From a virus: DNA of 64,000 nt. The stretch covers positions 1-64,000 of the IMG/VR virus record IMGVR_UViG_3300033146_003879; one strand, 5' to 3'. The position numbers and the translations under genes were made by a program. Below, one piece after another: positions 1-64,000 of the stretch; the first letter of the stretch is position 1, and the number at the start of each line of letters is the position of its first letter. The notes under the pieces were generated by a model, which saw only the letters and a program-made list of their open reading frames with translations, had not been told where the DNA came from and made no database searches.

Positions 1-203
1 CACTTCTTACAACTCCAAGACAGGCCGCCGACAAGTGAGTACTCGTTGACTCTGTATGTCTTCCCGCAAAGCCCGCACTTGCAATACCAGTAGCTTACGC
101 GTTTACCTGATGCGTACACCGTGTCTGGAGCGCGTCGCAAAACTGTCCACTTGCCGTATTTCTCACCAGTAATATCCCTTCTTTCCTTCTTTCTTGGAAC
201 CAT
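1..203 (-). CDS. Zinc-ribbon phage protein, partial at left edge
   Basis: The first 67 codons of a leftward gene that runs off the window. The start ATG (201-203) follows an AGGAGG Shine-Dalgarno. The protein opens with a basic stretch, then GEKYGKWTVL, then YWYCKCGLCGK and a final SWSCKK at the edge. The arrangement G-K/R-x-G-x-x-T-V-L, W-x-C-x-C-x-x-C-G, L-x-x-G-x-x-x-S-C is a known N-terminal zinc-ribbon module of phage proteins, often fused to HNH or AP2-type DNA-binding domains. Any such C-terminal domain lies outside the window. It resembles the gene at 11748-12278. Inferred role: small nucleic-acid-binding protein. The module is clear, the function is not. Confidence 0.8.
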   Translation of the reverse strand, partial: MVPRKKERRDITGEKYGKWTVLRRAPDTVYASGKRVSYWYCKCGLCGKTYRVNEYSLVGGLSWSCKK

Positions 204-239
204 AGTGCAGCTCCTCCTTTGTGTGGTTTCCTCTATGTT

Positions 240-248
240 CTTATACCA
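240..248 (-). promoter_or_regulatory. TGGTATAAG-type promoter
   Basis: The minus strand reads AAATATGGTATAAGAACATA, an extended -10 (TG-G-TATAAG) about 30 nt upstream of the 203 start. The same 18-20 nt block recurs at 25243-25251, and shorter versions at 11747, 13258, 39649 and 50857, each upstream of leftward genes. No convincing -35 is seen. Confidence 0.5.
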
Positions 249-295
249 TATTTGGAGTTTGGGTTTAGCAAACACCTCGAACAGATCCACATTTG

Positions 296-301
296 ATTAT
301 A
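296..301 (-). promoter_or_regulatory. CTATAAT-type promoter box
   Basis: The minus strand reads TCCTATAATCAA, one of twelve CTATAAT boxes placed before gene starts in this window. Here it is about 95 nt upstream of the 203 start and just downstream of a TGGTATAAG box in the same 138-bp gap, so the edge gene may have two promoters. Confidence 0.35.
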
Positions 302-341
302 GGAGAAAGACTGATGCGAGTTCGTGGTTTGGGGGAGCGGC

Positions 342-1646
342 TTAAGACAGTGGTAGCTTTATAATTGATGCTTCATACCAGTCCGAGGGCTGATCTGCAT
401 CAGTGTACCGGTATCTCGTCGGTAACATCCCATTACTTATGTGTGCCATGTATGCCGTATCCTCATCAACACATATAGAAAAATCAATATAATCCAGCAT
501 ATCTCCCGATGATGTCGAGATAAGTGGCACTTCAAAACTCTTGTTGATTTTTGATGCTGTCAGTAGACCAGTATTCCAGTCGAAATCATATTCGATATCA
601 ATGACAGCGTATTTTGTCTCGGGGTACTCCAACGAAAATCCTAATTCGTTGAAGGTTGCCGGAACAGAAATCTGACATCTCAGCTTTTTATTTTTGAACG
701 ATAGGATAGTCCCAATGAACCAGTTCTTATTGGTATTGAGTTGAGTTTCATGAGGTGATGTTATATCCCATGACGAGTCAAGCTCAAAATCCAAGAATCC
801 TGATTCGTGTGAAGTATTATAGTCGGTGACCATAACGATAAATCGTTTAGGTGCTATTTCTTGTATATTCGTCACCCCACAAGCCCCGCTCATTGAGTGA
901 AGAGAGACATGCTCTGCTGACAAGACCCCAGACGATGAATGATTCACTTTCAAAACCTCGATGTTTGAACCACTGTCACTATATACGCCATATACCATAA
1001 CAATATCATCGCCATAGACTATTGGATTGAAGTGGTGAAGAGGTCTGTGCGTTATCGTTGTGCTGTGGACGCTGGATGTAGAAAAGTCGTCTAGGAGAAA
1101 AGAAGTGAATTCAACATTCCCAGAAGAGTCTTTGTGTCTTGAAACTAATCGATTATTGTGTACAAGCACTCCACCAATACTTGTGGCGGATGAGAATTTG
1201 AGACCTTCCTCGGCATATCCATCACTTTTCCTCACACGCAACACAGATAATGAATTCACGCCTGATAATTTCGATATCACCTCCATAAAAACATAGTTGT
1301 CGGAAATAGCCATCTCAGCACATTTGTTATATTCAGTGCATAGTATCCCAGATGCTACCCCGTCTCTGTTATTGGTATTATCATTGAATAATTTGAACCA
1401 CTCTGTCATGCCATTATCCTTTCTCACTTTCCACAAGAAAGTATCTCTAGTGCTGGATATATTGGTGAATGTCAGCCCTTCGAACCTGTCGGAATGGATA
1501 GCACCCGATATGTACAAGAAATCATCATCAGAAACCATTGATTGTGAGTATATATACCTCCCCAAATCACTCGTCGAGCTACCTAGGGGAAATTGTCTTT
1601 CCCAACCCCTTCTCCTAGCCCCCGCCAATGCCTTGCTCTTATTCAT
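342..1646 (-). CDS. Probable virion or fibre-associated protein, unknown
   Basis: A 434-residue protein that I do not recognise. It is rich in Ser, Thr, Asp and aromatic residues. Alternating short hydrophobic strands (for example DDFLYISGAI, DDIVMVYGVY, APKRFIVMVTDY) spaced by about 50 residues suggest an all-beta, possibly propeller-like fold. There is no signal peptide or membrane segment. It follows three tail-fibre genes on the same strand, 26 bp downstream of the last one, and probably shares their transcript. It lacks the fibres' N-terminal anchor module, so it may be a fibre-tip, chaperone or receptor-binding accessory protein. That role rests on context only. Confidence 0.75.
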   Translation of the reverse strand: MNKSKALAGARRRGWERQFPLGSSTSDLGRYIYSQSMVSDDDFLYISGAIHSDRFEGLTFTNISSTRDTFLWKVRKDNGMTEWFKLFNDNTNNRDGVASGILCTEYNKCAEMAISDNYVFMEVISKLSGVNSLSVLRVRKSDGYAEEGLKFSSATSIGGVLVHNNRLVSRHKDSSGNVEFTSFLLDDFSTSSVHSTTITHRPLHHFNPIVYGDDIVMVYGVYSDSGSNIEVLKVNHSSSGVLSAEHVSLHSMSGACGVTNIQEIAPKRFIVMVTDYNTSHESGFLDFELDSSWDITSPHETQLNTNKNWFIGTILSFKNKKLRCQISVPATFNELGFSLEYPETKYAVIDIEYDFDWNTGLLTASKINKSFEVPLISTSSGDMLDYIDFSICVDEDTAYMAHISNGMLPTRYRYTDADQPSDWYEASIIKLPLS

Positions 1647-1672
1647 AGAGAACCCCCGTTGATTAATCCCAT

Positions 1673-4600
1673 CTACTCTTCCATCCCCCCGGCTGCCTTG
1701 ATTTCTCCCCCGTAGAGAACCCCCACACTAACCAATCCGATATCTTTCGTGCAAGTGGATGTCGGATCGTAATAGACCTCAATCCAAAACGTACTGCCTG
1801 CCTTGGTGTTACTCATACTAATATCGTCGCTTGTTACCTGACTAAGTTCAGCGTATGCGTCCATACCGTCGGGAATATCATGCGAGTTTGTGTCCATTTT
1901 TCCCCACTCCATGGCTCTCAAATCATACTGCATAATAGCAGCACTGCTGTATGCGACTCTCACATTCAATTTGAAAGTCGAAGCTGAGCCATCACCTCCT
2001 TCTGGCGCAACAACAGTCGTCTTAATTTGTATCGATGTATCCTCGGTGTAGTCCTCAGGTAATTCAGTCTGGAAAACGAGTCTTTGCGCTTCCCATGGGT
2101 TCGTCACATCTTCAAACCTGCGAATCCGCATCACCGCCTTCGACAGGGCGTCCGCCTGAGCACTAGAACCAGTTTCATCATTACTCGAATCAGTATTATT
2201 CGGGTTATACACTTCAATGTAAGCGCCTGTGGAAAAATCCGTAATCGGATACAAACCGTTGTTAGCAGAGTTCGTTGCTCCTGTAACATCGACATAGTCT
2301 CCGATGTTACAGTCATCGAAATCAGTCAGGGTTGAAGCGACTATTCTGGTTTGGCCATTCCCTGCTTGATATGTGAATGAATCACAGTCAACAGCAGTAG
2401 CTATCACTGGACGGTACTTCTCTGCTACAAGTGGTGCTGGCAACCCATCCTCAGCTATTTCAACAGGGAGAGTGAACGACTTCTGCCCAGTACTCAAGTC
2501 TTCTGGTAATACGGTGACATTTGTTGCGGCGCTTCTGTCAACAGACACGGAGGCAGGATCAATGTACAGAGCCTTTATAATAGTGTTATGTGAGTTGAGG
2601 GCATTGATTTCTGCCGTTTTCATGACGTCAATAACGGAATCGTTAGCCGCAATGTTAAGTCCGTATCTGGTTCCTGAGCCGGTCTGTGAGCCGTATATCT
2701 CTTTCCCTGAAATACAAGCGTACACACCTGAGAGATACATATTAAACGCAGCTATCCCTATTTCTATTCTGTCGTGGTCACTTCCATAGGAATTATCGGC
2801 ATTCTCCGCCGACACAATATCAATTCTCTGTGCGACTATATGTAGGTTCAAGTAGTTAGTTTCTACCTGAGGGTTGGTATACCCATAATTCTTTATTTCA
2901 GAGATGGTTAACTCCCCACCGTCAGACATGAGAGCACACATAAAACTTTGATCAGCCACGCCTCCGTCCGCAGAGGGCCGGAACTTATTAATATAGACCC
3001 TCGAGTCAAATACATTCAGAGGTAGAAATACAGTAGTAGCGGGCAAGACAGTTGGGAGCAGCCCTGTGTAGGTGACTGCAAATACGTCTATGTCCAGATC
3101 AGAGTCTTCTATATAACCCACAACGCCTACTACACTCTGTACAGGGTTTGCGAGACTTGCAACACCTGTTGTCGTAGCCTCATCATCGGTATCGTCGGTT
3201 CTTGCCGGGATATGGACGTCAACCCATGCCCCGCTGGCGTCAACGTCCTTAATGATAAAGGTCCCATTATTTGAAGCGTTGGCATTTCCTTCAGTAACCA
3301 AAAATTGATTTACTGTCATGTCAGAAGCTTCCGTCGCACTACCAAATGCTACGCGGACGAACCCTGATCCCGACTGGTAAAGCAACGAAGCAATACCTAA
3401 ACCCGTCCTTCCTGTTACATCAGCAGAGGCAGGTGAGGAAGTCTCACCTACACCCGAGGCATTATCATAAACAACATAATTACCTCTTGGATCGATACCA
3501 GTTAGCGTAAAGGTACCGTCATTGGCAGCGTTTGTTGCACCAGATACTATAAATTCTTGACCGACTTGTATGCCGGAGCCCGCTCCCTCAGTGTCAAAGC
3601 TAGCGGTAACAGTAGTCCCTGTCTTGGAAGACAAAGTCTCTACCCCTATTTCTTGGGTGAAGCCTATTTCGTCTATTACGATACTAGATCTCTCAATCTC
3701 TGCCTGAAAAATAGATTCAAGATGGTCACTTGTTGGTGAGAACTGTATTTTAGAGTTAAAAAGTGTTGCTGCATTTCTGAAGAAGTTATCATTATCCTTT
3801 CCTAGTCTAAGCTGTATAGTGGAATCCACTACTGCAGCATAGTTCATTTGAGCACTCTGCATGAAGAACTTGAAACCGAGGAGGGGATCAATTGCTGTGA
3901 AGTGATAGGTATCCATGAAGTCACTTGTTATGCCGAGTGAGAAGTCAAGTACTGCTTGTGATGTCTTAAAATCGACAACTGTTTTATAAGCGTTCCTTCC
4001 ATATACCATGTCTAGCACACTGAGATCGGAGATAACTACGTCAGCCCTTTTCACCGTGTTATCAAACAGAATCATGCTCCCAGTGACTGTGTTGCTTGCG
4101 AGGGGTGGGTAGATAACCATGGACCCTATGTTAACGTGCGGTCTCCCTGTGAAAACGAGAGAAGCTGCCCCGACAAACCCACTCAGTATTCTGGCGTCAT
4201 CTCCAAATACGACCTTCTCAGCTTTGATCGACACCTCGCCAATTACAGAGTGTATCACGCCGACTTCATCAAAAACGCCGTAATCCAAAGTACCTGATGT
4301 CTGATTCAATGGGGCAGTCTCAAACGCCGTGAAAGAACACCCTACGACCAGGACCGACAACTGAGCATAGAGATCAACAGTCCAGTCGTTACTTCCACCC
4401 GGAAGGCAAGAAACCACGCCTCCGGAACACTCGACTAACTCAAGCGCGATAGCTTCGTCTGCAAATCTCCCCGGGTTGAACACCATGCGTGCGGCAGAGA
4501 ACACACATCTTTCAAAGGTAGGAGCAACCCCGTACCTTAGTGCAAGTTTGATCTGGTAGCCATCGTCCCCGATACTAAACTTACAATTGACAAAGTTCTC

Positions 4601-5263
4601 TACATCCTCGACAACGTGCCCGTCGGTGTGACCTACGCCTCCTACGGGCTCCGAACCACTTATCACGAAGTGTACGCCTTCGCTTCCTTTATCAGTTATA
4701 GCCTCTTGTAATGTTGCATACTTGCTCTCAGCAGGCGCTGTTGTGAAGGAGGAGTCAACGTAAACAGTGTTATAATCTTTTGCGCTCCCGCTTGAGGCAG
4801 GTAAGAAATCTGACAGAGGTTTCCAGTAGGCAGCAGGAGTCTCATCCTTGCCGTAGTAAGGGTAAGTCTCTTGATCAGCATAAATAGTTGCACCGGTTGG
4901 TATAGGTCCACTGAATGACCACTCCCCTGCAGTCTGATTCCATGAGGCTATTTCGCCACTATGTCCTGCCCAATCACCTGTCGGCGCAGTGTGAGAGATA
5001 ACACCAGTTGCGTCCTTTGTGAAAGTAGGGGGAGCTGCTGTAGTCCACACATACTGAACCCTATTTCTCCAGTAAGTGTTCTCGCCTCCTGCTCCTGTAC
5101 CGAATTCAGCCCATGCACTGCCATCCGATTTCATGACTCTATTAGGAGTTGTGCTTGTGTCAACTATAAGTGCTCCATCTCCTGCTTCGGAGGCAGAAGG
5201 GAAGTTGCCGCTCCCGTTGAACTCCGGTAAGATTCTTCCAAAATTGTTATATCTCTGTGTCAT
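1673..5263 (-). CDS. Tail fibre / receptor-binding protein with beta-helix
   Basis: An 1196-residue fibre. Residues 1-60 form the anchor module shared with the next two genes upstream (MTQ, GRILPEF, then a VDTST and KSDGSAWAEFG segment), ending in a Gly-rich hinge. Residues 165-210 carry TVYVDSS followed by YATLQEAI and GVHFVISGS, typical of the start of a pectate-lyase-like right-handed beta-helix. Three related beta modules of about 70 residues occur near 541-617, 629-697 and 971-1037, each with a GATN/GNAN-x-(A/S)NNGTF core followed by an acidic DETxxxA segment. There is no catalytic depolymerase motif I can vouch for. It ends in an acidic tail (GGMEE). Presumed role: host surface recognition at the baseplate. 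Confidence 0.85.
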   Translation of the reverse strand: MTQRYNNFGRILPEFNGSGNFPSASEAGDGALIVDTSTTPNRVMKSDGSAWAEFGTGAGGENTYWRNRVQYVWTTAAPPTFTKDATGVISHTAPTGDWAGHSGEIASWNQTAGEWSFSGPIPTGATIYADQETYPYYGKDETPAAYWKPLSDFLPASSGSAKDYNTVYVDSSFTTAPAESKYATLQEAITDKGSEGVHFVISGSEPVGGVGHTDGHVVEDVENFVNCKFSIGDDGYQIKLALRYGVAPTFERCVFSAARMVFNPGRFADEAIALELVECSGGVVSCLPGGSNDWTVDLYAQLSVLVVGCSFTAFETAPLNQTSGTLDYGVFDEVGVIHSVIGEVSIKAEKVVFGDDARILSGFVGAASLVFTGRPHVNIGSMVIYPPLASNTVTGSMILFDNTVKRADVVISDLSVLDMVYGRNAYKTVVDFKTSQAVLDFSLGITSDFMDTYHFTAIDPLLGFKFFMQSAQMNYAAVVDSTIQLRLGKDNDNFFRNAATLFNSKIQFSPTSDHLESIFQAEIERSSIVIDEIGFTQEIGVETLSSKTGTTVTASFDTEGAGSGIQVGQEFIVSGATNAANDGTFTLTGIDPRGNYVVYDNASGVGETSSPASADVTGRTGLGIASLLYQSGSGFVRVAFGSATEASDMTVNQFLVTEGNANASNNGTFIIKDVDASGAWVDVHIPARTDDTDDEATTTGVASLANPVQSVVGVVGYIEDSDLDIDVFAVTYTGLLPTVLPATTVFLPLNVFDSRVYINKFRPSADGGVADQSFMCALMSDGGELTISEIKNYGYTNPQVETNYLNLHIVAQRIDIVSAENADNSYGSDHDRIEIGIAAFNMYLSGVYACISGKEIYGSQTGSGTRYGLNIAANDSVIDVMKTAEINALNSHNTIIKALYIDPASVSVDRSAATNVTVLPEDLSTGQKSFTLPVEIAEDGLPAPLVAEKYRPVIATAVDCDSFTYQAGNGQTRIVASTLTDFDDCNIGDYVDVTGATNSANNGLYPITDFSTGAYIEVYNPNNTDSSNDETGSSAQADALSKAVMRIRRFEDVTNPWEAQRLVFQTELPEDYTEDTSIQIKTTVVAPEGGDGSASTFKLNVRVAYSSAAIMQYDLRAMEWGKMDTNSHDIPDGMDAYAELSQVTSDDISMSNTKAGSTFWIEVYYDPTSTCTKDIGLVSVGVLYGGEIKAAGGMEE

Positions 5264-5272
5264 CTTATTCTC

Positions 5273-6463
5273 CTAAACGCCTAGTGTTGTCATAAATACT
5301 GTTGCGACCCAGTGCATGTTAGTGGAGGCTAATCCTGTCACAAGCACTTCTATCCGATTGCTATTAACCTCAACAGTCACCTCGCATCCGGTTAGACTTG
5401 CGTCCTCATACTCAGTGGTAATAGATGACCACTTTAGTGAGCTTGCTCCGGCTTGTGTCCTGTTGGCGAGACCCTCAATCTTATAAGAAACCACGTTATC
5501 TATGCCAGATACCTCTGCCCCGACCACGTACGCAGTGAAGCGAATAGCTCTTTGCACTGGCAAATCAAGATGCGACAGATGAGGAGATGACCCTGCAAGC
5601 AGCTCAGTCTGCGTTGCATCTGTTGTGGTTTCTCTGATAACCACGCGCTCGAGTTGAGCAGAACCGTCGGTTGTGAATCTTCCGCTAGCGGAGACGTGTG
5701 CTCCATGTATAGAAGTTTTACTAAACATGCCCTCTGCATGCGCCGCGAACCCATCAGCGGTCGTATCTATCCCTTCTGCATGCGCTGAATTTCCCAAAGC
5801 CTTAGTGCCGTCTCCTTCTGCGTGTGCGTACCATCCGTCAGCTTCTGTGTCATAGCCTTCTGCGTGGGAGTATCTTTGCTTAGCGTACGTACTTCCTCCT
5901 TCTGCGTGCGCTGCCCAGCCTTCCGCATGCGTACTTGTTCCTTCCGCATGCGCCCACTGTTCAGTAGCGCTCGAACTGTTCCCCTCTGCGTGGGATGCTG
6001 TGCCGGATGCAGTTGTGTTAACACCCTCTGCACTGGAGCTTTCACCAAGTGCACGCGTTCCATTGCCAGTAGCGCTCGAGTATAAGCCTCTGAAAGCATC
6101 GTCCCAGCGGTCGTCGGTGACCCTTCCTGCGCGGAATGCACCTTTTGCCTTATCAAAGAACATTCGCGCGTCATAGTCGGTCGTTCCGGAATCGTCGTTG
6201 AGTTGAGGTGATCCGACAACAAAGTCGTCTGTATCGGGGTCAGCGGTCTGCCTTACAACGTGACTCACAGCTGCAAAAGCGCCGCTCCCACCGCCTCCGC
6301 CCTCGCCTAATGTTATCCACGTCGTACCGTCCCACATCTTGTTCTTGTGGGGTGTTGCTGATGTGTCTGTAACAATTGCACCTGCGTATTTGGCAGAGAG
6401 GGTAGGTAAACTGCTATATTCAGGGAATACTTTACCGATGCTTTGATTGAATACTTGTGTCAT
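5273..6463 (-). CDS. Tail fibre with YadA-like head repeats
   Basis: A 396-residue fibre with the shared anchor at residues 1-55 (MTQVFNQSIGKVFPEY, then VTDTSATP and WDGTTWITLG) and a poly-Gly hinge. Residues ~135-255 are a run of about ten SHAEG/AHAEG repeats with intervening T-x-A-x-G units, the left-handed beta-roll seen in trimeric autotransporter heads and in phage fibres. The C-terminal ~140 residues form a predicted beta-sandwich containing VVSYKIEGLANR and ending HWVATVFMTTLGV, a domain that commonly caps such phage fibres. The repeats imply a trimer. It sits 9 bp from the 1196-residue fibre and is probably cotranscribed with it. Function: adhesin or receptor binding. Confidence 0.88.
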   Translation of the reverse strand: MTQVFNQSIGKVFPEYSSLPTLSAKYAGAIVTDTSATPHKNKMWDGTTWITLGEGGGGGSGAFAAVSHVVRQTADPDTDDFVVGSPQLNDDSGTTDYDARMFFDKAKGAFRAGRVTDDRWDDAFRGLYSSATGNGTRALGESSSAEGVNTTASGTASHAEGNSSSATEQWAHAEGTSTHAEGWAAHAEGGSTYAKQRYSHAEGYDTEADGWYAHAEGDGTKALGNSAHAEGIDTTADGFAAHAEGMFSKTSIHGAHVSASGRFTTDGSAQLERVVIRETTTDATQTELLAGSSPHLSHLDLPVQRAIRFTAYVVGAEVSGIDNVVSYKIEGLANRTQAGASSLKWSSITTEYEDASLTGCEVTVEVNSNRIEVLVTGLASTNMHWVATVFMTTLGV

Positions 6464-6473
6464 TCTTGTCCCC

Positions 6474-8372
6474 TTATATTGATGATGTATCTACACGTCT
6501 GTTGTCAGAGCCTGTCACGGTGACCGTCGCTGAATTCGCTCCACTATTAAGCAGCATTACATTTTCATTCCCTGCTATGGTTACTTTGTAAATGAGAGAT
6601 GCAGTAAATACTACGCCTCTGGTTGTTGCGGTTAGTATTACTTCAGGGGAAGTCTCTATGTAGGATGTATTAACAACCCTCGTTCCTCGAAACGTAAAAC
6701 TACCAACAGACTTCAGCGTGTTTCCCACCCCGTCGAGTTCAATAAATGTCGAACCCCGGGTTGCAGTATTGTACCCATAGTAATCAGCAATAAGAGCCGT
6801 GATAGTATCCCCTGTGAAGGATATCCCACATATATTGCCCGGTGCGTGGGTCTGCCCTCCTGATGTGTCCAGTATCTCAACCGAGTGTATTCTCATGTCT
6901 GCTATCCCTGTCACGAATCGCAGTTCTTGAGATGCATTCGCTATTGAGTTATTACTTATCTTTAACTTCTCAATCGTGCATATCCCCTCACCCTCCTCGG
7001 AAGCAATAACCACAGCGCTCCCAATCCCCGCAGAGGGCAGGTGCAGACGAATATCAATGAGAGGCACAGTTACAGTGGACCCCAAACCGACAGATGGGAT
7101 AAATGAGCTGAAGCTCATGTGGGACGACGCGTTTACGTATTGATGCACGGTGCCGCACAACACGTAGACTTTTGAGTTTACACCAAACTCTCCAAATAGT
7201 GCAGGAGGGGAGGCTAAATTTCTATTGAATATGTCTGACTCTAAAGGGCTTGACGTAGGATCCAGCTCACAATGGAATGTGAAGTCCTTCGGGGCTTCGC
7301 CATCCACCTGTACTATCGTAAACGCAGAATCCGCATTTGGGAACGATGTTGTGTCGAGAGATCTTTGCACTACGTTGTCAATCAGTAATGCGCCTGTAAC
7401 CTCATTTCCAGAAGTGCCATCAAACCGCACGTATGAGGAGATAGCGCGCGATGATGCGGATTCAAAAGCAAGCTCCTTTATACGCCAGTCAATGTGAGCA
7501 CCCTCATATACACGCACGAGAGATCCGTCTGACGGAGCACCGTGCCTCATATCAATACTGTAGAGCCGATCTGCCGAGCCGGAGGTCTTACCCTCAAGCG
7601 TTAGCTGCGCGATCCACATCCGCGGAGAGCCTATTATATCAGAATCTGTCAGTGCAAGAACTCCGCAAGAGAAAGATGTGTCAGGTATAGCTACAGTCGA
7701 GTCTTTTATTGTTATTGTGGCTATTTCCGAAGTAGGGCTTGTCGCCTTAACGGAAGTGCCAAGCTTAGTCAGCACACACTGCTGTATGTCAATTGTAAGG
7801 TCAAGGTACTGTGATGCGTAGTCAAAACGTATACTTACACTCCCAACACACCCGTAGAACTCTGTTGTTCTACTGTAGTTTGTGTCTGCGGCGTCTAAGT
7901 GTTTTATTTCTATATTCAGGAATGAGCATGCGGTGAATGCTACGTGGAGGGCAGCGTCGCAATTTATGTTAACGAAGGCAGTCGTGGCTCCCGGTTTTGG
8001 TCTAAATGTGCATGACTTGAATTCTATAGGATCGCCTGTTCCAATCGAGGACAGCCGACTTGAATCACTGGATATGAGTACGAACTCAATGCCATAGTAC
8101 CCCTCTGCGGCTACCGCTTCTTTGATTGTTCTGTATAGGTGGCGTGAGGCATCTGTTGCTGCGCCGGAGTCTATGTACACTGTATTCCGTATCTCAGGGA
8201 TCCCGCTCCCACCGCTTGCACCGAACTCACTCCAAGTGCTCCCATCATACCTCATTGTCTTTCCGGTCACCGAGTCCGTTATAAGGCACCCTTCCTCTAC
8301 GTTGGTCGGGTATGCTCCTGTCGGGTATGTTGGCAGCATGCGCCCGTTAACTTTATCGAAAAATTGCGTCAT
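6474..8372 (-). CDS. Tail fibre / adhesin, beta-helical
   Basis: A 632-residue fibre, first gene of the fibre cluster. Residues 1-60 are the shared anchor (MTQFFDKVNGRMLPTY, then ITDSVTGKTMRYDGSTW and EFGASGG). Residues 62-105 (NTVYIDSGAATD, YRTIKEAV, GIEFVLISSD) match the equivalent beta-helix entry of the 1196-residue fibre. The rest is Thr/Ser/Val-rich, low in charge and without Cys clusters, consistent with a long beta-helical shaft. The ATG at 8372 has a GAGGAG Shine-Dalgarno, and a CTATAAT box lies 39 bp upstream. Three fibres with one anchor suggest alternative or layered receptor-binding proteins attached to one baseplate site. Confidence 0.85.
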   Translation of the reverse strand: MTQFFDKVNGRMLPTYPTGAYPTNVEEGCLITDSVTGKTMRYDGSTWSEFGASGGSGIPEIRNTVYIDSGAATDASRHLYRTIKEAVAAEGYYGIEFVLISSDSSRLSSIGTGDPIEFKSCTFRPKPGATTAFVNINCDAALHVAFTACSFLNIEIKHLDAADTNYSRTTEFYGCVGSVSIRFDYASQYLDLTIDIQQCVLTKLGTSVKATSPTSEIATITIKDSTVAIPDTSFSCGVLALTDSDIIGSPRMWIAQLTLEGKTSGSADRLYSIDMRHGAPSDGSLVRVYEGAHIDWRIKELAFESASSRAISSYVRFDGTSGNEVTGALLIDNVVQRSLDTTSFPNADSAFTIVQVDGEAPKDFTFHCELDPTSSPLESDIFNRNLASPPALFGEFGVNSKVYVLCGTVHQYVNASSHMSFSSFIPSVGLGSTVTVPLIDIRLHLPSAGIGSAVVIASEEGEGICTIEKLKISNNSIANASQELRFVTGIADMRIHSVEILDTSGGQTHAPGNICGISFTGDTITALIADYYGYNTATRGSTFIELDGVGNTLKSVGSFTFRGTRVVNTSYIETSPEVILTATTRGVVFTASLIYKVTIAGNENVMLLNSGANSATVTVTGSDNRRVDTSSI

Positions 8373-8410
8373 AGCGGTCGTATCTCCTCGAAGTTATACT
8401 ATCCGCTATT

Positions 8411-8416
8411 ATTATA
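8411..8416 (-). promoter_or_regulatory. CTATAAT-type (late-like) promoter
   Basis: The minus strand reads AGCCTATAATAATAGC, placing a start site about 32 nt before the fibre operon's first ATG (8372). The AGCCTATAATAAT core is identical to the site at 55399. No -35 match was found. Confidence 0.5.
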
Positions 8417-8433
8417 GGCTTCTTGAGCAAGTG

Positions 8434-8832
8434 CTACCGCTGAGGGTCGATAACTCCAGTGAGATCAAAAAAAGCAAGGAACACGGCGTTTGCGACTGCA
8501 CTGTTACGGTGTTCTTTGTTCAGGTCCGCCTCGGCGATTGTGCTACTGCTTTTTGGTCTTGCTGCAAGATGATGTCTTATGAACTTATTCTTAAACATAT
8601 CAATGTTGTGTACTTTTTGCCACTCAGTTGTGTCTCCGTGCTTCCCTGTGTTTGCTGCGAGTGCTCTATCGAATGCAAGTACGAGCTTGTCGATGGTCGG
8701 ACAGGCACTTCTCAAGTAGTTTGAATAGCCGCTTAACGGGGCTGCTCTTAGATAATCATTCAACACTATCTCCGGTATTGCAAATGATCTCTTTTTTGTA
8801 GCTTCCTCTTCTCTCTTTCCTGTTGGGGTCAT
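8434..8832 (-). CDS. Hypothetical basic protein
   Basis: A 132-residue protein that I do not recognise. The start ATG is preceded by CAAGGAGATAACGCC, a strong Shine-Dalgarno. It begins with a Lys/Arg/Glu-rich segment (GKREEEATKKR) and continues with amphipathic helices (YLRSACPTIDKLVLAFDRAL). There are no membrane segments, Cys clusters or nucleotide-binding motifs. It has its own near-consensus sigma-70 promoter at 8866-8894, unlike the downstream fibres, which suggests expression early with host polymerase. It could be a small takeover or regulatory protein. Confidence 0.75.
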   Translation of the reverse strand: MTPTGKREEEATKKRSFAIPEIVLNDYLRAAPLSGYSNYLRSACPTIDKLVLAFDRALAANTGKHGDTTEWQKVHNIDMFKNKFIRHHLAARPKSSSTIAEADLNKEHRNSAVANAVFLAFFDLTGVIDPQR

Positions 8833-8865
8833 GGCGTTATCTCCTTGCGAAAAAAATAATAAGTA

Positions 8866-8894
8866 ACTATACAGCTTTGCTTTTTTGTAGTCAA
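8866..8894 (-). promoter_or_regulatory. Sigma-70-like promoter
   Basis: On the minus strand TTGACT (8889-8894), a 17-nt A-rich spacer and TATAGT (8866-8871): five of six matches in each box with ideal spacing. It fires toward the start at 8832. It is immediately preceded by the hairpin at 8902-8919, so the previous transcript ends where this one begins. Confidence 0.72.
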
Positions 8895-8901
8895 GTTTAT
8901 A

Positions 8902-8919
8902 CCGGGGCCGAAGCCCCGG
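8902..8919 (-). terminator. cUUCGg-tetraloop hairpin at gene end
   Basis: A perfect 7-bp GC stem (CCGGGGC / GCCCCGG) closing a UUCG loop on the minus strand, 5 bp past the stop codon at 8924. The cUUCGg loop is exceptionally stable. No U-tract follows, so it may be a transcript-end stabiliser or processing site rather than a complete intrinsic terminator. Confidence 0.55.
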
Positions 8920-8923
8920 GAAA

Positions 8924-9541
8924 CTACACTATATCATTAAAAACAGCTGTAGCAATATTCATGACGTCTGAAAACTGCTCCCGGTTAGACAGCTCTGGCC
9001 CTGATAATGCCTGCATGTCACTAACCCTGTAATGTTCCTTACCAGTGAACTTACCGGACACGCCGGCGATGTGTATGTGGGAGCACATCTCACTGTGGCG
9101 ATTGTAGTCTTCAACGAATACGCGTGCTACGTCAACTCCCTCAGGATCTAATTTCGTTGCGACTTCAAATTCAATGACACACCTACCTCTACTGAAGAAT
9201 GACACTCTTCCATTTCTTATGTCGAAATCATCAGGGTCCTCTTCAACAAGTGTGAGCACGAAATCGCGAAGATCTTTATCTCCTGATGTCATCAGGTTTA
9301 AGATCTTGTCTCCTTGGTCTTCACAGTACAATGTCTTTGTAGCTGTTTTGTATAGGTGTACGGGGGAGCGCATTACTCTCTCCCACGCAAGTATAGCCTC
9401 TTCAGGAGTGTCCCCGAATCCTACATCAATGCCCTCTACGGAAGGCGCTATAGTGACGCAGTACTTATTCCCTTCTTTTCTTAAGTTCGGTTTGATTGCT
9501 CTGAATAGCTCAAACTCTTTCATCCCTGCTGATGCATCCAT
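8924..9541 (-). CDS. Hypothetical protein
   Basis: A 205-residue protein. I chose the ATG at 9541 (MDASAGMKEFELF) because a GAGGA Shine-Dalgarno lies 9 nt upstream; an upstream in-frame start lacks one. The N-terminal ~60 residues (NKYCVTIAPSVEGIDVGFGDTPEEA, split in the middle here) have the shape of HicB-like or phage beta-alpha-beta domains in which a strand pair is followed by a D-TPEEA helix. The middle region is acidic. No catalytic motif was identified. The gene ends at a UUCG hairpin. It is downstream of three coupled small genes but separated from them by a hairpin, so it may be expressed separately. Confidence 0.72.
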   Translation of the reverse strand: MDASAGMKEFELFRAIKPNLRKEGNKYCVTIAPSVEGIDVGFGDTPEEAILAWERVMRSPVHLYKTATKTLYCEDQGDKILNLMTSGDKDLRDFVLTLVEEDPDDFDIRNGRVSFFSRGRCVIEFEVATKLDPEGVDVARVFVEDYNRHSEMCSHIHIAGVSGKFTGKEHYRVSDMQALSGPELSNREQFSDVMNIATAVFNDIV

Positions 9542-9581
9542 TATACCATTCCTCGTAATTAAAAAATATAGTAAAACCATC

Positions 9582-9610
9582 GGTAGAGCCAGCGTCCTAC
9601 CAGCTCTACC
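9582..9610 (-). terminator. Probable intrinsic terminator
   Basis: Inverted repeat GGTAGAGC (9582-9589) / GCTCTACC (9603-9610), a perfect 8-bp stem with a 13-nt loop, 9 bp after the stop at 9620. On the minus strand it is followed by GATGGTTTTACTATATTTTT, a T-rich tract. This is a good candidate to end the 10423-9620 transcript. Confidence 0.6.
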
Positions 9611-9619
9611 TAAGTGCCG

Positions 9620-9880
9620 CTACAGTGGCCGTGCATGTGGTTTTTTTGTAAAACGCACAGTACGACGGCCACAATTGTTACTTACCGAAGTAACCTTTAC
9701 GACATCTTTCCGATCATATCGATCGGACGTGCTGGCTAGGTACTTCGATATGTTGACCTTGTCGACCATTGATTCAGCAAGCTCCTCTATGGGAGCATCA
9801 CCTGACATCCACCCCGCCTCATACGCTTTGTTGAGGATCTGTTTGATGATGTTTATACGGTCTTTCCGTGGTATTGCCAT
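9620..9880 (-). CDS. Small hypothetical protein
   Basis: An 86-residue basic protein. The start overlaps the preceding stop (TAATG), indicating translational coupling. Residues 1-60 are helical with mixed charge (RKDRINIIKQILNKAYEAG, then EELAESMVDKVNISKYL). The tail is Lys/Arg-rich (RRTVRFTKKPHARPL), which suggests nucleic-acid binding. No recognised family. It lies in a leftward operon of four small genes starting near 10423. Confidence 0.7.
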   Translation of the reverse strand: MAIPRKDRINIIKQILNKAYEAGWMSGDAPIEELAESMVDKVNISKYLASTSDRYDRKDVVKVTSVSNNCGRRTVRFTKKPHARPL

Positions 9881-10152
9881 TAGAACATCTCCGTCTGCTC
9901 ATAAGGAGGCATTAACTCTACCTTTTGTTTAATGTCATCTAGCGTTGTCTGCCCAGACAGTTTTCTGTCATTAGCTACCTTGAACATGCGGAATTCCCGC
10001 GCAGGCATAAATGAGTACGGGACATGACTTCTGCGCGCACCTGCTTCGTAGAAGCGTCTTTGCTTCTCGCTAAACACTGGCGCTGCGGTAACAAAATTTC
10101 CGTTCGTGATGAAGAACCAACGTGGCCCCCCTTTAGTTTTCCTATTTGCCAT
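9880..10152 (-). CDS. Small basic hypothetical protein
   Basis: A 90-residue protein. I chose the ATG at 10152 (MANRKTKGG) because GGAGGGAAG precedes it; a longer frame lacks a Shine-Dalgarno. It is rich in Arg, Lys and aromatics (PRWFFITNGNFVTAAPVF, RRFYEAGARRSHVPYSF). It ends TTLDDIKQKVELMPPYEQTEMF; the last helix is acidic. No known domain. The stop overlaps the next gene's start by 1 nt. Confidence 0.68.
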   Translation of the reverse strand: MANRKTKGGPRWFFITNGNFVTAAPVFSEKQRRFYEAGARRSHVPYSFMPAREFRMFKVANDRKLSGQTTLDDIKQKVELMPPYEQTEMF

Positions 10153-10153
10153 G

Positions 10154-10423
10154 CTACTTCCCTCCGAGAATAAGCCTCTTAACAAAAGGCTTCTTGTCAC
10201 TTTTTATAAATGCCTTTCCAGGCATCCACCAGTATTTTGCGAGGTTGTAGTCAACAACCAGTCTGTTGTATGCTAAATCCATATTCCCAAGACTGTTCAG
10301 ATCTACCCCTGAAGACTTTAGAAAAGAGATGCGTTGCTTTACAATATACATCTTCCTCCGCAACACTCTGCATTCGCGGAGCCCCCTTACGACGACGTCT
10401 TTACTCAAAACACCATTATCCAT
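10154..10423 (-). CDS. Small hypothetical protein
   Basis: An 89-residue protein starting MDNGVLSKD at 10423, with GGAGG 9 nt upstream. It begins with a basic helix (VVVRGLRECRVLRRKMYIV) and has an aromatic patch (AKYWWMPGKAF). It ends RLILGGK, and that terminal segment encodes the GGAGGGAAG Shine-Dalgarno of the next gene. Family unknown. It is the first gene of the small operon and lies 49 bp after the stop of the 413-residue gene. Confidence 0.68.
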   Translation of the reverse strand: MDNGVLSKDVVVRGLRECRVLRRKMYIVKQRISFLKSSGVDLNSLGNMDLAYNRLVVDYNLAKYWWMPGKAFIKSDKKPFVKRLILGGK

Positions 10424-10472
10424 AATAAATACCTCCTCAGTTAGTGTAAATTCCAAGTTTCGTAACCAAAGG

Positions 10473-11714
10473 CTACGAAATGTCCACTACGGACAGCATA
10501 ATCTTCGTTAGCAACTCACCATGCTCCCCATTAAGATCTCTTGCTGTGAACGTCAGCCTCTCTGGACCTATGATTCCTACGACATCCTCATTGAGATTGA
10601 TGTGTATCTGCTTAAACGTTAAGTCGTCTTCGTCGACATCTATGGTAACGATGATTGCTTTTCCGTGTTTGAAGGAACAGATGCTTTCACCAGAAATGCT
10701 TGAGCTATTACGGACATTAGAGATGAGGTCCGCGTTCCAGTTCGAGTTAAGCTCAACTAATGCCTCCCCGCTATGCACAAGGTGTGCTGTTGGTGCGTTC
10801 TGTGGTGGAGCAGACGGTCCTCCGTAAATGCCAATCTCTTCTAACTTAGGTCTGATTACTGATCTGTAGGTATTGAGGTGGTTGAATGTTGGGTGATCTC
10901 TTGCGTCGGCAACAAGCTCTCCTTGTGTGCCATAAACACTCTCAACTGGGAAGCTATCAACAGGAACGACACCCCCGTTGCGGTCAACGACGAATGTAAT
11001 GTGCCGTGTGTACCTGCTCCCATTCACGGAGTATGCGGCTACAAGTGTTGCTTCTGCAGCAACACCATCTTCTTGTAAGTCCGGTTCTGACACATGCACA
11101 TCGACCTCGGTGAATCCTCCAGTTGTTACCTGATCACGAGGTGCGTACCCGCGTGCAGCATCTGCGTTGCGTTGTGCTTGCCCGCGTGCAGCATCTGCGT
11201 TGCGTTGTGTCTGAGTTTGTTCCTGAGCCATCCGTGTTTCTTGCCGCCCTCTTATGGAGCAAGGAGCAGTCCCTCCAAGGATAGGTGCCTGTCTTCCGCG
11301 AAGAGCTGGAGCCAGTTTTGGTCGAACTGTCTCTCTAGCCAGTTCAACAATGCGTTGAAACTTCGGCATATTGGATACATCACATTCCGATTCTTTACCG
11401 TCCACGGTAATGACCCTTAGTATCCTATCTTTACCGTTAGTAACAAGCATAATAGAGACATCGTCTCGGATACCTACGGCTTTACCATCAAGTGTGATAC
11501 TCTGAAAGCCCTCTCCTTCATCAATGATTGCTCCAATCATTGAATGCCCAGATGTAAGACGAGTACCGTTAACGGTAAGTTTAACCCGGTTAAGAACGGC
11601 TAGACACGAGTTGTTGTCGTCACCTGCTTTGTCTTGCTGCGTTACGCCGGTGGCCGCCGAGGTAACAATCGCACGATAACCGGAGTTTCCGTACGAGTTT
11701 AATAATCGATTCAT
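10473..11714 (-). CDS. Hypothetical multi-domain protein with repeat linker
   Basis: A 413-residue protein starting MNRLLNSYG at 11714, preceded by AAGGAGGG. It has a globular N-terminal part (residues 40-130, with ITLDGKAVGIRDD), a Gln/Ala/Arg-rich linker near 165-200 containing QRNADAARGQA and QRNADAARGYA in tandem, then two further beta-rich segments (VDVHVSEPDLQEDG and FTFKQIHINLNEDVV-like strands). ETVRPKLAP and RSVIRPKLEEIGI at the ends of the first two parts suggest duplicated domains. No catalytic motif or membrane segment is visible. It is driven by the TGGTATAAG box at 11747-11755. The role is unknown. Confidence 0.75.
   Translation of the reverse strand: MNRLLNSYGNSGYRAIVTSAATGVTQQDKAGDDNNSCLAVLNRVKLTVNGTRLTSGHSMIGAIIDEGEGFQSITLDGKAVGIRDDVSIMLVTNGKDRILRVITVDGKESECDVSNMPKFQRIVELARETVRPKLAPALRGRQAPILGGTAPCSIRGRQETRMAQEQTQTQRNADAARGQAQRNADAARGYAPRDQVTTGGFTEVDVHVSEPDLQEDGVAAEATLVAAYSVNGSRYTRHITFVVDRNGGVVPVDSFPVESVYGTQGELVADARDHPTFNHLNTYRSVIRPKLEEIGIYGGPSAPPQNAPTAHLVHSGEALVELNSNWNADLISNVRNSSSISGESICSFKHGKAIIVTIDVDEDDLTFKQIHINLNEDVVGIIGPERLTFTARDLNGEHGELLTKIMLSVVDIS
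11148..11209 (-). repeat. Two direct copies of a 29-bp coding repeat
   Basis: Copies at 11148-11176 and 11181-11209 are identical over 29 bp with a 33-bp period (11 codons). They encode the QRNADAARG units of the linker in the 10473-11714 product. The exact identity suggests a recent in-frame duplication. Confidence 0.9.
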
Positions 11715-11746
11715 GGGGATTTCCCTCCTTAAAATGTATACGTACA

Positions 11747-11755
11747 CTTATACCA
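11747..11755 (-). promoter_or_regulatory. TGGTATAAG-type promoter overlapping a stop codon
   Basis: The minus strand reads GATAATATGGTATAAGTG. The box encodes the last residues (N-M-V) of the upstream gene, and its TATAAG contains that gene's TAA stop. The predicted start lies about 26 nt before the ATG at 11714. Confidence 0.5.
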
Positions 11756-12278
11756 TATTATCAACAAGAATGGCTCCTTGTACACTGGGTATTATGATCT
11801 CGTGGTTTTCCTCAATGGCAGGTCGCCATACGACAGGGTGTCCTTTTAGTACGCACGGGACGGTACCGCAGTCATCATTCCAGTAGACACATACCTCGCA
11901 AGGCGCTCGATACTGTATATACTTTATTCTCCTTGCGACAAGCTTTCCGTACTTCCGAGATCGTTTTCTTCCGTATATCTCACTATGAAATACGATCCTC
12001 TCTCTTGTGAGATTTGATGCAAGCAGAGAAGCGCTTGTTATATTAACGTGGGAGCTCTCACTTATCTTTCTTGCCCGCAAGCAAGCACTACAGGCATTAG
12101 ATCCTCCTAGTATCCGTCGATTTGTAGTTCTAACGACGGGTGACATTAGGCATGAGCAGGTCGCCCATACCTGCTGTGTGCCAGTTACCTCGTCTGGACT
12201 ACCAACCTGCTTAACAGTCAATTTTCCTACAACATCACCTACTTGAAATGCTGGAAAAGTGCTATCTCTATCAGACAT
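11748..12278 (-). CDS. Zinc-ribbon phage protein
   Basis: A 176-residue protein. Residues 10-70 match the zinc-ribbon module also present in the left-edge gene: GDVVGKLTVKQVG, then QQVWATCSCLMS, then RRILGGSNACSACL, giving C-x-C and C-x-x-C pairs. A second cysteine group follows near 125-140 (CEVCVYWNDDCGTVPC). The centre is strongly basic (GRKRSRKYGKLVARRIKYI), which suggests DNA or RNA binding. ATG 12278 has a CGAGG Shine-Dalgarno. It is separated from a divergent plus-strand zinc-ribbon gene by ~160 bp. It could be a transcription regulator or HNH-like accessory protein; no HNH motif is visible. Confidence 0.75.
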   Translation of the reverse strand: MSDRDSTFPAFQVGDVVGKLTVKQVGSPDEVTGTQQVWATCSCLMSPVVRTTNRRILGGSNACSACLRARKISESSHVNITSASLLASNLTRERIVFHSEIYGRKRSRKYGKLVARRIKYIQYRAPCEVCVYWNDDCGTVPCVLKGHPVVWRPAIEENHEIIIPSVQGAILVDNMV

Positions 12279-12361
12279 ATAACAAACCTCGCGTAATGAC
12301 CTAACTAACTCTACACTGAACAGAACATATCTTCAAGTTTTCATCAATTAAAAAATAATAC

Positions 12362-12389
12362 TTTACACACCGTTCCACACCCCTATAAT
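12362..12389 (+). promoter_or_regulatory. Rightward promoter, TTTACA-16-TATAAT
   Basis: TTTACA (12362-12367), a 16-nt spacer and a perfect TATAAT (12384-12389), about 49 nt before the ATG at 12438. The -10 is preceded by C, as in the other CTATAAT sites, but this one also has a good -35. An inverted repeat overlaps it. Confidence 0.65.
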
Positions 12390-12400
12390 CTACAGGGGTG
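12378..12400. repeat. Inverted repeat over the -10 box (possible operator)
   Basis: Perfect 7-bp arms CACCCCT (12378-12384) and AGGGGTG (12394-12400), 9 bp apart, bracketing the TATAAT and the predicted start site. The symmetry and placement fit a repressor operator. It could alternatively form a 5' RNA hairpin. Confidence 0.55.
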
Positions 12401-12437
12401 CGGTATACCACTCTCGAAGCATACTAGGAGGTGACTC

Positions 12438-12620
12438 ATGTTCACAAAGTACGGTAACTCAGAAATAAAGAATCATCCGCACGGCGTCTGCAAGACATGC
12501 GGGATTCCATTACAAGAGCACGAGCACGAAATTAAGTTGTGTAGTGAGTGCGTTGCACGGGAGGTTGGTTCAGATAAGACTAAAGGTATTCTCCGTGATC
12601 AGCCTCGGCGCGATCCATAA
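12438..12620 (+). CDS. Small zinc-ribbon protein (plus strand)
   Basis: A 60-residue protein, the only rightward gene in the first 28 kb. ATG 12438 follows AGGAGGTGACTC. It has CKTC (residues 19-22) and CSEC (36-39), thirteen residues apart, a C2-C2 zinc ribbon, with a His/Glu-rich loop (HEHEIK) between and a charged tail (RDQPRRDP). Its own promoter with a possible operator suggests independent control. Its last 41 bp overlap the 3' end of the convergent gene 12580-12765, so the two transcripts are antisense to each other. It is probably a small regulator. Confidence 0.75.
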   Translation: MFTKYGNSEIKNHPHGVCKTCGIPLQEHEHEIKLCSECVAREVGSDKTKGILRDQPRRDP

Positions 12621-12765
12621 ATTCCTTTACGTCGTTATACAAAGCCCGATCATTTTTCTTAAATACGCCCGCTATGGGCTTTCGTATCGTCTCATAGATA
12701 GCCACAGCGCCTACGGCCATAATAAAGGCAAAAGCCCCGGCTACCGCTACAAAGAATGTCATCAT
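12580..12765 (-). CDS. Small membrane protein
   Basis: A 61-residue protein with one N-terminal membrane segment (residues 3-25, FFVAVAGAFAFIMAVGAVAI) and a charged C-terminal half (FKKNDRALYNDVKEFMDRAE). ATG 12765 follows GGAGGTATGTC. It resembles small phage inner-membrane proteins, but no specific family is recognised. Its 3' end overlaps the convergent zinc-ribbon gene. It could be an accessory lysis or superinfection-exclusion protein; that is speculation from size and topology. Confidence 0.7.
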   Translation of the reverse strand: MMTFFVAVAGAFAFIMAVGAVAIYETIRKPIAGVFKKNDRALYNDVKEFMDRAEADHGEYL

Positions 12766-12799
12766 GACATACCTCCATCAAAATGTGTTTGTCAACAAA

Positions 12800-13000
12800 C
12801 TACCCTTTAAGTTTGTACTGCGCTTTCCCCCATGTTGAGTATACGCCGGATCCCGGTTTATCTACATCAACATCTTTAATCACTCTGCCATCTTCCAATA
12901 TAAGATCACCTTCTTTGTCCCGAGAGGCGTGTGCTCTTACTGGGAATACAGAGTCATTACCACGCAGGTTCTTCTTAACGGTATACACGTACGCGTTCAT
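12800..13000 (-). CDS. Small hypothetical protein
   Basis: A 66-residue protein with strong Shine-Dalgarno AGGAGGAGC before ATG 13000. Predicted beta-rich: MNAYVYTVKKNL, then VFPVRAHASRDKEGDLILED, then GVYSTWGKAQYKLKG. The pattern hints at a small barrel that could bind nucleic acid or a partner protein. There are no Cys or membrane segments. It sits between two other tiny leftward genes. Confidence 0.68.
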   Translation of the reverse strand: MNAYVYTVKKNLRGNDSVFPVRAHASRDKEGDLILEDGRVIKDVDVDKPGSGVYSTWGKAQYKLKG

Positions 13001-13008
13001 TGCTCCTC

Positions 13009-13158
13009 CTACTCATGCCTCATTTGTTTCTGGATCTTGTCAATCTCGTCAATTGCTTTCATGAACTCTTCTCTACTGTAGTAGTGGAGCACAAGACCCT
13101 TACCGAAACCAATCGAAGCCTTGAACTTTCCACCAACTCTCGCTACTCTAAGTTGCAT
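13009..13158 (-). CDS. Very small hypothetical protein
   Basis: A 49-residue protein starting MQLRVARVG at 13158, chosen because GGAGGTGCTGT precedes it. It has two strands (QLRVARVGGKFKASIGFGKG) followed by an amphipathic helix (REEFMKAIDEIDKIQKQM), a beta-hairpin-plus-helix layout. Eight base pairs separate it from the gene at 13000. Function unknown. The TGGTATAAG promoter at 13258 lies about 95 nt upstream. Confidence 0.65.
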   Translation of the reverse strand: MQLRVARVGGKFKASIGFGKGLVLHYYSREEFMKAIDEIDKIQKQMRHE

Positions 13159-13257
13159 ACAGCACCTCCTCTGTGATAGATCGAAAAACATAACACCTAC
13201 GGTCGGTTACTCGTAGTTGAGATCTCGGCCTTATAAAAATAGATGTTATTACGCCTA

Positions 13258-13266
13258 CTTATACCA
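13258..13266 (-). promoter_or_regulatory. TGGTATAAG-type promoter
   Basis: The minus strand reads AAATGTGGTATAAGTAGG, in the gap between the genes at 13282 and 13158. The predicted leader to the ATG at 13158 is about 93 nt, with nothing obvious in it. Confidence 0.45.
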
Positions 13267-13281
13267 CATTTACTGTAACTT

Positions 13282-13443
13282 TTACGCATCTACTCGAGGT
13301 TTGTTGGCGAGTGCGTAAGCCATCAACTTTAACTTAAGCACCTCTAATCGACTTATGTCGACGGCATACCGCTCAACATCTTCACTAAGGTCTTTAATTA
13401 CTGTTTCTACGTGTTTGATTTGGGAATCGTATTCGTGTGACAT
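13282..13443 (-). CDS. Small coiled-coil protein
   Basis: A 53-residue protein starting MSHEYDSQIK at 13443, behind GCAGGAGTACGC. It is a single long amphipathic helix with heptad spacing (VETVIKDLSEDVERYAVDI, then LEVLKLKLMAYAL), a likely short coiled coil or dimerisation helix. It lies 45 bp downstream of the DNA polymerase stop and is probably cotranscribed with it. Role unknown. Confidence 0.65.
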   Translation of the reverse strand: MSHEYDSQIKHVETVIKDLSEDVERYAVDISRLEVLKLKLMAYALANKPRVDA

Positions 13444-13488
13444 GCGTACTCCTGCTAGAAATGTGTTCGTTAATAATGATAGCACACT

Positions 13489-16389
13489 TTACGAGATTGC
13501 CTCAATAACGGCAACATCTGCCTCTCCGTAGTTCGTCATGAATTTACAGTCAATGCCGATAGACACCGGTAATTCCTTATATCTTTTCTTTGGCATTTTA
13601 TCTACGATGTTTGTAAGTAGCTTCTTGACGGACTCTCCTCTCCCCTTCTCAATAGGTATTGACCCAACAACGCTATCGTGGACTGTGACAAACATCTTTA
13701 TTCCGTACCGTTGCCCATGTATTAGCAGTTCATATAGCATGTCCTGGAAGTAATCAGACGTGGTTGATTGAACCAACATATTGAGAAACTGTCTTACTGG
13801 TCTTCTGTCCCTGTAAAAGTTAGCTCTCTCCGCATATACAGCATCCGCGGCATCGGTGCGTACTGACTCTTGATACGCTTTAAGGAACTTGTGTATTGTG
13901 TATATTGCTGACTTTGTGAATCTCCTCCGTCTACCAAACACCGTCTGCGCGTACCCTGTCTGTTCTATCCTACTAACAACCGTATCGGAGAATGCGCGTA
14001 GAGCAGGATAGGCATCTGTCTCGAGCTTATCGAGCGTCTCCTTGGATTGACTGAGCATCTCTTCCTTTGATGTGCCGGGCTCAAAGCGCATCTGTTTAAC
14101 AAAGCCTGCATACCCAACCCCGTAGATCTTACCGAAGGTAGCTCGCTTTGCATTTGATCGCAGGTTGAGTAACTGTACTTGCCTGTCTGTCAATGGGGGC
14201 CCTGAGTCAGCATCATCAGCTTGCTTCGCTGCAAATGATTCTTCATAAGTGACGCCGTGAACAATACTTGATGCGTAACAATGGAGATCCGTACCTTCCC
14301 TGATAGCTTTCATAAGCTGTTTGTCAGGAACGTATACAGTTAGGACCTTTACTTCCGCATTCTTAAGATCAGCGTCAAATAGAGCATGCTCTTTGCTACC
14401 TGCGTGCAGTACCGGTTTAACATTTATAACGGTGTCCCCCACTCTTATCTTCTTCGGTATATTCTGGAAGTTAGGATCCATCGCACTTAACCTACCGGTA
14501 GCTGTGCCGTGCAGGTTAAGCGAGAAGTACACAATACCTTTGTAAGAATGTTGTATGAAAGGTATTAAGTAGGTGTTGCGTGCTTTTAGCGCCTTCTTGT
14601 AATTGAGCATATGTGGTATCCAAGGCTCTGTTTGAGCAAACATCATTATATGTTCTGAGTCTAATGAGTACTTGCCACTTCTCTCGTCAATAAGAAGTGT
14701 TAAATCGTACCCCTTTACACGCTTAAGGTAATCAAGTACCTCTTTATCTGACTTGTAGTTAAATGTTACCATGCCTTCAAGAATGTCGCTTTCGTCCTCA
14801 ATTAGTATGTCACACCGGGCTATCTCGCGCCGAGTTCTGGCATAATCAATAGGGAATCCATTATACTCCATCTCTGCAGCAACCCGCATTTGCCTTTCGT
14901 GCAAGTGGGTTATAACTTTAGGAATCGTCCCGCCTGTGTCTGCGAGTATTCTAGCAATCATCTTGTGGTATATCCTTGCCGTAGCGTATGCATCATCCAT
15001 ACCATAGCTAAGCAGTAAGCTTGTCGGTATATGCATATACTGCCCAGACCGTATCTCGACAAAGCCATCGCTCACCCGCTTTATCTCTGCATCTACTTCC
15101 TCTATCGTTGTTATGTCTTTTGCTTTTGGTATTGATATGTCGTTGAGGTAAGGCGCTTCGGCGAGTGCGTATGTGAGGCGTGACTTATGAGATGGGTAGT
15201 GCAAGTAGCGCGGTATCTGACTATCCATGGCCATTAAGCCTATCTTGAGCGCGTTTCCGAGAGACCCATAAGTTTCGTTCAGATAGTGGTCAAGTAGCAT
15301 CGTATCCGCTAACTTACCTGCAGGGGTTCTTCCTACGAAGTGTTTCATCCATTTCATATCGTACTTGCCATTCTGGAATACGTATGTCCAGTCAACTTTG
15401 CTTATAATCTTCTTGAGCATCCTGTACCCTAACTCAGGGTTGTTACCTTTGCGGTACGGGTGATCTACTATAAAGGCGAAAGTGAGGTCATCTGTACCTG
15501 CCGAGAACTGGCAAGATAATATACGTTGGCCTTTAAAGTGCGGATTAAGACCTGATGTCTCGAGATCTATTGCTACAGGGGAGTTTGTCGTATCGTCCCC
15601 TCCTTCTTTCTTGTTGTTTATTGAGAAATAAGAATCAATACGGAGAATTGCTGACTCCAGATCCTCTTCGCTCTTTAGGATCTCTCCCTTTACGGATACG
15701 GCTTCTTGTACGTCTTGTATGATGTCAAATATCTCCGACGCTAGATGGAACCCTTTTTCTTGATTCTTGTCCAGCTGTGCCGGAGTAGGAACCACCATAA
15801 GCGTGCGTTTTATACCGCTTATCTCTGCCGTGAAGGGTCGCAACATAAGAGCTTTCGTGGTGCTTCCGTATGGTTTATCTACGTTTGCCATCATATCAAG
15901 CATAATAGCGGAGTCAGCAACCATCACTTTTGTCACAGAAGGGTTTCTGATGAGCCAGGTATACAGTTCTGAGGCTAGACGATGCTTAGCTGCCGCCTTT
16001 AGTATTGAGTAGTCACCGTGCTGTCCGAGCAATACTCGAGGATGCTTTCCCTTATCATCCTCTATAAGATATATACAGTCTGACAAGAAGCTACGGGATA
16101 TACGCTGCCTGTTTCTCGAGTTATCTTTACTTCCAAGACTCTTTGTTCTCGGAATATCTGACGGTATGTATAGAACAGTGTCTTGTGTCAGTTTCGTGTA
16201 CTCTGCTACCGCCTCTCTATATTCTTCCGCGTGCGCGTACCTGACGGCGACATCAATTGAGCTTGCTCCGATAAGTGCTGTTATTGAATCGTAACTAACA
16301 GGTGCATACAAGTGTAACTTGCCATAAGCCGTTATCTCCTCTACCCTTCGATGATTTTGGCGTCTGCTATTCTTCTCAAAGTTCTCCAT
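13489..16389 (-). CDS. Family A DNA polymerase with 3'-5' exonuclease
   Basis: A 966-residue replicative polymerase. The proofreading domain has DxE in AIDLETSGLN (~275), N-x3-D in NGKYDMKWM (~340) and Y-x3-D in YGMDDAYAT (~463). The polymerase domain has motif A DADLKNAEVKVL (~673, the second Asp aligning with DYSQIELR), motif B RSNAKRATFGKIYG (~745) and motif C VTVHDSVV (~901), where the usual HDE reads HDS. The N-terminal ~265 residues are a non-catalytic extension that I do not recognise; there is no 5' nuclease domain. ATG 16389 follows TTAGGAGAG. It copies the phage genome, with the primase-helicase at 55408-58686 as likely partner. Confidence 0.95.
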   Translation of the reverse strand: MENFEKNSRRQNHRRVEEITAYGKLHLYAPVSYDSITALIGASSIDVAVRYAHAEEYREAVAEYTKLTQDTVLYIPSDIPRTKSLGSKDNSRNRQRISRSFLSDCIYLIEDDKGKHPRVLLGQHGDYSILKAAAKHRLASELYTWLIRNPSVTKVMVADSAIMLDMMANVDKPYGSTTKALMLRPFTAEISGIKRTLMVVPTPAQLDKNQEKGFHLASEIFDIIQDVQEAVSVKGEILKSEEDLESAILRIDSYFSINNKKEGGDDTTNSPVAIDLETSGLNPHFKGQRILSCQFSAGTDDLTFAFIVDHPYRKGNNPELGYRMLKKIISKVDWTYVFQNGKYDMKWMKHFVGRTPAGKLADTMLLDHYLNETYGSLGNALKIGLMAMDSQIPRYLHYPSHKSRLTYALAEAPYLNDISIPKAKDITTIEEVDAEIKRVSDGFVEIRSGQYMHIPTSLLLSYGMDDAYATARIYHKMIARILADTGGTIPKVITHLHERQMRVAAEMEYNGFPIDYARTRREIARCDILIEDESDILEGMVTFNYKSDKEVLDYLKRVKGYDLTLLIDERSGKYSLDSEHIMMFAQTEPWIPHMLNYKKALKARNTYLIPFIQHSYKGIVYFSLNLHGTATGRLSAMDPNFQNIPKKIRVGDTVINVKPVLHAGSKEHALFDADLKNAEVKVLTVYVPDKQLMKAIREGTDLHCYASSIVHGVTYEESFAAKQADDADSGPPLTDRQVQLLNLRSNAKRATFGKIYGVGYAGFVKQMRFEPGTSKEEMLSQSKETLDKLETDAYPALRAFSDTVVSRIEQTGYAQTVFGRRRRFTKSAIYTIHKFLKAYQESVRTDAADAVYAERANFYRDRRPVRQFLNMLVQSTTSDYFQDMLYELLIHGQRYGIKMFVTVHDSVVGSIPIEKGRGESVKKLLTNIVDKMPKKRYKELPVSIGIDCKFMTNYGEADVAVIEAIS

Positions 16390-16399
16390 AATGTCTCTC

Positions 16400-17128
16400 C
16401 TAAACTTGGTAATTTCTCACAATATACGCGTCAGGACCCCTCCTGCGTGTATACTTATCTACGTTGTATTCTTGTGCATTGCACATTGCCCTTGCGTCCA
16501 TACCTCCTATAAGCATCACATGCATGCCTTTTATGGACAGGGGATCCATATACGTCGTAAACACTTCCCTTGGTATTGTATCCATATTGAGTATTATCAT
16601 ATCTGTGCGCTCTACATGACGCATCGGGAACCTGTGCTTTGGTGGCACTATGCTCAAGTTCGTATTGTGTAATATTCTCTGCAGTCTCAGCACTGATGCT
16701 ATTGATTTCTCCACTTGTATCTCTCTTTTCATCCGCAACCGGTAGCGAGATATACCGTAGTATTGTACCCTTGTGACTTGTGATGTGGAGATGGCGTGTG
16801 CTATTAATTCAACATCACTTATAGATGTTAGGATACGAGGCCTATAGCGCGTCTCAAATGTGAATGCATTTTTATTTGAAAAAAGTGAAACTAATTCGTT
16901 AATTTGGTCGACACCAAAATTGATAATAGCATGCAGTAAGCGGTATTCGTACTGTGTCTCAGGACGGACAATCATAGACTCCCACTCCTTCATATATATG
17001 AAGATGTCGCTTGAGAACGAGGGATCCACATACACGGTAGCATAATTCGGTATGCGTGTTTTGATCTGCGTCGCCATCCAATACTTATCTAATGGTGACT
17101 TTGTCAAACTCCGTAAGAAGGGTCTCAT
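16400..17128 (-). CDS. Hypothetical protein upstream of DNA polymerase
   Basis: A 242-residue protein ending 10 bp before the polymerase, so probably cotranscribed. ATG 17128 follows GCGGAGTATC. Segments include VYVDPSFSSDIFIYMKEWES, DMIILNMDTIPREVF and MHVMLIGGMDARAMC; the last looks like a beta-strand and glycine turn of a Rossmann-type sheet. The YVDPSF string recalls the DPPY motif of DNA methyltransferases but lacks the pattern, so I do not call it. Basic overall. Context suggests a replication or nucleotide-metabolism accessory. Confidence 0.72.
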   Translation of the reverse strand: MRPFLRSLTKSPLDKYWMATQIKTRIPNYATVYVDPSFSSDIFIYMKEWESMIVRPETQYEYRLLHAIINFGVDQINELVSLFSNKNAFTFETRYRPRILTSISDVELIAHAISTSQVTRVQYYGISRYRLRMKREIQVEKSIASVLRLQRILHNTNLSIVPPKHRFPMRHVERTDMIILNMDTIPREVFTTYMDPLSIKGMHVMLIGGMDARAMCNAQEYNVDKYTRRRGPDAYIVRNYQV

Positions 17129-17156
17129 GATACTCCGCTAAATAGTTCATGCTGAT

Positions 17157-17185
17157 ACAGTACTCGATATAAAAGCAGGTGTCAA
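17157..17185 (-). promoter_or_regulatory. Possible sigma-70-like promoter for the polymerase operon
   Basis: A perfect TTGACA (minus strand, 17180-17185) stands 17 nt from a poor TACTGT (17157-17162); TATATC and TGTATC alternatives lie at worse spacings. It is positioned to transcribe 16400-17128 and the polymerase. The -35 is good, the -10 uncertain. Confidence 0.4.
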
Positions 17186-17205
17186 CAAAAAAACGGAGGT
17201 CTATT

Positions 17206-17943
17206 CTACTTGTTTCGTATAAGGCTTTTGTAAATCATGTGTCCTGATAGAGGGTCAGCTGTTTCTGCCCCTTCTTTTGATGTAGGGGTTACTTCAAAGT
17301 TGGCATTTGTGAAGAGCTCCCCTACTTGCATAAGAGGGAACTCTAAGTAGTAGACTGTGCGGAAGTTGACGCTCGCTGAGAACGCGAGTGTTGTGTCTCC
17401 AGCCATCGACCCAGCACCAGACCTTACTTGAGATACACGCCCTACGGCGATCGGTCCAATACTCTCAATGTTTACGGTGTGCTCAAGAATCTGCTCTTTG
17501 ATAAGATATAGAGCTGCACCTAGGCGTTCTGCTATTTTATGCGTCTCAATCTTGTTTCTTCCAATAACCGTAAGCGATACTTGCAGATCGTGCCGAGAGT
17601 ACTTCCGGTACTTACCTTTCATATCCATCTTTGTCCTGTTTCCGAGGAGCGCTACATCGGCGTAAGTAACGTCGCCTACATCTATGAAAATAGCAGGCCT
17701 TTTGTTATCATCTGCGAATACCTCTGGTGATAGATTCTCAATCCATATTCCGGTCTTGGATTCATCCCCATCCCATAAGAGGCTATCTCCTGCTACACCG
17801 TTCTGAAATAAGTAACGGATCACACGTAAAAAAAGAAGTAGGATATCTGTCCGGTTTGCAGCCAGCATGTTTATCTCAACAACACCGCTGTCCGGTGATG
17901 CAGGATGGTGCCTTTTTCTCTCAGGGATTACAAACGTGTACAT
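17206..17943 (-). CDS. Probable neck / tail-completion protein
   Basis: A 245-residue protein with a phage connector-like layout: a charged N-terminus, a helix (LLLFLRVIRYLF), a strand pair RPAIFIDVGDVTYAD, a core SRHDLQVSLTVIGRN followed by a long helix ETHKIAERLGAALYLIKEQI and paired strands (LAFSASVNFRTVYYLEFPL). This helix-between-strands form is common in tail-terminator and head-tail completion proteins of contractile phages, but I cannot name the family. It overlaps the preceding stop by 1 nt (TAATG). It shares a CTATAAT promoter with 17943-18968, consistent with late structural expression. Confidence 0.6.
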   Translation of the reverse strand: MYTFVIPERKRHHPASPDSGVVEINMLAANRTDILLLFLRVIRYLFQNGVAGDSLLWDGDESKTGIWIENLSPEVFADDNKRPAIFIDVGDVTYADVALLGNRTKMDMKGKYRKYSRHDLQVSLTVIGRNKIETHKIAERLGAALYLIKEQILEHTVNIESIGPIAVGRVSQVRSGAGSMAGDTTLAFSASVNFRTVYYLEFPLMQVGELFTNANFEVTPTSKEGAETADPLSGHMIYKSLIRNK

Positions 17944-18968
17944 TATGCTTTAATGTACCCCGCTTTCTCGATCTTCGTCAATGGTACCTGGTATTCAACT
18001 TCCGTGTCGTCCCCAGGCTCCGCTGTATCCCGAGATATGGACATGTATACAGTGTCGCCCGCGACTTCATTTACATCCAGTATACTTCCGGACGGGATAG
18101 CTCCGAACCCACCCCTGATAGCTTTCACATTTGTTATCTTAACGCCCGGTACAATCTTCTTCTTATCTGATCGATTGAGCTCTGCAACAGCTTCAGGAGC
18201 AAGCTTTTCGACGTCATCAAGCTTCTCTTTCTGCTCAGCGTACTTCTGAAGCGCTTCCTTAAACTCAGTAATTGCATAGACAGTTGCTGTGGCTGTCTTA
18301 CGCATACCTGCTCGTCTGTCGGCGTTAAACTTAAGTACATCGATAACTGCTTGGGCATTCTTATCAAGCTTTAGTGCAATGTCTTTATCAAGGGCATCAG
18401 CGAGCCCTGATGTACCATAATACAAACTACTTACTTTGCCAAACGCCATCTCTGTAGCGTCTACGAGTGCTTTAACTCGGTACTTAATGTTAGGATCGCT
18501 CACGGCTGCCTCCAATAATGTTTTTGACCTCGATGCTGACTTAAGCATCGTATGTATTGTATCACCAGCATGCACGGACGAAGCTGTTTTTACACTGCCT
18601 CGCCCGTTAATGCCTACTCGATAACTCGAATACTTCTCGTCACCACTTCTTCTCACAAGATTGTGAGCAAGGGTAGCGTAGATATTTTTGTGCCCAAGCT
18701 CTGCTGCTATCTTCTCAACGCCGAGGTACTCAAGGAAAGGGATGCTCTCCGTTCCGGAATCTACAAGTACTGCATTCAGATGGAATGCATTAAACTTCTG
18801 GATAAGAAATGCAGTAAGCTCAGGTGTCGTATCATACTTCTTTGCAAAGGAAGTGATAAATTGCTTTGCAATAGACTCCCTTTCCGTCATATCTTTGTTA
18901 AGATAATCCGATTTTCTTATCATAGCTCGTATTTGAGCCATGACCTTTAACTTTCCTTTCGGATACAT
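17943..18968 (-). CDS. Probable virion protein, unknown
   Basis: A 341-residue, mostly helical, Ala/Lys-rich protein ending in a small beta domain (about 265-341: IVPGVKITNVKAIRGGFG, SGSILDVNEVAGDTVYMSI, YQVPLTKIEKAGYI) that resembles an SH3-like barrel. Heptad-like helices lie at 215-260. No catalytic motif. ATG 18968 follows GGGGAG. A CTATAAT box sits 32 bp upstream inside the end of the YhaM-like gene, so it seems to have its own late-type promoter. Coupled to the probable neck gene. Confidence 0.65.
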   Translation of the reverse strand: MYPKGKLKVMAQIRAMIRKSDYLNKDMTERESIAKQFITSFAKKYDTTPELTAFLIQKFNAFHLNAVLVDSGTESIPFLEYLGVEKIAAELGHKNIYATLAHNLVRRSGDEKYSSYRVGINGRGSVKTASSVHAGDTIHTMLKSASRSKTLLEAAVSDPNIKYRVKALVDATEMAFGKVSSLYYGTSGLADALDKDIALKLDKNAQAVIDVLKFNADRRAGMRKTATATVYAITEFKEALQKYAEQKEKLDDVEKLAPEAVAELNRSDKKKIVPGVKITNVKAIRGGFGAIPSGSILDVNEVAGDTVYMSISRDTAEPGDDTEVEYQVPLTKIEKAGYIKA

Positions 18969-18971
18969 GGT

Positions 18972-19991
18972 CTACTCCCCTTCAGGTTCATCTTCCTCAA
19001 TTATAGGGGGCATGTTTATGCCGGTTGTAAGCAGGTATCTGTCCAATGACCAGGATTTTGTTGTTGTCACGTCAGGTTTATTCATTGTTTCTGCTGCGAT
19101 GAACTCACCTAACTTTGAATCAATGTAATCTGCTTCATGTATTATCTGCGCCTCTTTGAACATCGGAGTGATGGCTGACCCCCACTCAAGTCTACCGTGA
19201 TGAGACACACATATGTGAGCTAGCAGGATACGCTTATCCTCACTTAATATGCGTCTAAATACCGCAGGTATATAAGTTGCTCCCATAACGAGGTGTCCAA
19301 GAAGAGCACCTGACTCACTTACCGATGAGGCGAGACCTATGTCGTCAATAGTGAATGACTTGCATTTCCCGATATCATGGAATAGTGCTCCGAAGATAAC
19401 GAGAGGGATATTCATGTTAGGTATCACTCGAGCTACCGCAAGCGCGTGCCTGGCAACCTGGACACTGTGTTCGAGCAAGCCTCTTACGTAGGCTTGATGA
19501 TACATAACCGCTGCAGGGACTGACTTGTATAGATCCCACAGTCTTGCTTTCTCCAGCGCCTCGATAACCTCTGCTGCGTTTGGCCACGTGTTGTCAGTAG
19601 TATTAGCTAAATCAATGAGTTGTTTTAACTCCTCGACAAGCTCTTCTTCAGACAACGTTGATGACTGTACTAGCTCGTCCTTTACCCCTTCTATCTGAGT
19701 GGGTGTTAAGAATTGCTCCGACTCTACGATGCATTGGAGCTCTGATTTGTACTCAGACACCTTGACTACAGCTTCAATAACTTTGCCGGCAGAGTAGTGC
19801 ACGAACACATCCTCTCTACCGTTCCATATCTTGAATGGTATCGATCCAGTAGCATCGCTAAGTACCCCACTCAAGTACGCTCCTCCCTTCCCGTTCTTCA
19901 TCTCACACGTCGCTAGCCGTACTCGTATACGTGCTAGGGATCCAGCTGTCAGTTGTTGCATTTGTGTAAATGGTGTGTGTTGTGTAATCAT
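18972..19991 (-). CDS. YhaM-like 3'-5' exoribonuclease (OB + HD domains)
   Basis: A 339-residue protein; start MITQHTPF at 19991, chosen for the AGAGGAGAAA Shine-Dalgarno. An N-terminal OB fold (~1-85: GSLARIRVRLATCEMKNGKG, GSIPFKIWNG) precedes an HD phosphohydrolase domain: GLLEHSVQVARHA (~171), FGALFHDIGKCKSF (~207), LLGHLVMGATYI, CVSHHGRLEWGSAI (~262), IIHEADYIDSKLGEF (~284). The order H, HD, H, HH, D and the HHGRLEWGS string are signatures of bacterial YhaM, which degrades RNA and some DNA from the 3' end. Length matches. The start lies inside the upstream gene (89-bp overlap). Likely role: turnover of host or phage RNA. Confidence 0.9.
   Translation of the reverse strand: MITQHTPFTQMQQLTAGSLARIRVRLATCEMKNGKGGAYLSGVLSDATGSIPFKIWNGREDVFVHYSAGKVIEAVVKVSEYKSELQCIVESEQFLTPTQIEGVKDELVQSSTLSEEELVEELKQLIDLANTTDNTWPNAAEVIEALEKARLWDLYKSVPAAVMYHQAYVRGLLEHSVQVARHALAVARVIPNMNIPLVIFGALFHDIGKCKSFTIDDIGLASSVSESGALLGHLVMGATYIPAVFRRILSEDKRILLAHICVSHHGRLEWGSAITPMFKEAQIIHEADYIDSKLGEFIAAETMNKPDVTTTKSWSLDRYLLTTGINMPPIIEEDEPEGE
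19000..19005 (-). promoter_or_regulatory. CTATAAT-type promoter inside the YhaM-like gene
   Basis: The minus strand reads CCCCTATAATTGAGG within the last eleven codons of the exoribonuclease, about 25 nt (start site to ATG) before the structural gene at 18968. It allows late expression of 18968-17206 independent of the upstream operon. Confidence 0.5.
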
Positions 19992-20439
19992 ACGATAGTT
20001 TCTCCTCTGGTTCTTCTCCCAGTACTTCATCTGCTAGGATGTTAGTTTCTCTTAGGTCGCGCACAACAATCACTTCGATCCTGTTGTTTCGCTCCCACCT
20101 CTCGATCATCTCGTCAGTTACTCGCACGAGCCCTATCGTGCGATTTGGTATCTTAACAATGGCTCCTATTCTCGCTCCGGTGACATAGGAGGTAAGTGCG
20201 TCGCGTACTGCTAGGTCACCTGCTTGTCCAACAACTCTTCCGTAATTCAATAATGTGAATTCTGTAGTGCGTAGTAGTTGCTCTATTCTTTCGGGAAACT
20301 CACGCGATACGGAAAATACAATATTTGGTCGAAAGGCAACACCTCTTAAAAAGCCCCTATCGCGCAACGGGTAATTACGTACTGCTTGTACGACTTTTCT
20401 TATCGCGTTCTGTGCAGACATGCTAATACTATGACTCAT
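19903..20439 (-). CDS. Hypothetical protein, distant relative of array genes
   Basis: A 178-residue protein. Its N-terminal NAIRKVVQAVRNYPLRDRG resembles NAIEKIARALRDYRNDDDQG at the start of the next gene upstream, and FSVSREFPERIEQLL echoes the strand-plus-helix core of the array family. It lacks the (E/D/G)-L C-terminus common to the array and instead ends TSTASDV. ATG 20439 follows GGAGGTAAT. The 3' 89 bp overlap the start of the YhaM-like gene in another frame, which suggests the tail was extended or the downstream start was acquired within it. Confidence 0.7.
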   Translation of the reverse strand: MSHSISMSAQNAIRKVVQAVRNYPLRDRGFLRGVAFRPNIVFSVSREFPERIEQLLRTTEFTLLNYGRVVGQAGDLAVRDALTSYVTGARIGAIVKIPNRTIGLVRVTDEMIERWERNNRIEVIVVRDLRETNILADEVLGEEPEEKLSYDYTTHTIYTNATTDSWIPSTYTSTASDV

Positions 20440-20456
20440 ATTACCTCCGTAGGCGC

Positions 20457-20485
20457 ACTATATTGTGTGTCTTGTTAATAGTTAA
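20457..20485 (-). promoter_or_regulatory. Possible sigma-70-like promoter
   Basis: TTAACT (20480-20485), 17 nt, TATAGT (20457-20462) on the minus strand in the 46-bp gap before the 20439 start. The -35 is moderate and the -10 good. It would give the exoribonuclease operon a start separate from the array. Confidence 0.45.
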
Positions 20486-20905
20486 TTAAAGACTCTCGTC
20501 ATCTCGCAGGTTGTCTTCCATAACACTATGTGTCATTATGTTGTATGACCCACGCCCTAGGTAGTAGAACGACTTAACCAAGCTGGTATACCTCCAAATG
20601 CGTACTGTTCCTGCGGGTATCGATATTGATAAGGCGACCTTTCCGTGAGGCCTGTATCTGCGAATCGCAGTGATAAGAGGGACTCTTGATAGTGTCCCTG
20701 GAGCGGCTCTGGTGAGTATGAGCACGCCTGCTATCTTAGAGAGTACTGTTAGGAACTCCTCTGAGTTAGCATCTCCTATAAGATTAACATGAATAACAGG
20801 GTCGCCCTGATCGTCATCGTTTCGGTAATCCCGTAGAGCACGTGCTATCTTCTCTATTGCATTTGCATATGTCATCCTGTGTAGTTTTAACTCCTTCGAC
20901 TCCAT
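20486..20905 (-). CDS. Array 1 small protein, subfamily with 21300-21725
   Basis: A 139-residue protein starting MESKELK at 20905, with AAGGAAGG overlapping the preceding stop region. MTYANAIEKIARALRDYR and HVNLIGDANSEEFLTVLSKI correspond to TYKEAADRMIEAYRKRR and AANIVGDPVDPSFIKATNRL of the gene two places upstream, including the G-D turn. It ends DDESL, the array's usual C-terminal Leu. Basic middle (TAIRRYRPHGK). Unknown function; last array member before the operon break. Confidence 0.7.
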   Translation of the reverse strand: MESKELKLHRMTYANAIEKIARALRDYRNDDDQGDPVIHVNLIGDANSEEFLTVLSKIAGVLILTRAAPGTLSRVPLITAIRRYRPHGKVALSISIPAGTVRIWRYTSLVKSFYYLGRGSYNIMTHSVMEDNLRDDESL

Positions 20906-20915
20906 GCTACCTTCC

Positions 20916-21290
20916 TTAGAGTTCTTCACTGTGCCTGATGTTGTTTGTTGCAATAGCATCATCCCTAACATCCGACACCAGCGATATGTGGTATGTGTAC
21001 ATACTAGACCTTGTGAGCGTGTTAAGGGTGCTGCTGTTTTCTATCCAATCAACACGTGTATCGCCACGCATGCCTTTCCGTACAACTAATGCGTGTTTAT
21101 TGTGAGCAATGTGTAGAACCTTGTCTGCCCATCCACGAAACCCGTCGCTCACGGCACCTAGTTTAGCTAGTGTGTTCTGTATATTCATGGATGCCTCTTC
21201 AGATACAGGGATAAGCACTTCATGATACCTCGGGTCCCAATCGGGGATATGTCTTACTAATTCTACAAACTCTTCTTCCGTAACTCTCAT
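20916..21290 (-). CDS. Array 1 small protein
   Basis: A 124-residue member. The core strand-helix is EVLIPVSEEASMNIQNTLAK followed by LGAVSDG, matching AVVVPNGERMSLRMQELLLK-MGAV of the gene at 21737-22111, its closest relative; both open with T-E-x-E-F and a short V-x-H/xHM helix. It ends HSEEL. Separated by 9 bp from the preceding gene. A beta-alpha unit flanked by strands, with no catalytic motif. Confidence 0.72.
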   Translation of the reverse strand: MRVTEEEFVELVRHIPDWDPRYHEVLIPVSEEASMNIQNTLAKLGAVSDGFRGWADKVLHIAHNKHALVVRKGMRGDTRVDWIENSSTLNTLTRSSMYTYHISLVSDVRDDAIATNNIRHSEEL

Positions 21291-21299
21291 AACACCCCC

Positions 21300-21725
21300 C
21301 TAGAGTTCACCGTTATTAACTACATTGTTATGCTTTAGTCCATACCCTCTCACTGTCAACACCGAGTCGTAATTAACGCGTAGCGATGTTATGGCACTAT
21401 CCTCAAAGGGTTCGATGCGCATTATGCTCCCATACACTGACACGTGAACAACTACTGCACCCGATTTACGATGCCTGCGCAGTGTCGCTGTTACCCCGCT
21501 TAACGCAGTAGTTCTGTCCTTCCTGCGTAGAGTATAAAATCGGGCTAGCCTGTTCGTAGCTTTTATAAAGGAGGGGTCTACAGGGTCACCTACTATGTTT
21601 GCGGCAATTGGTGTTGGGCCACCCTGACTTTCTTCCGCCGAGACTACCCGTCTCTTCCTATAAGCCTCGATCATCCTGTCCGCAGCCTCTTTATAAGTCA
21701 TTGTTCTCTTGGGGTAAGCTCTCAT
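21300..21725 (-). CDS. Array 1 small protein, subfamily with 20486-20905
   Basis: A 141-residue member with an N-terminal helix TYKEAADRMIEAYRKRRVV, core AANIVGDPVDPSFIKATNRL and a basic loop (TATLRRHRKSGAVVVHVSV). It ends NNGEL. GGAGGGTCTA precedes ATG 21725; 11 bp from the previous stop. Its alternation with the 20916-like type (long, short, long, short) suggests duplication of a two-gene unit at this end of the operon. Confidence 0.7.
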   Translation of the reverse strand: MRAYPKRTMTYKEAADRMIEAYRKRRVVSAEESQGGPTPIAANIVGDPVDPSFIKATNRLARFYTLRRKDRTTALSGVTATLRRHRKSGAVVVHVSVYGSIMRIEPFEDSAITSLRVNYDSVLTVRGYGLKHNNVVNNGEL

Positions 21726-21736
21726 TAGACCCTCCT

Positions 21737-22111
21737 TTAAATTGCCCCCTCGGGCGCCATGTTATCTCTTTCTGTTAGCCCTGTTATAGGGCTCTCACTG
21801 TACTCCCATCCGCTAACCTTATTGTTGAATATGGCCTTTGTTCCTAAGCTGCCTATTCGAAGAACCCGCGTCCTCCCGCCAAGGAATCCGCCTCGAGTCT
21901 CCCATCTAAAAACAATTGCATATTTATTCGCAACAGTATACGCATCATCCTCGCTACGATTACCTCTTCTTACAGCACCCATCTTCAGGAGTAACTCTTG
22001 CATTCGCAAGGACATCCTCTCTCCGTTCGGAACTACCACAGCCCAAGATCCATTCGGTGCCACCCATAACATGTGTACAAATCTTTTAAACTCTGTCTCT
22101 GTTACTATCAT
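21737..22111 (-). CDS. Array 1 small protein
   Basis: A 124-residue member: short N-terminal helix TETEFKRFVHML, core AVVVPNGERMSLRMQELLLK, then KMGAVRRGN, strand segments (KYAIVFRWETRGG) and the C-terminal ITGL element (SPITGLTE) aligning with GITG/MTDV of other members. It ends PEGAI, followed by TAAAGGAGG, so the Shine-Dalgarno of the next gene lies after the stop rather than inside the coding region. Confidence 0.72.
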   Translation of the reverse strand: MIVTETEFKRFVHMLWVAPNGSWAVVVPNGERMSLRMQELLLKMGAVRRGNRSEDDAYTVANKYAIVFRWETRGGFLGGRTRVLRIGSLGTKAIFNNKVSGWEYSESPITGLTERDNMAPEGAI

Positions 22112-22122
22112 AGAATCCTCCG

Positions 22123-22512
22123 TTAAAGCGCATCCTTGTGGCGAACATTCACTGTAAGGAGGCTGCTGCCCCCTACATCAGTTATCCGTGTTTCTATGTA
22201 CTCGCTGCGATCTCCTCCTTCAAGCACGCTTGAGGTTGCATACGTAATCACCAACGCCCCCGCCTTGTGCGGGAATGGCCTATAGGATAGAAGTAACACC
22301 GGAGCATTACTATTGAGTATGTACTTTGCTCCCGACCCCCACGTTATATCCTGTGCAAACAGGGCTCCTTGCAATCGCTGGCTTGCTGCTGCTGATCGCG
22401 GGCGTATTACTAGTCGAACTATTCTCGGAGGGCTTGCATTATACCCCTCCCTTAAGTACTGCAGGTTACTGTCCGTTATTGTTTTAAGCCGAATATGCGT
22501 TACCAGTGTCAT
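22123..22512 (-). CDS. Array 1 small protein
   Basis: A 129-residue member: core LVIRPRSAAASQRLQGALFA, the W of DITWGSG after it, strands PVLLLSYRP and ALVITYATS, then the C-terminal IETRITDVGG element. It ends HKDAL, then TAACGGAGG. The start overlaps the preceding stop by 4 nt (ATGA). A typical family member. Confidence 0.73.
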   Translation of the reverse strand: MTLVTHIRLKTITDSNLQYLREGYNASPPRIVRLVIRPRSAAASQRLQGALFAQDITWGSGAKYILNSNAPVLLLSYRPFPHKAGALVITYATSSVLEGGDRSEYIETRITDVGGSSLLTVNVRHKDAL

Positions 22513-22892
22513 AAGTCACCCCCTTTGGTAAGGTTATCTTCGCACGTTATTATTGCATCTACTATCCAAGACTCCTCGAGAGGCACTATTGCATACCTGT
22601 CCGCAATGGCAACTTCCTCCGATCGTGCCCTTACCAGGTATGGGCTTTTCGTTGGATCTGACGGAACCCCTAGTACGAGACATGTTCGTAGGCGTGTATC
22701 ATTAAGTCTAGTGTCATACCCCTTCTTCTCAAGGGTTATAGATTTTCTACGGAGAGCACGCAATATTCTATCGTCCGCCACCTTATCTCTCGGACGTATT
22801 ATCAAGATGCCTCCACTAGCGTTACCACTTGAGTTATCAATGAACCTTGATACTATAGCAAGCAAACCCTTGCTGGTAATTACTTTTGTCAT
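22509..22892 (-). CDS. Array 1 small protein, divergent
   Basis: A 127-residue member, more divergent: core ILIIRPRDKVADDRILRALR with a basic continuation (RKSITLEKKGYDTR) where others have a Trp. The C-terminal WIVDAIITCED corresponds to the V-DTGITG region. It ends KGGDL. It overlaps both neighbours by 4 nt. Higher Arg/Asp content than its siblings. Confidence 0.7.
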   Translation of the reverse strand: MTKVITSKGLLAIVSRFIDNSSGNASGGILIIRPRDKVADDRILRALRRKSITLEKKGYDTRLNDTRLRTCLVLGVPSDPTKSPYLVRARSEEVAIADRYAIVPLEESWIVDAIITCEDNLTKGGDL

Positions 22893-23317
22893 AGCTCTGC
22901 TCCTTGTGGCATGTTGTGGTTATTAGACCAAGGTAGTGCGTCTACTATACCAGATTCAACATAAGTGATACCGCTAGTCCCTTTATTCTCTGCTAGCCTA
23001 GCATCTAAATCGCGATCTGTGAAGTACAAGTTAGCGATGTCTATAACGACCGTTCGCTGAGACTTGGTCTCGTACTTATAGGGGCTTATTACTAAGTCCC
23101 GGTCTGTGAAGTTAACTGTTGCGCCTAGGCTACTCCAAACTATCCCTTCTGAGAACAGCATATCCTTCACCTTAGCAGACGCAGTCGCGCTTCTAGGTAG
23201 TATCACGATCCTGTGCTCTAGTCTTCCTTCTCCGGGATAACCTCTTGCTATCTCACGGAGCTCTCTAATTGTTTTTCGTAGGTAATTCAAGGCCTCGTAC
23301 CTCGTCTCTATCGTCAT
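22889..23317 (-). CDS. Array 1 small protein
   Basis: A 142-residue member, one of the longest: an N-terminal helix NYLRKTIRELREIARG, core IVILPRSATASAKVKDMLFS followed by GIVWSSLG, a duplicated TDRDL string (NFTDRDLVIS and YFTDRDLDAR), then ESGIVDALPW. It ends QGAEL. 4-nt overlaps on both sides. The PRSATAS and PRSAAAS cores mark it as nearest to 22123-22512. Confidence 0.73.
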   Translation of the reverse strand: MTIETRYEALNYLRKTIRELREIARGYPGEGRLEHRIVILPRSATASAKVKDMLFSEGIVWSSLGATVNFTDRDLVISPYKYETKSQRTVVIDIANLYFTDRDLDARLAENKGTSGITYVESGIVDALPWSNNHNMPQGAEL

Positions 23318-23682
23318 AGCTCACCTTCCCCTACAATATGACCACTCAGATCAGGAGTCACGTCGGTCATTCCTGTTCTGTAGTAGCTACTTACATCATC
23401 CATGTCACCCGTCCACCTACTTGCGTATAACAGGTTTGTAGTTGTTCGGGTAGGGTGAACTCTAAGTATTAAATAAGGGTGTCTTGTATTGCGTACCACA
23501 GGATCTCCATTTGAACCATTCCAGCACACGTTTATTGTGAATAACACTTCTTGTATCCGAGCGGAGGCTCGGGCGTCTGTTGGTGATAGTATAATAGCGT
23601 GCCTTTCGTTTATACGACCATCCCTCTTGGCCGCACGCTCATTACTAATCAATCCTACCAGTTTCGTCTTCGTCCATCTCAT
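23314..23682 (-). CDS. Array 1 small protein
   Basis: A 122-residue member: core AIILSPTDARASARIQEVLF, then INVCWNGSNG, strand HPYLILRVHP and the TGMTDVTPD element. It ends GEGEL; those codons carry the GAAGGTGAG Shine-Dalgarno of the next gene, and the stop overlaps its ATG. A canonical family member. Confidence 0.75.
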   Translation of the reverse strand: MRWTKTKLVGLISNERAAKRDGRINERHAIILSPTDARASARIQEVLFTINVCWNGSNGDPVVRNTRHPYLILRVHPTRTTTNLLYASRWTGDMDDVSSYYRTGMTDVTPDLSGHIVGEGEL

Positions 23683-24068
23683 AAGGTGCCTCCATTTTGC
23701 ACATTACACACACTTCTATCAATTAATATGTCAGTTATGTGTGTAGTTGAGTAATACTCACTGTAAGTCGCAAGTAGTGAGTTTGTTTGAGCGTATCTAA
23801 TAACAACCCGTGGAACCCTACGTGTTGGTGTCACGGTCGTCGATAACACTAGGAGTTCCGCGGCTACGTGTTGGACGGAGTGTCTGTCTTTTACGTCATT
23901 GCTCCAAGCTGCGCCCAATGTGAATAATGCTGTTTGCATCCGTTCGCAGGCGGCTTCGCAAGACGGTTCAAGCAATAACTTTTGGTCTTGAGGAGTCTCT
24001 CCTTTTACCTTTCTTCTCATGTGCTCCTCCAGAATATGAGATAGCTCAGAGACTGTTACCCTTGTCAT
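23679..24068 (-). CDS. Array 1 small protein
   Basis: A 129-residue member: N-terminal helix VSELSHILEEHMRRKVKG, core LLLEPSCEAACERMQTALFT, then LGAAWSND, a strand AELLVLSTTV and the HITDILI element. It ends NGGTL. Two Cys in the core helix region (SCEAACER) are not conserved in siblings. 4-nt overlap junctions on both sides. Confidence 0.74.
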   Translation of the reverse strand: MTRVTVSELSHILEEHMRRKVKGETPQDQKLLLEPSCEAACERMQTALFTLGAAWSNDVKDRHSVQHVAAELLVLSTTVTPTRRVPRVVIRYAQTNSLLATYSEYYSTTHITDILIDRSVCNVQNGGTL

Positions 24069-24433
24069 AGGACACCTCCATTCAGGTTATCTTCTTTATG
24101 AACTAGCGTGACTCCTGTAATTCCAGTAATTCCAGTAGCAATACATGCCTCTAATCCACGCAGAGTATCAGCGTAACCTAAACTACCTTCATTTAGTGAG
24201 GTTACTGCAATAACTAGGTGTGGTTTTTCTGTGTGCTTAACAAGGCTTTCCGGTTCGTTACCCGTGGTTTTGTTGGGACTGTCGGACTTCCAGAACACGC
24301 CGATTGAGAACAGTGCCTTTTGGATCTCACTCGAATCTATCTGTGTCTTAGGAGATAGTACTATGCCGATGTTATCTGCCTCGCCGCTTCTGTTAAATAG
24401 TAAAGAACGCAGCTTCCTCTTTGTTACTTTCAT
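24065..24433 (-). CDS. Array 1 small protein
   Basis: A 122-residue member: opening helix VTKRKLRSLLFNRSGE, core IVLSPKTQIDSSEIQKALFS, then IGVFWKSDSP, strand PHLVIAVTS, then an expanded ATGITGITGVTLV where the GITG element is doubled. It ends NGGVL. Overlaps both neighbours by 4 nt. Confidence 0.75.
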   Translation of the reverse strand: MKVTKRKLRSLLFNRSGEADNIGIVLSPKTQIDSSEIQKALFSIGVFWKSDSPNKTTGNEPESLVKHTEKPHLVIAVTSLNEGSLGYADTLRGLEACIATGITGITGVTLVHKEDNLNGGVL

Positions 24434-24801
24434 ATCTCCTCCTTCGGTATGTTGACAACAACTCTTTCTGGGTATGCTCCTGTAATGCCTGTGTCTAAGT
24501 GGTCGTCGTGTAGTCTATGTGTATCGTCGCAGTATCCGATCTGGTGAGGACCTTGTATTCTCACATATACAGTTAGATGGTTGCGGTTAGTGAACATAGG
24601 CTTCTTCCCTACTCTTTCCTGATAAACCCCTCCAGGCAACCACCCTACACCTAACGAAAATAACAACAACTGTATTCGCTCCGACTCTTTCTCAGAGCTA
24701 GGAGAGAACAACAATAGTCTGCCTGGCGGAACACCCTTGGTAGCTTTGTCTCTGTGTTCTTTGTCAAGCAATTCCGTAAGTTTATTAATAGATATTATCA
24801 T
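24430..24801 (-). CDS. Array 1 small protein
   Basis: A 123-residue member: ISINKLTELLDKEHRDKATKG, then the core LLLFSPSSEKESERIQLLLF, LGVGWLPGG, strand HLTVYVRIQGP and DTGITGAYPE. It ends PKEEI, with those codons providing the next Shine-Dalgarno. One of the two most regular family sequences, useful as a search seed. Confidence 0.75.
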   Translation of the reverse strand: MIISINKLTELLDKEHRDKATKGVPPGRLLLFSPSSEKESERIQLLLFSLGVGWLPGGVYQERVGKKPMFTNRNHLTVYVRIQGPHQIGYCDDTHRLHDDHLDTGITGAYPERVVVNIPKEEI

Positions 24802-25181
24802 AACTCTTCCCCATCTAATATATTGATACTTGGGATATGTCCAATAATTCCCGTTACCCCCGTGTCAACAATGGTGTCGTCAAGCGCCGGTTCCGCAGCT
24901 ACTTCCTCGGGGGCCTTTTTAGAGTGGTAGAGTGTTGGTGTTGCCGACTCTCCGCCTGTACTAAAGTCTCTACCTACTAGTAAACTAGGGGAGCTTGTAT
25001 GTGATATTTTACTACCCTCCGGACCAGTCCACTCTATGCCTAGGTCAAACAGTGCTTCTTGCAACTGGGATGATGCTTTTTTTGTGGACGTATGAAAAAG
25101 GAGGAGTCTCCTTCCTCTTAAAACACGGTTACTCTTTTCACCTAAAATGATATTCCTTAGGCAACTTCTCGATATTAACAT
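24798..25181 (-). CDS. Array 1 small protein, first gene of operon
   Basis: A 127-residue member and first gene of the operon. Start MLISRSCLRN at 25181 behind GGTGGAGAAGC; a longer upstream frame has no Shine-Dalgarno. Core LLLFHTSTKKASSQLQEALF, LGIEWTGPEG, a Pro/Glu-rich insert (KKAPEEVAAEPALDD) unique to this member, and VDTGVTGIIG. It ends DGEEL. The TGGTATAAG promoter at 25243 is ~55 nt (start site to ATG) upstream. No family name can be given; it looks like a small alpha/beta protein. Confidence 0.74.
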   Translation of the reverse strand: MLISRSCLRNIILGEKSNRVLRGRRLLLFHTSTKKASSQLQEALFDLGIEWTGPEGSKISHTSSPSLLVGRDFSTGGESATPTLYHSKKAPEEVAAEPALDDTIVDTGVTGIIGHIPSINILDGEEL

Positions 25182-25242
25182 TATGCTTCTCCACCACGCA
25201 CATTTAGAATATACAGAGAGCATCAATAAGATACTCTATGTT

Positions 25243-25251
25243 CTTATACCA
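25243..25251 (-). promoter_or_regulatory. TGGTATAAG-type promoter of array 1
   Basis: The minus strand reads CAAATATGGTATAAGAACAT, nearly identical over ~20 nt to the site at 240-248. It lies between the baseplate gene's stop (25259) and the first array gene. Confidence 0.55.
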
Positions 25252-25258
25252 TATTTGA

Positions 25259-27466
25259 CTAGAGGGTTCGGAAGGTATTGCTCAGTACGAACTTGTACAT
25301 TGGCGTACGCATGACGGATTCTTCTTCGTTGATAACACGGGAGGGTAATCCTTTTGCCGTAAGATTTGGTGTGAGGTCTGTTAAGTGCAACGAGTCGGAG
25401 ACAGTGTCCTTTGTAGTTAGGCTTCCCTTCATTACCTCGAGACCGCTCTGTGTGTAGAGTAGCACATCGAGCTTCTTAAGGTGGTACCCTGTTGACTCTA
25501 CAAAATTGTCTGCTATATCTCTCAAGTTGAAGGCTTCTATGTCTAGTGCTCTGGTAGAAAAGTACTCATGCAGCTCACTGTTAAGTATCTTGTACCTGTT
25601 AACTTCATCTGTTGTAGGAGCCTCGCTGAGCGGGTACAAGTAATCCCTTGCTAGCTCAAGATGCATTATTGATGGTCGATACGGTGTTGCTATTGTGGTT
25701 GTGGGTAATTCTTTGTTATCTTTGTTCGTGAGCGCTGCGGAACTTGACGCAAGCTTTTCTACATCCGTGCCTATATAAACAATGTCAACGTCTCTTCCGT
25801 GAAGCATCCGGTATAGATGTATCGCTGATGCTGTATCGGATACCACTTCTAAATAGATGTAGTTATTCGCTACTCCTAGTATGGATGAACCTCGCATTAT
25901 CTTGTTTTCTTTTGTCGCAAGTACCGCCCTCAACTCTGCTGCTTCTGCAAGTGTTGGATGCCCTGCTGGTATGCTTAGCGTTATCTCTCCTATCACTGTG
26001 TGTAATGCTGTCATGTCTGTGAGTTGGATTGTTTTATTACTTAGTTCACTAGGTGTAAAGGCGGCGAGACTCCCTACTGCGTACTCTGTAAGAGATGATG
26101 TCGGGGAGTCGTGTTTATATAAAGTTACAACCACTGACTTATTTCCCGCAGTAAAGTCAAGTGTTACTGGAAATTCAGCGGATTCAGAGATTGGCATATT
26201 ATCTGCTATGTTGTATAACTTCACAGACGCTATCATGCTTGTGAACAGGGAAGGCCCTTTTACATACAGCCCAGGCTCATATATGGCGCTGGTTGAATAG
26301 GCTGGTGCAGGTGACGGTAGTAGGGCTAGTTTAAGTGTGGGGTCTGCGGTTGTATACGTGCGCTTCTTTGCTGTATCAAACTCTTGGGTTGACGTGTAGT
26401 TCTGAGGAAGAGAATTGTATGTGTAGAGCAGAGTGCTTACCTCTGTCGAGAAATCCTTCATATCATCTGAAGAACTGTAAATAGCTACAGGTTGCATAAG
26501 TCCAGCGCTATTCGGTATACGTATTCTGTAGATATCCCTGTTTGGGAATGAAGGCGCGTCGTATGGGCATGGCTCCTCTGGTGAGACATACTCAAGTGTC
26601 CCCTTTGTGCTATGTGTCGTTGTCCCGTAGTCGAACATGACTTTCCCGATACCGCCCGTGCGCACTTGAATTGGTACGCTGATGCCCGTGCTTGTTACCT
26701 TGTAGATCTCCTTGTAGGCTTCTACAAACTCTCTGTCGTTCGCACTCAAGATACGGGTAGCAACGAGATCGTCAGGGCTGAATGCCTTGTCCGTTGCGAA
26801 ATGGTATCGTAAAGCCCTGTGATTAGAGTACGACCTGTTTGATATGCTGTCTGACAATGCCTGCTTCGTTAGAGCAGGGACAGGAGCGTTCGTTATACTG
26901 CGTGTCGTATAGGCGGACACGAGTTCCCCTATGTTAACTACAGCGTTTACATTTGATATATCCCAATTCGGAGACACATCAGCAGAGAAGGCTCCTGTTA
27001 GGGTCTTGACCGGAACCTTGTACGCAAATAGGTCTCCTACAACATCCCACTCAACTGAGTCCGCTGATCCTACCACAGGGAATATCTCAATGGTACTGTT
27101 TCCCAGCACCACAGTGCTTCCTCTACGAATAACGAATCCTGTCTTATCAGTAAATGTGAGATAAATGTAAGAGTCTGTCGCTTTGCTCGCATCTTGTGTT
27201 ATGAAATATCGAGCACGTAGGGTTTCTTCGTAATCGGGGTACTCAAGGTTGCCGTATGCATCGAACAGGAGCAGCACAGAATTAACTTGCTGTAGTACGT
27301 GAGCAGTCTCTCTTCCGGATAGCACAAGGTCGGCAAACGGTGTTATGACAAGATCGTAAATAGGGAACCCTTTCTCTACATTTGCATCTGGTATCCTACT
27401 CTTAACAATATTCTGCATGAGCAGTATTATGTCTCCGAGTGTCGATGTGTACGGTGTAAGAGTCAT
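25259..27466 (-). CDS. Baseplate wedge protein, J/gp47-like
   Basis: A 735-residue protein. The N-terminal VEKGFPIYDLVITPFADLVL, the helix HVLQQVNSVLLLF and YEETLRARYFITQ, followed by a beta domain (GFVIRRGSTVVLGNSTIEIF, then a VGDLFAYKVPV segment and VGSADSVEW), follow the plan of baseplate J-type wedge proteins: PI-x-DL-x-x-P-x-AD, a helix, then a barrel whose strands carry G-x-x-V-x-x-G. The remainder is a long Thr/Ser/Tyr-rich extension of unknown fold. ATG 27466 has AAGAGAGG upstream. Function: joins tail tube and fibres in the baseplate. The J assignment is by pattern only. Confidence 0.65.
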   Translation of the reverse strand: MTLTPYTSTLGDIILLMQNIVKSRIPDANVEKGFPIYDLVITPFADLVLSGRETAHVLQQVNSVLLLFDAYGNLEYPDYEETLRARYFITQDASKATDSYIYLTFTDKTGFVIRRGSTVVLGNSTIEIFPVVGSADSVEWDVVGDLFAYKVPVKTLTGAFSADVSPNWDISNVNAVVNIGELVSAYTTRSITNAPVPALTKQALSDSISNRSYSNHRALRYHFATDKAFSPDDLVATRILSANDREFVEAYKEIYKVTSTGISVPIQVRTGGIGKVMFDYGTTTHSTKGTLEYVSPEEPCPYDAPSFPNRDIYRIRIPNSAGLMQPVAIYSSSDDMKDFSTEVSTLLYTYNSLPQNYTSTQEFDTAKKRTYTTADPTLKLALLPSPAPAYSTSAIYEPGLYVKGPSLFTSMIASVKLYNIADNMPISESAEFPVTLDFTAGNKSVVVTLYKHDSPTSSLTEYAVGSLAAFTPSELSNKTIQLTDMTALHTVIGEITLSIPAGHPTLAEAAELRAVLATKENKIMRGSSILGVANNYIYLEVVSDTASAIHLYRMLHGRDVDIVYIGTDVEKLASSSAALTNKDNKELPTTTIATPYRPSIMHLELARDYLYPLSEAPTTDEVNRYKILNSELHEYFSTRALDIEAFNLRDIADNFVESTGYHLKKLDVLLYTQSGLEVMKGSLTTKDTVSDSLHLTDLTPNLTAKGLPSRVINEEESVMRTPMYKFVLSNTFRTL

Positions 27467-27477
27467 GTCATCCTCTC

Positions 27478-28191
27478 TTATTTATAGAATGCGCGGATTG
27501 CGTCTACAATGTTCGTTTCGTCAAGAAATCTATTATTTTCATTCGTATATTTATATTCCGAGTCGCCGAATAACATCGATAGTGTTGCTATCGCGTTTGA
27601 TCGCATCTTAGCTTTTATTGATTTACGGAATAGTGCCATAAAGAAGTATCCAAAACCAAAGAACTCATGCTCTACGTACCAGTCGATGTCTATATATGTA
27701 TACCTAAGAACCCTTGCGAATAATACCTCACTGAACGGGTTGCGGTCGTGTCTCTTGCTGAAATCTGTCGCCCGATTAAGACCGTTCATAATTGAAGACA
27801 CGGTATAAGCGTCTCTTTCGTAGAACGCACGCATCGTGAATAATGTAGGCAGTACAAATAGATAGTTTATATACCATATAAGCTTGCTCTTCTCACGCTG
27901 CCTCATGTGGATAGCCTCGTGAAATACGAGTTCTGCTCTTGTTGTTGATGCGTTTCGAACAAACATTGATTCCGACAAAACGAAAGCGTAATTCGTCATC
28001 TTCACTTGGCCGAATGTAATAATGAGTGTTGCCCAGTATATTAGCTTCCATAAGAATCCTAGGTCTTCGTGTCTCTTAACAGAAATATCTGTGTCTGGGC
28101 AAATAAGTCTCGCAGCAACAACTAAGGCGCGTTTAGCATCACTTCTCAGTTCTTTCTCCGCAGATGTCTCCAGCTTCTTCAGGTCTTTCAT
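27478..28191 (-). CDS. Membrane-associated HExxH metallopeptidase-like protein
   Basis: A 237-residue protein. ELVFHEAIHMRQREK (~84-98) contains HExxH, and AFYERDAYT about 35 residues later supplies an acidic residue as in zincin peptidases with a third Glu ligand. Hydrophobic segments precede (LGFLWKLIYWATLIITFGQ) and follow (LIWYINYLFVLPTLFTM) the motif, and a third lies near FFGFGYFFMALF. It sits between the baseplate gene and a small gene. Inferred: zinc-dependent membrane protease or cell-envelope factor. It may instead be a structural relic; activity is unproven. Confidence 0.6.
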   Translation of the reverse strand: MKDLKKLETSAEKELRSDAKRALVVAARLICPDTDISVKRHEDLGFLWKLIYWATLIITFGQVKMTNYAFVLSESMFVRNASTTRAELVFHEAIHMRQREKSKLIWYINYLFVLPTLFTMRAFYERDAYTVSSIMNGLNRATDFSKRHDRNPFSEVLFARVLRYTYIDIDWYVEHEFFGFGYFFMALFRKSIKAKMRSNAIATLSMLFGDSEYKYTNENNRFLDETNIVDAIRAFYK

Positions 28192-28203
28192 CTTGGTGTT
28201 CTC

Positions 28204-28557
28204 CTATCTTGATAGTATGTCGTATAATCCCGCATCACTGTTGAGCGGGGTGATTCCACCTTCACGTAGAGTGTTTCTTGCGTGCAGAGCTTTTAGCATT
28301 GCATACTGCTCAACTACATCGAGATTGTTGCCGAGCCCTGGCTCTATGTTGTTAAGCTCCCTGCGCAGTACCTGCCTTTCAAATGCGCTTTGTGTATACA
28401 TAGTTTCCTCTGGGTTTGGTCTAGCGAGAGCTAAGTCCGAGTCTAGGTGAAATAGCTTTTCAACAAGGGCCTTATTTACATAAGCTCTTGTGTTAGCGTC
28501 CGTTATCGCATCCAACTTAGCCTGTATGGCGTCTATTACCTGTTCTCGTGTTAGCAT
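28204..28557 (-). CDS. Hypothetical helical protein
   Basis: A 117-residue protein starting MLTREQVIDAIQ at 28557 behind GGGAGGATG. All-helical and acidic (LDAITDANTRAYVNKALVEK, LRRELNNIEPGLG). It begins a leftward operon with the HExxH protein and the baseplate gene, under a CTATAAT promoter 33 bp upstream. It may be a small structural or assembly protein. No family recognised. Confidence 0.68.
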   Translation of the reverse strand: MLTREQVIDAIQAKLDAITDANTRAYVNKALVEKLFHLDSDLALARPNPEETMYTQSAFERQVLRRELNNIEPGLGNNLDVVEQYAMLKALHARNTLREGGITPLNSDAGLYDILSR

Positions 28558-28589
28558 CTCACATCCTCCCATGTTACTTATGCATATAA

Positions 28590-28617
28590 ATTATAGGACA
28601 TGCTGAGTACAATGCAA
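28590..28617 (-). promoter_or_regulatory. CTATAAT-type promoter, leftward
   Basis: The minus strand has TTGCAT (28612-28617), 16 nt, TATAAT (28590-28595) preceded by CC. About 26 nt leader to ATG 28557. It stands back to back with the rightward promoter at 28623-28650. Confidence 0.55.
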
Positions 28618-28622
28618 TTTAA

Positions 28623-28650
28623 TTGCTTTATATAGAGCGCGGGCTACAAT
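28623..28650 (+). promoter_or_regulatory. Rightward promoter for RuvC-like gene
   Basis: TTGCTT (28623-28628), 16 nt, TACAAT (28645-28650), about 25 nt before the AUU start of the nuclease gene. Moderate matches; positioned correctly in the divergent gap. Confidence 0.45.
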
Positions 28651-28680
28651 TATTGCAGACTAAACTCAAGGAGGTGTGTT

Positions 28681-29241
28681 ATTAACACTATCTATTTAGG
28701 TTTCGATCCAGGACTTACGGGAGCTTTTGCGAGGCTGCATAAAGATACGTACGCCGTATGGCACTACCCGAGGAAAAAAAATAACATTAACTTCGTTAAA
28801 TTAGTCGACACCATTTCTGAGAAAATCAGTGAAGTGTATGATAATAGTGGAGATAACCGAATTGTCATAGTAGTGGAGGAGCAACATTTTTTCAGTGAGG
28901 ATGGAAAAGATGCAGTGTGGACTTCGGCTATGCGCTACGGGCTATTGTTTAATGCATTGGCTATGGTGAATATAAAATACAAGCTCTCCGTTAAGATCGT
29001 AAGTGCTACGAAATGGAAAGGTAGATATGGACTGCTTGTAAAAGCCAATGAGATAATAAAGCTCGGTAAGCTTAACAAAGCTCGTATAAAGCGATACAAG
29101 AAAGAAAAGACGGCTTTGGAAGTCATACGCAGATATCCAAACGCAGACATATATGGTCCTCGCGGAGGACTTCATGATGGTAAGTCAGACGCACTAATGA
29201 TTGCAACGTGGGCTAAAGATATACTAGGAGGTGAAATATGA
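28681..29241 (+). CDS. RuvC-like Holliday junction resolvase, AUU start
   Basis: A 186-residue RNase-H-fold nuclease. Read from ATT 28681, the protein opens INTIYLGFDPGLTGAFARL, with the catalytic Asp at 9. VIVVEEQ follows with Glu 66/67, and HDGKSDALMIATWAKD (Asp 166/170) closes the active site, matching RuvC (D, E, D, D). No ATG, GTG or TTG lies in frame near the N-terminus, but AAGGAGG sits 6 nt before the ATT, so AUU initiation is the simplest reading. The next internal ATG (28834) would delete the first catalytic Asp. Likely role: resolving branched DNA before packaging. The stop overlaps the next start (ATGA). Confidence 0.85.
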   Translation: MNTIYLGFDPGLTGAFARLHKDTYAVWHYPRKKNNINFVKLVDTISEKISEVYDNSGDNRIVIVVEEQHFFSEDGKDAVWTSAMRYGLLFNALAMVNIKYKLSVKIVSATKWKGRYGLLVKANEIIKLGKLNKARIKRYKKEKTALEVIRRYPNADIYGPRGGLHDGKSDALMIATWAKDILGGEI

Positions 29242-30197
29242 AGTTTATACCAATACCGGGAGCGGTAGCAACTGCAGCAACTCTATTTAGTAAAGGTGAA
29301 TCTAGTGGTAGCGCCGGAACTATTACCGTATCTAGCGGCGATACCATCTTTGATATCATACAAAGACCAGTTACTATCAGTGACGGCGGCGCCCTACCTC
29401 CATACAACATGGAGTTTGTTGCTGCTTGTAATACAATACTTAGCGCAGACATTGTACAGGAGGGTGAGCGTGAATATGTAGTAACAGCTGCTGTTGTTCC
29501 GGGAGCACTTACTGAAAGCACTATGCAAGCCCTGTATCCTGCCGTCGGCGACTTGCCTATTGTTATACAAAGTGGCTGTAGTAAATTAGTACCTCCAGCT
29601 GGTGGTGACTTAGAGATAGCTGATTTCTCTTATTACAGATCGAATGCTGAATCCAATAGCACTTTCGTAGGGGACGGTAGCAATAGTAACTACGGAGATG
29701 ATACAAAGGACTATGTAATACTAGCGGCAGGTGCCGCTTACCGCATATCAGGTAGCTTCTACGTTGCCGATACATCATCCGGTGGAGAACACTCTGATCC
29801 AATAAAAACAATAAGGGTAGCATATAAGTTAGACTACTCGGGGGGCCCAACCTACGGGTTGTTTAATGTAGCGTACCCTGCACCAGTGCTTGATGCGAGT
29901 GATAATATCACAGGATATAGAGTGGTTGTTGATGAGGTTATTGACCTTGTCAGTTTAGGCATAAATACAGAAGTTAAACTATTTATGTACATAGACGACT
30001 ATGAAGAGAAGTTAGCACACCCAGGTGTACCTGGGGGGTTGCTTGGTGTGATTACTGCGGACAAGACCTCTCTTGTTATTTGTGATCTTAACGCATACCC
30101 AGATACAAAGGTTTTTGGTCCGTTCCCTTTATTTGATGCTGCGTTGGGAACTTCTTACAGTATTATATTCCTAGTTCAGGCAGTTACCCAGACGTAA
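29238..30197 (+). CDS. Hypothetical, possibly virion or secreted protein
   Basis: A 319-residue protein, translationally coupled to the nuclease; GGAGGTGAA lies inside the nuclease C-terminus. The N-terminal segment FIPIPGAVATAATLFSK is mildly hydrophobic. The rest is beta-rich with Gly/Ser/Asp (TITVSSGDTIFDIIQ, AAYRISGSFYVAD, YRVVVDEVIDLVSLG), like a virion surface or fibre-type protein. The last 14 bp overlap the convergent tape-measure-like gene. No recognised domain. Unusual partner for a resolvase. Confidence 0.68.
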   Translation: MKFIPIPGAVATAATLFSKGESSGSAGTITVSSGDTIFDIIQRPVTISDGGALPPYNMEFVAACNTILSADIVQEGEREYVVTAAVVPGALTESTMQALYPAVGDLPIVIQSGCSKLVPPAGGDLEIADFSYYRSNAESNSTFVGDGSNSNYGDDTKDYVILAAGAAYRISGSFYVADTSSGGEHSDPIKTIRVAYKLDYSGGPTYGLFNVAYPAPVLDASDNITGYRVVVDEVIDLVSLGINTEVKLFMYIDDYEEKLAHPGVPGGLLGVITADKTSLVICDLNAYPDTKVFGPFPLFDAALGTSYSIIFLVQAVTQT

Positions 30198-33100
30198 GTC
30201 TATCTACAAGGTCTATAGCGTTCTGGGCTGCGCCGCTCTTCATATCATCACTTAGCATATCAATAACTTTCATTAGTACTTGATGGGTCATAGCAGCCTG
30301 AGCTTGTATCTGGTTCACTTCGTCCTCTGCGACATCAGAAGCCTTGCTAAGAAAGTTTCCCACCGCTCCTATACGGTTCCCGAACTTCTCTTTTGTATCG
30401 TTAGCTTGCGTCATTATCCTACGGACTTGTGCTTCCGTTTGTCCTGTAGCTTTCGCGAACCCTCTTATCTCGTCTCCGGTTAACACTAACTGGGAGGATT
30501 CGTCTCTGCTCTTCGTGAAGTCCGACATTTTTGTCAGAGCTGTCTTCGCACCTTCTTTAAGGGTGTCATTCATCTTATCATTATCTGAGTATATCCGGTC
30601 CTCGATGGTTGAGTTGAGATTGTTTATCATAGACTGCATTCCACCACTATTCTCAATCATAGCCCCTTGCACTAAATACGTACCTAGTTGCTCTCCATCT
30701 AACTCCCCGCTGAATACTTTTTTCATTGCTTGCTGAAAAGCGTTTGTATCGGAATCGCTTTTGAGCAGGTTGTAATCCTCATGCTCCTTTGCATATGTTA
30801 TTATCTCTCCTATGAGAGCAGTGACATTTGTAGGAGACCCTTTCTTTATTAAGTTGCCGACCTCAGACTGGGGTTGGTTCACCATGACAAGTATTGTCTT
30901 TAACGCCTTCTCTAGTCTAACGGCGCTCTCACCGCTCGCCTGATCGCTATTTAACCTGTTTGTTGATATGCGGCGAGCAATCTCGTTCAATTCAGATTCA
31001 GGCAGCTTTGCTGTCTCCATCTTCTGTGCATCAAGCTTATTACCCTGCGTCATTCTCCCGAACGCTTGTCGGTAAGACATGAATGTTGCTTGCAGTATTG
31101 GCGCTATTCTCTCGTAGCTATTCTGAAACCACTTACTTACTGTATATGATAATATCTGGGCTATTGACGCCTTCTCCTTTGCAAGCTGCGAGTCACCACT
31201 CATAAAGAACGCTTCCATGTCCTTTGCGGCAAATCGGTCTCCGAGGTGCTCTTCTATGTAGTTTATTCCTTGCTCTCCTAGATCTAATGTTTTCGCTCCT
31301 GCCCACGCTACACTAGCTGCACCTACGGTCGTGAGCGCAGTTATACCAACCATACCTGCGGTTACCGGCGTCCCTGCTATTAGTGCTGTTATTGCGCCGG
31401 CACTCCCAGATAGACCTATCCCGAGACCAACACTGCCAATAGACCCTATTGTGTCGATACCGTACTCGACAGCATCGTCTATTAGTCCTTGACCGAATGT
31501 TTTAGCTCTTCCTGATTCATCAAGAATTGCTTTCTGCGACTTTCCATGGCTTCCGAGAAGACCCATGGTTAGGTTCATAAGTGCTGTGTCCTTATCAGTT
31601 ACGTAGTTTCCGCTAGCGTCACCTGTTGCTTTCTGGAATAGCAATAATATACGGTTGCTTTGTGGAAGCATCTTTGCAAGAGATTTATAGAGCTTCTGGA
31701 TACTTGTCTTTCTTATGTACGCCATAACTTCTTGAGTTCTTTTTGTTGCAACAGTCGTTGTTGACCATAGCGTTGAGTCGTTTATGTAGTTAAGGGTTAT
31801 ACTTTGTAGCGCGTTCTTGATGTCTGCCTCTGTTGCCACTCCGTGCATAGCGACTTTTGTTGTCAACTCTTTCAGCTTTACATCCGCATTCTCTGTTTGT
31901 AAAGCTGCGGATATTACTGACAGGGACTGTAGGTCACTGCTAGCTTCTTCTGACCCTAGATATTTTGATGAATACTCACCTGAGTTTCTCATAGAGTAGA
32001 AAGCGCCGCCTGCCCCTCGCAGTCCGTCTTTTGATAAGCTGTAATCGTCAAGGCTTATCGTTTGTCCACCCATGGTACCATCTTCTTGGTGCCATTCTTT
32101 TCCAGCTGCTTGAGCTGCACTCTTGCCGACCATGGACTGGTAAGCTGAGTCCGCTGCGTCTGACGCCGCTAAACCTCTAGTTGTGTGCAGGTTTCGATAT
32201 ACATCGTCTGCGATATCCCCTGTGTAGTTATATGCCCTCTCTCCGTATACTCCGATTTGTTTTACTCGGCTCCATACCCCCGATTTACTTATATACTTGT
32301 CGTAGTCTATTATGTCGCGTGATCCAGGAGGCTTCCACGAGTCATCTCTTTTATTGGTAGCATTCCCGTACAAGGCGCGGGTCTCATTCATATCTTTAGC
32401 GAACTTCAGTCCGCGGCGTCCTTCAGAGTCCTTTAGCGCGGAGTATCGCATAGCGGCTTTAGTATCACCGTTAAATGCTGCTAATGTTGCCATCTCGTCA
32501 GATAAACCAAGATTGTCTCTAAGATAGTTTATCTTCTCTTGTTGTTTGTACATAGCGGCTTCGCCGGAGTTCTGAATATTGCTCATCTCCCTGTCGCGAA
32601 ACGTATTCATAAGGAACTTCGCTGTGTCCTGCTCTTTATCGAACTTCTCTCCGAACTTAGCCATACCATACTCTATGTCACCGTCTCCGATATCCATTAA
32701 GTATCCTGCATCAGATCTAGCAAACCTCTTGCTTCTGCCGTAAACGTCGTTTACAATATCACCTGCACTTCCTAATATGAGTGAGTCTCTTCCTAGTAAA
32801 CTCCGCTCTTTCTCTGTAAGCATGGAGTCTGAGAAGTCTGTTCCACGAGAGAACACGATATCCGATCCTAACGTCTGGCGAGCACGCTGACCATACATCG
32901 CTGCTGACATACTCGCAATGTCGCGGTAATTACCGCTTCCTGCCATACGTCCTGCCATCGCCATGTTCTGGCGAGTCGCACTAAGCCCGCTAGCCTGCAA
33001 CGCCATGCCCATAGCGAGCCCTGTGTTAGACGCTGATCCTGCTAAGTTCTCTACGTTCTGAGCTGCCCTGTTCATAGCTGCGGGATCTGAACTGCCTGCA

Positions 33101-33954
33101 ATTGAGGAGAACCTCATCATAGCATTTTCTAACTGTTCTAACCCCATAAATATATCAGACGCTTTTCCGCTACTAACATCAGCAGAAATAGCACTGACAT
33201 CACGCAGCTTCTTCATGAGCTCTGCTGTCTTGTCAATAGTTGTTCCCATATTCGCAGAGAAATCATTCAACATAGGTAATACAGATTCGTCAAATTCAGA
33301 TCGCGCTATTCCTCCTCCCGCTACACCGAGTTTATTTGCTACGATATTATTAAGAGAGGCTTTCTGGGTACGTTGGTAAAGATCCCTTTGTTGTTCTGCG
33401 AACTCAGCAGTTGCTGCAACTGATGGGTTGTACTGCAGCGACATATCTGCGTACCGAGCGAGCCCTTGGGCTTGCCTACCGGAGAACGGTACATCTCCGA
33501 GATATTCTTTCGCAGCAGCAGTACCGGCAAGAGGTGCGAACTTCGTCATCTCCTCCATGTACATGTTTCCTTGAGAAAGATTCTCTGACGGGGTAAACTC
33601 CGTTCGTTTTCTGTTGTAGTCAGCAGCAAACTGAGCCTGTACCAACTGCTGCTGCATATCTCTCATCACAGCAGCATTATCTTTTAATCCTCTGACGGCT
33701 TCCTTTAGGTCTGCTGATATAGGAGCAGTGCTCTGGGCTTGATCATACACCGCATTTGCTTCTCCTACGCCAATCTGTCCGCTATCCGCTGCGTATGTTA
33801 CTGCGCGGGCTGCTTCTTGGCTTGATGCCATAGATTGAGCAGATGATGCAAGTTGCGCAACAGACTCAGATAGAGAAGTTACAAGTTGCTGCAACTGTAG
33901 CGATTCTTGATTCACTACTCCCATCGTCTGTATTGGTGGTGGTTGTTGTACCAT
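30184..33954 (-). CDS. Tape-measure-like large virion protein
   Basis: A 1256-residue, largely helical, Ala/Ser/Gln/Met-rich protein. Repeated Q-x-L/A-x-x-L heptads occur near the N-terminus (LQLQQLVTSLSESVAQLAS). A hydrophobic Gly/Ala segment at about 840-905 (GSIGSVGLGIGLSGSAG, ALIAGTPVTAGMVGITALTT) looks membrane-inserting. The C-terminal helices end in a short segment (KVIDMLSDDMKSGAAQ). Length, composition and one central hydrophobic region fit a tail tape measure or an ejected internal protein. It follows the basic protein at 33957 by 2 bp on the same strand. An alternative is an inner capsid protein. No lysozyme or peptidase motif was found. Confidence 0.65.
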   Translation of the reverse strand: MVQQPPPIQTMGVVNQESLQLQQLVTSLSESVAQLASSAQSMASSQEAARAVTYAADSGQIGVGEANAVYDQAQSTAPISADLKEAVRGLKDNAAVMRDMQQQLVQAQFAADYNRKRTEFTPSENLSQGNMYMEEMTKFAPLAGTAAAKEYLGDVPFSGRQAQGLARYADMSLQYNPSVAATAEFAEQQRDLYQRTQKASLNNIVANKLGVAGGGIARSEFDESVLPMLNDFSANMGTTIDKTAELMKKLRDVSAISADVSSGKASDIFMGLEQLENAMMRFSSIAGSSDPAAMNRAAQNVENLAGSASNTGLAMGMALQASGLSATRQNMAMAGRMAGSGNYRDIASMSAAMYGQRARQTLGSDIVFSRGTDFSDSMLTEKERSLLGRDSLILGSAGDIVNDVYGRSKRFARSDAGYLMDIGDGDIEYGMAKFGEKFDKEQDTAKFLMNTFRDREMSNIQNSGEAAMYKQQEKINYLRDNLGLSDEMATLAAFNGDTKAAMRYSALKDSEGRRGLKFAKDMNETRALYGNATNKRDDSWKPPGSRDIIDYDKYISKSGVWSRVKQIGVYGERAYNYTGDIADDVYRNLHTTRGLAASDAADSAYQSMVGKSAAQAAGKEWHQEDGTMGGQTISLDDYSLSKDGLRGAGGAFYSMRNSGEYSSKYLGSEEASSDLQSLSVISAALQTENADVKLKELTTKVAMHGVATEADIKNALQSITLNYINDSTLWSTTTVATKRTQEVMAYIRKTSIQKLYKSLAKMLPQSNRILLLFQKATGDASGNYVTDKDTALMNLTMGLLGSHGKSQKAILDESGRAKTFGQGLIDDAVEYGIDTIGSIGSVGLGIGLSGSAGAITALIAGTPVTAGMVGITALTTVGAASVAWAGAKTLDLGEQGINYIEEHLGDRFAAKDMEAFFMSGDSQLAKEKASIAQILSYTVSKWFQNSYERIAPILQATFMSYRQAFGRMTQGNKLDAQKMETAKLPESELNEIARRISTNRLNSDQASGESAVRLEKALKTILVMVNQPQSEVGNLIKKGSPTNVTALIGEIITYAKEHEDYNLLKSDSDTNAFQQAMKKVFSGELDGEQLGTYLVQGAMIENSGGMQSMINNLNSTIEDRIYSDNDKMNDTLKEGAKTALTKMSDFTKSRDESSQLVLTGDEIRGFAKATGQTEAQVRRIMTQANDTKEKFGNRIGAVGNFLSKASDVAEDEVNQIQAQAAMTHQVLMKVIDMLSDDMKSGAAQNAIDLVDRLTSG

Positions 33955-33956
33955 AC

Positions 33957-35354
33957 TTATCTACCGAAGTATCTAGGTGTTCGTATAGCGGATGATCTTC
34001 TCATTCCGCCTCTATTACGCCACCGTATTTTACCTTCTGTAGAGGCGAGCCCATTCCCTGTGGATTCTGACCGTAGGGCGCCGCTAAGTTCCTCACCGTA
34101 TGCCTCTGGTTCCCACGTCTTCGGGCCTAACAGGTTGAGTGGCTTTGCTGCGTATCCGCCAATTACCGGTATGCCACCAACTGCGGTTGCTAAAACAGGT
34201 GCTACCATACTATCCGCTCCGATTGGTGTAGCCAAACTTCCTATCATACCAGGACCACTGAGTTCCTTGCCTACATTAAACCCTGTCAGTCTGTTGTTTG
34301 TTCCATAAGTTTTTAGCCCACTCGATCGGAGGGTGTTGTCAATAGACTTCCTACCCCCTTCAAATACCTTATCAGATACCGTTGTCGGGTCAATACCCTT
34401 TGATTTAACAAATTCTTGAAGTCTCCCTTTGTTATTGTATAGGGACTTATCCATATGTGTGAAGCCTTTTGATTTGAAGAATTGATCTGAATATTCACTT
34501 GTTTGTTTTATGTCTTTGAACTTATTTCCACGCCACTTCTTAGCAACATTACGGGCTTCATCGCGCAGACCCCTACTCGCCTTTGCGCCAACCATATCCC
34601 CTGCTCCTCGAGAGGCTTTAGCTGCTTTCTGAGCGATGTTGCCTTCTGTCATGGCTGCTTTGTATCCTACCCTACGTGCTTTCGCAGCAATCTGTTTAGC
34701 AACGCTCTTGTTAGTGTAGCCTAAATAGTCCGAGGCCATCTGTGCCATTTGCTTCTGTGATGTGCCGCTCGCTTTTGTCCCTGCACCAAACACATTGCTT
34801 AAGAACCCTTTATTACCAACAGCGTTGTTGACTTGCTTGAGAGCCCCTGCCGCTTCTCCAGATGTGCTAGCAAGGTAGCCACCCGCTCCACGCCATGCCT
34901 TCGATGCGGCGTTGTTGCCGCCTGTGCGCATCATCTTAAGTCCAGTTCTCCCAACAAGATTCCCTAGGGGTTTTGAGGCTGCCTGCGAAGCTGCTGCCGC
35001 GGCGTGATACTTCCAGTTTGTCATGTTGTGGCCGAACCTACTCAGAACTCCTCTATCCGGATGGTTTTCATCAGACCCCATAGCTGCCTGCATTCCGGAT
35101 ATAAGTGCTGTACGTTTTAAATGGGACTTTGCTATATTCCCAAGTGTAGAGGTGGGCTTCAGCACGCGTCCTGCGGTTGATGCTAATCTCCCTGCTCCGG
35201 AAACTACACCTTTACCAAGTAATTTTGTTGCTAACGGCTTTAGGGCTGTCGCCGCTGCCGAGAATAATCCAGCATTCTTAATAAGATCTATGTTAGCATC
35301 CGCTATTCCAAGCTCTACTGCGGCATATTTGACTAATCTTCCGTGGTCTTGCAT
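33957..35354 (-). CDS. Basic Ala/Gly-rich virion-like protein
   Basis: A 465-residue, strongly basic, Ala/Gly/Lys-rich protein (AAAASQAASKPLGNLVGRTG, AKKWRGNKFKDIKQTSEY) ending in Arg-rich NRGGMRRSSAIRTPRYFGR. Mostly helical with small-residue segments and one hydrophobic Gly/Pro stretch (VLATAVGGIPVIGGYAA). The composition resembles DNA-associated internal or ejected virion proteins. It is the first gene under the CTATAAT box at 35389, with the 1256-residue gene directly after. ATG 35354 is preceded by AGAGGGCGCT. Structural role inferred from context. Confidence 0.65.
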   Translation of the reverse strand: MQDHGRLVKYAAVELGIADANIDLIKNAGLFSAAATALKPLATKLLGKGVVSGAGRLASTAGRVLKPTSTLGNIAKSHLKRTALISGMQAAMGSDENHPDRGVLSRFGHNMTNWKYHAAAAASQAASKPLGNLVGRTGLKMMRTGGNNAASKAWRGAGGYLASTSGEAAGALKQVNNAVGNKGFLSNVFGAGTKASGTSQKQMAQMASDYLGYTNKSVAKQIAAKARRVGYKAAMTEGNIAQKAAKASRGAGDMVGAKASRGLRDEARNVAKKWRGNKFKDIKQTSEYSDQFFKSKGFTHMDKSLYNNKGRLQEFVKSKGIDPTTVSDKVFEGGRKSIDNTLRSSGLKTYGTNNRLTGFNVGKELSGPGMIGSLATPIGADSMVAPVLATAVGGIPVIGGYAAKPLNLLGPKTWEPEAYGEELSGALRSESTGNGLASTEGKIRWRNRGGMRRSSAIRTPRYFGR

Positions 35355-35388
35355 AGCGCCCTCTTAGTAAGTTCACAACTACCCTTAA

Positions 35389-35394
35389 ATTATA
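35389..35394 (-). promoter_or_regulatory. CTATAAT-type promoter
   Basis: The minus strand reads CCTCTATAATTTAAGG, about 28 nt (start site to ATG) before 35354. The only -35-like sequence (TTGTTC) is 19 nt away and weak. Confidence 0.5.
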
Positions 35395-35403
35395 GAGGGA
35401 ACA

Positions 35404-36111
35404 TTAGTGTGTGGAACAAGCCTTCTTTGTGTTTTGTTTAAATATAAAAGAATCGAGCCTTGTTTCTGCAGTCTCAAGACGAATCTGAGATTGTTTTATA
35501 CCGAACTCTTTCGCGGTTCGTATAGGGCTACCTTCATCAGTTCCCATGCCTTCTTTCACAAACAAGAGGATACTTTCCTGTAATGTCAGAGAACCTGACC
35601 TGCGCAGGCGCTCGATAAATGCGGGGTAATCCGTTTGTACAAGGTGTCCGTCTCGCGTGTTGTGCATAGCATCACCTAAGTGCATTCCTGATTTTGCTAA
35701 CATTGTTCGCATAACAGCGTCTTCGCCAGGATCAGCTTCCTCATCAGTGGCGAGTTCGGAAAAGGTACTCGCCTCAACACTCTTTATTGTTACTTGATTA
35801 CGGTATGCCCCAAGGACGGCCATCTGAATGCCCCCTGTTGCATACGTTATGAACTGTACTTCGTCAGATATATCGGTGTTATACTTTAGCAACGCATCGT
35901 AGAAACCTTTCCACGCGGCGCCGATAAGCTCATCCTTATCAGTAACGTCTTTTCGTAATTTGTAATAGTACTTGGCTTGCTTGAGTACAACTCCCTTGTA
36001 GTCTACAATAAGTTTCCGCATCGCTGCGTCTTTTTCATGCTGTAGGCTATGGGGATCTTGTATTATCTTAATTACTGCAACGGTATCTTCACGGGACAAC
36101 GAACGTTTCAT
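35404..36111 (-). CDS. Phage RNA polymerase sigma factor
   Basis: A 235-residue sigma-70-family protein; start MKRSLSREDT at 36111 with a CAGGAG Shine-Dalgarno (a longer frame lacks one). Region 2: KDELIGAAWKGFYDALLKYN followed by VQFITYATGGIQMAVLGAYR (~75-125), the region 2.1-2.4 pattern with FxTYA and an aromatic/basic helix. Region 4: LTLQESILLFVKEG, then SPIRTAKEFGIKQSQIRLET (~185-225), a helix-turn-helix. Region 1.1 and a full region 3 are missing, making it short like alternative sigmas. It probably directs the phage or host polymerase to phage promoters. It is divergent from the terminase operon. Confidence 0.88.
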   Translation of the reverse strand: MKRSLSREDTVAVIKIIQDPHSLQHEKDAAMRKLIVDYKGVVLKQAKYYYKLRKDVTDKDELIGAAWKGFYDALLKYNTDISDEVQFITYATGGIQMAVLGAYRNQVTIKSVEASTFSELATDEEADPGEDAVMRTMLAKSGMHLGDAMHNTRDGHLVQTDYPAFIERLRRSGSLTLQESILLFVKEGMGTDEGSPIRTAKEFGIKQSQIRLETAETRLDSFIFKQNTKKACSTH

Positions 36112-36148
36112 AGGCGCTCCTGAGTACCAACTGTTACTGACGTTTAAG

Positions 36149-36176
36149 AGTATACGTGACAGTATTTGAAAATCAA
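36149..36176 (-). promoter_or_regulatory. Leftward promoter of sigma gene
   Basis: TTGATT (36171-36176), 16 nt, TATACT (36149-36154) on the minus strand, about 38 nt before ATG 36111. It is interlocked with the rightward promoter at 36156-36183: each -35 falls in the other's spacer. Confidence 0.6.
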
Positions 36177-36183
36177 CTATAAT
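36156..36183 (+). promoter_or_regulatory. Rightward promoter of terminase operon
   Basis: GTGACA (36156-36161), 16 nt, TATAAT (36178-36183, preceded by C), about 22 nt (start site to ATG) before 36212. It matches the CTATAAT class but with a good -35. Confidence 0.62.
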
Positions 36184-36211
36184 AATGGAGTATTTATTTA
36201 TGGAGGATAGT

Positions 36212-37081
36212 ATGTCACTACTCAAGTACGCACAAAAGGCTACGGGCCAGGATGAAGCAACTGTAATGAAAAAGTATGCCTCGGATGAGCTTTATAAGAA
36301 AGCAGTTGATCTTGCTACTACAGAAGCCGTTATTAGAGAGCTTAAGAAATACGAGAAAAAAGAAATGACCAAGGAAGCTGCCGGTATTCCTAAGATACCT
36401 AGTCTCTTAGCTATGCTTAAGAACCTTCCTGTAGGGATTGCTGATGATGTTGTGCGCGGTGCTGTTGGCGCTAGAGATGCGGCTGTACGTAATGCGAACG
36501 CTGTAAAGAATGCAATCGTTCACAACGCAGATGAATTTGGTAGAGGTATGAAGTTTGGTAGGGCTCCGTTATCAGAGCGAGATGCGGCCTACAGAGCTAT
36601 GGAGCAACCGCTACGGGAAGCTATACATAGTTTAGACACGAAGGGTATGGAAAGCGCACTTAGGAGTACTGGTCGTACCACGCGAGGAACACAAAGCACT
36701 TTAAGCTCAGCACAAGAATTACTTGATGTTCTTGCTGGTTACAATAGACAAGGCCCTTTGTCTAAAGCAAACCTTGCCGGTAGGATTACATCCGGTCTTG
36801 GTCTCGGAGGCGCCGGTTTAGGTGCAGGTGCGTACCTCACCAAGGACAGTACCTTTGATGATATATTCTCCGGTTTAGGAGCTATACCTTCTGACGCAGG
36901 CCACATGAACCCCGCAGCTATTGCAGGCCTCGGTGGAGCTCTTGCGGGTGGTATCGGAGGTGCGGCCTATAACGGCGCTGTGGGTGAAGATCAACTTCTC
37001 AGACGTGTTATCCAAGGTGCCTTAGCTGGCGGTGGAGCAGGTGTTGCTGGCGGAGCTTTGTACGGCGATCCACTAACATAA
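36212..37081 (+). CDS. Glycine-zipper protein upstream of terminase
   Basis: A 289-residue protein starting MSLLKYAQK at 36212 behind GGAGGATAGT. N-terminal ~60 residues are charged helices (VIRELKKYEKKEMTKEA). The C-terminal third is glycine-zipper repeats (GLGLGGAGLGAGAYL, AGLGGALAGGIGGAAYNGAV, GALAGGGAGVAGGAL), typical of proteins that pack or insert into membranes. It ends 13 bp before the terminase start. Not a recognisable small terminase. Possibly a virion protein delivered into the cell envelope. Confidence 0.7.
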   Translation: MSLLKYAQKATGQDEATVMKKYASDELYKKAVDLATTEAVIRELKKYEKKEMTKEAAGIPKIPSLLAMLKNLPVGIADDVVRGAVGARDAAVRNANAVKNAIVHNADEFGRGMKFGRAPLSERDAAYRAMEQPLREAIHSLDTKGMESALRSTGRTTRGTQSTLSSAQELLDVLAGYNRQGPLSKANLAGRITSGLGLGGAGLGAGAYLTKDSTFDDIFSGLGAIPSDAGHMNPAAIAGLGGALAGGIGGAAYNGAVGEDQLLRRVIQGALAGGGAGVAGGALYGDPLT

Positions 37082-37094
37082 TCTAGGAGCCTTT

Positions 37095-38786
37095 ATGGCA
37101 ATAAAGAAACTTAACATCGCTAGCTCTGTGTTGGCGGCGTCACTACTTACCCTTGATAGTGGGGGTCACCCTGACTATAAGGGGTATCCTATGTTTGCGA
37201 ATCTCCTTGATATGCCTTACGTATCAGATCTTACAATACTAGCATCAAGGCAGGTCGGAAAATCAATATATGTTGCAACACGTGCGGTAATACGGAGTGT
37301 AACTCCTGATCATAAGTACGTCTATATCGCCCCGTCAGAAAGGCAGGCCACCGACTTCTCGAGGCTAAAGCTAGGTATCATATTAGAGAAGTCTAAGTTT
37401 GCTCGGAAGCTTCTCATGCATAGAGATAGTCCTCTCCTTCCTCCTGGAGAAAAAGCAGCGCTTAACTCAATAACCAATGATGTATACATGAAGAAGTTTG
37501 CTAACTCTTCGTACATAAAGATTGGGTATGCAGCTGATGCTAAAGGAGTTGAGCGTGTTCGTGGAGGTACCGCAGACGAGCTTACTATTGATGAGGCTCA
37601 GAGTACCGACCTCGATGCCCTCATGCCTGTACTTAAGCCGATGCTTACTCAAGCGAAGCGTCCGATAATGAATACATACGGAACTCCATTGAACGAGAAT
37701 GATTCACTCGTTATTCGTTTTAAATCATCAACACAACATACGGCAGTTGTTAAGTGTGAAGGCTGCAATAGATGGACAACACTAGATAACTTTAGGATCA
37801 TCGGCCTCAATGGTCTTATTTGCCCACGCTGTGGAAAACCCATTGATGCTCGTAACGCAAAGTTTGTTCCGATGAATCCGGGATCAGCTCACCTAGGCGT
37901 GCATATCAACCGTCTCATGCTTCCTAGTACAACATCTACAGAGATAAAGTGGCAACAACTTATTAATGATATCGAGGATCCGAACACTACCGAAGACGGT
38001 GCTATGCGAGAGATATTCGGTAGACCTGCGGGTAGTTCTTCTGAGATGATTGATGAGAGGGATATAGAAAAAATAGCAGTTCTTCCAGCTATATACGTAG
38101 ATAAGACCTTTGAGCAGGTCATCACGATCGCAAATGCTGAACGGATACGCCTCGGTAAGTCTCCCTATAAGTTTATGCACGCAATAGATTGGGGTGGAGG
38201 GGCACTGAGTATAGCCGGCGGTGGGCTAGAGACAGAAAGCCGAACCGCAGAAGTTCTTATTGGTATGCATTACGATAAGGGGTATCTCGGTTTCGATATA
38301 CTGTATCATAATCTATACCCTATGGCACACCCGAGGCACGCTCTCGACTCACTCCTCAATAATATGGGTTACCTACCAGTAAAATCTATCGTCACCTGTG
38401 ATGCTCTTGGTGGAACATTCGCTATATCAGACATACGATCTACACTAAATAAGATGGCAAAGGGACATAAGTTTCTTCCTATACAACTAGGTAGTATTGC
38501 TGCCGATAAGACACATAATGATTTACAAGATAGGATTGTGGTATCAAAGAGTAACGTGGTTACAAAATTCTTCATTGCTCTTCTACATGAGAAAATACGC
38601 ATGCAGAAAGATCCGCATGTTATAAGAGAGCTTACTCGGCAGTTTCTAGCGGAGACTGAGATTGAGAATCATAACGGAAAGCGAATCTGGTTAAAAAAAT
38701 CAGGAATCAACGATGATATCCTTATGGCCTCCATATTTGGTTTTGTTGCAGGGGCTTTCTTTCACGAGCAGGCACTACTTAAGTAA
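37095..38786 (+). CDS. terL: Terminase large subunit
   Basis: A 563-residue packaging motor and headful nuclease. The ATPase has Walker A ASRQVGKS (~49-56) and Walker B LTIDEAQ (~162-168) followed by TYGTP (motif III region). A zinc finger is inserted at ~220-250 (CEGCNRW, then CPRCGKP), as in lambda gpA-type terminases. RNase-H nuclease acidic residues are in HAIDWGGG (~364), VTCDALGG (~435) and GINDDILMAS (~538). Complete, with no intein or frameshift. Its partner small subunit is not identifiable next door. It acts at the portal of the prohead. Confidence 0.93.
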   Translation: MAIKKLNIASSVLAASLLTLDSGGHPDYKGYPMFANLLDMPYVSDLTILASRQVGKSIYVATRAVIRSVTPDHKYVYIAPSERQATDFSRLKLGIILEKSKFARKLLMHRDSPLLPPGEKAALNSITNDVYMKKFANSSYIKIGYAADAKGVERVRGGTADELTIDEAQSTDLDALMPVLKPMLTQAKRPIMNTYGTPLNENDSLVIRFKSSTQHTAVVKCEGCNRWTTLDNFRIIGLNGLICPRCGKPIDARNAKFVPMNPGSAHLGVHINRLMLPSTTSTEIKWQQLINDIEDPNTTEDGAMREIFGRPAGSSSEMIDERDIEKIAVLPAIYVDKTFEQVITIANAERIRLGKSPYKFMHAIDWGGGALSIAGGGLETESRTAEVLIGMHYDKGYLGFDILYHNLYPMAHPRHALDSLLNNMGYLPVKSIVTCDALGGTFAISDIRSTLNKMAKGHKFLPIQLGSIAADKTHNDLQDRIVVSKSNVVTKFFIALLHEKIRMQKDPHVIRELTRQFLAETEIENHNGKRIWLKKSGINDDILMASIFGFVAGAFFHEQALLK

Positions 38787-38811
38787 TGCCTACCCATATA
38801 TAATAATATGA

Positions 38812-39363
38812 TTAAGTTCTGCTATTCTGGTATCCGGACACGATACTTGTTGTTCTTGTAGATGCATTCATTCTGATGTGAGCAACTATACTGTCAGTAT
38901 ATTTTGTGTGGAGCTCCGGTTTCGCTTTCATGATACGAGTCGCTGTTATGGCAATGTCATCATCACGAAGGGATCTCCAATCATGTGTAATAAGATTGTT
39001 GATTGATTGCGCAGACCAACGCGTCGCAATCTCTTTCCTAATAAATGCAGCATCGCTTGGCGGCGCTGTTGTGAGCCACTGGGAGACGACTTCAGTTGGG
39101 GATACCTTGTAAAAGAAATGCATGGCTTCTAGCGGGATCAATTCTCCGAGAGGCATCTTTACCGACATAGCAAGTTCTAAGAACTCGCTTATATGCCCTT
39201 CTTGTTCCTCTGTCCTCTCGATTGCTGCTGAAGCCACAATAGCATTGCCTATAATCACGCTTCGCTTGTCCACCTCAGGGACTAACTGGTCAGGTAGTTG
39301 GCGCGGGCTGCGATACGTACCGTCTTCAACGCCTTTCATAATTACTCTTCCTACTGTTCGCAT
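38812..39363 (-). CDS. Hypothetical protein
   Basis: A 183-residue helical protein, convergent with the terminase (25-bp gap). It starts MRTVGRVIMKG behind TAGGAGAG. Segments: SVIIGNAIVASAAIERTEEQ, GELIPLEAMHFFYKVSPTEV, RDDDIAITATRIMKAKPELH. The all-helical form and the WLTTAPPSDAAFIRKEIATR stretch are unremarkable. No motif. It shares a short leftward operon with 39387-39605. Confidence 0.68.
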   Translation of the reverse strand: MRTVGRVIMKGVEDGTYRSPRQLPDQLVPEVDKRSVIIGNAIVASAAIERTEEQEGHISEFLELAMSVKMPLGELIPLEAMHFFYKVSPTEVVSQWLTTAPPSDAAFIRKEIATRWSAQSINNLITHDWRSLRDDDIAITATRIMKAKPELHTKYTDSIVAHIRMNASTRTTSIVSGYQNSRT

Positions 39364-39386
39364 AGTAACTCTCCTATATCTCGTTG

Positions 39387-39605
39387 TTAGTGTTTATGTT
39401 CTTTGTTAACTTCGTCTTCTGACATACCTCTATATAGTGCAGTATTAAGATCTGCTATTCTTGTTGTTGTGCGCGCGTTGTATTCGTTGTGTGCTATCAC
39501 CGCTCTCAGAAATACCTCCGCACTTGCTACGTTGGTTGGGTAGTACCAAAGGATATCTCCGTGTGTGGAAACCTCTCGAAGAACGTGCATCACCTTACTG
39601 TACAC
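39387..39605 (-). CDS. Small hypothetical protein (GTG start)
   Basis: A 72-residue protein. GTG 39605 has a weak GGGG 8-9 nt upstream; an internal ATG at 39590 has AAGGTG placed too close, so the GTG is preferred but uncertain. Content: VLREVSTHGDILWYYPTN, then AEVFLRAVIAHNEYNARTTT and an acidic-His tail (DEVNKEHKH). Unknown family. Transcribed from the TGGTATAAG box at 39649. Confidence 0.55.
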   Translation of the reverse strand: MYSKVMHVLREVSTHGDILWYYPTNVASAEVFLRAVIAHNEYNARTTTRIADLNTALYRGMSEDEVNKEHKH

Positions 39606-39648
39606 CGCTATGCCCCTAACAATCCTCTCTAAATGATTTATCCAAGTT

Positions 39649-39657
39649 CTTATACCA
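39649..39657 (-). promoter_or_regulatory. TGGTATAAG-type promoter
   Basis: The minus strand reads CAAATGTGGTATAAGAAC, about 37 nt (start site to start codon) before the start at 39605. It lies 11 bp from the rightward CTATAAT box of the lysis-RNAP operon, so the two cannot be occupied together. Confidence 0.5.
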
Positions 39658-39667
39658 CATTTGATAA

Positions 39668-39676
39668 TGCTATAAT
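39668..39676 (+). promoter_or_regulatory. Extended -10 / CTATAAT promoter of lysis-RNAP operon
   Basis: TGCTATAAT, a perfect extended -10, about 29 nt (start site to ATG) before 39712. It is the only promoter seen before the 39.7-46.9 kb rightward operon (spanins, holin, RNA polymerase). Confidence 0.6.
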
Positions 39677-39711
39677 TTATGTGTTAGCAATTGAATACCC
39701 TGGAGGCGACA

Positions 39712-40212
39712 ATGTTATCTTGGGCGACTATCATGAGCTTCGTTATGAAGCACAAGACCGCCATAGCAATTTCACTAGTACTTGTAGTAACTCTCATAGC
39801 ATTTGGTGTTGTGCGGCTGCAACTAAGGCATTGCCGGTCTAAATACGATAAACTCAAAAAGCAGTTTGACGCAACGCTCGTTGCGCAAGAAACGTGTGAA
39901 AAGTCTGTAGCAGCTATTAACGGAGCTGTTCTTACTGCGAAAAAAGATTGCGCGCGAGAGAAGGCGTCTCTAAAGGCAGCGTATGAGTTTGGCAAGGAAG
40001 AGAGAGATAAATATCATAGCAAGGTGGACAAGCTTTTCGCCGACAAAAAGAAAGGGGACAAAGCCAATGGTGCTGTTACACCTGTGACAGAAGTAACTCC
40101 GGATGGCGGCATCTTTGATTATCAGGCAGAGGTGACAGACTTTTATAACGAAGTGAATGAGAAGTGGAATGCATTCGCTGATAAGTATGAGGGGGGACGA
40201 GATGAGGAATAA
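39712..40212 (+). CDS. Inner-membrane spanin (i-spanin)-like protein
   Basis: A 166-residue protein; start MLSWATIM at 39712 behind GGAGGCGACA. It has one N-terminal membrane anchor (~14-36, IAISLVLVVTLIAFGVV), then a long charged coiled coil (SKYDKLKKQFDATLVAQETC to about residue 110) and an acidic tail (DKYEGGRDEE): N-in, periplasmic coiled coil, as in Rz. Its end overlaps the lipoprotein gene by 11 bp in another frame, the classic Rz/Rz1 geometry. With the lipoprotein it would span the periplasm and disrupt the outer membrane at lysis. Confidence 0.78.
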   Translation: MLSWATIMSFVMKHKTAIAISLVLVVTLIAFGVVRLQLRHCRSKYDKLKKQFDATLVAQETCEKSVAAINGAVLTAKKDCAREKASLKAAYEFGKEERDKYHSKVDKLFADKKKGDKANGAVTPVTEVTPDGGIFDYQAEVTDFYNEVNEKWNAFADKYEGGRDEE

Positions 40213-40540
40213 ATTGTTGCTGGTACTCACTCTTATCGCGATGATGTTCGCGACATCCTGCGTTGAGGTACGGTACATAACAAAAGTACAGAAAGTGTAC
40301 AGGACTCCAGCGAAACTGGCAATACCAACGCTGCCTCGCCTCTCCTTGTACGAAGACGGCGATAGTGTGTTTACGAAAGAGAACTACAAGAAATTATTGA
40401 AAGAGTACAGCGACTCGCTTGTGTTCACGAAGCAATTGTTAATGCTTATAAAGGAACATAACAAGCTTATCGCTGAGATAGAAGCAGAAGAAAAGGCTGC
40501 GGCAATAACAGAGAAAGAGGAGACTAAAGATGCACATTAA
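40202..40540 (+). CDS. Outer-membrane spanin lipoprotein (o-spanin)-like
   Basis: A 112-residue protein starting MRNKLLLVLTLIAMMFATSC at 40202. It has a signal peptide of type II with lipobox ATSC and the lipidated Cys at residue 20. The mature part is VEVRYITKVQKVYRTPAK followed by a charged helix (KENYKKLLKEYSDSLVF, then EIEAEEKAAA). Longer than lambda Rz1 but of the same design. Its presence indicates a Gram-negative host. The final codons overlap the holin start by 11 bp. Confidence 0.78.
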   Translation: MRNKLLLVLTLIAMMFATSCVEVRYITKVQKVYRTPAKLAIPTLPRLSLYEDGDSVFTKENYKKLLKEYSDSLVFTKQLLMLIKEHNKLIAEIEAEEKAAAITEKEETKDAH

Positions 40541-40790
40541 AGACTTGGTTAGAGAACATGACAAGGACCGCCTATCAAAAGGCGCTATTATGATGTGGAT
40601 AACATTCGCCGTAGCAATAGCTTACTGGCTGACTGGTATTATTACGCAGCATTCTATGCCGATACCTGAAGGATTGCTGAGCTTCTTGCTTGCTCTTCTC
40701 GGCTACAACGTTGCACGTAGAGGAACCGACGGGGCCTCTGCACTGCTTGCAAAAATTAAGAAGCAGTCTATAGACGCAATGCCCAAATAA
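40530..40790 (+). CDS. Holin-like membrane protein
   Basis: An 86-residue protein with two membrane segments, MMWITFAVAIAYWLTGII (~21-38) and LLSFLLALLGYNVA (~49-62), a charged N-terminus (HDKDRLSKG) and a basic C-terminal tail (KIKKQSIDAMPK). Size, topology and position directly after the spanins fit a class II holin. GAGGAG precedes ATG 40530. No endolysin is adjacent. It controls lysis timing by forming inner-membrane holes. Confidence 0.7.
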   Translation: MHIKDLVREHDKDRLSKGAIMMWITFAVAIAYWLTGIITQHSMPIPEGLLSFLLALLGYNVARRGTDGASALLAKIKKQSIDAMPK

Positions 40791-40815
40791 ACACTAAGCA
40801 CAGAAGGAGAGTACA

Positions 40816-43800
40816 GTGTCACAAAAGTTATATTCAATTGGATACGGTTCTACGCAAGATCAGATAGAGGATTCTATGAGCAAAGGGTTCCGCAATGTCG
40901 AGTTTAACGACATGTACGACGGGTCTACTTATAAAATGGACAACATTTCATTTAAGCGTAAAGCTGATGCTAACTCTCCTGAGGTGTTCAAGGAAGCCTT
41001 ACTTGGTAATAGAAGTCTCCTTGCTCAAGTTCATGGTGATATATATCGGTATGATAAAGATGGTAAGAAGGATAGGGTTGCGGCTAACGTGCATATTGCT
41101 AGTGTTCCTCAGATGCTTGACTCTCGTGGTACGTTTGTTGTGCGGGGTAGTGATTATAATATCATTAACCAGCTTCGTAAGAACTCTGCACCATACATCA
41201 CACGTGGTAAAACCGATACCGACATTAAGGCTACATTTAACCTTGCAAAGGGTCGTAACTTCCATATAGAAATGAATCCAGCAGATTCTATGTTCTATGT
41301 AAAGATAGGTACATCGAGTGTGGTTATAAAGGCGCTCGCTGAAGTATTGGATATCACTAGATATGATATGGTTAAGGCTATTGGCGAGGATATGGTGAAG
41401 CTTAATTGGGACAATGTATCTCCGTCGCTCGTGCGGTCTAACCTTGTGAAACTATATAAGAAGGTGTTTGAGTATAAACACGATAACCCTTCTAATTTTA
41501 CAGACCATGAATTGAAGACACTCTTGTCAGAGTACTTCAAGACAACGGTTATGGATCCGCATACTACGAAGCTTTTATATAAGCAGGAGATGTCAAGCGT
41601 TGATAAGGCAGCACTACTCAAGATACTGTCCGAGTACATGAAGATCTATAAGAAAGAAAAAGCTCCGCATAACCAAGATGAGTTATATTATCAGAGAGTT
41701 ATGACACCAAATCTGTTGTTTGAAGATCGTATCCATAAGACGGCCCCTACAATAAACAACACAATAAAGTTCAATCTTGCAAGAGCAAAGTCCGCTGATG
41801 ATTACAAGAAAGTATTTAGTAATATATACAGCAAGCCTCTTATATCGATGGTAGCAGGGTCTGATCTCGCACGCATTGATCCGCAGTATAACCCTCTCGG
41901 CGTAATGGTGACTCCGTCATCTATAACCCCTCTCGGTATGGGCGGCGTCAATGATTCTATGGCTATACGTGACTCACAACGAGACATACATGTTTCGTCT
42001 ATGGGAGTTATAGATCCACTCGTATCACCACAAGGTGGTAATGTTGGTATCTTGCTTCGTACTACTGACAACTTCAAGGTTGATGAGAAGGGTCGTGTTC
42101 ATCTCAAAGTTCGTGATAAGAAAGGGAAGGTAGGCCACACATCACTGGCCTCTCTTAAAGACAAGTATCTTGCACTACCTGATGTTCGACCAGGAACAAA
42201 AAAGAGAACGGTGTCTGCTGTACACGACGGGGAGATCGTGAATGTGTCTAAGGATAAGATAACACATTACTTCCCAAATGGCCCGGAAGATACACTTAAC
42301 TCACTCGACAGATTGTTTCCTATGGCGAACGCTGTACAAGGTAACAGGAACTTTATGAGTACGAGACAGATAACGCAAAGTCTCCCTTTGGCATACAAAG
42401 AGCTCCCGTACATACAAACGGAATCGTCTACTGGTAAGAATATGTATGAGAAAGTACGTGAGGATCTCGAGTCTCTTATGCCGTTACGATCTCCCGTTGA
42501 CGGAGTCGTTGAAAGTGTTAAGGATGGTGTAATAACTATAAAAGACGATGACGGAAAGAAGCACGAAGTGAAGTATGCTCGACATCTTCCTCTCGCAACG
42601 AATACCGGTATTCACCAAATACCAACTGTTCATCGTGAAGAGCGTGTCAAGAAACGTCAGATTATACTTAAAGATAACTACACGGTCGATGGTAAAATCG
42701 CATTTGGAGTGAACCTAAAGACGGCGTTCATGCCGTATAAGGGGTATAACGCAGAGGATGCTGTTGTAATATCAGAGACAGCGTCAAAGAAATTGATGTC
42801 TGTACATTACTACAAGTATGACATACTTACTGGTGATGAGAACATTATTGGTAAGAAGTCTTTCCTTAATAAATTCCCCGATAAGTTTCAGCCTGCACAA
42901 GTAGCAAACATAGAAGCTAACGGCATAATAACTAAAAATACACGTATAAATTATGGTGATCCGCTGGTGCTTGCCCTGGCTAAGGTTCTACCTGATGAGT
43001 CCCTGATGAAGATTGGAAGAATAAGTAAGGATATTGTAGTTACACTTGCGGACTCGTCTCTTGTGTACGACCATCACGCAATCGGTGAGGTTGTTGAGAT
43101 ATCTGAACGATCGAAGGTGCTTACGGTAACAGTAAAAACCCTTGAGAGGGCGGTTGTTGGTGATAAGGTTGCTGGTATGTACGGAAATAAGGGGGTTGTA
43201 TCTGTAGTTATCCCTGATGATAAAATGATGCGTAATGAGGAAGGGGATGTTGTTGACGTTATTTACGCAGCATCCGCCGTACCTAGTCGTATGAATCCTG
43301 CGCAAATACATGAACAGGCACTATCGAAGATCGTAAAGAAGAAAGGATTGAAGCCGTATATGTTTCAGCCTCTAACGAACCCTGGCGGTAAGCCGCTTGA
43401 TGAGTTTGTCGAAAAAGAGATGAAGAAACACGGTGTTAGTGATAAAGAGTTCCTTATTGATCCTATAACCGGGAAGAAGACAGACAGGCCTGTTGCGTCC
43501 GGTCAGATGTACACACTCAAATTGCTTAAGGGTGATAAAGATGCTGCAGCGCGTGGCCTCGGTCCTGCATACACATCAAACAAGCAGCCGGCTAAGGGCG
43601 GCTCGGAGGGAGCGAAAGCTATTGGGCAAGCAGAGTTCTACGCACTTGTTGCACATAATGCAAGAGCTACTATGGCAGACTTCAGTTCAATAAAAGGACA
43701 GCACAATGCAGATTACTGGCGTAAGTCTTTGTACGGTGCCCCACCAACTCCTGTTGGAGAATCATTTGCGTTTAAGCGATTCAAAGCAAACCTTACATCG

Positions 43801-46800
43801 GCGGGTTCAGTATTTAACGAAACAAAGGATGGGTATCAACTACTTCCTTTGACAGATAAAGTAACGAATCAACTTGCCGGGCATCGTAAAGTGAAGACTC
43901 CTGCGTTGTTGCGCAGTAAGACCCTTGAGCCTATTAAGAATGGGTTGTATGATAGGGCAATCACTGGTGGTGTTGACGGTACACTATGGTCTAAGATAGA
44001 ACTAGAAGATGGCATGGTGTCACCAATGATAGAGGACTATGTTCGTATCTTACTCGGTATGAAGAAAGCTGATATCAGAAAGTGGCAAGCGGAGCACACT
44101 ACTGCAGAAATGCGAAAGGAGCTTAACAAGATTGACGTATCTTCCAGGATACGCGAACTAAAGGCAAAGGGTAAGAATTCTGGTAAATTAACAAACACCG
44201 AGATAAAGTTGCTGCGTTTCTTACAGAACATAAAAGACAAGGGTACTAACCTTGCTGATCTTATAATAACATCGCTTCCTGTTCCTCCTCCTATCTATAG
44301 ACCGATGACGCAGCTCGGAGATGGTAGCATCCAGATGGCAGACTCTAACCACTTCTATAAGGATATCCTTATTGCTAATGAGGGACTGAAAGATGTTAAG
44401 GGGCTTAAGTCGGTATCAGGTGAGGTTAAAGACGAACTCATCTACAATGTCCATGCTCTCGTAGGAACGGAGAAAACAAAAAATAGAACACTCGCCAATA
44501 AAGGAACAAAAAGCATACTTGAAGCTATCGGCGGTGTTGGTTCTCCGAAGTACGGTTTTGTTCACGCTAATCTTGTTAAAAAGAATCAGGATTTGGCGGG
44601 GCGTGCACGTATTATCCCTAATGCAGATCTCGATATGGATGAAGTTGGTATACCTACGTCTATGGCGTGGGAGCTGTATAGCCCCTTCATAAAGAAGAGT
44701 CTTGTTAGTTCTGGTATGACGCCTATAGATGCAGCTAAAGCAATAACACACAAGTCTACTCCTGCGAAGCGTGCTCTTGTTTCCGAAGTTGATAAGAGAC
44801 CAGTGCTCATAAATAGAGCGCCGACGTTACATAGGTTTGGTATACTTTCGATGAAGCCTCGGCTTGTATCTGGAAATAGTATGCAGGTGTCTATGTTCCA
44901 CACCGCTCCGTTTAATGCTGATTTCGATGGAGATGCGATGCAGGTCCATGTACCGGTAACGCAAGCTGCTATTAGAGAAGCAGACAAGATGCGCATGTCG
45001 CAGAATCTGTTAGGTGACGTGTCTGCAGATCAGCTTATTATGGCATTAACACCAGAGACTATTATTGGATTCTATGATAAGGCGAGGTATGACCGGTCAA
45101 CTGTCGTACGTGATCTTAAGAAGATACTCCCGGCCAATGTTAGTCTTCCTGCTACGTATGACAAGAAGGGGTTAAAACAGTTATCGTTGGGTATTGCGAA
45201 GTCAGGTGCTGCTGATATAGCAGGGATATTCCAGCGCGTGAAAGTGCTCGGCGATGAGTACGCAACACAATCTGGTCGTACTGTTGGTGTTGAAGATGTT
45301 TCTGGTGCAGGCATGAGGAAAGAGAAGGACGCGATACTTGGTAAGTATAAGAAGAAGCTAAGTAGGGTAAAGATGGGGACACCTGAGTATGCGGTTGAAC
45401 TTGAGTCCGCGCAGAAGGAAGTGCAGAGCCTTGCAAAGAAACACCCGGGAGATGTTGGTGAGATGCTACGTGCCGGAGCTAAGGGGAGTGACAACCAGAT
45501 ATCAGGTATGATACTCTCGCCGGTGATTGCGTATAACCCGCACGACCCGATACGCACAGCGCGGATGACTGAGAGCTCATATAGTGAAGGCCTTAACTTT
45601 AACGATTTCTGGAACCAGGTGGCAAAGGCTCGTACGGACATGGTGTCTACTGCTATGAGTGTTGCTGTTCCTGGATCTCTTGCTAAGCTCATGAATGCAG
45701 CGGTTAACAAGATGGTTATATCAGAGTTCGATTGTGAGACAATGGACGGAGTGTTTGTTGACCCATCTACTGACGACGTCCGCGGGTCACTGCTTGCTGA
45801 GAAAGTAGGTATATTTAATAGAAATACTATTATCAATACACTCAACGAAGCTGCTATTAGTAAAAATAAGAAGATAAAGATACGTTCTCCTCAAACATGC
45901 CAGTCTACTGAAGGTGTGTGTGCTCGATGTTACGGCGCTGATGCTATGGGTGTGTTGTATAAGGTAGGAGTAAATGTAGGCGTCCGCGTTGCTCAAGGTG
46001 TGTCTGAGCCTATTGCTCAGATGGCACTTGATAGTAAACACGGAGGAAGATCTATTACGAAAGATATTGGGCAGGGAGGCCTCACGACAATTACCAACAT
46101 ATTTAGTTCTGATGCTACAAAACCTGGTATGGCTATCGTTGCGAAAGAGGATGGTACTGTTAAATCAACATCCGTGCTACCTTCTGGTGCGACAATTATA
46201 AAGATGGTAGACGGAGCATCTTACACGGCGGCTCCAGATGTCACGGTGAAGGTGCATGAAGGGTCGTCTGTAGCTCGAGGTGACTCTATCACCAGCGGAG
46301 TAATCCCATTCACTGATGTTATTGAAGCTAAGGGTATTGTTGCAGGTAGAGCAGCGCTTGCCGGACAGCTTCGGGAGTCGCTTGATGAGAACGGTAGGCA
46401 CTTGTCTACAAGAGTACATGATCTCATCGGTAAAGCGGCGGCAAACTACGTAACACTTATGGCTGACCTCGATAGTCACCCTGCTGGGACAACTATAACA
46501 TATAGTCAACTGAAGCAATCCCTCAAGGATCACAGTTATCCGAAAAAATTAGCGCTTGTTACTGAAGGTATGCAATTAGGTGAGGAATTCGGTGACCTCT
46601 CTGCGGGAACAATTATCACGAAGAAAGAAGCGCGTAAGATCGCAGCTGCTAAAACGATACCAGAAACCGATAAGAAGTTTATCCGTATCGTTGAGAATAA
46701 AGTCCCGTTTGAGTGGGTAGCTCGTACTCTCTATACTGCAGGACTTGCTGATGATGACTGGATGCATCACATCGCAGCCCGATACATTAAAAAAGAACTC

Positions 46801-46914
46801 ACCTCGGCAACAGCAGAAGGTGATGTTTCTAAAAAGAAAACACTGAGTCCGGTAAATGTGTGGATGCAAGGCAAGGCTATGAAGAACGATCCCGATACAC
46901 CTTACTACGAATAA
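40816..46914 (+). CDS. Fused beta-beta' multisubunit-type RNA polymerase
   Basis: A 2032-residue single chain carrying both large RNAP subunits. The GTG start (40816) follows AAGGAGAG. Beta part: GTFVVRGSDYNIINQL, RDIHVSSMGVIDPLVSPQGG (~389), GYNAEDAVVISE, GDKVAGMYGNKGVVS (~782), SAVPSRMNPAQIHE. Beta' part: YRPMTQLGDG, AGRARII, RPVLINRAPTLHRFGIL, catalytic NADFDGD at 1367-1373 (Mg-binding Asp 1369, 1371, 1373), zinc site 2 with Cys ~1640, 1695, 1702, 1705, and VAQGVSEPIAQMAL (trigger-loop region). The N-terminal beta' zinc site is absent. Far shorter than E. coli beta plus beta' (2749). No alpha or omega was found. Cotranscribed with lysis genes, hence perhaps late and virion-packaged. Confidence 0.95.
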   Translation: MSQKLYSIGYGSTQDQIEDSMSKGFRNVEFNDMYDGSTYKMDNISFKRKADANSPEVFKEALLGNRSLLAQVHGDIYRYDKDGKKDRVAANVHIASVPQMLDSRGTFVVRGSDYNIINQLRKNSAPYITRGKTDTDIKATFNLAKGRNFHIEMNPADSMFYVKIGTSSVVIKALAEVLDITRYDMVKAIGEDMVKLNWDNVSPSLVRSNLVKLYKKVFEYKHDNPSNFTDHELKTLLSEYFKTTVMDPHTTKLLYKQEMSSVDKAALLKILSEYMKIYKKEKAPHNQDELYYQRVMTPNLLFEDRIHKTAPTINNTIKFNLARAKSADDYKKVFSNIYSKPLISMVAGSDLARIDPQYNPLGVMVTPSSITPLGMGGVNDSMAIRDSQRDIHVSSMGVIDPLVSPQGGNVGILLRTTDNFKVDEKGRVHLKVRDKKGKVGHTSLASLKDKYLALPDVRPGTKKRTVSAVHDGEIVNVSKDKITHYFPNGPEDTLNSLDRLFPMANAVQGNRNFMSTRQITQSLPLAYKELPYIQTESSTGKNMYEKVREDLESLMPLRSPVDGVVESVKDGVITIKDDDGKKHEVKYARHLPLATNTGIHQIPTVHREERVKKRQIILKDNYTVDGKIAFGVNLKTAFMPYKGYNAEDAVVISETASKKLMSVHYYKYDILTGDENIIGKKSFLNKFPDKFQPAQVANIEANGIITKNTRINYGDPLVLALAKVLPDESLMKIGRISKDIVVTLADSSLVYDHHAIGEVVEISERSKVLTVTVKTLERAVVGDKVAGMYGNKGVVSVVIPDDKMMRNEEGDVVDVIYAASAVPSRMNPAQIHEQALSKIVKKKGLKPYMFQPLTNPGGKPLDEFVEKEMKKHGVSDKEFLIDPITGKKTDRPVASGQMYTLKLLKGDKDAAARGLGPAYTSNKQPAKGGSEGAKAIGQAEFYALVAHNARATMADFSSIKGQHNADYWRKSLYGAPPTPVGESFAFKRFKANLTSAGSVFNETKDGYQLLPLTDKVTNQLAGHRKVKTPALLRSKTLEPIKNGLYDRAITGGVDGTLWSKIELEDGMVSPMIEDYVRILLGMKKADIRKWQAEHTTAEMRKELNKIDVSSRIRELKAKGKNSGKLTNTEIKLLRFLQNIKDKGTNLADLIITSLPVPPPIYRPMTQLGDGSIQMADSNHFYKDILIANEGLKDVKGLKSVSGEVKDELIYNVHALVGTEKTKNRTLANKGTKSILEAIGGVGSPKYGFVHANLVKKNQDLAGRARIIPNADLDMDEVGIPTSMAWELYSPFIKKSLVSSGMTPIDAAKAITHKSTPAKRALVSEVDKRPVLINRAPTLHRFGILSMKPRLVSGNSMQVSMFHTAPFNADFDGDAMQVHVPVTQAAIREADKMRMSQNLLGDVSADQLIMALTPETIIGFYDKARYDRSTVVRDLKKILPANVSLPATYDKKGLKQLSLGIAKSGAADIAGIFQRVKVLGDEYATQSGRTVGVEDVSGAGMRKEKDAILGKYKKKLSRVKMGTPEYAVELESAQKEVQSLAKKHPGDVGEMLRAGAKGSDNQISGMILSPVIAYNPHDPIRTARMTESSYSEGLNFNDFWNQVAKARTDMVSTAMSVAVPGSLAKLMNAAVNKMVISEFDCETMDGVFVDPSTDDVRGSLLAEKVGIFNRNTIINTLNEAAISKNKKIKIRSPQTCQSTEGVCARCYGADAMGVLYKVGVNVGVRVAQGVSEPIAQMALDSKHGGRSITKDIGQGGLTTITNIFSSDATKPGMAIVAKEDGTVKSTSVLPSGATIIKMVDGASYTAAPDVTVKVHEGSSVARGDSITSGVIPFTDVIEAKGIVAGRAALAGQLRESLDENGRHLSTRVHDLIGKAAANYVTLMADLDSHPAGTTITYSQLKQSLKDHSYPKKLALVTEGMQLGEEFGDLSAGTIITKKEARKIAAAKTIPETDKKFIRIVENKVPFEWVARTLYTAGLADDDWMHHIAARYIKKELTSATAEGDVSKKKTLSPVNVWMQGKAMKNDPDTPYYE

Positions 46915-46934
46915 GGGGAGACTTAGATCTCCCC
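46915..46934. terminator. Hairpin between convergent operons
   Basis: A perfect 7-bp stem GGGGAGA (46915-46921) / TCTCCCC (46928-46934) with a 6-nt loop, starting at the base after the RNAP stop. No T-tract follows on the plus strand. The leftward broken gene 46923-47241 ends inside it. It may act as a bidirectional terminator. Confidence 0.5.
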
Positions 46935-47241
46935 AGGCTTAGATAGGTTGCTTGTGCGCTCGAACAAATGGTTATATAGATAGTCTGAATTTATACGGTC
47001 TACACTCCCATGGCCTAAGTTTCGTAGTTCCGTCTCTACAGCAAAGAACTCGTATAAACTCTTAACTATAACAAAAACATATGCGTACTTATCATCTCGT
47101 TGTTGAGTTGTATGTGTTATCCGCGGATTGTATCAGCTTTGCTAAAGTATCTAGGTTTAGCATTGCACCTGTGTGTGCCTTATCATGGTCTCCTGCCGCT
47201 TTGCGGAGTTCCTCATCAACAAACTCATTTGATACTTTCAT
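46923..47241 (-). pseudogene. Frameshifted last member of array 2
   Basis: ATG 47241 overlaps the previous stop by 4 nt. The first frame gives 49 residues (MKVSNEFVDE, MLNLDTLAKLIQSAD) and stops at TGA 47092. The next frame stays open from about 47130 to 46923 and reads DDKYAYVFVIVKSLYEFFAV, then ETELRNLGHG and finally SKPGEI. That second half aligns with YLFVYTNGIVEFRAVKDALQ-DLGHG of 47950-48279 and has the array's usual C-terminus. One base is out of phase between about 47130 and 47092. Either a 1-nt indel broke the gene or +1 frameshifting at AGA-UGA joins the halves. Confidence 0.7.
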
Positions 47242-47591
47242 AACTCCCCCTCACATAAGTTTATTTCGATATGTCTAACCAGCACAGCTTCTATCGGTAC
47301 GTACTGTGCGTTCGCGTAGATAGCGTCATTTATGGTCGAGAACCAGCACATGTAGGGGGGTTTTACTTCTGGGCTGTTGTTAAGTTCTATAGCTACACCT
47401 AGTGCTGTTGCAGCGCGGGCTGTAGCGTTACTGTACCGATGCCTTTCGTTTGCAATTCCTAGTGAGTGAAGTGCTCTTTCAACTGCTCTGAAATGGGCTT
47501 CTGTGCGCGTCCTAATAAGAAGCTTACCTCCGCCTCTCATGCGTTTCTGCTCCAGCATATCCATAAATCTATCTGCATCTATATATATCAT
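47238..47591 (-). CDS. Array 2 small protein, type B
   Basis: A 117-residue member starting MIYIDADRFMDM at 47591; the ATG shares one base with the previous stop (TAATG). Core KLLIRTRTEAHFRAVERALH followed by SLGIANERHRYS, then ATALGVAIEL and a C-terminal strand-helix VPIEAVLVRH. It ends LCEGEL. The strand, helix, LG pattern is like array 1 members, suggesting a distant common origin. Confidence 0.72.
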   Translation of the reverse strand: MIYIDADRFMDMLEQKRMRGGGKLLIRTRTEAHFRAVERALHSLGIANERHRYSNATARAATALGVAIELNNSPEVKPPYMCWFSTINDAIYANAQYVPIEAVLVRHIEINLCEGEL

Positions 47592-47953
47592 TATAAGTCT
47601 CCTTCGTGTTTGATGTTGTTTATGTAGAGTAATGACTCTATGGGTATTCCGGGGTCTGTCTGAGACCACCATAAAGTGCAGTATAAAGTGCGGTATGCAC
47701 CAGACTCTGTGTACAGGTGCTCGTGTATTCTAACACCAACTGCTACTGCTCTTAGTTGAGCGTCTCTAGTGAAATACTTATTGGTGCTTCCTAGAATATG
47801 TAAGCGGCGTAGGGCAGCTCCAATATCTAGTACTTCATCCATGCTTTTTACCTTCACAAGTAGTGTGTGCTCACCTTCTTTTGCAGCTTTCTTTATTCTG
47901 TACAGAAGTTTATCTGAGTTTATATTCATGCGTTTATCTGAGTTTATAGTCAT
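47591..47953 (-). CDS. Array 2 small protein, type B, duplicated start
   Basis: A 120-residue member. The first 15 residues are a duplication, MTINSDKR then MNINSDKL, from a 24-bp tandem repeat (47908-47953); initiation at 47953 or at 47929 would both give a normal protein. Core HTLLVKVKSMDEVLDIGAAL followed by LHILGSTNK, then RAVAVGVRI and IPIESLLYIN. It ends KHEGDL, coding the AGGAGAC of the next gene. Confidence 0.72.
   Translation of the reverse strand: MTINSDKRMNINSDKLLYRIKKAAKEGEHTLLVKVKSMDEVLDIGAALRRLHILGSTNKYFTRDAQLRAVAVGVRIHEHLYTESGAYRTLYCTLWWSQTDPGIPIESLLYINNIKHEGDL
47908..47953 (-). repeat. 24-bp tandem duplication of a gene start
   Basis: Copies at 47908-47929 and 47932-47953 match at 21 of 22 positions with a 24-bp offset. 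Each carries an ATG followed by the codons for (T/N)INSDK. In frame, so the reading frame is preserved. Confidence 0.85.
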
Positions 47954-48279
47954 AACTCCCCCGGCTTACAGATATTGCCAATGCGCTCCGTAACAGCCGA
48001 AATAGCAATGTAACATCTATCAGGAGATCCCCCTGACGAGAAACCTAGGGGGTGTCTACCTTGCCCATCACTTATTTTTAAGTTTAGTCCGACAGCAACT
48101 GCGATGTCGGCGACCTTATCACTCGGCTCACCTAAATCATTACCATGTCCTAAGTCCTGTAACGCATCTTTTACCGCGCGAAACTCCACTATTCCGTTTG
48201 TGTAAACAAACAGGTACTTGTGCTTCTTTACCTCCGCATTCTCTATAAAGGTAGAGAGTCTTGCTCGTGATATCTTCAT
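47950..48279 (-). CDS. Array 2 small protein, type B
   Basis: A 109-residue member starting MKISRARLSTFIE at 48279, overlapping the previous stop by 4 nt. Core KYLFVYTNGIVEFRAVKDAL, then QDLGHGNDLG, IAVAVGLNLKIS and a C-terminal YIAISAVTERIGN. It ends CKPGEL. Closest to the frameshifted gene at 46923-47241 (shared NLGHG/DLGHG and KPGE(L/I)). Confidence 0.74.
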   Translation of the reverse strand: MKISRARLSTFIENAEVKKHKYLFVYTNGIVEFRAVKDALQDLGHGNDLGEPSDKVADIAVAVGLNLKISDGQGRHPLGFSSGGSPDRCYIAISAVTERIGNICKPGEL

Positions 48280-48482
48280 AATCCTTCCTCCTTGCAAGCG
48301 TTGTTTATTTTAGATCCTGCGTTTAGCATATTAATGTAATAGGGGTGTAGGTACGTCAATGTGTTAGTGGTAACTGTGCGGAATACTCTTATCAATATAG
48401 GATAACCAAGGTTACTTATAGCGCGTGGAATATTCTCGGTAAGGCGTTTGTCCGATATTATAATGAATCTCTGCCACTGCAC
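48276..48482 (-). CDS. Array 2 type B, internally shortened
   Basis: A 68-residue reading from GTG 48482, or about 62 residues from an ATT (48464) that aligns with the ATG of siblings (IISDKRLTENI against MIISKRLLIGAI). It keeps the first helix and strand (NIPRAISNLGYPILIRVF) and the C-terminal part ending CKEEGL, but the ~45-residue middle of other members is absent. No good Shine-Dalgarno fits either start. It is probably a decaying copy that may still be expressed through coupling. Confidence 0.5.
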   Translation of the reverse strand: MQWQRFIIISDKRLTENIPRAISNLGYPILIRVFRTVTTNTLTYLHPYYINMLNAGSKINNACKEEGL

Positions 48483-48826
48483 ATATTTGCTCTTATTTCC
48501 TTGAAGTCTGATAGGTTGCGATAGTACTTATTTCGCATACCTCCTCCCGAATATGCTATTCTGTAGTTGCTCATATCATACTTGTTCTTACCTTGTCGGA
48601 TGGGTAGTAGTGAGACACCTACAGATACTATAGGTTTTTCCGTACCATGAGGTGTAACATGCATGCTTGGGATAGGGCTTTCGCCGGGGTTGCACCCGAT
48701 AGAAACAAGAGCGTATTCTGCGGATCGGATCTCATTCAGGTTTGATATATAGATGAACAAGTAAGTATCTCCTCGGTCGAGCGCCCTTGTTATAGCGCCA
48801 ATAAGAAGCCTCTTTGATATTATCAT
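48458..48826 (-). CDS. Array 2 small protein, type B
   Basis: A 122-residue member starting MIISKRLLIGAI at 48826 (4-nt ATGA overlap). Core TYLFIYISNLNEIRSAEYAL, then VSIGCNPGES, PIVSVGVSLLPIR and a C-terminal helix YRNLSDFKEIRANMC. It ends SGRDSL. First type B gene after the five type C genes. Confidence 0.72.
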   Translation of the reverse strand: MIISKRLLIGAITRALDRGDTYLFIYISNLNEIRSAEYALVSIGCNPGESPIPSMHVTPHGTEKPIVSVGVSLLPIRQGKNKYDMSNYRIAYSGGGMRNKYYRNLSDFKEIRANMCSGRDSL

Positions 48827-49311
48827 AATTCCCCCTCTTCTGCCATGTTTGTATCCAAGCTTACCTGCGTGCCGTATCCAACCAACCATTCCTTTAGCCA
48901 GCAGGCGCCTATGTTCGATACGCTTCCTGAATATCCTCCAGGGTGAACAACGCTCTCAAAGTCGTACCTGTTGTTATTCCCTTCGTACGTGCGCACAATA
49001 AGTATTTTCCCCGCCTCTGCTATCATCCTATTATTTACGTACGCTCTATTTGCGCTAAGGTGGTATTCAGCGTCAGACAGCGCAGCGTCATCCATTGCCC
49101 TCGAGTAGGTGTCGAAGAATCCACCGCGGCGGAATTCCTTGTGAAGGTCTTCCTTGACGGATCTCTTGCGGCGGAGGGATTCCATGCTAGAATATTCTTC
49201 AGACAGTACTTCTAATTGACGAAAGTACGCTACTGGTTTTATCCTCACGATCCTTTCTCCTTTATTTAACGTTCTCATAACTCTCCTTTCTCCTTCATTT
49301 AACGGTCTCAT
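48823..49311 (-). CDS. Array 2 small protein, type C, duplicated start
   Basis: A 162-residue reading. MRPLNEGERRV then MRTLNKGERIV is a 33-bp in-frame tandem duplication carrying its own AAGGAGAAAGGAG, so initiation may occur at 49311 or 49278. It shares RGGFFDTYSR and YVNNRMIAEAGKILIV with RGGFYDTYSR and FVNTKMLEFAGKTIVV of 49616-50014, plus a YDFESVVH motif and GACWLKEWLV. It ends AEEGEL. Function unknown. Confidence 0.73.
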   Translation of the reverse strand: MRPLNEGERRVMRTLNKGERIVRIKPVAYFRQLEVLSEEYSSMESLRRKRSVKEDLHKEFRRGGFFDTYSRAMDDAALSDAEYHLSANRAYVNNRMIAEAGKILIVRTYEGNNNRYDFESVVHPGGYSGSVSNIGACWLKEWLVGYGTQVSLDTNMAEEGEL

Positions 49312-49316
49312 AACTC
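49251..49316 (-). repeat. 33-bp tandem duplication of Shine-Dalgarno plus start codon
   Basis: Copies at 49251-49283 and 49284-49316 differ at two positions. Each includes a start ATG and a Shine-Dalgarno-like AAGGAGAAAGGA. The duplication adds 11 codons without shifting frame. Confidence 0.9.
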
Positions 49317-49619
49317 TCCAGCATTCACTATGTGCCCTTCAGTATTGCGCCATATGCGGTGCACCCAGTCGGGTATCCACATGAAACCCTCACCCCCGCG
49401 CTCTGTGATCATACGGTACTCGTATGGGGGATCTGATACAAGCTCTACATATATGACTCTCCCTGCGTAGGCCAACATTGCACGTAGGAATAGCGCCTCT
49501 CGTATAGGTATCTTTGAATTTGGGAATACTTGGGTACGAATCACGTTTGCTCCTTCTTTGAGAGCAGGAAACTTCCCCATGAAGTAGGCGTGACTTTTTA
49601 CCCTTACCTTAGTCTTCAT
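49308..49619 (-). CDS. Array 2 small protein, type C
   Basis: A 103-residue member starting MKTKVRVKSHAYFMG at 49619 (4-nt overlap). It contains FLRAMLAYAGRVIYVEL, the FxNxxMxxxAGxxxVV element of the family, then YEYRMITERGGEGF and MWIPDWVHRIW near the C-terminus. It ends VNAGEL. It lacks the RGGF(F/Y)DTYSR insert of its neighbours. Confidence 0.73.
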   Translation of the reverse strand: MKTKVRVKSHAYFMGKFPALKEGANVIRTQVFPNSKIPIREALFLRAMLAYAGRVIYVELVSDPPYEYRMITERGGEGFMWIPDWVHRIWRNTEGHIVNAGEL

Positions 49620-50014
49620 AACTCCCCCTCCTTGACTACGTTCTTCGTAATATGTGTATCCGACCCGTCCTCTATGAGCCATTCCCTTATCCAAGCCGCT
49701 CCTACCTGGTGTTCGAAGGAGGTTTTGTTTAGTAGTGGCTGGTGTACGTAACTTGTGTAGTCATATTGCTTGTTGTCTCCTGTATAATGCGTTACTACGA
49801 TAGTTTTCCCAGCGAACTCTAACATCTTTGTGTTGACAAAGATACGATCAGCGCTGTCATTAGACCTTCGAGATTCCCCGTCATTTGTTTCGGTACGCCT
49901 CGAGTAGGTGTCATAAAACCCTCCACGCGTAACATCCTCTGAGAGTTCTCTGAGCCTATTGAAATAAGTCCTAGACTGCACTCGTACTTTCTTGTAGCCT
50001 TTCGGTAGTTTCAT
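49616..50014 (-). CDS. Array 2 small protein, type C
   Basis: A 132-residue member starting MKLPKGYKKVRV at 50014 (ATGA overlap). It has RTYFNRLRELSEDV, RGGFYDTYSRRTE, FVNTKMLEFAGKTIVVTHY, QYDYTSYVHQ and GAAWIREWLIEDG. It ends VKEGEL. The most complete type C sequence, a good search seed. A mixed alpha/beta protein with conserved aromatics (Y, W) and no catalytic signature. Confidence 0.74.
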   Translation of the reverse strand: MKLPKGYKKVRVQSRTYFNRLRELSEDVTRGGFYDTYSRRTETNDGESRRSNDSADRIFVNTKMLEFAGKTIVVTHYTGDNKQYDYTSYVHQPLLNKTSFEHQVGAAWIREWLIEDGSDTHITKNVVKEGEL

Positions 50015-50310
50015 AGATCTCCTCCTTTAGTGTTGTCTCGTCGCAATCCTCTTGTTAGCCAGTCTTTATGCCAGAACCAGTTGCCTGAAGCCCCGCCTCT
50101 ATATGCGTACCTGTCGCTATCACTTAGTTTCTCAACCACTACCTCGGTTCCTGCAAGATTTATCATAGCTCTGTTTAAGAATACGCCCCCTGCGGTGGCG
50201 CCTGCACTGAATGAGAACCCCTCTTCCTGCTCCTCTACATCAGGAGAGTCATGTATAAGTCTGTGGAATCGGGACTTGCTGATAACCATCATCTTGACTC
50301 GCGTCTTCAT
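50011..50310 (-). CDS. Array 2 small protein, type C
   Basis: A 99-residue member starting MKTRVKMMVISKSRF at 50310 behind TAGGAGGAAAGC; an in-frame GTG further upstream has none. VFLNRAMINLAGTEVVVEKL is the family core, followed by RYAYRGG and NWFWHKDWLTRG. It ends TKGGDL. 13 bp after the previous stop, so not overlapped. Confidence 0.72.
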   Translation of the reverse strand: MKTRVKMMVISKSRFHRLIHDSPDVEEQEEGFSFSAGATAGGVFLNRAMINLAGTEVVVEKLSDSDRYAYRGGASGNWFWHKDWLTRGLRRDNTKGGDL

Positions 50311-50323
50311 ATTAGCTTTCCTC

Positions 50324-50713
50324 CTAGAGTTCACAATTTCCGTTTATGTTATTTAGAGCAATATCCTCAAGCCACATGCCGTGCATGTAATATGACAAAC
50401 CGGGTAGTTCGACCGCTTCCCATAACAAACTTGTCGGGGTAGGCTGGTCAGCCCCTTCTGCGTAATGTAACCGCCTACGCAATAGTACCGTATCTCCGGC
50501 CATACTGACAATGCTCTTGTGTAAGAATACTGAGTCTTCTCTTGTAATATTCTCTGTTGCCTCTCCTGAGAAGATAGGTAACTTCACCTTATACATGTGC
50601 GCGGTCTCCTCTGTCGTCGATTCTCGAGCTATTAACTCCTCAAAGAAGACTTTACTCTTACCTCGTTTTACTACCAATCTTGGTAGATCTCGGGTTGTTG
50701 TTGCTTTGTGCAT
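50324..50713 (-). CDS. Array 2 small protein, type C, first gene
   Basis: A 129-residue, divergent type C member and first gene of array 2. ATG 50713 follows AGGAGGAGG. Basic N-terminus (RLVVKRGKSKVFFEEL), core VFLHKSIVSMAGDTVLLRRR and GMWLEDIALNN replacing the usual W-x-x-x-W-L. It ends NGNCEL. It follows a ~137-nt leader with a possible hairpin and the TGGTATAAG promoter at 50857. Confidence 0.7.
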   Translation of the reverse strand: MHKATTTRDLPRLVVKRGKSKVFFEELIARESTTEETAHMYKVKLPIFSGEATENITREDSVFLHKSIVSMAGDTVLLRRRLHYAEGADQPTPTSLLWEAVELPGLSYYMHGMWLEDIALNNINGNCEL

Positions 50714-50744
50714 TAGGCTCCTCCTCCTATTTTAGTGTAAGTTC

Positions 50745-50788
50745 CCCCCTCTCGGCCAGGTGTTAATTTGAATAGTGGTGAAAGGGGG
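50745..50788 (-). other. Possible leader RNA hairpin upstream of array 2
   Basis: CCCCCTCTC (50745-50753) and GAAAGGGGG (50780-50788) can pair with one mismatch across a 26-nt loop in the untranslated leader of array 2. Its role is unknown; it could affect translation or transcript stability. Confidence 0.3.
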
Positions 50789-50856
50789 TTGGGTGACTCA
50801 TTCGTCAGTGTGCTCCTAAGAATAGGTGCAAGAAGTAGACGTGTGAGTTACATATA

Positions 50857-50872
50857 CTTATACCATATTATA
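50857..50872 (-). promoter_or_regulatory. Overlapping CTATAAT and TGGTATAAG boxes
   Basis: The minus strand reads CCCCTATAATATGGTATAAG: a CTATAAT box (50867-50872) abuts a TGGTATAAG box (50857-50865), 10 bp apart. Both promoter types seen elsewhere are combined at the head of array 2. Confidence 0.5.
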
Positions 50873-50880
50873 GGGGTAAG

Positions 50881-51087
50881 CTAGGGGGTGTCAAGTGCGC
50901 TCTTCAACGTGTAGACGAGTCGCCTTAGTGAGTGACTGCTCGCTGCGCTATCTATAAGTCTCGCCGCTTCTTTTATATCTTCATCAGTGCTGTCTTTGTG
51001 AAGGTAGGGAAGAGCGAGTTTCAACTCATGTATAAGCGCAGCTACTTCTTGATCTACATGTCGTAGTACGGTATCACGCTTTACCAT
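50881..51087 (-). CDS. Small hypothetical protein
   Basis: A 68-residue helical protein overlapping the previous gene by 14 bp. Sequence features: TVLRHVDQEVAALIHELKLA, then KDSTDEDIKEAARLIDSAAS and LRRLVYTLKSAL. No motif. It is the last gene of the leftward cluster starting at 54927, immediately before the array 2 promoter. Possibly a small partner of the 228-residue protein. Confidence 0.62.
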   Translation of the reverse strand: MVKRDTVLRHVDQEVAALIHELKLALPYLHKDSTDEDIKEAARLIDSAASSHSLRRLVYTLKSALDTP

Positions 51088-51760
51088 CTTCTTTCTCCTG
51101 GAGGCTGGCTTGATACTCTAAAGCCGCTTCCCTTCGTAGTACCGCCTCTCTTTTGTGGAGTGGACCGAACTTTGTGTTTGAGGCAAGTGCCTTAAACTCA
51201 ACTACCTTACATCCCGGTGTTACTGCTGCATATATCATTTGAGGGTAGGGTTGACCATCTTCCGTAAGGGTGTCGACGTGGGACTCTGCGAGGAGGACTC
51301 CGCTCGTTGCATCAAACACAATGCCTCCTTCTTTGTTCATTGTGATAACCATAACGCCTATTTTATCAAAACGCATAGTTACGGCTGCCTCTTGCTCGCT
51401 TGACATAACAGGAGCAAGTGTTTGTTTAACAGTAAGCTTAAGATTCTTCTTGATGTCAAACCGCCCGGTCATGTAAAGAGCAAAAGTAAACGCTACTGCT
51501 CGCGCTTGCTCATAATTCTGCATAGCAAGTATTTGGGGACGCTCTTTCTGCTGCTCAAGTGTCGCTTGCGGAATCGGGGTTAATAAATACATGTCTGTGG
51601 CATCTGCTTGCTCGTCTGTTAGATCAATGTTGCTAAGCAACGCGTTCTTGTTTCCCATGTAGTGAGCATCTGACTTGTCGTTGATGAGTCGTAGCGCCGA
51701 AAAAAGAACTGTTCCTTTCTCTGCTAACTCCGGTTTCTTTGCTCTTTTAGTTTGTGTCAT
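51074..51760 (-). CDS. Hypothetical protein
   Basis: A 228-residue protein starting MTQTKRAKKPEL at 51760 behind GGAGGGTCAC. Central region QARAVAFTFALYMTGRFDIK, beta segment IGVMVITMNKEGGIVFDATS, and AAVTPGCKVVEFKAL near the end. The V-x-PGCK-VV/TV segment also occurs at the end of the next protein upstream (VIPGCKTVATLWD), suggesting a shared element. C-terminal charged coiled coil (REAVLRREAALEYQ). No recognised function. Confidence 0.7.
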   Translation of the reverse strand: MTQTKRAKKPELAEKGTVLFSALRLINDKSDAHYMGNKNALLSNIDLTDEQADATDMYLLTPIPQATLEQQKERPQILAMQNYEQARAVAFTFALYMTGRFDIKKNLKLTVKQTLAPVMSSEQEAAVTMRFDKIGVMVITMNKEGGIVFDATSGVLLAESHVDTLTEDGQPYPQMIYAAVTPGCKVVEFKALASNTKFGPLHKREAVLRREAALEYQASLQEKEDGKA

Positions 51761-52343
51761 GTGACCCTCCATCTGTCATGTCCCATAAGGTAGCAACCGT
51801 TTTGCACCCAGGTATAACATAACGTAGTCTGTTATTTGAAATTGATAGGCCTCCTGATACATCGGATTCTTTCGACATATACCAGTCAATAGGGCCGCTT
51901 GTTATAAACTCCTGAAACGCATCGCCGTCCACTATCTCAACAGCTCGTACGTTAAGCACATGCATATTGAACAATGCCGCCTTTGTTGACCTATCGGTTA
52001 TGCGTGTGCCTTTATCGTAAACATCGTTCGCCAGCATAGAACGCACCATATCTTCCTTCACTTGACGCACATCGGGAAATAACTTCATAAGTATTCCCTT
52101 CTTCTCTCCGTCATCTCTATCGATAAGTTCCATAAACACAGAATGGAGGAATTTATGGTCACGGCTCCGGTGTTGGTATTCTAGATCAGCTGTCTGTGTT
52201 AGTTTAGATATCTCATCCTGCTCTGCGTACACCGCAGCATTATCATAGGTAAGTATTGCGAGGTAGCTACTCTCCTTTTCGGTACTCTCAAGAGAGTTGG
52301 TAGGATCGGTTGGGGTAAGTCTGCGCTTTTTGATTGGTGTCAT
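51747..52343 (-). CDS. Hypothetical protein
   Basis: A 198-residue protein starting MTPIKKRRLTPTDPTN, overlapping the preceding gene by 4 nt. Basic N-terminus, then YLAILTYDNAAVYAEQDEIS, helices FLHSVFMELIDRDDGEKKG, and a C-terminal VIPGCKTVATLWD element shared with 51074-51760. Its coding end overlaps the next start by 14 bp. Probably works with its neighbours; role unknown. Confidence 0.7.
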   Translation of the reverse strand: MTPIKKRRLTPTDPTNSLESTEKESSYLAILTYDNAAVYAEQDEISKLTQTADLEYQHRSRDHKFLHSVFMELIDRDDGEKKGILMKLFPDVRQVKEDMVRSMLANDVYDKGTRITDRSTKAALFNMHVLNVRAVEIVDGDAFQEFITSGPIDWYMSKESDVSGGLSISNNRLRYVIPGCKTVATLWDMTDGGSHDTN

Positions 52344-52783
52344 ACTAAGGTCTCCATATACTCTTTTATTTTGCGTATCCCTGCCGTCTTCTTTGTACTT
52401 ACATTTATTCCAGTAGCAACAATAAGGCTGTTGTACTTTGTGGGGCTCCTTCGAGGATTACTAGCGTATGTTGTATAATTACTGAATAGCTCCGCTGCTC
52501 CGACATCGCTACTGAAATGAAGTAAGGCGAGCATCGTTATGCGTGTGAGAACAGGTGTTACTTGCACCTTATCTAGGTGTCCTGCTGTAAGGTTTTCTTT
52601 ATGAATCTCAGCACATAACCACCCGAACCGGCACTGATTGAAGTGCCTGCACCCTTTCCCGTTCACCGTACACGCCGCATGCATAGACTTTGCTAATTGC
52701 AAGATTCCTTGCTGTTTAGTCAATGCAAATTTCTTCTTTTTCTTCACGGTAACGACGGGGTTAAAATAACCTCTATCCTCCAT
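52340..52783 (-). CDS. Hypothetical Cys-containing protein
   Basis: A 147-residue basic protein: VVTVKKKKKFALTKQQGI, then a Cys/His group HAACTVNGKGCRHFNQCRFG followed by WLCAE that could bind zinc (C, C, H, C, C), then helices and a Lys-rich tail. ATG 52783 follows ATGGAGGC. It heads the 52783-50881 subcluster and may use the TTGACA site at 52836. Possible nucleic-acid binding, inferred from composition. Confidence 0.68.
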   Translation of the reverse strand: MEDRGYFNPVVTVKKKKKFALTKQQGILQLAKSMHAACTVNGKGCRHFNQCRFGWLCAEIHKENLTAGHLDKVQVTPVLTRITMLALLHFSSDVGAAELFSNYTTYASNPRRSPTKYNSLIVATGINVSTKKTAGIRKIKEYMETLV

Positions 52784-52817
52784 GATGCCTCCATGTCAAA
52801 ACAAGATACGATATACT

Positions 52818-52841
52818 GCCTCGGCATGTCTTTTGTGTCAA
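52818..52841 (-). promoter_or_regulatory. Possible sigma-70-like promoter
   Basis: A perfect TTGACA (minus strand, 52836-52841) with AGTATA at 18 nt (52812-52817) or TATATC at 20 nt. The -10 choice is uncertain. It lies in the 67-bp gap before the gene starting at 52783. Confidence 0.4.
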
Positions 52842-52850
52842 GTTTTTGTG

Positions 52851-53603
52851 TTATTTATTTTTAAGAGCGTCTCGCACTTGGTAAAAAGTAGATGCGGTTA
52901 ACATTGTCATGGGTAGAGCTTTGTACATTAAGTTTGTGCGGCCTTTGTCTTCGTCCAGTATAACCTTGAGTTTCTTCGCAAACTCAACCTTACCTTTTGA
53001 AGAGTATATAGCTGGGAGTACGTGGTCAAATATCAATTCGTTTGTCTTCTTCAGCCTGAACTTGAGTGCTGTGTTAGCTCCATCTAACAGCTCAGGTAAA
53101 CTTCCCTCTACAACTCTCCTATCCGGGAAGTAGTCGGTACCGTCCTTGTATACTGACATAGCGATAACATCGGCCACTTCTGTTGATAGTGGGGAAAGGT
53201 CGTGGGGTACTTTTAGTAAGTAGCACAACACCACATACGCTTCTGCGTATTGAAATGCTGGGCTGTACAGCGCTTCAGCGTAATTAGGGTTCATGCCGAG
53301 TACTAACTGAGATGCGCTCTGAAAGACATGTGGGTCGTCAAACACAATCGACGGGTTTAATGCGAGGACCTGTATCAACGAGAATATATCTGCTAGCTTT
53401 CCCGGAAGAGGCTCCCCTACTTCGTCGGAATACTCCTGCGCAACGTAATCAAGTTCGAGCGCGTGCTGTTCATCATTCGAGAAACTTGTGACAAAGGCCT
53501 TGTATAATTTAGCAAAGCTTACTGTGGGGTTTTCTTTACCATATGCCTTTATGTAGGCAATGAACTTGCCCATACTGTCGTCTCTAATGATGTCGGTAGC
53601 CAT
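52851..53603 (-). CDS. Hypothetical protein
   Basis: A 250-residue, mostly helical, acidic protein: SMGKFIAYIKAYGKENPTVS, LADIFSLIQVLALNPSIVF, FQYAEAYVVLCYLLKVPHD, LLDGANTALKFRLKKTNELI. No motif or membrane segment of convincing length. It begins 1 bp after the stop of the 440-residue gene, so cotranscribed. Possibly a structural or assembly protein. Confidence 0.7.
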   Translation of the reverse strand: MATDIIRDDSMGKFIAYIKAYGKENPTVSFAKLYKAFVTSFSNDEQHALELDYVAQEYSDEVGEPLPGKLADIFSLIQVLALNPSIVFDDPHVFQSASQLVLGMNPNYAEALYSPAFQYAEAYVVLCYLLKVPHDLSPLSTEVADVIAMSVYKDGTDYFPDRRVVEGSLPELLDGANTALKFRLKKTNELIFDHVLPAIYSSKGKVEFAKKLKVILDEDKGRTNLMYKALPMTMLTASTFYQVRDALKNK

Positions 53604-53604
53604 G

Positions 53605-54927
53605 TTAGTCCTCTTCTACTATGGAGTCCTCATGAAGTAGACCCTCGTCTGGCTCTAAATCAGAAAAGAGTGGAACAATGAGCCTTGCTTTAAACAACTC
53701 TGCGAGTTCCGGATCTTTTTCGCTAACAGACGCAATAAGCTTCATGAAACTTCTCAGTTTATCAATAGTGATAGAATGTTTATCTTCATCATAAACGTAA
53801 TTAGCAAGTGACGGTGTATACTTCGAGGTCGCTTCTCGCTTCGTCATGCTATGTAATTTTGTTAAGTCGACAGGATGCCCGGAAACATGTACGATAGCCT
53901 CACTCACCGCTGGTATCTTTGTGTTGTATACCATTTCGTGGACGGTTCCGTTCTCAGGATCTTCATCGAGAACTTTAACAAGGGCGTCGTGCAAGGCTTT
54001 CTGCTCTTTGCTGTTGTTCAGAGTCACATCACCTTCTTCTGTTACTCTCTTCTGTACTGCCTCGCTCAACGCTTCTAGCTCTCCTGTGTCATCAAGCATT
54101 GCTCTCATTGTGTCAATTGTACCTTTCAGTGCGATAAGGTCTGTGTGGGTAAGGCCTACTTTCTGCAGGTGTGTGTTGGTGAGCATGTGTTTATCGTACG
54201 CTATAAGCGCGGCCTTCTTCTCCATCTCAGTCAGTCCTAAATAGTTACCCTCCAGAGAGGCAATCTTGTCAGACACCTCTGACACGGCTAGAGCATCTTT
54301 CTCTCCACCGTCATTGTGGCTGATAGTCACATTGATGAGTTTATCTCCATCACGGACGGTTATATTACCATCTTTAGCGTCTTCAATAAAAGCAAGAACT
54401 TTCTCGGTAACTTCATCTCCGAGATCTTCTTTTGCCTCTTCTGTGACACCTTCGACAATATCTTTATCCATGTGACTTTCTTGTGCCTTTGCGTAAAGCA
54501 AGGATAGGATAGATTCAAGCGGGTCAGCATGCATTGGGAAGTCATCCCCTGTTACCATGTGTGGATTCCCGAATCCCTGAGCCTCAAGAAGATGCTGTCT
54601 AATACCCATTCCTTGTCCACCGAGTAACCTTGGGCCAATCTCTTTGTGTAAGGTTCGTACTGACTGTATGCTTATGCCGTTTGGTGTAAGTGTTACTTTC
54701 GTCTCACCGGGGTCTCTGTCAGCATCACTTGTAAGTCCGGGAAGCATTCCCGGAGGTAATATTCCACCAAGCATTCCGTCTATCATCATATCCGGGATGT
54801 CTGCTCTCCCGCAACCTTCCGGCATTCCACTAATAGCACCTTGCGGTACAAGCTGACTCAGTAGGCTGTGCAGCCTTGTTAAATGCCTATCTCCTAATGG
54901 TCCAACGACCTTAACAACTTTTACCAT
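53605..54927 (-). CDS. Probable virion or scaffold-like protein
   Basis: A 440-residue acidic protein. Residues 28-70 are rich in Gly, Met and Pro (PDMMIDGMLGGILPPGMLPG), then long acidic helices (EGVTEEAKEDLGDEVTEKVL, KKAALIAYDKHMLTNTHLQK). It ends with an acidic tail (DEGLLHEDSIVEED). The acidic helical character suggests a scaffold or a structural chaperone, but I cannot assign it. ATG 54927 follows CGGAGGGT, with a CTATAAT box 31 bp upstream supporting late expression. Confidence 0.62.
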   Translation of the reverse strand: MVKVVKVVGPLGDRHLTRLHSLLSQLVPQGAISGMPEGCGRADIPDMMIDGMLGGILPPGMLPGLTSDADRDPGETKVTLTPNGISIQSVRTLHKEIGPRLLGGQGMGIRQHLLEAQGFGNPHMVTGDDFPMHADPLESILSLLYAKAQESHMDKDIVEGVTEEAKEDLGDEVTEKVLAFIEDAKDGNITVRDGDKLINVTISHNDGGEKDALAVSEVSDKIASLEGNYLGLTEMEKKAALIAYDKHMLTNTHLQKVGLTHTDLIALKGTIDTMRAMLDDTGELEALSEAVQKRVTEEGDVTLNNSKEQKALHDALVKVLDEDPENGTVHEMVYNTKIPAVSEAIVHVSGHPVDLTKLHSMTKREATSKYTPSLANYVYDEDKHSITIDKLRSFMKLIASVSEKDPELAELFKARLIVPLFSDLEPDEGLLHEDSIVEED

Positions 54928-54957
54928 CTGTCATACCCTCCGATAGTATTCATCTTA

Positions 54958-54963
54958 ATTATA
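54958..54963 (-). promoter_or_regulatory. CTATAAT-type promoter
   Basis: The minus strand reads AGGCTATAATTAAG, about 24 nt (start site to ATG) before 54927. No -35 was recognised. Confidence 0.48.
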
Positions 54964-54972
54964 GCCTAAGCA

Positions 54973-55374
54973 CTACATTCCGCTGAGTGTGTTGAATGAG
55001 TGTGTTATTGTCACGGGTGAACCGCCTGTATCATCTACATTGAGTTCAATCCTAACAACAAGCTTACTTCCGCCTATAAATGAAGCATCTACTGATGATG
55101 CTCTGAGACGCGGTGCTATATCGCTATAAACAGCACGTAGCGTTTTTAAGGCACTGTCAACATCGCTAGTAACCATAGCGCGGATATTTGCACCCTCTTC
55201 TTTCCGAGCAAGCAATCGCTGGATAGCGGAGTCTGACGAGAAGAATACCCGGTAGACAAAGTCATTCATTATGTCCTGTAGTTCAAGGTCTACGTTGCTT
55301 CCATCTGTATACTCTATCACAGGGTGTGTTCGGTCGCTTTCGGTATATCGTAAATCAAGCATAGTATCACTCAT
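54973..55374 (-). CDS. Small protein, possibly baseplate
   Basis: A 133-residue protein: MLDLRYTESDRTHPVIEY, then LQDIMNDFVYRVFFSSDSAI, then ALKTLRAVYSDIAPRLRASS and paired strands KLVVRIELNVDD and VTITHSFNTL. Helices followed by a closing beta-hairpin (L-x-V-x-I-x-x-x-V) recall gp25-type baseplate proteins, but the conserved E-P-R region is not seen, so this is tentative. It has its own CTATAAT box (55399) with an 18-nt leader. Confidence 0.6.
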   Translation of the reverse strand: MSDTMLDLRYTESDRTHPVIEYTDGSNVDLELQDIMNDFVYRVFFSSDSAIQRLLARKEEGANIRAMVTSDVDSALKTLRAVYSDIAPRLRASSVDASFIGGSKLVVRIELNVDDTGGSPVTITHSFNTLSGM

Positions 55375-55398
55375 AACACCCTCCTGTAGTACACCATT

Positions 55399-55404
55399 AT
55401 TATA
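55399..55404 (-). promoter_or_regulatory. CTATAAT-type promoter
   Basis: The minus strand reads GAGCCTATAATAATGG; AGCCTATAATAAT is identical to the fibre operon site at 8411. About 18 nt (start site to ATG) before 55374, between the primase-helicase stop and this gene. Confidence 0.52.
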
Positions 55405-55407
55405 GGC

Positions 55408-58400
55408 TCATTTCTTCTCTCTTGAGTCGTAATTATATGTCCTCTCCATCATGTCTGCTGTAATGTACAAATATGCCATAGGTAGGCCTATTGTATTTGA
55501 CCTGTATTTGAGGCCTTTCTGAAGCATTGATGGGGTAAATAGGTTTGCTTTGTCTAGTGCTTTTATCTTCATCCGTATGAATTGGTTTATTTCAGCGATG
55601 TGGTACTTCTCAGACACCCACATGCGAGAATCAGATGATCCGATGTAACTCATGTTGTAGGCTTTGATGAAGGTCTTTGCTGTGAGCTTCCCGCCATAAG
55701 TCTTGTCGATATGGAAGCAACTATCTATAAACTCATACAGACCGTTAGTTGCAAGGAGACGCTCCTCCATATTTCCGATCATATCAGGTGTGACAAACAT
55801 ATCTACGCCTTTGTTCTCAATGGATAACCTATTTATGCGAGACGCAGTTATTATTTTATGCCATATACCAGGGCCCTCCTGTGAGACTATTTTGTCATGG
55901 AGATTTGGAACAACATCTTTTGGGTGAACTATATTTGTTAGTTGGCAGTAAAGTACGCGTCTCTTGAACGCAGTAGCTTCTCCGGTCAACTGTGGTATTC
56001 TGTTTGTGTTGATGATGTGGCTTGATTTTGGGTAGACGTCTTCAGGCTGTCTGTAGAGTACTTTAACCGGGACGGGTTCGCCTGTCACTAATGTCTTAAA
56101 TATACTCCCTAGATCTTCGCCTGAAGCGTCTGGTGTTATGTTAACAAGTTTATTATATACATTTGCTCTAGCCTGTGCTCCTTCATTAGTCTTTGCTGAT
56201 AGTGAGTTAATATCAGCAACGGTCATTATTTCGTCTTTCCCGAGTAATCTCTCAAACACTCCCGCAAGCACGCTCTTTCCGTTTGACCCATCCCCGACGA
56301 GGAAAACCGCCCTACTGTCACCAGCTGGATCGTACAACATGTGTGATACGAAATAAGCGATAATCCTCTTGAACTTGTTCTCTCCGTCATCCATGAACTC
56401 CATAAACTTATTGAGAAGAGGTGTCGGCATCTTCATGTAAGATTGTGTGTGTCTGTCCAATAAGATGAGGTCTTGCTTCTCAGATCCTATGGCAACTTGC
56501 ATAACGGGGTCAGGTTCTGTCGGTAATGTCGCCCCTATATGATTCGCATTCGGCGCATCATAGCAGACATTTGTGTTGCTAAACCTTATAAACTTACGTC
56601 CTGTACTCTCTTTCACACTGTTAAGTATGGACTTATCGAATCGCATTGTTCTTGGTAAGCTGAAGATACGTAATAAGGCGTCCTCGACACTGCTCCCCAT
56701 GGAGGAGTGTTTGTGTGTAGTCTTCCCGAGGAGCAGCTCGATAGACGCCAAGCCTCGCACTGCCGTAGACAGGCGCTGCTTTACTGTTTGAGTAATAAGC
56801 TTTGCTGGAAAGCCTAACTCAGTTGCACGTTGCCCTATAAATGCATCAATTTCTTCCTTATCGGAGAAACCGACACGAGGGGCCGTTCCGTAATACTCTG
56901 AATACGGGACATGCAGATTATTGTCAATAAGAAACACCTCAGGAACTCCTAGTTGACTTCCTGATGTTCTTATGTGGTAGATTAAACGTTGTTCTGCGAG
57001 TATGCTCTCAGCAAACAACTTTGCTATTGTGTTGTTGCGGCTCGCCTCGTTCTCAAATGAGCCTTTGCGGAAAAAGGGGAAATAGAATGATTTAGGAAGG
57101 TACTCAACAAGGATTTGTATTGTCACATTTCCGTATTGTTCCTTATTCTTCTCCTTCGCAACAGCTCGTTGTATCGCATATCTGAGAACTGCGAAGCTGG
57201 ACAGAACGAGCTTGTAGTACTCTAGTGCGAATGGGCTTATTGGTTTCTTTCCTCCTTTCTTATCAGACTTCGATGATAGAAATATTGTCTTGTATTCAAC
57301 AGGGGCTTGGTCTGCTGAGTGTAGATCGTTCATGTAAGCAATAAAAAAGAGGAAGTATTGGGCTTCATATACCGTTGTTGGTAACGAGGCGTAGAGCCCC
57401 AACCTACGTTTCTCGGAATCCAACAGCCGCATCACAAGAGACCCATAATCTTGGCTGTCTCCTGTTCCCCAATCCTGACATATCATCATCTCATCACGCG
57501 ACCAGAAACTCGGGTTACTATCCCCTTTGCGGGTCGGGCTCTTCATAGTTACAAAACCTTTGTCTGATGTCTGCTCAATAGTTGATATATCGTGGTTTAG
57601 GAAAAGGAGTATCGACGAAATTGTTATGTGTTTCTTTATGTAAGAGTACATTAATGAGTTCCGCATAATATCAGGCATGCCATTGCGATTAACACTGTTA
57701 TTGTTTTTGTCGCTCATGTCAAGTAGCTCAAGAAGGGATCCTGTGTTTGTTGATGCTGTGGCAGGTGCTGATAAGTCCTTTGTTTGTGCCCGCACAAGGA
57801 TATCGGATAAGAATTGGCTAGGCGCCAATAATGTGTTGTAACGTATGATCTCAACGGGTTTCTTCGGGGTTGATTTTGGGTTCTTTGTGAACGGCATACG
57901 GTTGTTCCTGGATATGTTAGAACAAGCCATGTCGTATACCACATGTTTCCCGGCAAACTGCATAACCTCTTGTGCAAACACTTCGTAATGTCGTTTGTAT
58001 GTATCAACACTTTCGGGGAAACTGCCGTCACAAGGGAATAGGTATACAATATGGTATCCGTGCCCTGTATATAGTACCATGTTTGGTTCCGTCTCATCTT
58101 GTACAGTATCGAGATCTACGAGGTGGTTTAGGACGCTTACGATTTCATCGGGAGACGCTTTGCTAACAACCCACTTAGCGAACGCTTCTCGTGAACCAAG
58201 ATTCTCTTTCCCTACAGCTGCGGCCGCGGGAGGTGTTGACGCAACGAGTTCGTGTTGATCTTTCAGATCGATATCGATATAAAGCATCGGCCTGTACGTT
58301 ATGTCAGTAGCTCGCGCTGATACCCGGCGTAGGTCGCTTGTTTTGGCGTAAGCCTCAAGTATAGCTGATGTGGTCATCTTATTGATCTCAACAACACTTG

Positions 58401-58686
58401 TGCCGTTATCTTCTTGCGCAGCAGAATTCCTAAGAATACGCTGCCTTACCGAATTACAGAACTTATCTGTGTCTGCAAAGGCATACATAAGACCGTTACT
58501 TGAGTACTTATCAATAATGCTAGCGACACGATCGGGGGTGAGGTCTTTTGCCTGCACTACCATTTTTGTCTCATGGGAATAAGTACTGTCTGAGAAAATT
58601 ATTACTTGTTCTTTTTGGGAACAACTGCTTACGCAGGTCGAAAACTCTTCGCAAAATCTGCGAATAGGAATTGAAGGGGAAACCAT
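55408..58686 (-). CDS. Primase-helicase (AEP primase + SF3/D5 helicase)
   Basis: A 1092-residue replication protein. The N-terminal archaeo-eukaryotic primase half has the metal-binding YIDIDLKD (~134), TGHGYHIVYLFP (~205, the G-x-G-x-H strand) and SNISRNNRMPFT (~250). The C-terminal superfamily 3 helicase has Walker A VGDGSNGKS (~796), an acidic Walker B-type strand (KLVNITPDASGEDL) and sensor IINTNRIPQL, followed by a D5-type C-terminal region. A ~350-residue middle part links them. It lays primers and unwinds DNA for the family A polymerase. ATG 58686 follows GGAGTG. It has a strong sigma-70-like promoter, so is probably early. Confidence 0.92.
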   Translation of the reverse strand: MVSPSIPIRRFCEEFSTCVSSCSQKEQVIIFSDSTYSHETKMVVQAKDLTPDRVASIIDKYSSNGLMYAFADTDKFCNSVRQRILRNSAAQEDNGTSVVEINKMTTSAILEAYAKTSDLRRVSARATDITYRPMLYIDIDLKDQHELVASTPPAAAAVGKENLGSREAFAKWVVSKASPDEIVSVLNHLVDLDTVQDETEPNMVLYTGHGYHIVYLFPCDGSFPESVDTYKRHYEVFAQEVMQFAGKHVVYDMACSNISRNNRMPFTKNPKSTPKKPVEIIRYNTLLAPSQFLSDILVRAQTKDLSAPATASTNTGSLLELLDMSDKNNNSVNRNGMPDIMRNSLMYSYIKKHITISSILLFLNHDISTIEQTSDKGFVTMKSPTRKGDSNPSFWSRDEMMICQDWGTGDSQDYGSLVMRLLDSEKRRLGLYASLPTTVYEAQYFLFFIAYMNDLHSADQAPVEYKTIFLSSKSDKKGGKKPISPFALEYYKLVLSSFAVLRYAIQRAVAKEKNKEQYGNVTIQILVEYLPKSFYFPFFRKGSFENEASRNNTIAKLFAESILAEQRLIYHIRTSGSQLGVPEVFLIDNNLHVPYSEYYGTAPRVGFSDKEEIDAFIGQRATELGFPAKLITQTVKQRLSTAVRGLASIELLLGKTTHKHSSMGSSVEDALLRIFSLPRTMRFDKSILNSVKESTGRKFIRFSNTNVCYDAPNANHIGATLPTEPDPVMQVAIGSEKQDLILLDRHTQSYMKMPTPLLNKFMEFMDDGENKFKRIIAYFVSHMLYDPAGDSRAVFLVGDGSNGKSVLAGVFERLLGKDEIMTVADINSLSAKTNEGAQARANVYNKLVNITPDASGEDLGSIFKTLVTGEPVPVKVLYRQPEDVYPKSSHIINTNRIPQLTGEATAFKRRVLYCQLTNIVHPKDVVPNLHDKIVSQEGPGIWHKIITASRINRLSIENKGVDMFVTPDMIGNMEERLLATNGLYEFIDSCFHIDKTYGGKLTAKTFIKAYNMSYIGSSDSRMWVSEKYHIAEINQFIRMKIKALDKANLFTPSMLQKGLKYRSNTIGLPMAYLYITADMMERTYNYDSREKK

Positions 58687-58727
58687 ACAAACACTCCATC
58701 AGTAAGGAACAGACTACACACAAGAAG

Positions 58728-58756
58728 ATGATAGTGTATGTGAAAATTTAAGTCAA
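58728..58756 (-). promoter_or_regulatory. Sigma-70-like promoter of primase-helicase
   Basis: TTGACT (58751-58756), 17 nt AT-rich spacer, TATCAT (58728-58733) on the minus strand, about 35 nt (start site to ATG) before 58686. Good match and spacing. Confidence 0.68.
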
Positions 58757-58807
58757 GGAAATTCTGAAATTATTTAGTGTTTTTTGTAGAATGGGATTAG
58801 GTGGTCG

Positions 58808-59638
58808 TTAGACGAGGGGTGTTCCGTTAAGATAAGCTTTGTATTGAGCCATAAATCCGTTGTCTGACTTACCATAACTCAGATCATTGATTATACTGAA
58901 GTTAAGTGGGACTTCTTTTGATGCGACGATATTAACGTTTGGCTGGAACTGAGATTGTCCACCCGCTCTCGTTGAATCATTCAGTCCACCTTGTAGTCTA
59001 CAATTCTCATAGTAGGATACAATAACTCCCTCGTTACCTTTTGTGAGTGTGATGCGAAGAATACCGAACTCCATTTCGTAGAACTCAGAGTGTGCAAAAT
59101 TCATAAACAAGTCGTCTTTACTCATCGCTACGGGTTTGAATCCAGAAGCGGTATCCGTCCCACCATCACTAATGAAGTGATCAACAAGCGATCCGTTGTT
59201 ATACTGGATTATATCATAGTACAGGCGCTTCAGTAGTGTGTACTTTGATGAAGGTGACTCTGAGCTTCCGGTTGTGGCTCCTGTTGATGATGTAGGGTCG
59301 CCTGACACTAGGCTGTAGGCTCCTAGTCCGATTGACACAGAACCGTGCGTAGATGGTGTAGTGAACGTCTCAGGTGATCCGATTACGGGGTACTCCCCGC
59401 TGCCTGTCCTACTAGTTGTTACAGTGAACGTTGTGGAGAACGACAAAGGTGTTATTACGTGGTTGGTTGATCCTTGGGATGTTGCTACATCGTCTAGTCC
59501 TAGTTGGTTTGTTCCCAACAAGGCAAATGTAGGTGGTCCGGAAAAGATCATTGTTTTGTCTGCTGTTGTTGAGCGAAAAGAGATATCTAGTCTATCCTGC
59601 TCGCTAATGTCGAAGTATTGTGCTAGTCCTTTTGCCAT
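58808..59638 (-). CDS. Probable tail tube protein
   Basis: A 276-residue protein starting MAKGLAQYFD at 59638 behind CGGAGGCATAAG. It follows the sheath gene by one base. Ser/Thr/Gly-rich middle (SRTGSGEYPVIG, SGDPTSSTGATTGSSESP), with beta-strand pairs in the C-terminal half (MEFGILRITLTKGNEGVIVS, QPNVNIVASKEVPLNF) and a final helix (MAQYKAYLNG). Sheath-then-tube order and this alpha/beta pattern fit contractile tail tubes. Function inferred mainly from position. Confidence 0.68.
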   Translation of the reverse strand: MAKGLAQYFDISEQDRLDISFRSTTADKTMIFSGPPTFALLGTNQLGLDDVATSQGSTNHVITPLSFSTTFTVTTSRTGSGEYPVIGSPETFTTPSTHGSVSIGLGAYSLVSGDPTSSTGATTGSSESPSSKYTLLKRLYYDIIQYNNGSLVDHFISDGGTDTASGFKPVAMSKDDLFMNFAHSEFYEMEFGILRITLTKGNEGVIVSYYENCRLQGGLNDSTRAGGQSQFQPNVNIVASKEVPLNFSIINDLSYGKSDNGFMAQYKAYLNGTPLV

Positions 59639-59639
59639 C

Positions 59640-62417
59640 TTATGCCTCCGTTGCAACTACGGCGTCTGTTACAGTCACGTAGTTATCAATAGTTATTAGT
59701 TGATCCTGCGGCGATACGCCGTATCTGATAACAAGGCCATTTGGTATAATTGTTATCTCTGCAGCTGTTGCTTTTGCAAGAACTGTTCCGAGGTGTTTGT
59801 AGTAGCGGCTCAGATTTCTTCTGCGGAGAGCTTCAAGACGAAGTCTGATCTCCTGAATAACATCTTCAACAACGTTGTTTTTGCCAAGGAACTGTTTTGT
59901 AATGAAATAAATGTCTTTTGCGTACAACGCGACGGGTTTGATTTTGGGTAGCGTCCCATTCAGAGATGTCCCTTGTTTGAGGCCGCAGCTAGCATCCCGT
60001 ATGCAGTATGGCTCAGGAATAGCTCCGAGTGTTGATGTGAGTACGTAGTACCCTGCTGACACTAGTTTGGTGAAGCCTTCCCGTGAGAATACAGAGGTTG
60101 TCCCATTAACGCGCCCATACCCGAACCCTGAGATTACAACAGACGTGAGAGGCTGGTGTGGAGGAGTACTGATAGATGGGGCAAACATGAGTATTCCGCT
60201 AAACATGTTGTCTAAGCTAATCTGCTTTTCTGTATCTGATCCAACAGGTGTGTATTTGTATTCAATAGTTCCTGATAGGATCTTAAATAACCACATGTTG
60301 TCTGAGTTCTGAGAGTTGTACATGTAGTCTGCTGTCTCTACGGAGTTCATGTGTTTTACAGCAGTTATGTGTGTTACAGGTCTTGCTGTGAACACTGAGT
60401 TTGTTTCTACAAACACAACATAATTCAACCCTATGTCAGATGACACTGTGAGGGGTGGTAGCGCTGCTCCTGTCAGTGGAGTGAGATTAACGATCGATCC
60501 TGGGATAAGTTTTGCAGCAAGATCTACACCAGTAACACTTGTGGTGAACATGTAGTGATCACCAATTGTCGTGTCTAGTGTTCCGGCCATCCCTTCGTTA
60601 TTGAATATCACATCATCGGTAACTATTTTTGTTGGGTTCATCCCAATTCTGAATCGAGAGTTGTCAGGGTCGGCTTCTTGTTCCAACCATGTATCAAATA
60701 CACCTCGGTAATCATCCACAAGGAGGTATACCTGGAAGATATCAATGTAGTTTGACAGGATCCCTAAGCCGTCGTTTATGCCTTGATCTGTTGATGTGTC
60801 AATTGGCATAACGTACATTCGAGTCGTTCCTATCATATCCATTGATCGTTGACAAGCAAATCCGAGTGGGTTGCGAGGATCAGCGTATCCTATCTTGCTG
60901 AGGATATCACTATCGACGAGAATAGCGTTGTTAAAAATAGTGGGGTCGCGGTTCTCTGCAATATACCCAAGGTAAACATCACCTGTTATTAACAAACCAT
61001 CATCGGCGCCACACCAAGCAGTGTTGCAGAGTTCGTGGTACTGCCCAGACGCGTATCCTCGGATTATCTTCTTGTCGGTGTATGCGTTTTGCGTACCGTC
61101 CAAAGAGGCTTCTGTTGTTGTTGGATTTACAGTTGTGACGAGATCTCTAACGTCATCTGATTCTTCATCATATACAAAAGAGAACTGCGTTCTAGCGGTA
61201 AGACCTGTTGCAAAAGTTGATGTGCTTGAAAAAGGTTTGTCTGTGAGTGTTATAACACCATTAGCTTCGACAGACTTTTTAACTCGGTCGATTCTAGTTG
61301 TAACAAGTGTTCCTCCAGTATCAACCTCTCCTATAGTGGCTGTGGACTCGTTTGTAATGTAGGTGTGCAGAGCGGCTATGTACTCGGTATCGCCAGCTTC
61401 CGTACTTGCTACATATGATGGTACGTAGGTCGCTGGTGCCACAGTTCCGGTTACAGCGGGAGCATCAAAAGTGTTGTCTGTTGTGGTGAATAAGTCGCCG
61501 CCATACAGTCCCATAAGAACACTATGCACTTCAACAGAGGATGCACCTAGGATATCACTCGTACTGAGCCCTGTGTAAGCAATCTCGACGGTTGATGTTG
61601 CGTCCATTATGTCGGTGGCTAATAGCGTTATTGACGCTTTCATATAGCCAGGTCCTACGTAAGGCACAGAGGAACTCATAAGTTCTGCTGTTGTTGGTGG
61701 TGATGTTGGGACGACAGGTGCCACAACTCCTGCAGCTGTCGCTGTGAACAACTGTAGCGTATTATTTGATATGGTTCCTGTGTTTGTTCCAGGTGCTGTG
61801 GTGAGATCGCGATCTGACAGTAAGTAGTGATCTACTGTTCCTCCGGCCTTTGGAGTAATAACAACTACAAATGACCCAGGCACGGCAAAGGCATCCGGCA
61901 TCGGGATTGCTATTGTTAGCACGGATCCAGAGGTGTATAACACACCCTCAGATCCAGTAGCAAATGTATTTGGGTCTGGGGTTACGACTGTTTGTGAGGA
62001 GGTGTCTGTTACATCTTTGCTTGTGAGTACGCACGTTGAGTAAGATAGTGGAATAAGCGTGTGTCTATTAGTTGCTGGGATTACACTGGTGTTCAAAGAC
62101 CGATACATAGCAAGGAATTGAGTTGATCTATCATACAACGAAACTGTATCTACGTCGACTTCTGAATAATCCCGGAGGTTTGGGTAGGAGGTTAGCGGGA
62201 CTGTTATTGAGGTACTCTTGGTAACATCGTACTTTAGGTCTAAGTTTGTATCTGCGTCAGCAGGTACAAAGTGACCGTCGTCCTCGGCAGAGCCGGGAAC
62301 AATGTGTAGGTCCTTGCTTTCTCCGAGAATAATACCCGAATAAGTGATTTGGTTGATGGCTACTGAGGCCGGCTTGTACTCTAGGTATACTCTCGAGATC
62401 GGGATCAAATCATACAT
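59640..62417 (-). CDS. Tail sheath protein
   Basis: A 925-residue protein. The C-terminal domain (~740-925) has SVVISGFGYGRVNGTTSVFS, then YVLTSTLGAIPEPYCIRDAS, IYFITKQFLGKNNVVEDVIQ, EIRLRLEALRRRNLSRYYKH and a last strand pair LVIRYGVSPQDQ and YVTVTDAVV, the conserved sheath core that interlocks subunits. Earlier, DPRNPLGFACQRSMDMIG and RMYVMPIDTSTDQGINDGLG belong to the domain before it. The N-terminal ~550 residues are Thr/Val-rich, surface-exposed insertions. Larger than typical sheaths (about 400-700). It drives tail contraction. Confidence 0.75.
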   Translation of the reverse strand: MYDLIPISRVYLEYKPASVAINQITYSGIILGESKDLHIVPGSAEDDGHFVPADADTNLDLKYDVTKSTSITVPLTSYPNLRDYSEVDVDTVSLYDRSTQFLAMYRSLNTSVIPATNRHTLIPLSYSTCVLTSKDVTDTSSQTVVTPDPNTFATGSEGVLYTSGSVLTIAIPMPDAFAVPGSFVVVITPKAGGTVDHYLLSDRDLTTAPGTNTGTISNNTLQLFTATAAGVVAPVVPTSPPTTAELMSSSVPYVGPGYMKASITLLATDIMDATSTVEIAYTGLSTSDILGASSVEVHSVLMGLYGGDLFTTTDNTFDAPAVTGTVAPATYVPSYVASTEAGDTEYIAALHTYITNESTATIGEVDTGGTLVTTRIDRVKKSVEANGVITLTDKPFSSTSTFATGLTARTQFSFVYDEESDDVRDLVTTVNPTTTEASLDGTQNAYTDKKIIRGYASGQYHELCNTAWCGADDGLLITGDVYLGYIAENRDPTIFNNAILVDSDILSKIGYADPRNPLGFACQRSMDMIGTTRMYVMPIDTSTDQGINDGLGILSNYIDIFQVYLLVDDYRGVFDTWLEQEADPDNSRFRIGMNPTKIVTDDVIFNNEGMAGTLDTTIGDHYMFTTSVTGVDLAAKLIPGSIVNLTPLTGAALPPLTVSSDIGLNYVVFVETNSVFTARPVTHITAVKHMNSVETADYMYNSQNSDNMWLFKILSGTIEYKYTPVGSDTEKQISLDNMFSGILMFAPSISTPPHQPLTSVVISGFGYGRVNGTTSVFSREGFTKLVSAGYYVLTSTLGAIPEPYCIRDASCGLKQGTSLNGTLPKIKPVALYAKDIYFITKQFLGKNNVVEDVIQEIRLRLEALRRRNLSRYYKHLGTVLAKATAAEITIIPNGLVIRYGVSPQDQLITIDNYVTVTDAVVATEA

Positions 62418-62450
62418 GGCATTCTCCGTTTAATAACTGCTCACAGACCA

Positions 62451-62456
62451 ATTATA
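62451..62456 (-). promoter_or_regulatory. CTATAAT-type promoter of sheath-tube operon
   Basis: The minus strand reads TGTGCTATAATTGG, with TG-C before TATAAT (extended -10), about 27 nt (start site to ATG) before 62417. Confidence 0.55.
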
Positions 62457-62476
62457 GCACAGGAGGCTAAAAGACG

Positions 62477-63115
62477 CTACAGGGAGTATTTCTTGTAACC
62501 ATTGATGTTGGCAGGGTCACTTGTTCCGAAAGAAGATGCAATTTCATTGTATCTTGTTTGAAATACATTTATGATGTTCCTGTAAGCCGCAGCTGCTGCG
62601 TCCGCGTCTGTAACTGTAAGAAAGACGTCAATCCGCATGTTCGACACAAAGAAAGGAGTATCTACTAACACAGGACAAGGTACGGCTGCTGTAGGACACA
62701 CAATGGTCACATCTCCCAGTTCTAGATCTTTCGGTGCGATAGGTGTTCCTACTGCAGGATCCGTATTGGCAGAGGTTGGGAAAAACAGCCTGGGTGTTTT
62801 TAACCAAGGCTCCGCTCCAGCGCCAACCAGAGATCCATTATCTGAGAAATCTTCAACAGTAGCAACTCGTCCAGGAACCAAAGAATCCTCGACGAATTTA
62901 GAACTAGCTACTGCACCCCTACTCTCAATAAGGAACAGATTTAACAATGGAGAATCACCAGGATCAGTTGCGTGAATAGGTATCGTAGTCCCTTTTTCAC
63001 GAACCTCAGAGATAACTGTTGTAACAAGGTAGTAGTAGCGAGAAGTTGCCCCGGAGCCTAACGTCACACCTTCCCTTCGCTGACTGACTGTATATTCTAT
63101 CTCACGCATCACCAT
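62477..63115 (-). CDS. Hypothetical protein, probably tail or neck
   Basis: A 212-residue protein starting MVMREIEYTVSQRR behind AGGAGG. Beta-rich with TSRYYYLVTTVISEVRE, DVTIVCPTAAVPCPVLVDTP, NMRIDVFLTVTDADAAAAAY and a helical end (NIINVFQTRYNEIASSFG). It precedes the sheath, where neck or tail-terminator genes often sit. There are two nearby Cys (C-P-T-A-A-V-P-C). It has a TTGACC-16-TATCAT promoter. No family recognised. Confidence 0.65.
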   Translation of the reverse strand: MVMREIEYTVSQRREGVTLGSGATSRYYYLVTTVISEVREKGTTIPIHATDPGDSPLLNLFLIESRGAVASSKFVEDSLVPGRVATVEDFSDNGSLVGAGAEPWLKTPRLFFPTSANTDPAVGTPIAPKDLELGDVTIVCPTAAVPCPVLVDTPFFVSNMRIDVFLTVTDADAAAAAYRNIINVFQTRYNEIASSFGTSDPANINGYKKYSL

Positions 63116-63141
63116 AGCACAACCTCCTGCAGTTCACATAA

Positions 63142-63169
63142 ATGATAGCAAGAGGAAATGTAAGGTCAA
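63142..63169 (-). promoter_or_regulatory. Sigma-70-like promoter
   Basis: TTGACC (63164-63169), 16 nt, TATCAT (63142-63147) on the minus strand, about 20 nt (start site to ATG) before 63115. The same -10 as the primase-helicase promoter. Confidence 0.6.
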
Positions 63170-63340
63170 GAAAACAACAAAAAATAAGACATTCCTAAAA
63201 ACATCAATAATCCTATGTACGCGGGTGGCGCGGTATTAATTCTTACGCGCGTTCGCGCCGGCGTAACTATTCTCTATATATTTTTTTCTTTCTTTAAAAA
63301 AGTTTTTTTCTGAGAGAAAACTTTTAAAAACGTGATTTTA
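63170..63340. other. Non-coding: GC-rich island and A/T hairpin
   Basis: No gene seen. It holds a short GC island with inverted GGCGCG (63227-63232) / CGCGCC (63254-63259), then a run of T and A with a 9-bp hairpin AAAAGTTTT (63298-63306) / AAAACTTTT (63317-63325). The contrast in base composition over 100 bp, next to the phased repeats, fits a replication-origin region with melting elements. It could also include a terminator for a transcript from the right. Confidence 0.45.
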
Positions 63341-63643
63341 GTCCCCAAAGAAGCTAAGTGTTCGATATTATTACAACCGGTTGGGGACTACTCGGGGACT
63401 TACTCTAATATTCGGGGACTTATTCCTCTTATTCGGGGACTTACTCCCTTATTTCGGGGACCTCACTTTTGCAAAGTAGCATTAGTTGTATACTTTAATT
63501 ATCACCTTTTACAAAACACTAAGTTTTATTAAGTATACATTTCAAGGAAGTAAACGGAACGTGTGCAGAAAATAGCGTGTTTTACAGAACACTCAGTCCC
63601 CGATTTTGGTGAGTAAGTCCCCAAATATGAAAGTTACTCCCCA
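63341..63643. repeat. Nine phased GGGGACTTACTC repeats (iteron-like)
   Basis: Consensus TTCGGGGACTTACTC. Plus-orientation GGGGAC begins at 63383, 63394, 63414, 63435 and 63456 (steps 11, 20, 21, 21). Minus-orientation copies occupy 63596-63601, 63617-63622 and 63638-63643 (steps 21, 21; the last reads GGGGAG), with one more at 63341-63346. The two clusters face each other across a ~135-bp A/T-rich core. The core has an imperfect inverted repeat (63488-63501 / 63526-63538, GTATACTTTAATTA against TTATTAAGTATAC) and a 17-bp direct repeat (TTTTACA-A/G-AACACT). Steps of about two helical turns suggest one protein bound on one DNA face. Origin, partition site or operator are all possible. Confidence 0.8.
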
Positions 63644-63702
63644 AAATCTACACAACAATCCCTAGATTTTTGGCGTATTTCTCTTTATTTCGTAAAGTAT
63701 TC

Positions 63703-64000
63703 TTACAGAATTGTGTTTGTATTTATTCTTCTTACGTATATTTTGTTCTTGTTTCCTTTTTCTATTATGGTATCCAGTGCTAGCATTAGGTCTTTGTACT
63801 CTATTTCAGTTTCCGGTGGACTCTGACCGTTAGACATTTCTAGCATTGCTACTCCACGCCTTGTTATGGTTGTCCCTTTACTGTCTTTTATTTTAGACAA
63901 TGCTTCTTTTGCGGACCTCTCCATATTCTCAGCTCTCGCTTCCAGCCTCTTCTTAGCATCGCTCCATTGATCACCTATATTGTCTGCTTCTTTCTTCACT
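63703..64000 (-). CDS. Hypothetical protein, partial at right edge
   Basis: The C-terminal 98 residues or more of a leftward gene; it may start at a GTG at 63997-63999 or continue beyond the window. Charged and helical: DQWSDAKKRLEARAENMERS, AKEALSKIKDSKG, then a short strand TTITRRGVAML and an acidic segment PPETEIEYKDLMLALDTII, ending KIYVRRINTNTIL. The first part reads as a coiled coil. Unknown function. It ends about 60 bp to the right of the phased repeats. Confidence 0.65.
   Translation of the reverse strand, partial: VKKEADNIGDQWSDAKKRLEARAENMERSAKEALSKIKDSKGTTITRRGVAMLEMSNGQSPPETEIEYKDLMLALDTIIEKGNKNKIYVRRINTNTIL

Follow-up and report, generated by a model that had tools for sequence, protein, structure and literature searches.

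How a phage comes to encode an RNA polymerase whose two largest subunits form one polypeptide, and what it would use such an enzyme for, are the questions raised by a gene in the first 64 kb (hereafter the window) of the 182,989-base virus record IMGVR_UViG_3300033146_003879. The gene lies at positions 40816–46914 of the plus strand (as do the other features described here, unless stated otherwise), and is present in a single copy across the 183 kb record. It starts with a GTG at 40816, preceded by the ribosome-binding site aaggag, and runs for 2032 codons without any internal stop to the stop codon ending at 46914. The initial annotation, made from the DNA letters, had described a single frame with beta motifs followed by beta' motifs, which is borne out by the frame itself, by the Pfam and NCBIfam profiles and by an alignment with the E. 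coli subunits. A full-length beta (residues about 1–1010, positions 40816–43845) is followed directly by a full-length beta' (residues about 1011–2032, positions 43846–46911), and the joint carries no insertion relative to E. coli, the C-terminal sequence of beta passing into the N-terminal sequence of beta' with no added linker. On the 2032-aa chain, Pfam matches Rpb2_6 at residues 561–929 (5e-48) and the beta' domains Rpb1_2 (2e-25), Rpb1_5 and Rpb1_1 at residues 1136–1948, and the comparison with profiles of bacterial RpoB and RpoC that had been proposed as a check recovers both NCBIfam models (rpoC, 2.7e-93; rpoB, 2.8e-61).

According to the alignment, the catalytic residues R678, E813, D814, K1065, K1073 and R1106 of E. 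coli beta correspond to R511, E647, D648, K784, K792 and R825 of the chain. The catalytic Mg loop NADFDGD (residues 1367–1373, positions 44914–44934) corresponds to E. coli beta' N458–D464, with its D, F, D, G and D invariant across 34 family members; the cysteines of zinc site 2 (C1640, C1695, C1702 and C1705, positions 45733–45930) to beta' C814, C888, C895 and C898; and the trigger-loop histidine H1742 (46039–46041), nearly invariant in the family, to beta' H936. Both double-psi barrels with their catalytic residues, the bridge helix and the trigger loop, which mark a cellular-type multisubunit polymerase, are present. The beta' N-terminal zinc domain is absent, as had been noticed before: E. 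coli C70, C72, C85 and C88 fall within a deletion spanning E. coli residues 65–96. The E. coli lineage inserts SI1 and SI2 in beta and SI3 in beta' likewise have no counterpart in the aligned chain, and several aligned sites are replaced, namely beta H1237 (by K905), beta' R346 (by N1257) and the trigger-loop residues M932 and R933 (by L and D). Since E. coli R275, R278 and E295, by which the beta' coiled coil contacts sigma, are not conserved in the alignment, a sigma would need a different binding mode, and since most rifampicin-contact residues are replaced as well (E. coli D516, H526, R529 and S531 by P, T, S and T), the enzyme is predicted to be resistant to rifampicin. The AlphaFold model of the beta half, built with 36 family members (pLDDT 84.9, pTM 0.80), finds bacterial RpoB in a Foldseek search of the PDB (E 7e-68, TM 0.77–0.78; 0.78 by query length for the best match), and that of the beta' half, built with 34 family members (pLDDT 80.0, pTM 0.71), finds bacterial RpoC (E 3e-53, TM 0.81 by query length for the best match). 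The predicted folds of the two halves thus resemble those of bacterial beta and beta'. Taken jointly with the packaging and the early role discussed below, we consider it probable that this single polypeptide is by itself an entire and catalytically competent RNA polymerase core.

A fused version had at first seemed unusual for a phage. Scanning IMG/VR with an alignment to the polymerases of Salmonella phage Arash and Vibrio phage D69, and also with a codon pattern for NADFDGD, shows instead that fused chains are the norm across a large clade of phages. The single-chain form was found in at least 56 rows of the scan, or at least 49 after removal of near-copies (counting the window chain and the distant L123), with at least 47 other distinct versions in IMG/VR. 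A split form, with one gene that fuses beta to the N-terminal half of beta' (beta-beta'N) and another for the C-terminal half (beta'C), accounts for at least 34 rows, or at least 29 after removal of near-copies (Arash and D69 included), with at least 27 versions in IMG/VR besides these two isolates. A third, more distant phage type has separate genes for a short beta' (about 900 aa) and for beta (about 1000 aa). No cultured phage with the single-chain form was found, the cultured relatives Arash and D69 having the two-gene form. The occurrence of independent homologues of equal length rules out an assembly artefact, and the fusion in the window, with its unbroken frame, is genuine, as had been claimed. 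The family is large, widespread in metagenomes and barely described; we found no description of full-length beta-beta' phage chains in the papers searched, among which a dendrogram in PMC10770324 mentions cellular-clade derivatives with fused barrels, and prior notice of such chains elsewhere is possible.

The phylogenetic check proposed at the outset, run here on the chains and on beta' as quick trees with no root inferred, places the phage chains in a clade of their own outside the sampled bacteria. The fused chains, single and split forms together, constitute one fully supported clade apart from bacteria and from the phages with separate genes. The tree inferred from beta' only, with 30 bacteria from many phyla and with a Cobetia phage row left out because it held a wrong gene, puts the phage chains outside bacteria with 99% SH-aLRT support, and they keep this position in a beta' tree that includes the Cobetia row. 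The window chain itself forms a very long branch and shares at most 33% identity with any relative, so its placement within the clade is unsure.

The genes around the polymerase provide further context. Immediately upstream are genes for a membrane-anchored, coiled-coil, i-spanin-like protein (39712–40212; topology from the sequence, and a match to a PHROG of unknown function at 1.2e-6), a small o-spanin-like lipoprotein (40202–40540; lipobox ATSC, with a weak match to an Rz-like spanin PHROG, E=0.005) and a small membrane protein that is a holin candidate (40530–40790; a weak match to a holin PHROG, E=0.019). The spanins and holin reported at this place thus agree with the predicted topologies and weak profile matches, and their identity as lysis proteins is weakly supported. 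Further upstream is the gene for the large terminase subunit (37095–38786; PF03237 4e-6, terminase PHROG 1.9e-25), a homologue of Arash gp1 (phmmer, 1.2e-24). The homologues of the Arash portal and capsid lie outside the window at record positions 108352–110187 and 101398–102579, and a weak match to the Arash helicase Gp217 at 84532–86037. The window polymerase adjoins the terminase, not the portal; among the matches listed, 32 of the 49 single-chain loci have the portal upstream of the polymerase, and 21 have the terminase downstream of it.

As to the other subunits of a bacterial holoenzyme, neither alpha (PF01193) nor omega (PF01192) was detected in the 183 kb record by profiles that were positive in 13/14 and 14/14 control genomes, respectively. 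The record, which may be incomplete, holds one PF00623 gene, and a second polymerase gene of this kind was not found. Two sigma-like genes are present. One, at 35404–36225 on the minus strand with an uncertain start, is a weak but likely sigma gene: it encodes a sigma-70 family-like protein that matches a sigma PHROG (4.8e-9), with NCBIfam sigma70-ECF under its cut-off (2.2e-5) and Pfam models also below their curated cut-offs. This gene, then given as 35404–36111, had been put forward for an in vitro transcription assay with the polymerase; we regard its product as a candidate non-virion sigma, the homologue of the sigma packaged by Arash (Gp10) being encoded elsewhere, at record positions 126167–127321. 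The protein encoded there matches the Arash sigma over only part of its own length (26% identity over 114 aa) and has no Pfam sigma match of its own.

Evidence that such an enzyme is carried in virions comes from Arash, the nearest kind for which virion proteomics exists, whose polymerase is about 29% identical to the window chain over the common part and is of the two-gene form. In the Arash virion proteome, Gp206 (beta-beta'N) ranks first among all proteins, with 3516 spectra covering 100% of its sequence; Gp216 (beta'C) has 1210 spectra and the sigma Gp10 has 467 (PMC10585845). Divided by their lengths (1525, 606 and 234 aa), these counts amount to 2.3, 2.0 and 2.0 spectra per residue, as compared with 1.5 for the portal, 4.3 for the capsid and 2.4 for the helicase Gp217, whose gene adjoins that of Gp216. 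Near-equal normalized counts of the three proteins are as expected for a packaged core–sigma complex. The same preparation yielded 116 proteins in total, with carry-over named by the authors as an alternative (PMC10585845), and spectral counts are a crude measure, so these data support packaging without proving it. Packaging had been suggested for the window phage as a possibility; the presence of a homologous fused protein in Arash virions, together with beta'C and sigma, now makes it a reasonable expectation by analogy, and the cultured relatives probably package the enzyme to start reading their own genes on infection.

A k-mer enrichment analysis of the intergenic stretches of the record uncovered two classes of promoter-like motifs. 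Class A, TNTGGTATAAGAA..TG, is represented by GGTATAAG in 14 intergenic stretches (0.4 expected), and class B, CTATAAT, by 16 (1.6 expected); a conserved -35 element was found for neither. A class B element at 39670–39676 heads the transcription unit that begins at 39691 and ends with the polymerase gene, back to back with a class A promoter on the minus strand (TGTGGTATAAGA, 39648–39659) that faces the minus-strand genes at 38812–39605. About half of the class A sites are located in the 140–183 kb region. Class B sites also head the units of the portal, the capsid and the virion-sigma homologue, in keeping with the late-type promoter originally assigned to the polymerase; they head the units of the DNA polymerase and the primase too, so class B is not strictly late. 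Class A may serve early genes and class B those expressed later. Neither motif was found in the 30 upstream regions available for Arash or the 20 for D69.

The reading that accommodates these observations best, and that we hold to be probable by analogy with Arash, is that the chain is a virion RNA polymerase which dispenses with alpha, depends on a sigma and initiates early transcription. The covalent beta-beta' joint would stand in for the alpha/omega assembly scaffold; the polymerase would be made together with late and replication genes, packaged into the virion with the phage sigma encoded at record positions 126167–127321, delivered with it and the DNA into the host by ejection, and would there start transcription from -10-only phage promoters before the host polymerase is needed, the promoter class read by the packaged enzyme being a step that we infer. 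In its favour, the window genome holds homologues of the Arash terminase, portal, capsid and packaged sigma, the portal precedes the polymerase in most single-chain loci, and class B promoters are common to the units of the polymerase, portal, capsid and virion-sigma homologue. Against this reading stand the class B promoters of the replication units, the partial-length match of the sigma homologue and its lack of a Pfam sigma match, the unconserved sigma contacts of the beta' coiled coil, and the low identity and two-gene form of the Arash enzyme, with carry-over possible in its virion preparation. A broader proposition is that a large phage clade, which the beta' tree separates from the bacterial phyla sampled, packages a one-polypeptide core of ~225 kDa that depends on sigma and works without alpha or omega. 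This would be a minimal single-subunit form of the cellular enzyme occurring in nature, ejected as a near-stoichiometric core–sigma complex; we see the chances of this as evenly balanced.

The same data could be read differently if the polymerase were a non-virion enzyme, made during infection for late transcription only and found in virions as carry-over of an abundant protein. The class B promoter shared with the replication units, the carry-over named by the Arash authors and the position of the window polymerase away from the portal all fit this account. We nevertheless consider it rather unlikely, given that the Arash homologue is the most-detected virion protein and that beta'C and sigma accompany it at near-equal length-normalized counts, that most single-chain relatives have the polymerase adjacent to the portal, and that the record offers no second polymerase of the same type for the early phase.

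Relatives of the split form have their two genes divided at a linker that follows the catalytic barrel (residues about 1420–1447, positions 45073–45156) and is short in the window chain, which has 63 aa there as against about 102 aa in most relatives. The short linker, and the position of the window among split-form members in quick trees, would suit a secondary re-fusion within the split (beta-beta'N plus beta'C) group, which we judge improbable: the branch of the window chain is very long, the short linker recurs in about ten other members with a single chain, and a tree that groups the split forms and leaves the window chain outside them scores better by 7.5 log units (p-AU 0.64). A single fission, with the single chain retained in the window phage, is therefore the simplest history. 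In the members examined, the gap between the two genes of the split form is filled with ordinary-looking small genes and no evident endonucleases, and we reject an intron or homing element as the cause of the split; an annotated endonuclease inside beta occurs only in D181. The split site is near, and by eye not identical to, that of cyanobacteria, the phage beta'C starting about 25 residues upstream of the rpoC2 model start.

That relatives encode beta'C separately, with the break at the linker after the barrel, could also suggest that the window chain is cut after translation and works as two or more pieces, but an intein signature was not seen in it, and the chain is intact in other members, whose linkers vary, leaving this with little probability. 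Acquisition by the phage of a bacterial fusion of the Helicobacter or Wolbachia kind is hardly credible. The best and third-best NCBIfam matches are indeed the two bacterial beta/beta' fusion models, but their high scores reflect that each model spans both halves. The 2901-aa fusion of Helicobacter anseris recovered by the same scan nests among Campylobacterota, whereas the phage chains group with one another outside the sampled bacteria, and the phage chain is about 870 aa shorter.

Among known systems, the Helicobacter and Wolbachia RpoBC proteins join beta to beta' in the same order as in the window, but they are cellular, about 2900 aa long and, by the tree, a separate event; the H. anseris fusion is independent of the phage one. 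The closest counterparts are Arash (gp206 and gp216) and the Vibrio phages D69, D181 and D148, whose homologous beta continues on the same chain into the N-terminal half of beta'. Arash further shares a homologous terminase, portal and capsid with the window genome, which also has a homologue of its packaged sigma; in these relatives, unlike in the window, beta' breaks off behind the catalytic barrel and beta'C has a separate gene. Gp206 was annotated as beta only and gp216 as beta' (PMC10585845); by its sequence, gp206 already contains the beta' catalytic barrel. The mReC phages of Weinheimer and Aylward (2020, PMC7481178) resemble the window in having a cellular-like beta/beta' with NADxDGD that forms a clade apart from bacteria, and a PF03237 terminase, a family that the window terminase also matches (above cut-off). 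However, their beta and beta' were treated as two subunits (PMC7481178, where 'fused' and 'fusion' are used only for crAssphage), and the capsids detected in them are PF07068, which we found in 2 of 8 records that encode beta and beta' separately, in 0 of 16 fused-type records and nowhere in the window genome. Part of mReC may thus be of the separate-gene type, though the fused type is equally compatible with its terminase family and barrel motif. The phiKZ/AR9 jumbo phages likewise have no alpha or omega, one of their two enzymes is a virion enzyme, and their split after the beta' barrel is close to that of some window relatives; yet their enzymes, two per phage, consist of 4–5 polypeptides with no recognisable sigma (PMC7598289), whereas the window phage has one chain, one enzyme found and sigma-like genes. 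Finally, phi14:2 gp66 of the crAss-like phages, YonO and P23-45 gp96 and gp64 also carry both barrels in one phage polypeptide, P23-45 gp96 being a virion enzyme (PMC10770324), but these proteins are highly divergent, the crAss enzyme having no detectable COG0085/0086 similarity (PMC7481178), whereas the subunits in the window are recognisable nearly end to end.

If the favoured reading of a packaged, sigma-dependent single-chain polymerase is true, this family would provide a natural case of an entire cellular-type core enzyme that consists of one polypeptide and works without the alpha scaffold, which to our knowledge is present in all cells, and with it a simple setting in which to study the functions of alpha and omega. 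It would also be a model for the ejection and refolding of a polymerase this large, and would show how virion enzymes choose promoters with a sigma, none being recognisable in those of the phiKZ type. As a family that lies outside bacteria in the trees and has cultured relatives, it bears on the origin of phage polymerases.

A single-chain beta-beta' polymerase of 2328 amino acids, encoded at positions 1907-8893 (-) of a 160-kb viral contig (IMGVR_UViG_3300031722_000008; locus L123), branches outside the main fused clade, and it is possible that it represents a deep or independent fusion of the two subunits.

The 3006-residue single chain of IMGVR_UViG_3300037465_000468 (locus L087, ORF 9935-18955) carries an intein-like insert of about 500 amino acids in its active site, immediately C-terminal to NADFDGDAM; the insert contains a LAGLIDADG-like motif (LAGLIDTDG), and its carboxy end looks non-canonical. 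In Vibrio phage D181 (2821-10803; locus L307), an annotated homing endonuclease splits the beta part, so that the enzyme of this phage consists of three pieces. The separate genes for the C-terminal half of beta', usually 600-650 amino acids long, reach 1019-1369 amino acids in loci L065 (15637-19263), L083 (18450-22559) and L038 (15233-18292), where they presumably carry additional domains.

Ordinary bacterial rpoB-rpoC genes were found in several phage-labelled records (OR846602, OR849902, CAKLQF020000005, AFYI01000006 and others), which appear to be host chromosome.

Throughout the 182,989-base record containing the window, two promoter-like motifs, TGTGGTATAAGA and CTATAAT, are strongly enriched; neither has a conserved -35 element, and their sites are at times arranged back to back. 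Examples of such motifs lie at window positions 39648 (-) and 39670 (+). Elsewhere in the window (20916-25226, -), about a dozen successive genes of nearly equal size (122-142 amino acids each) might constitute a tandem family.

A second type of phage polymerase comprises a short beta' (about 900 amino acids) and a beta (about 1000 amino acids), each encoded by its own gene (loci L106, L113, L117, L158, L169, L179, L180, L185, L189 and L210). The PF07068 (Gp23) capsid family is present in two of these records. Among isolates, Cobetia phage Carin-5 (L306) possibly belongs to this separate-gene type.
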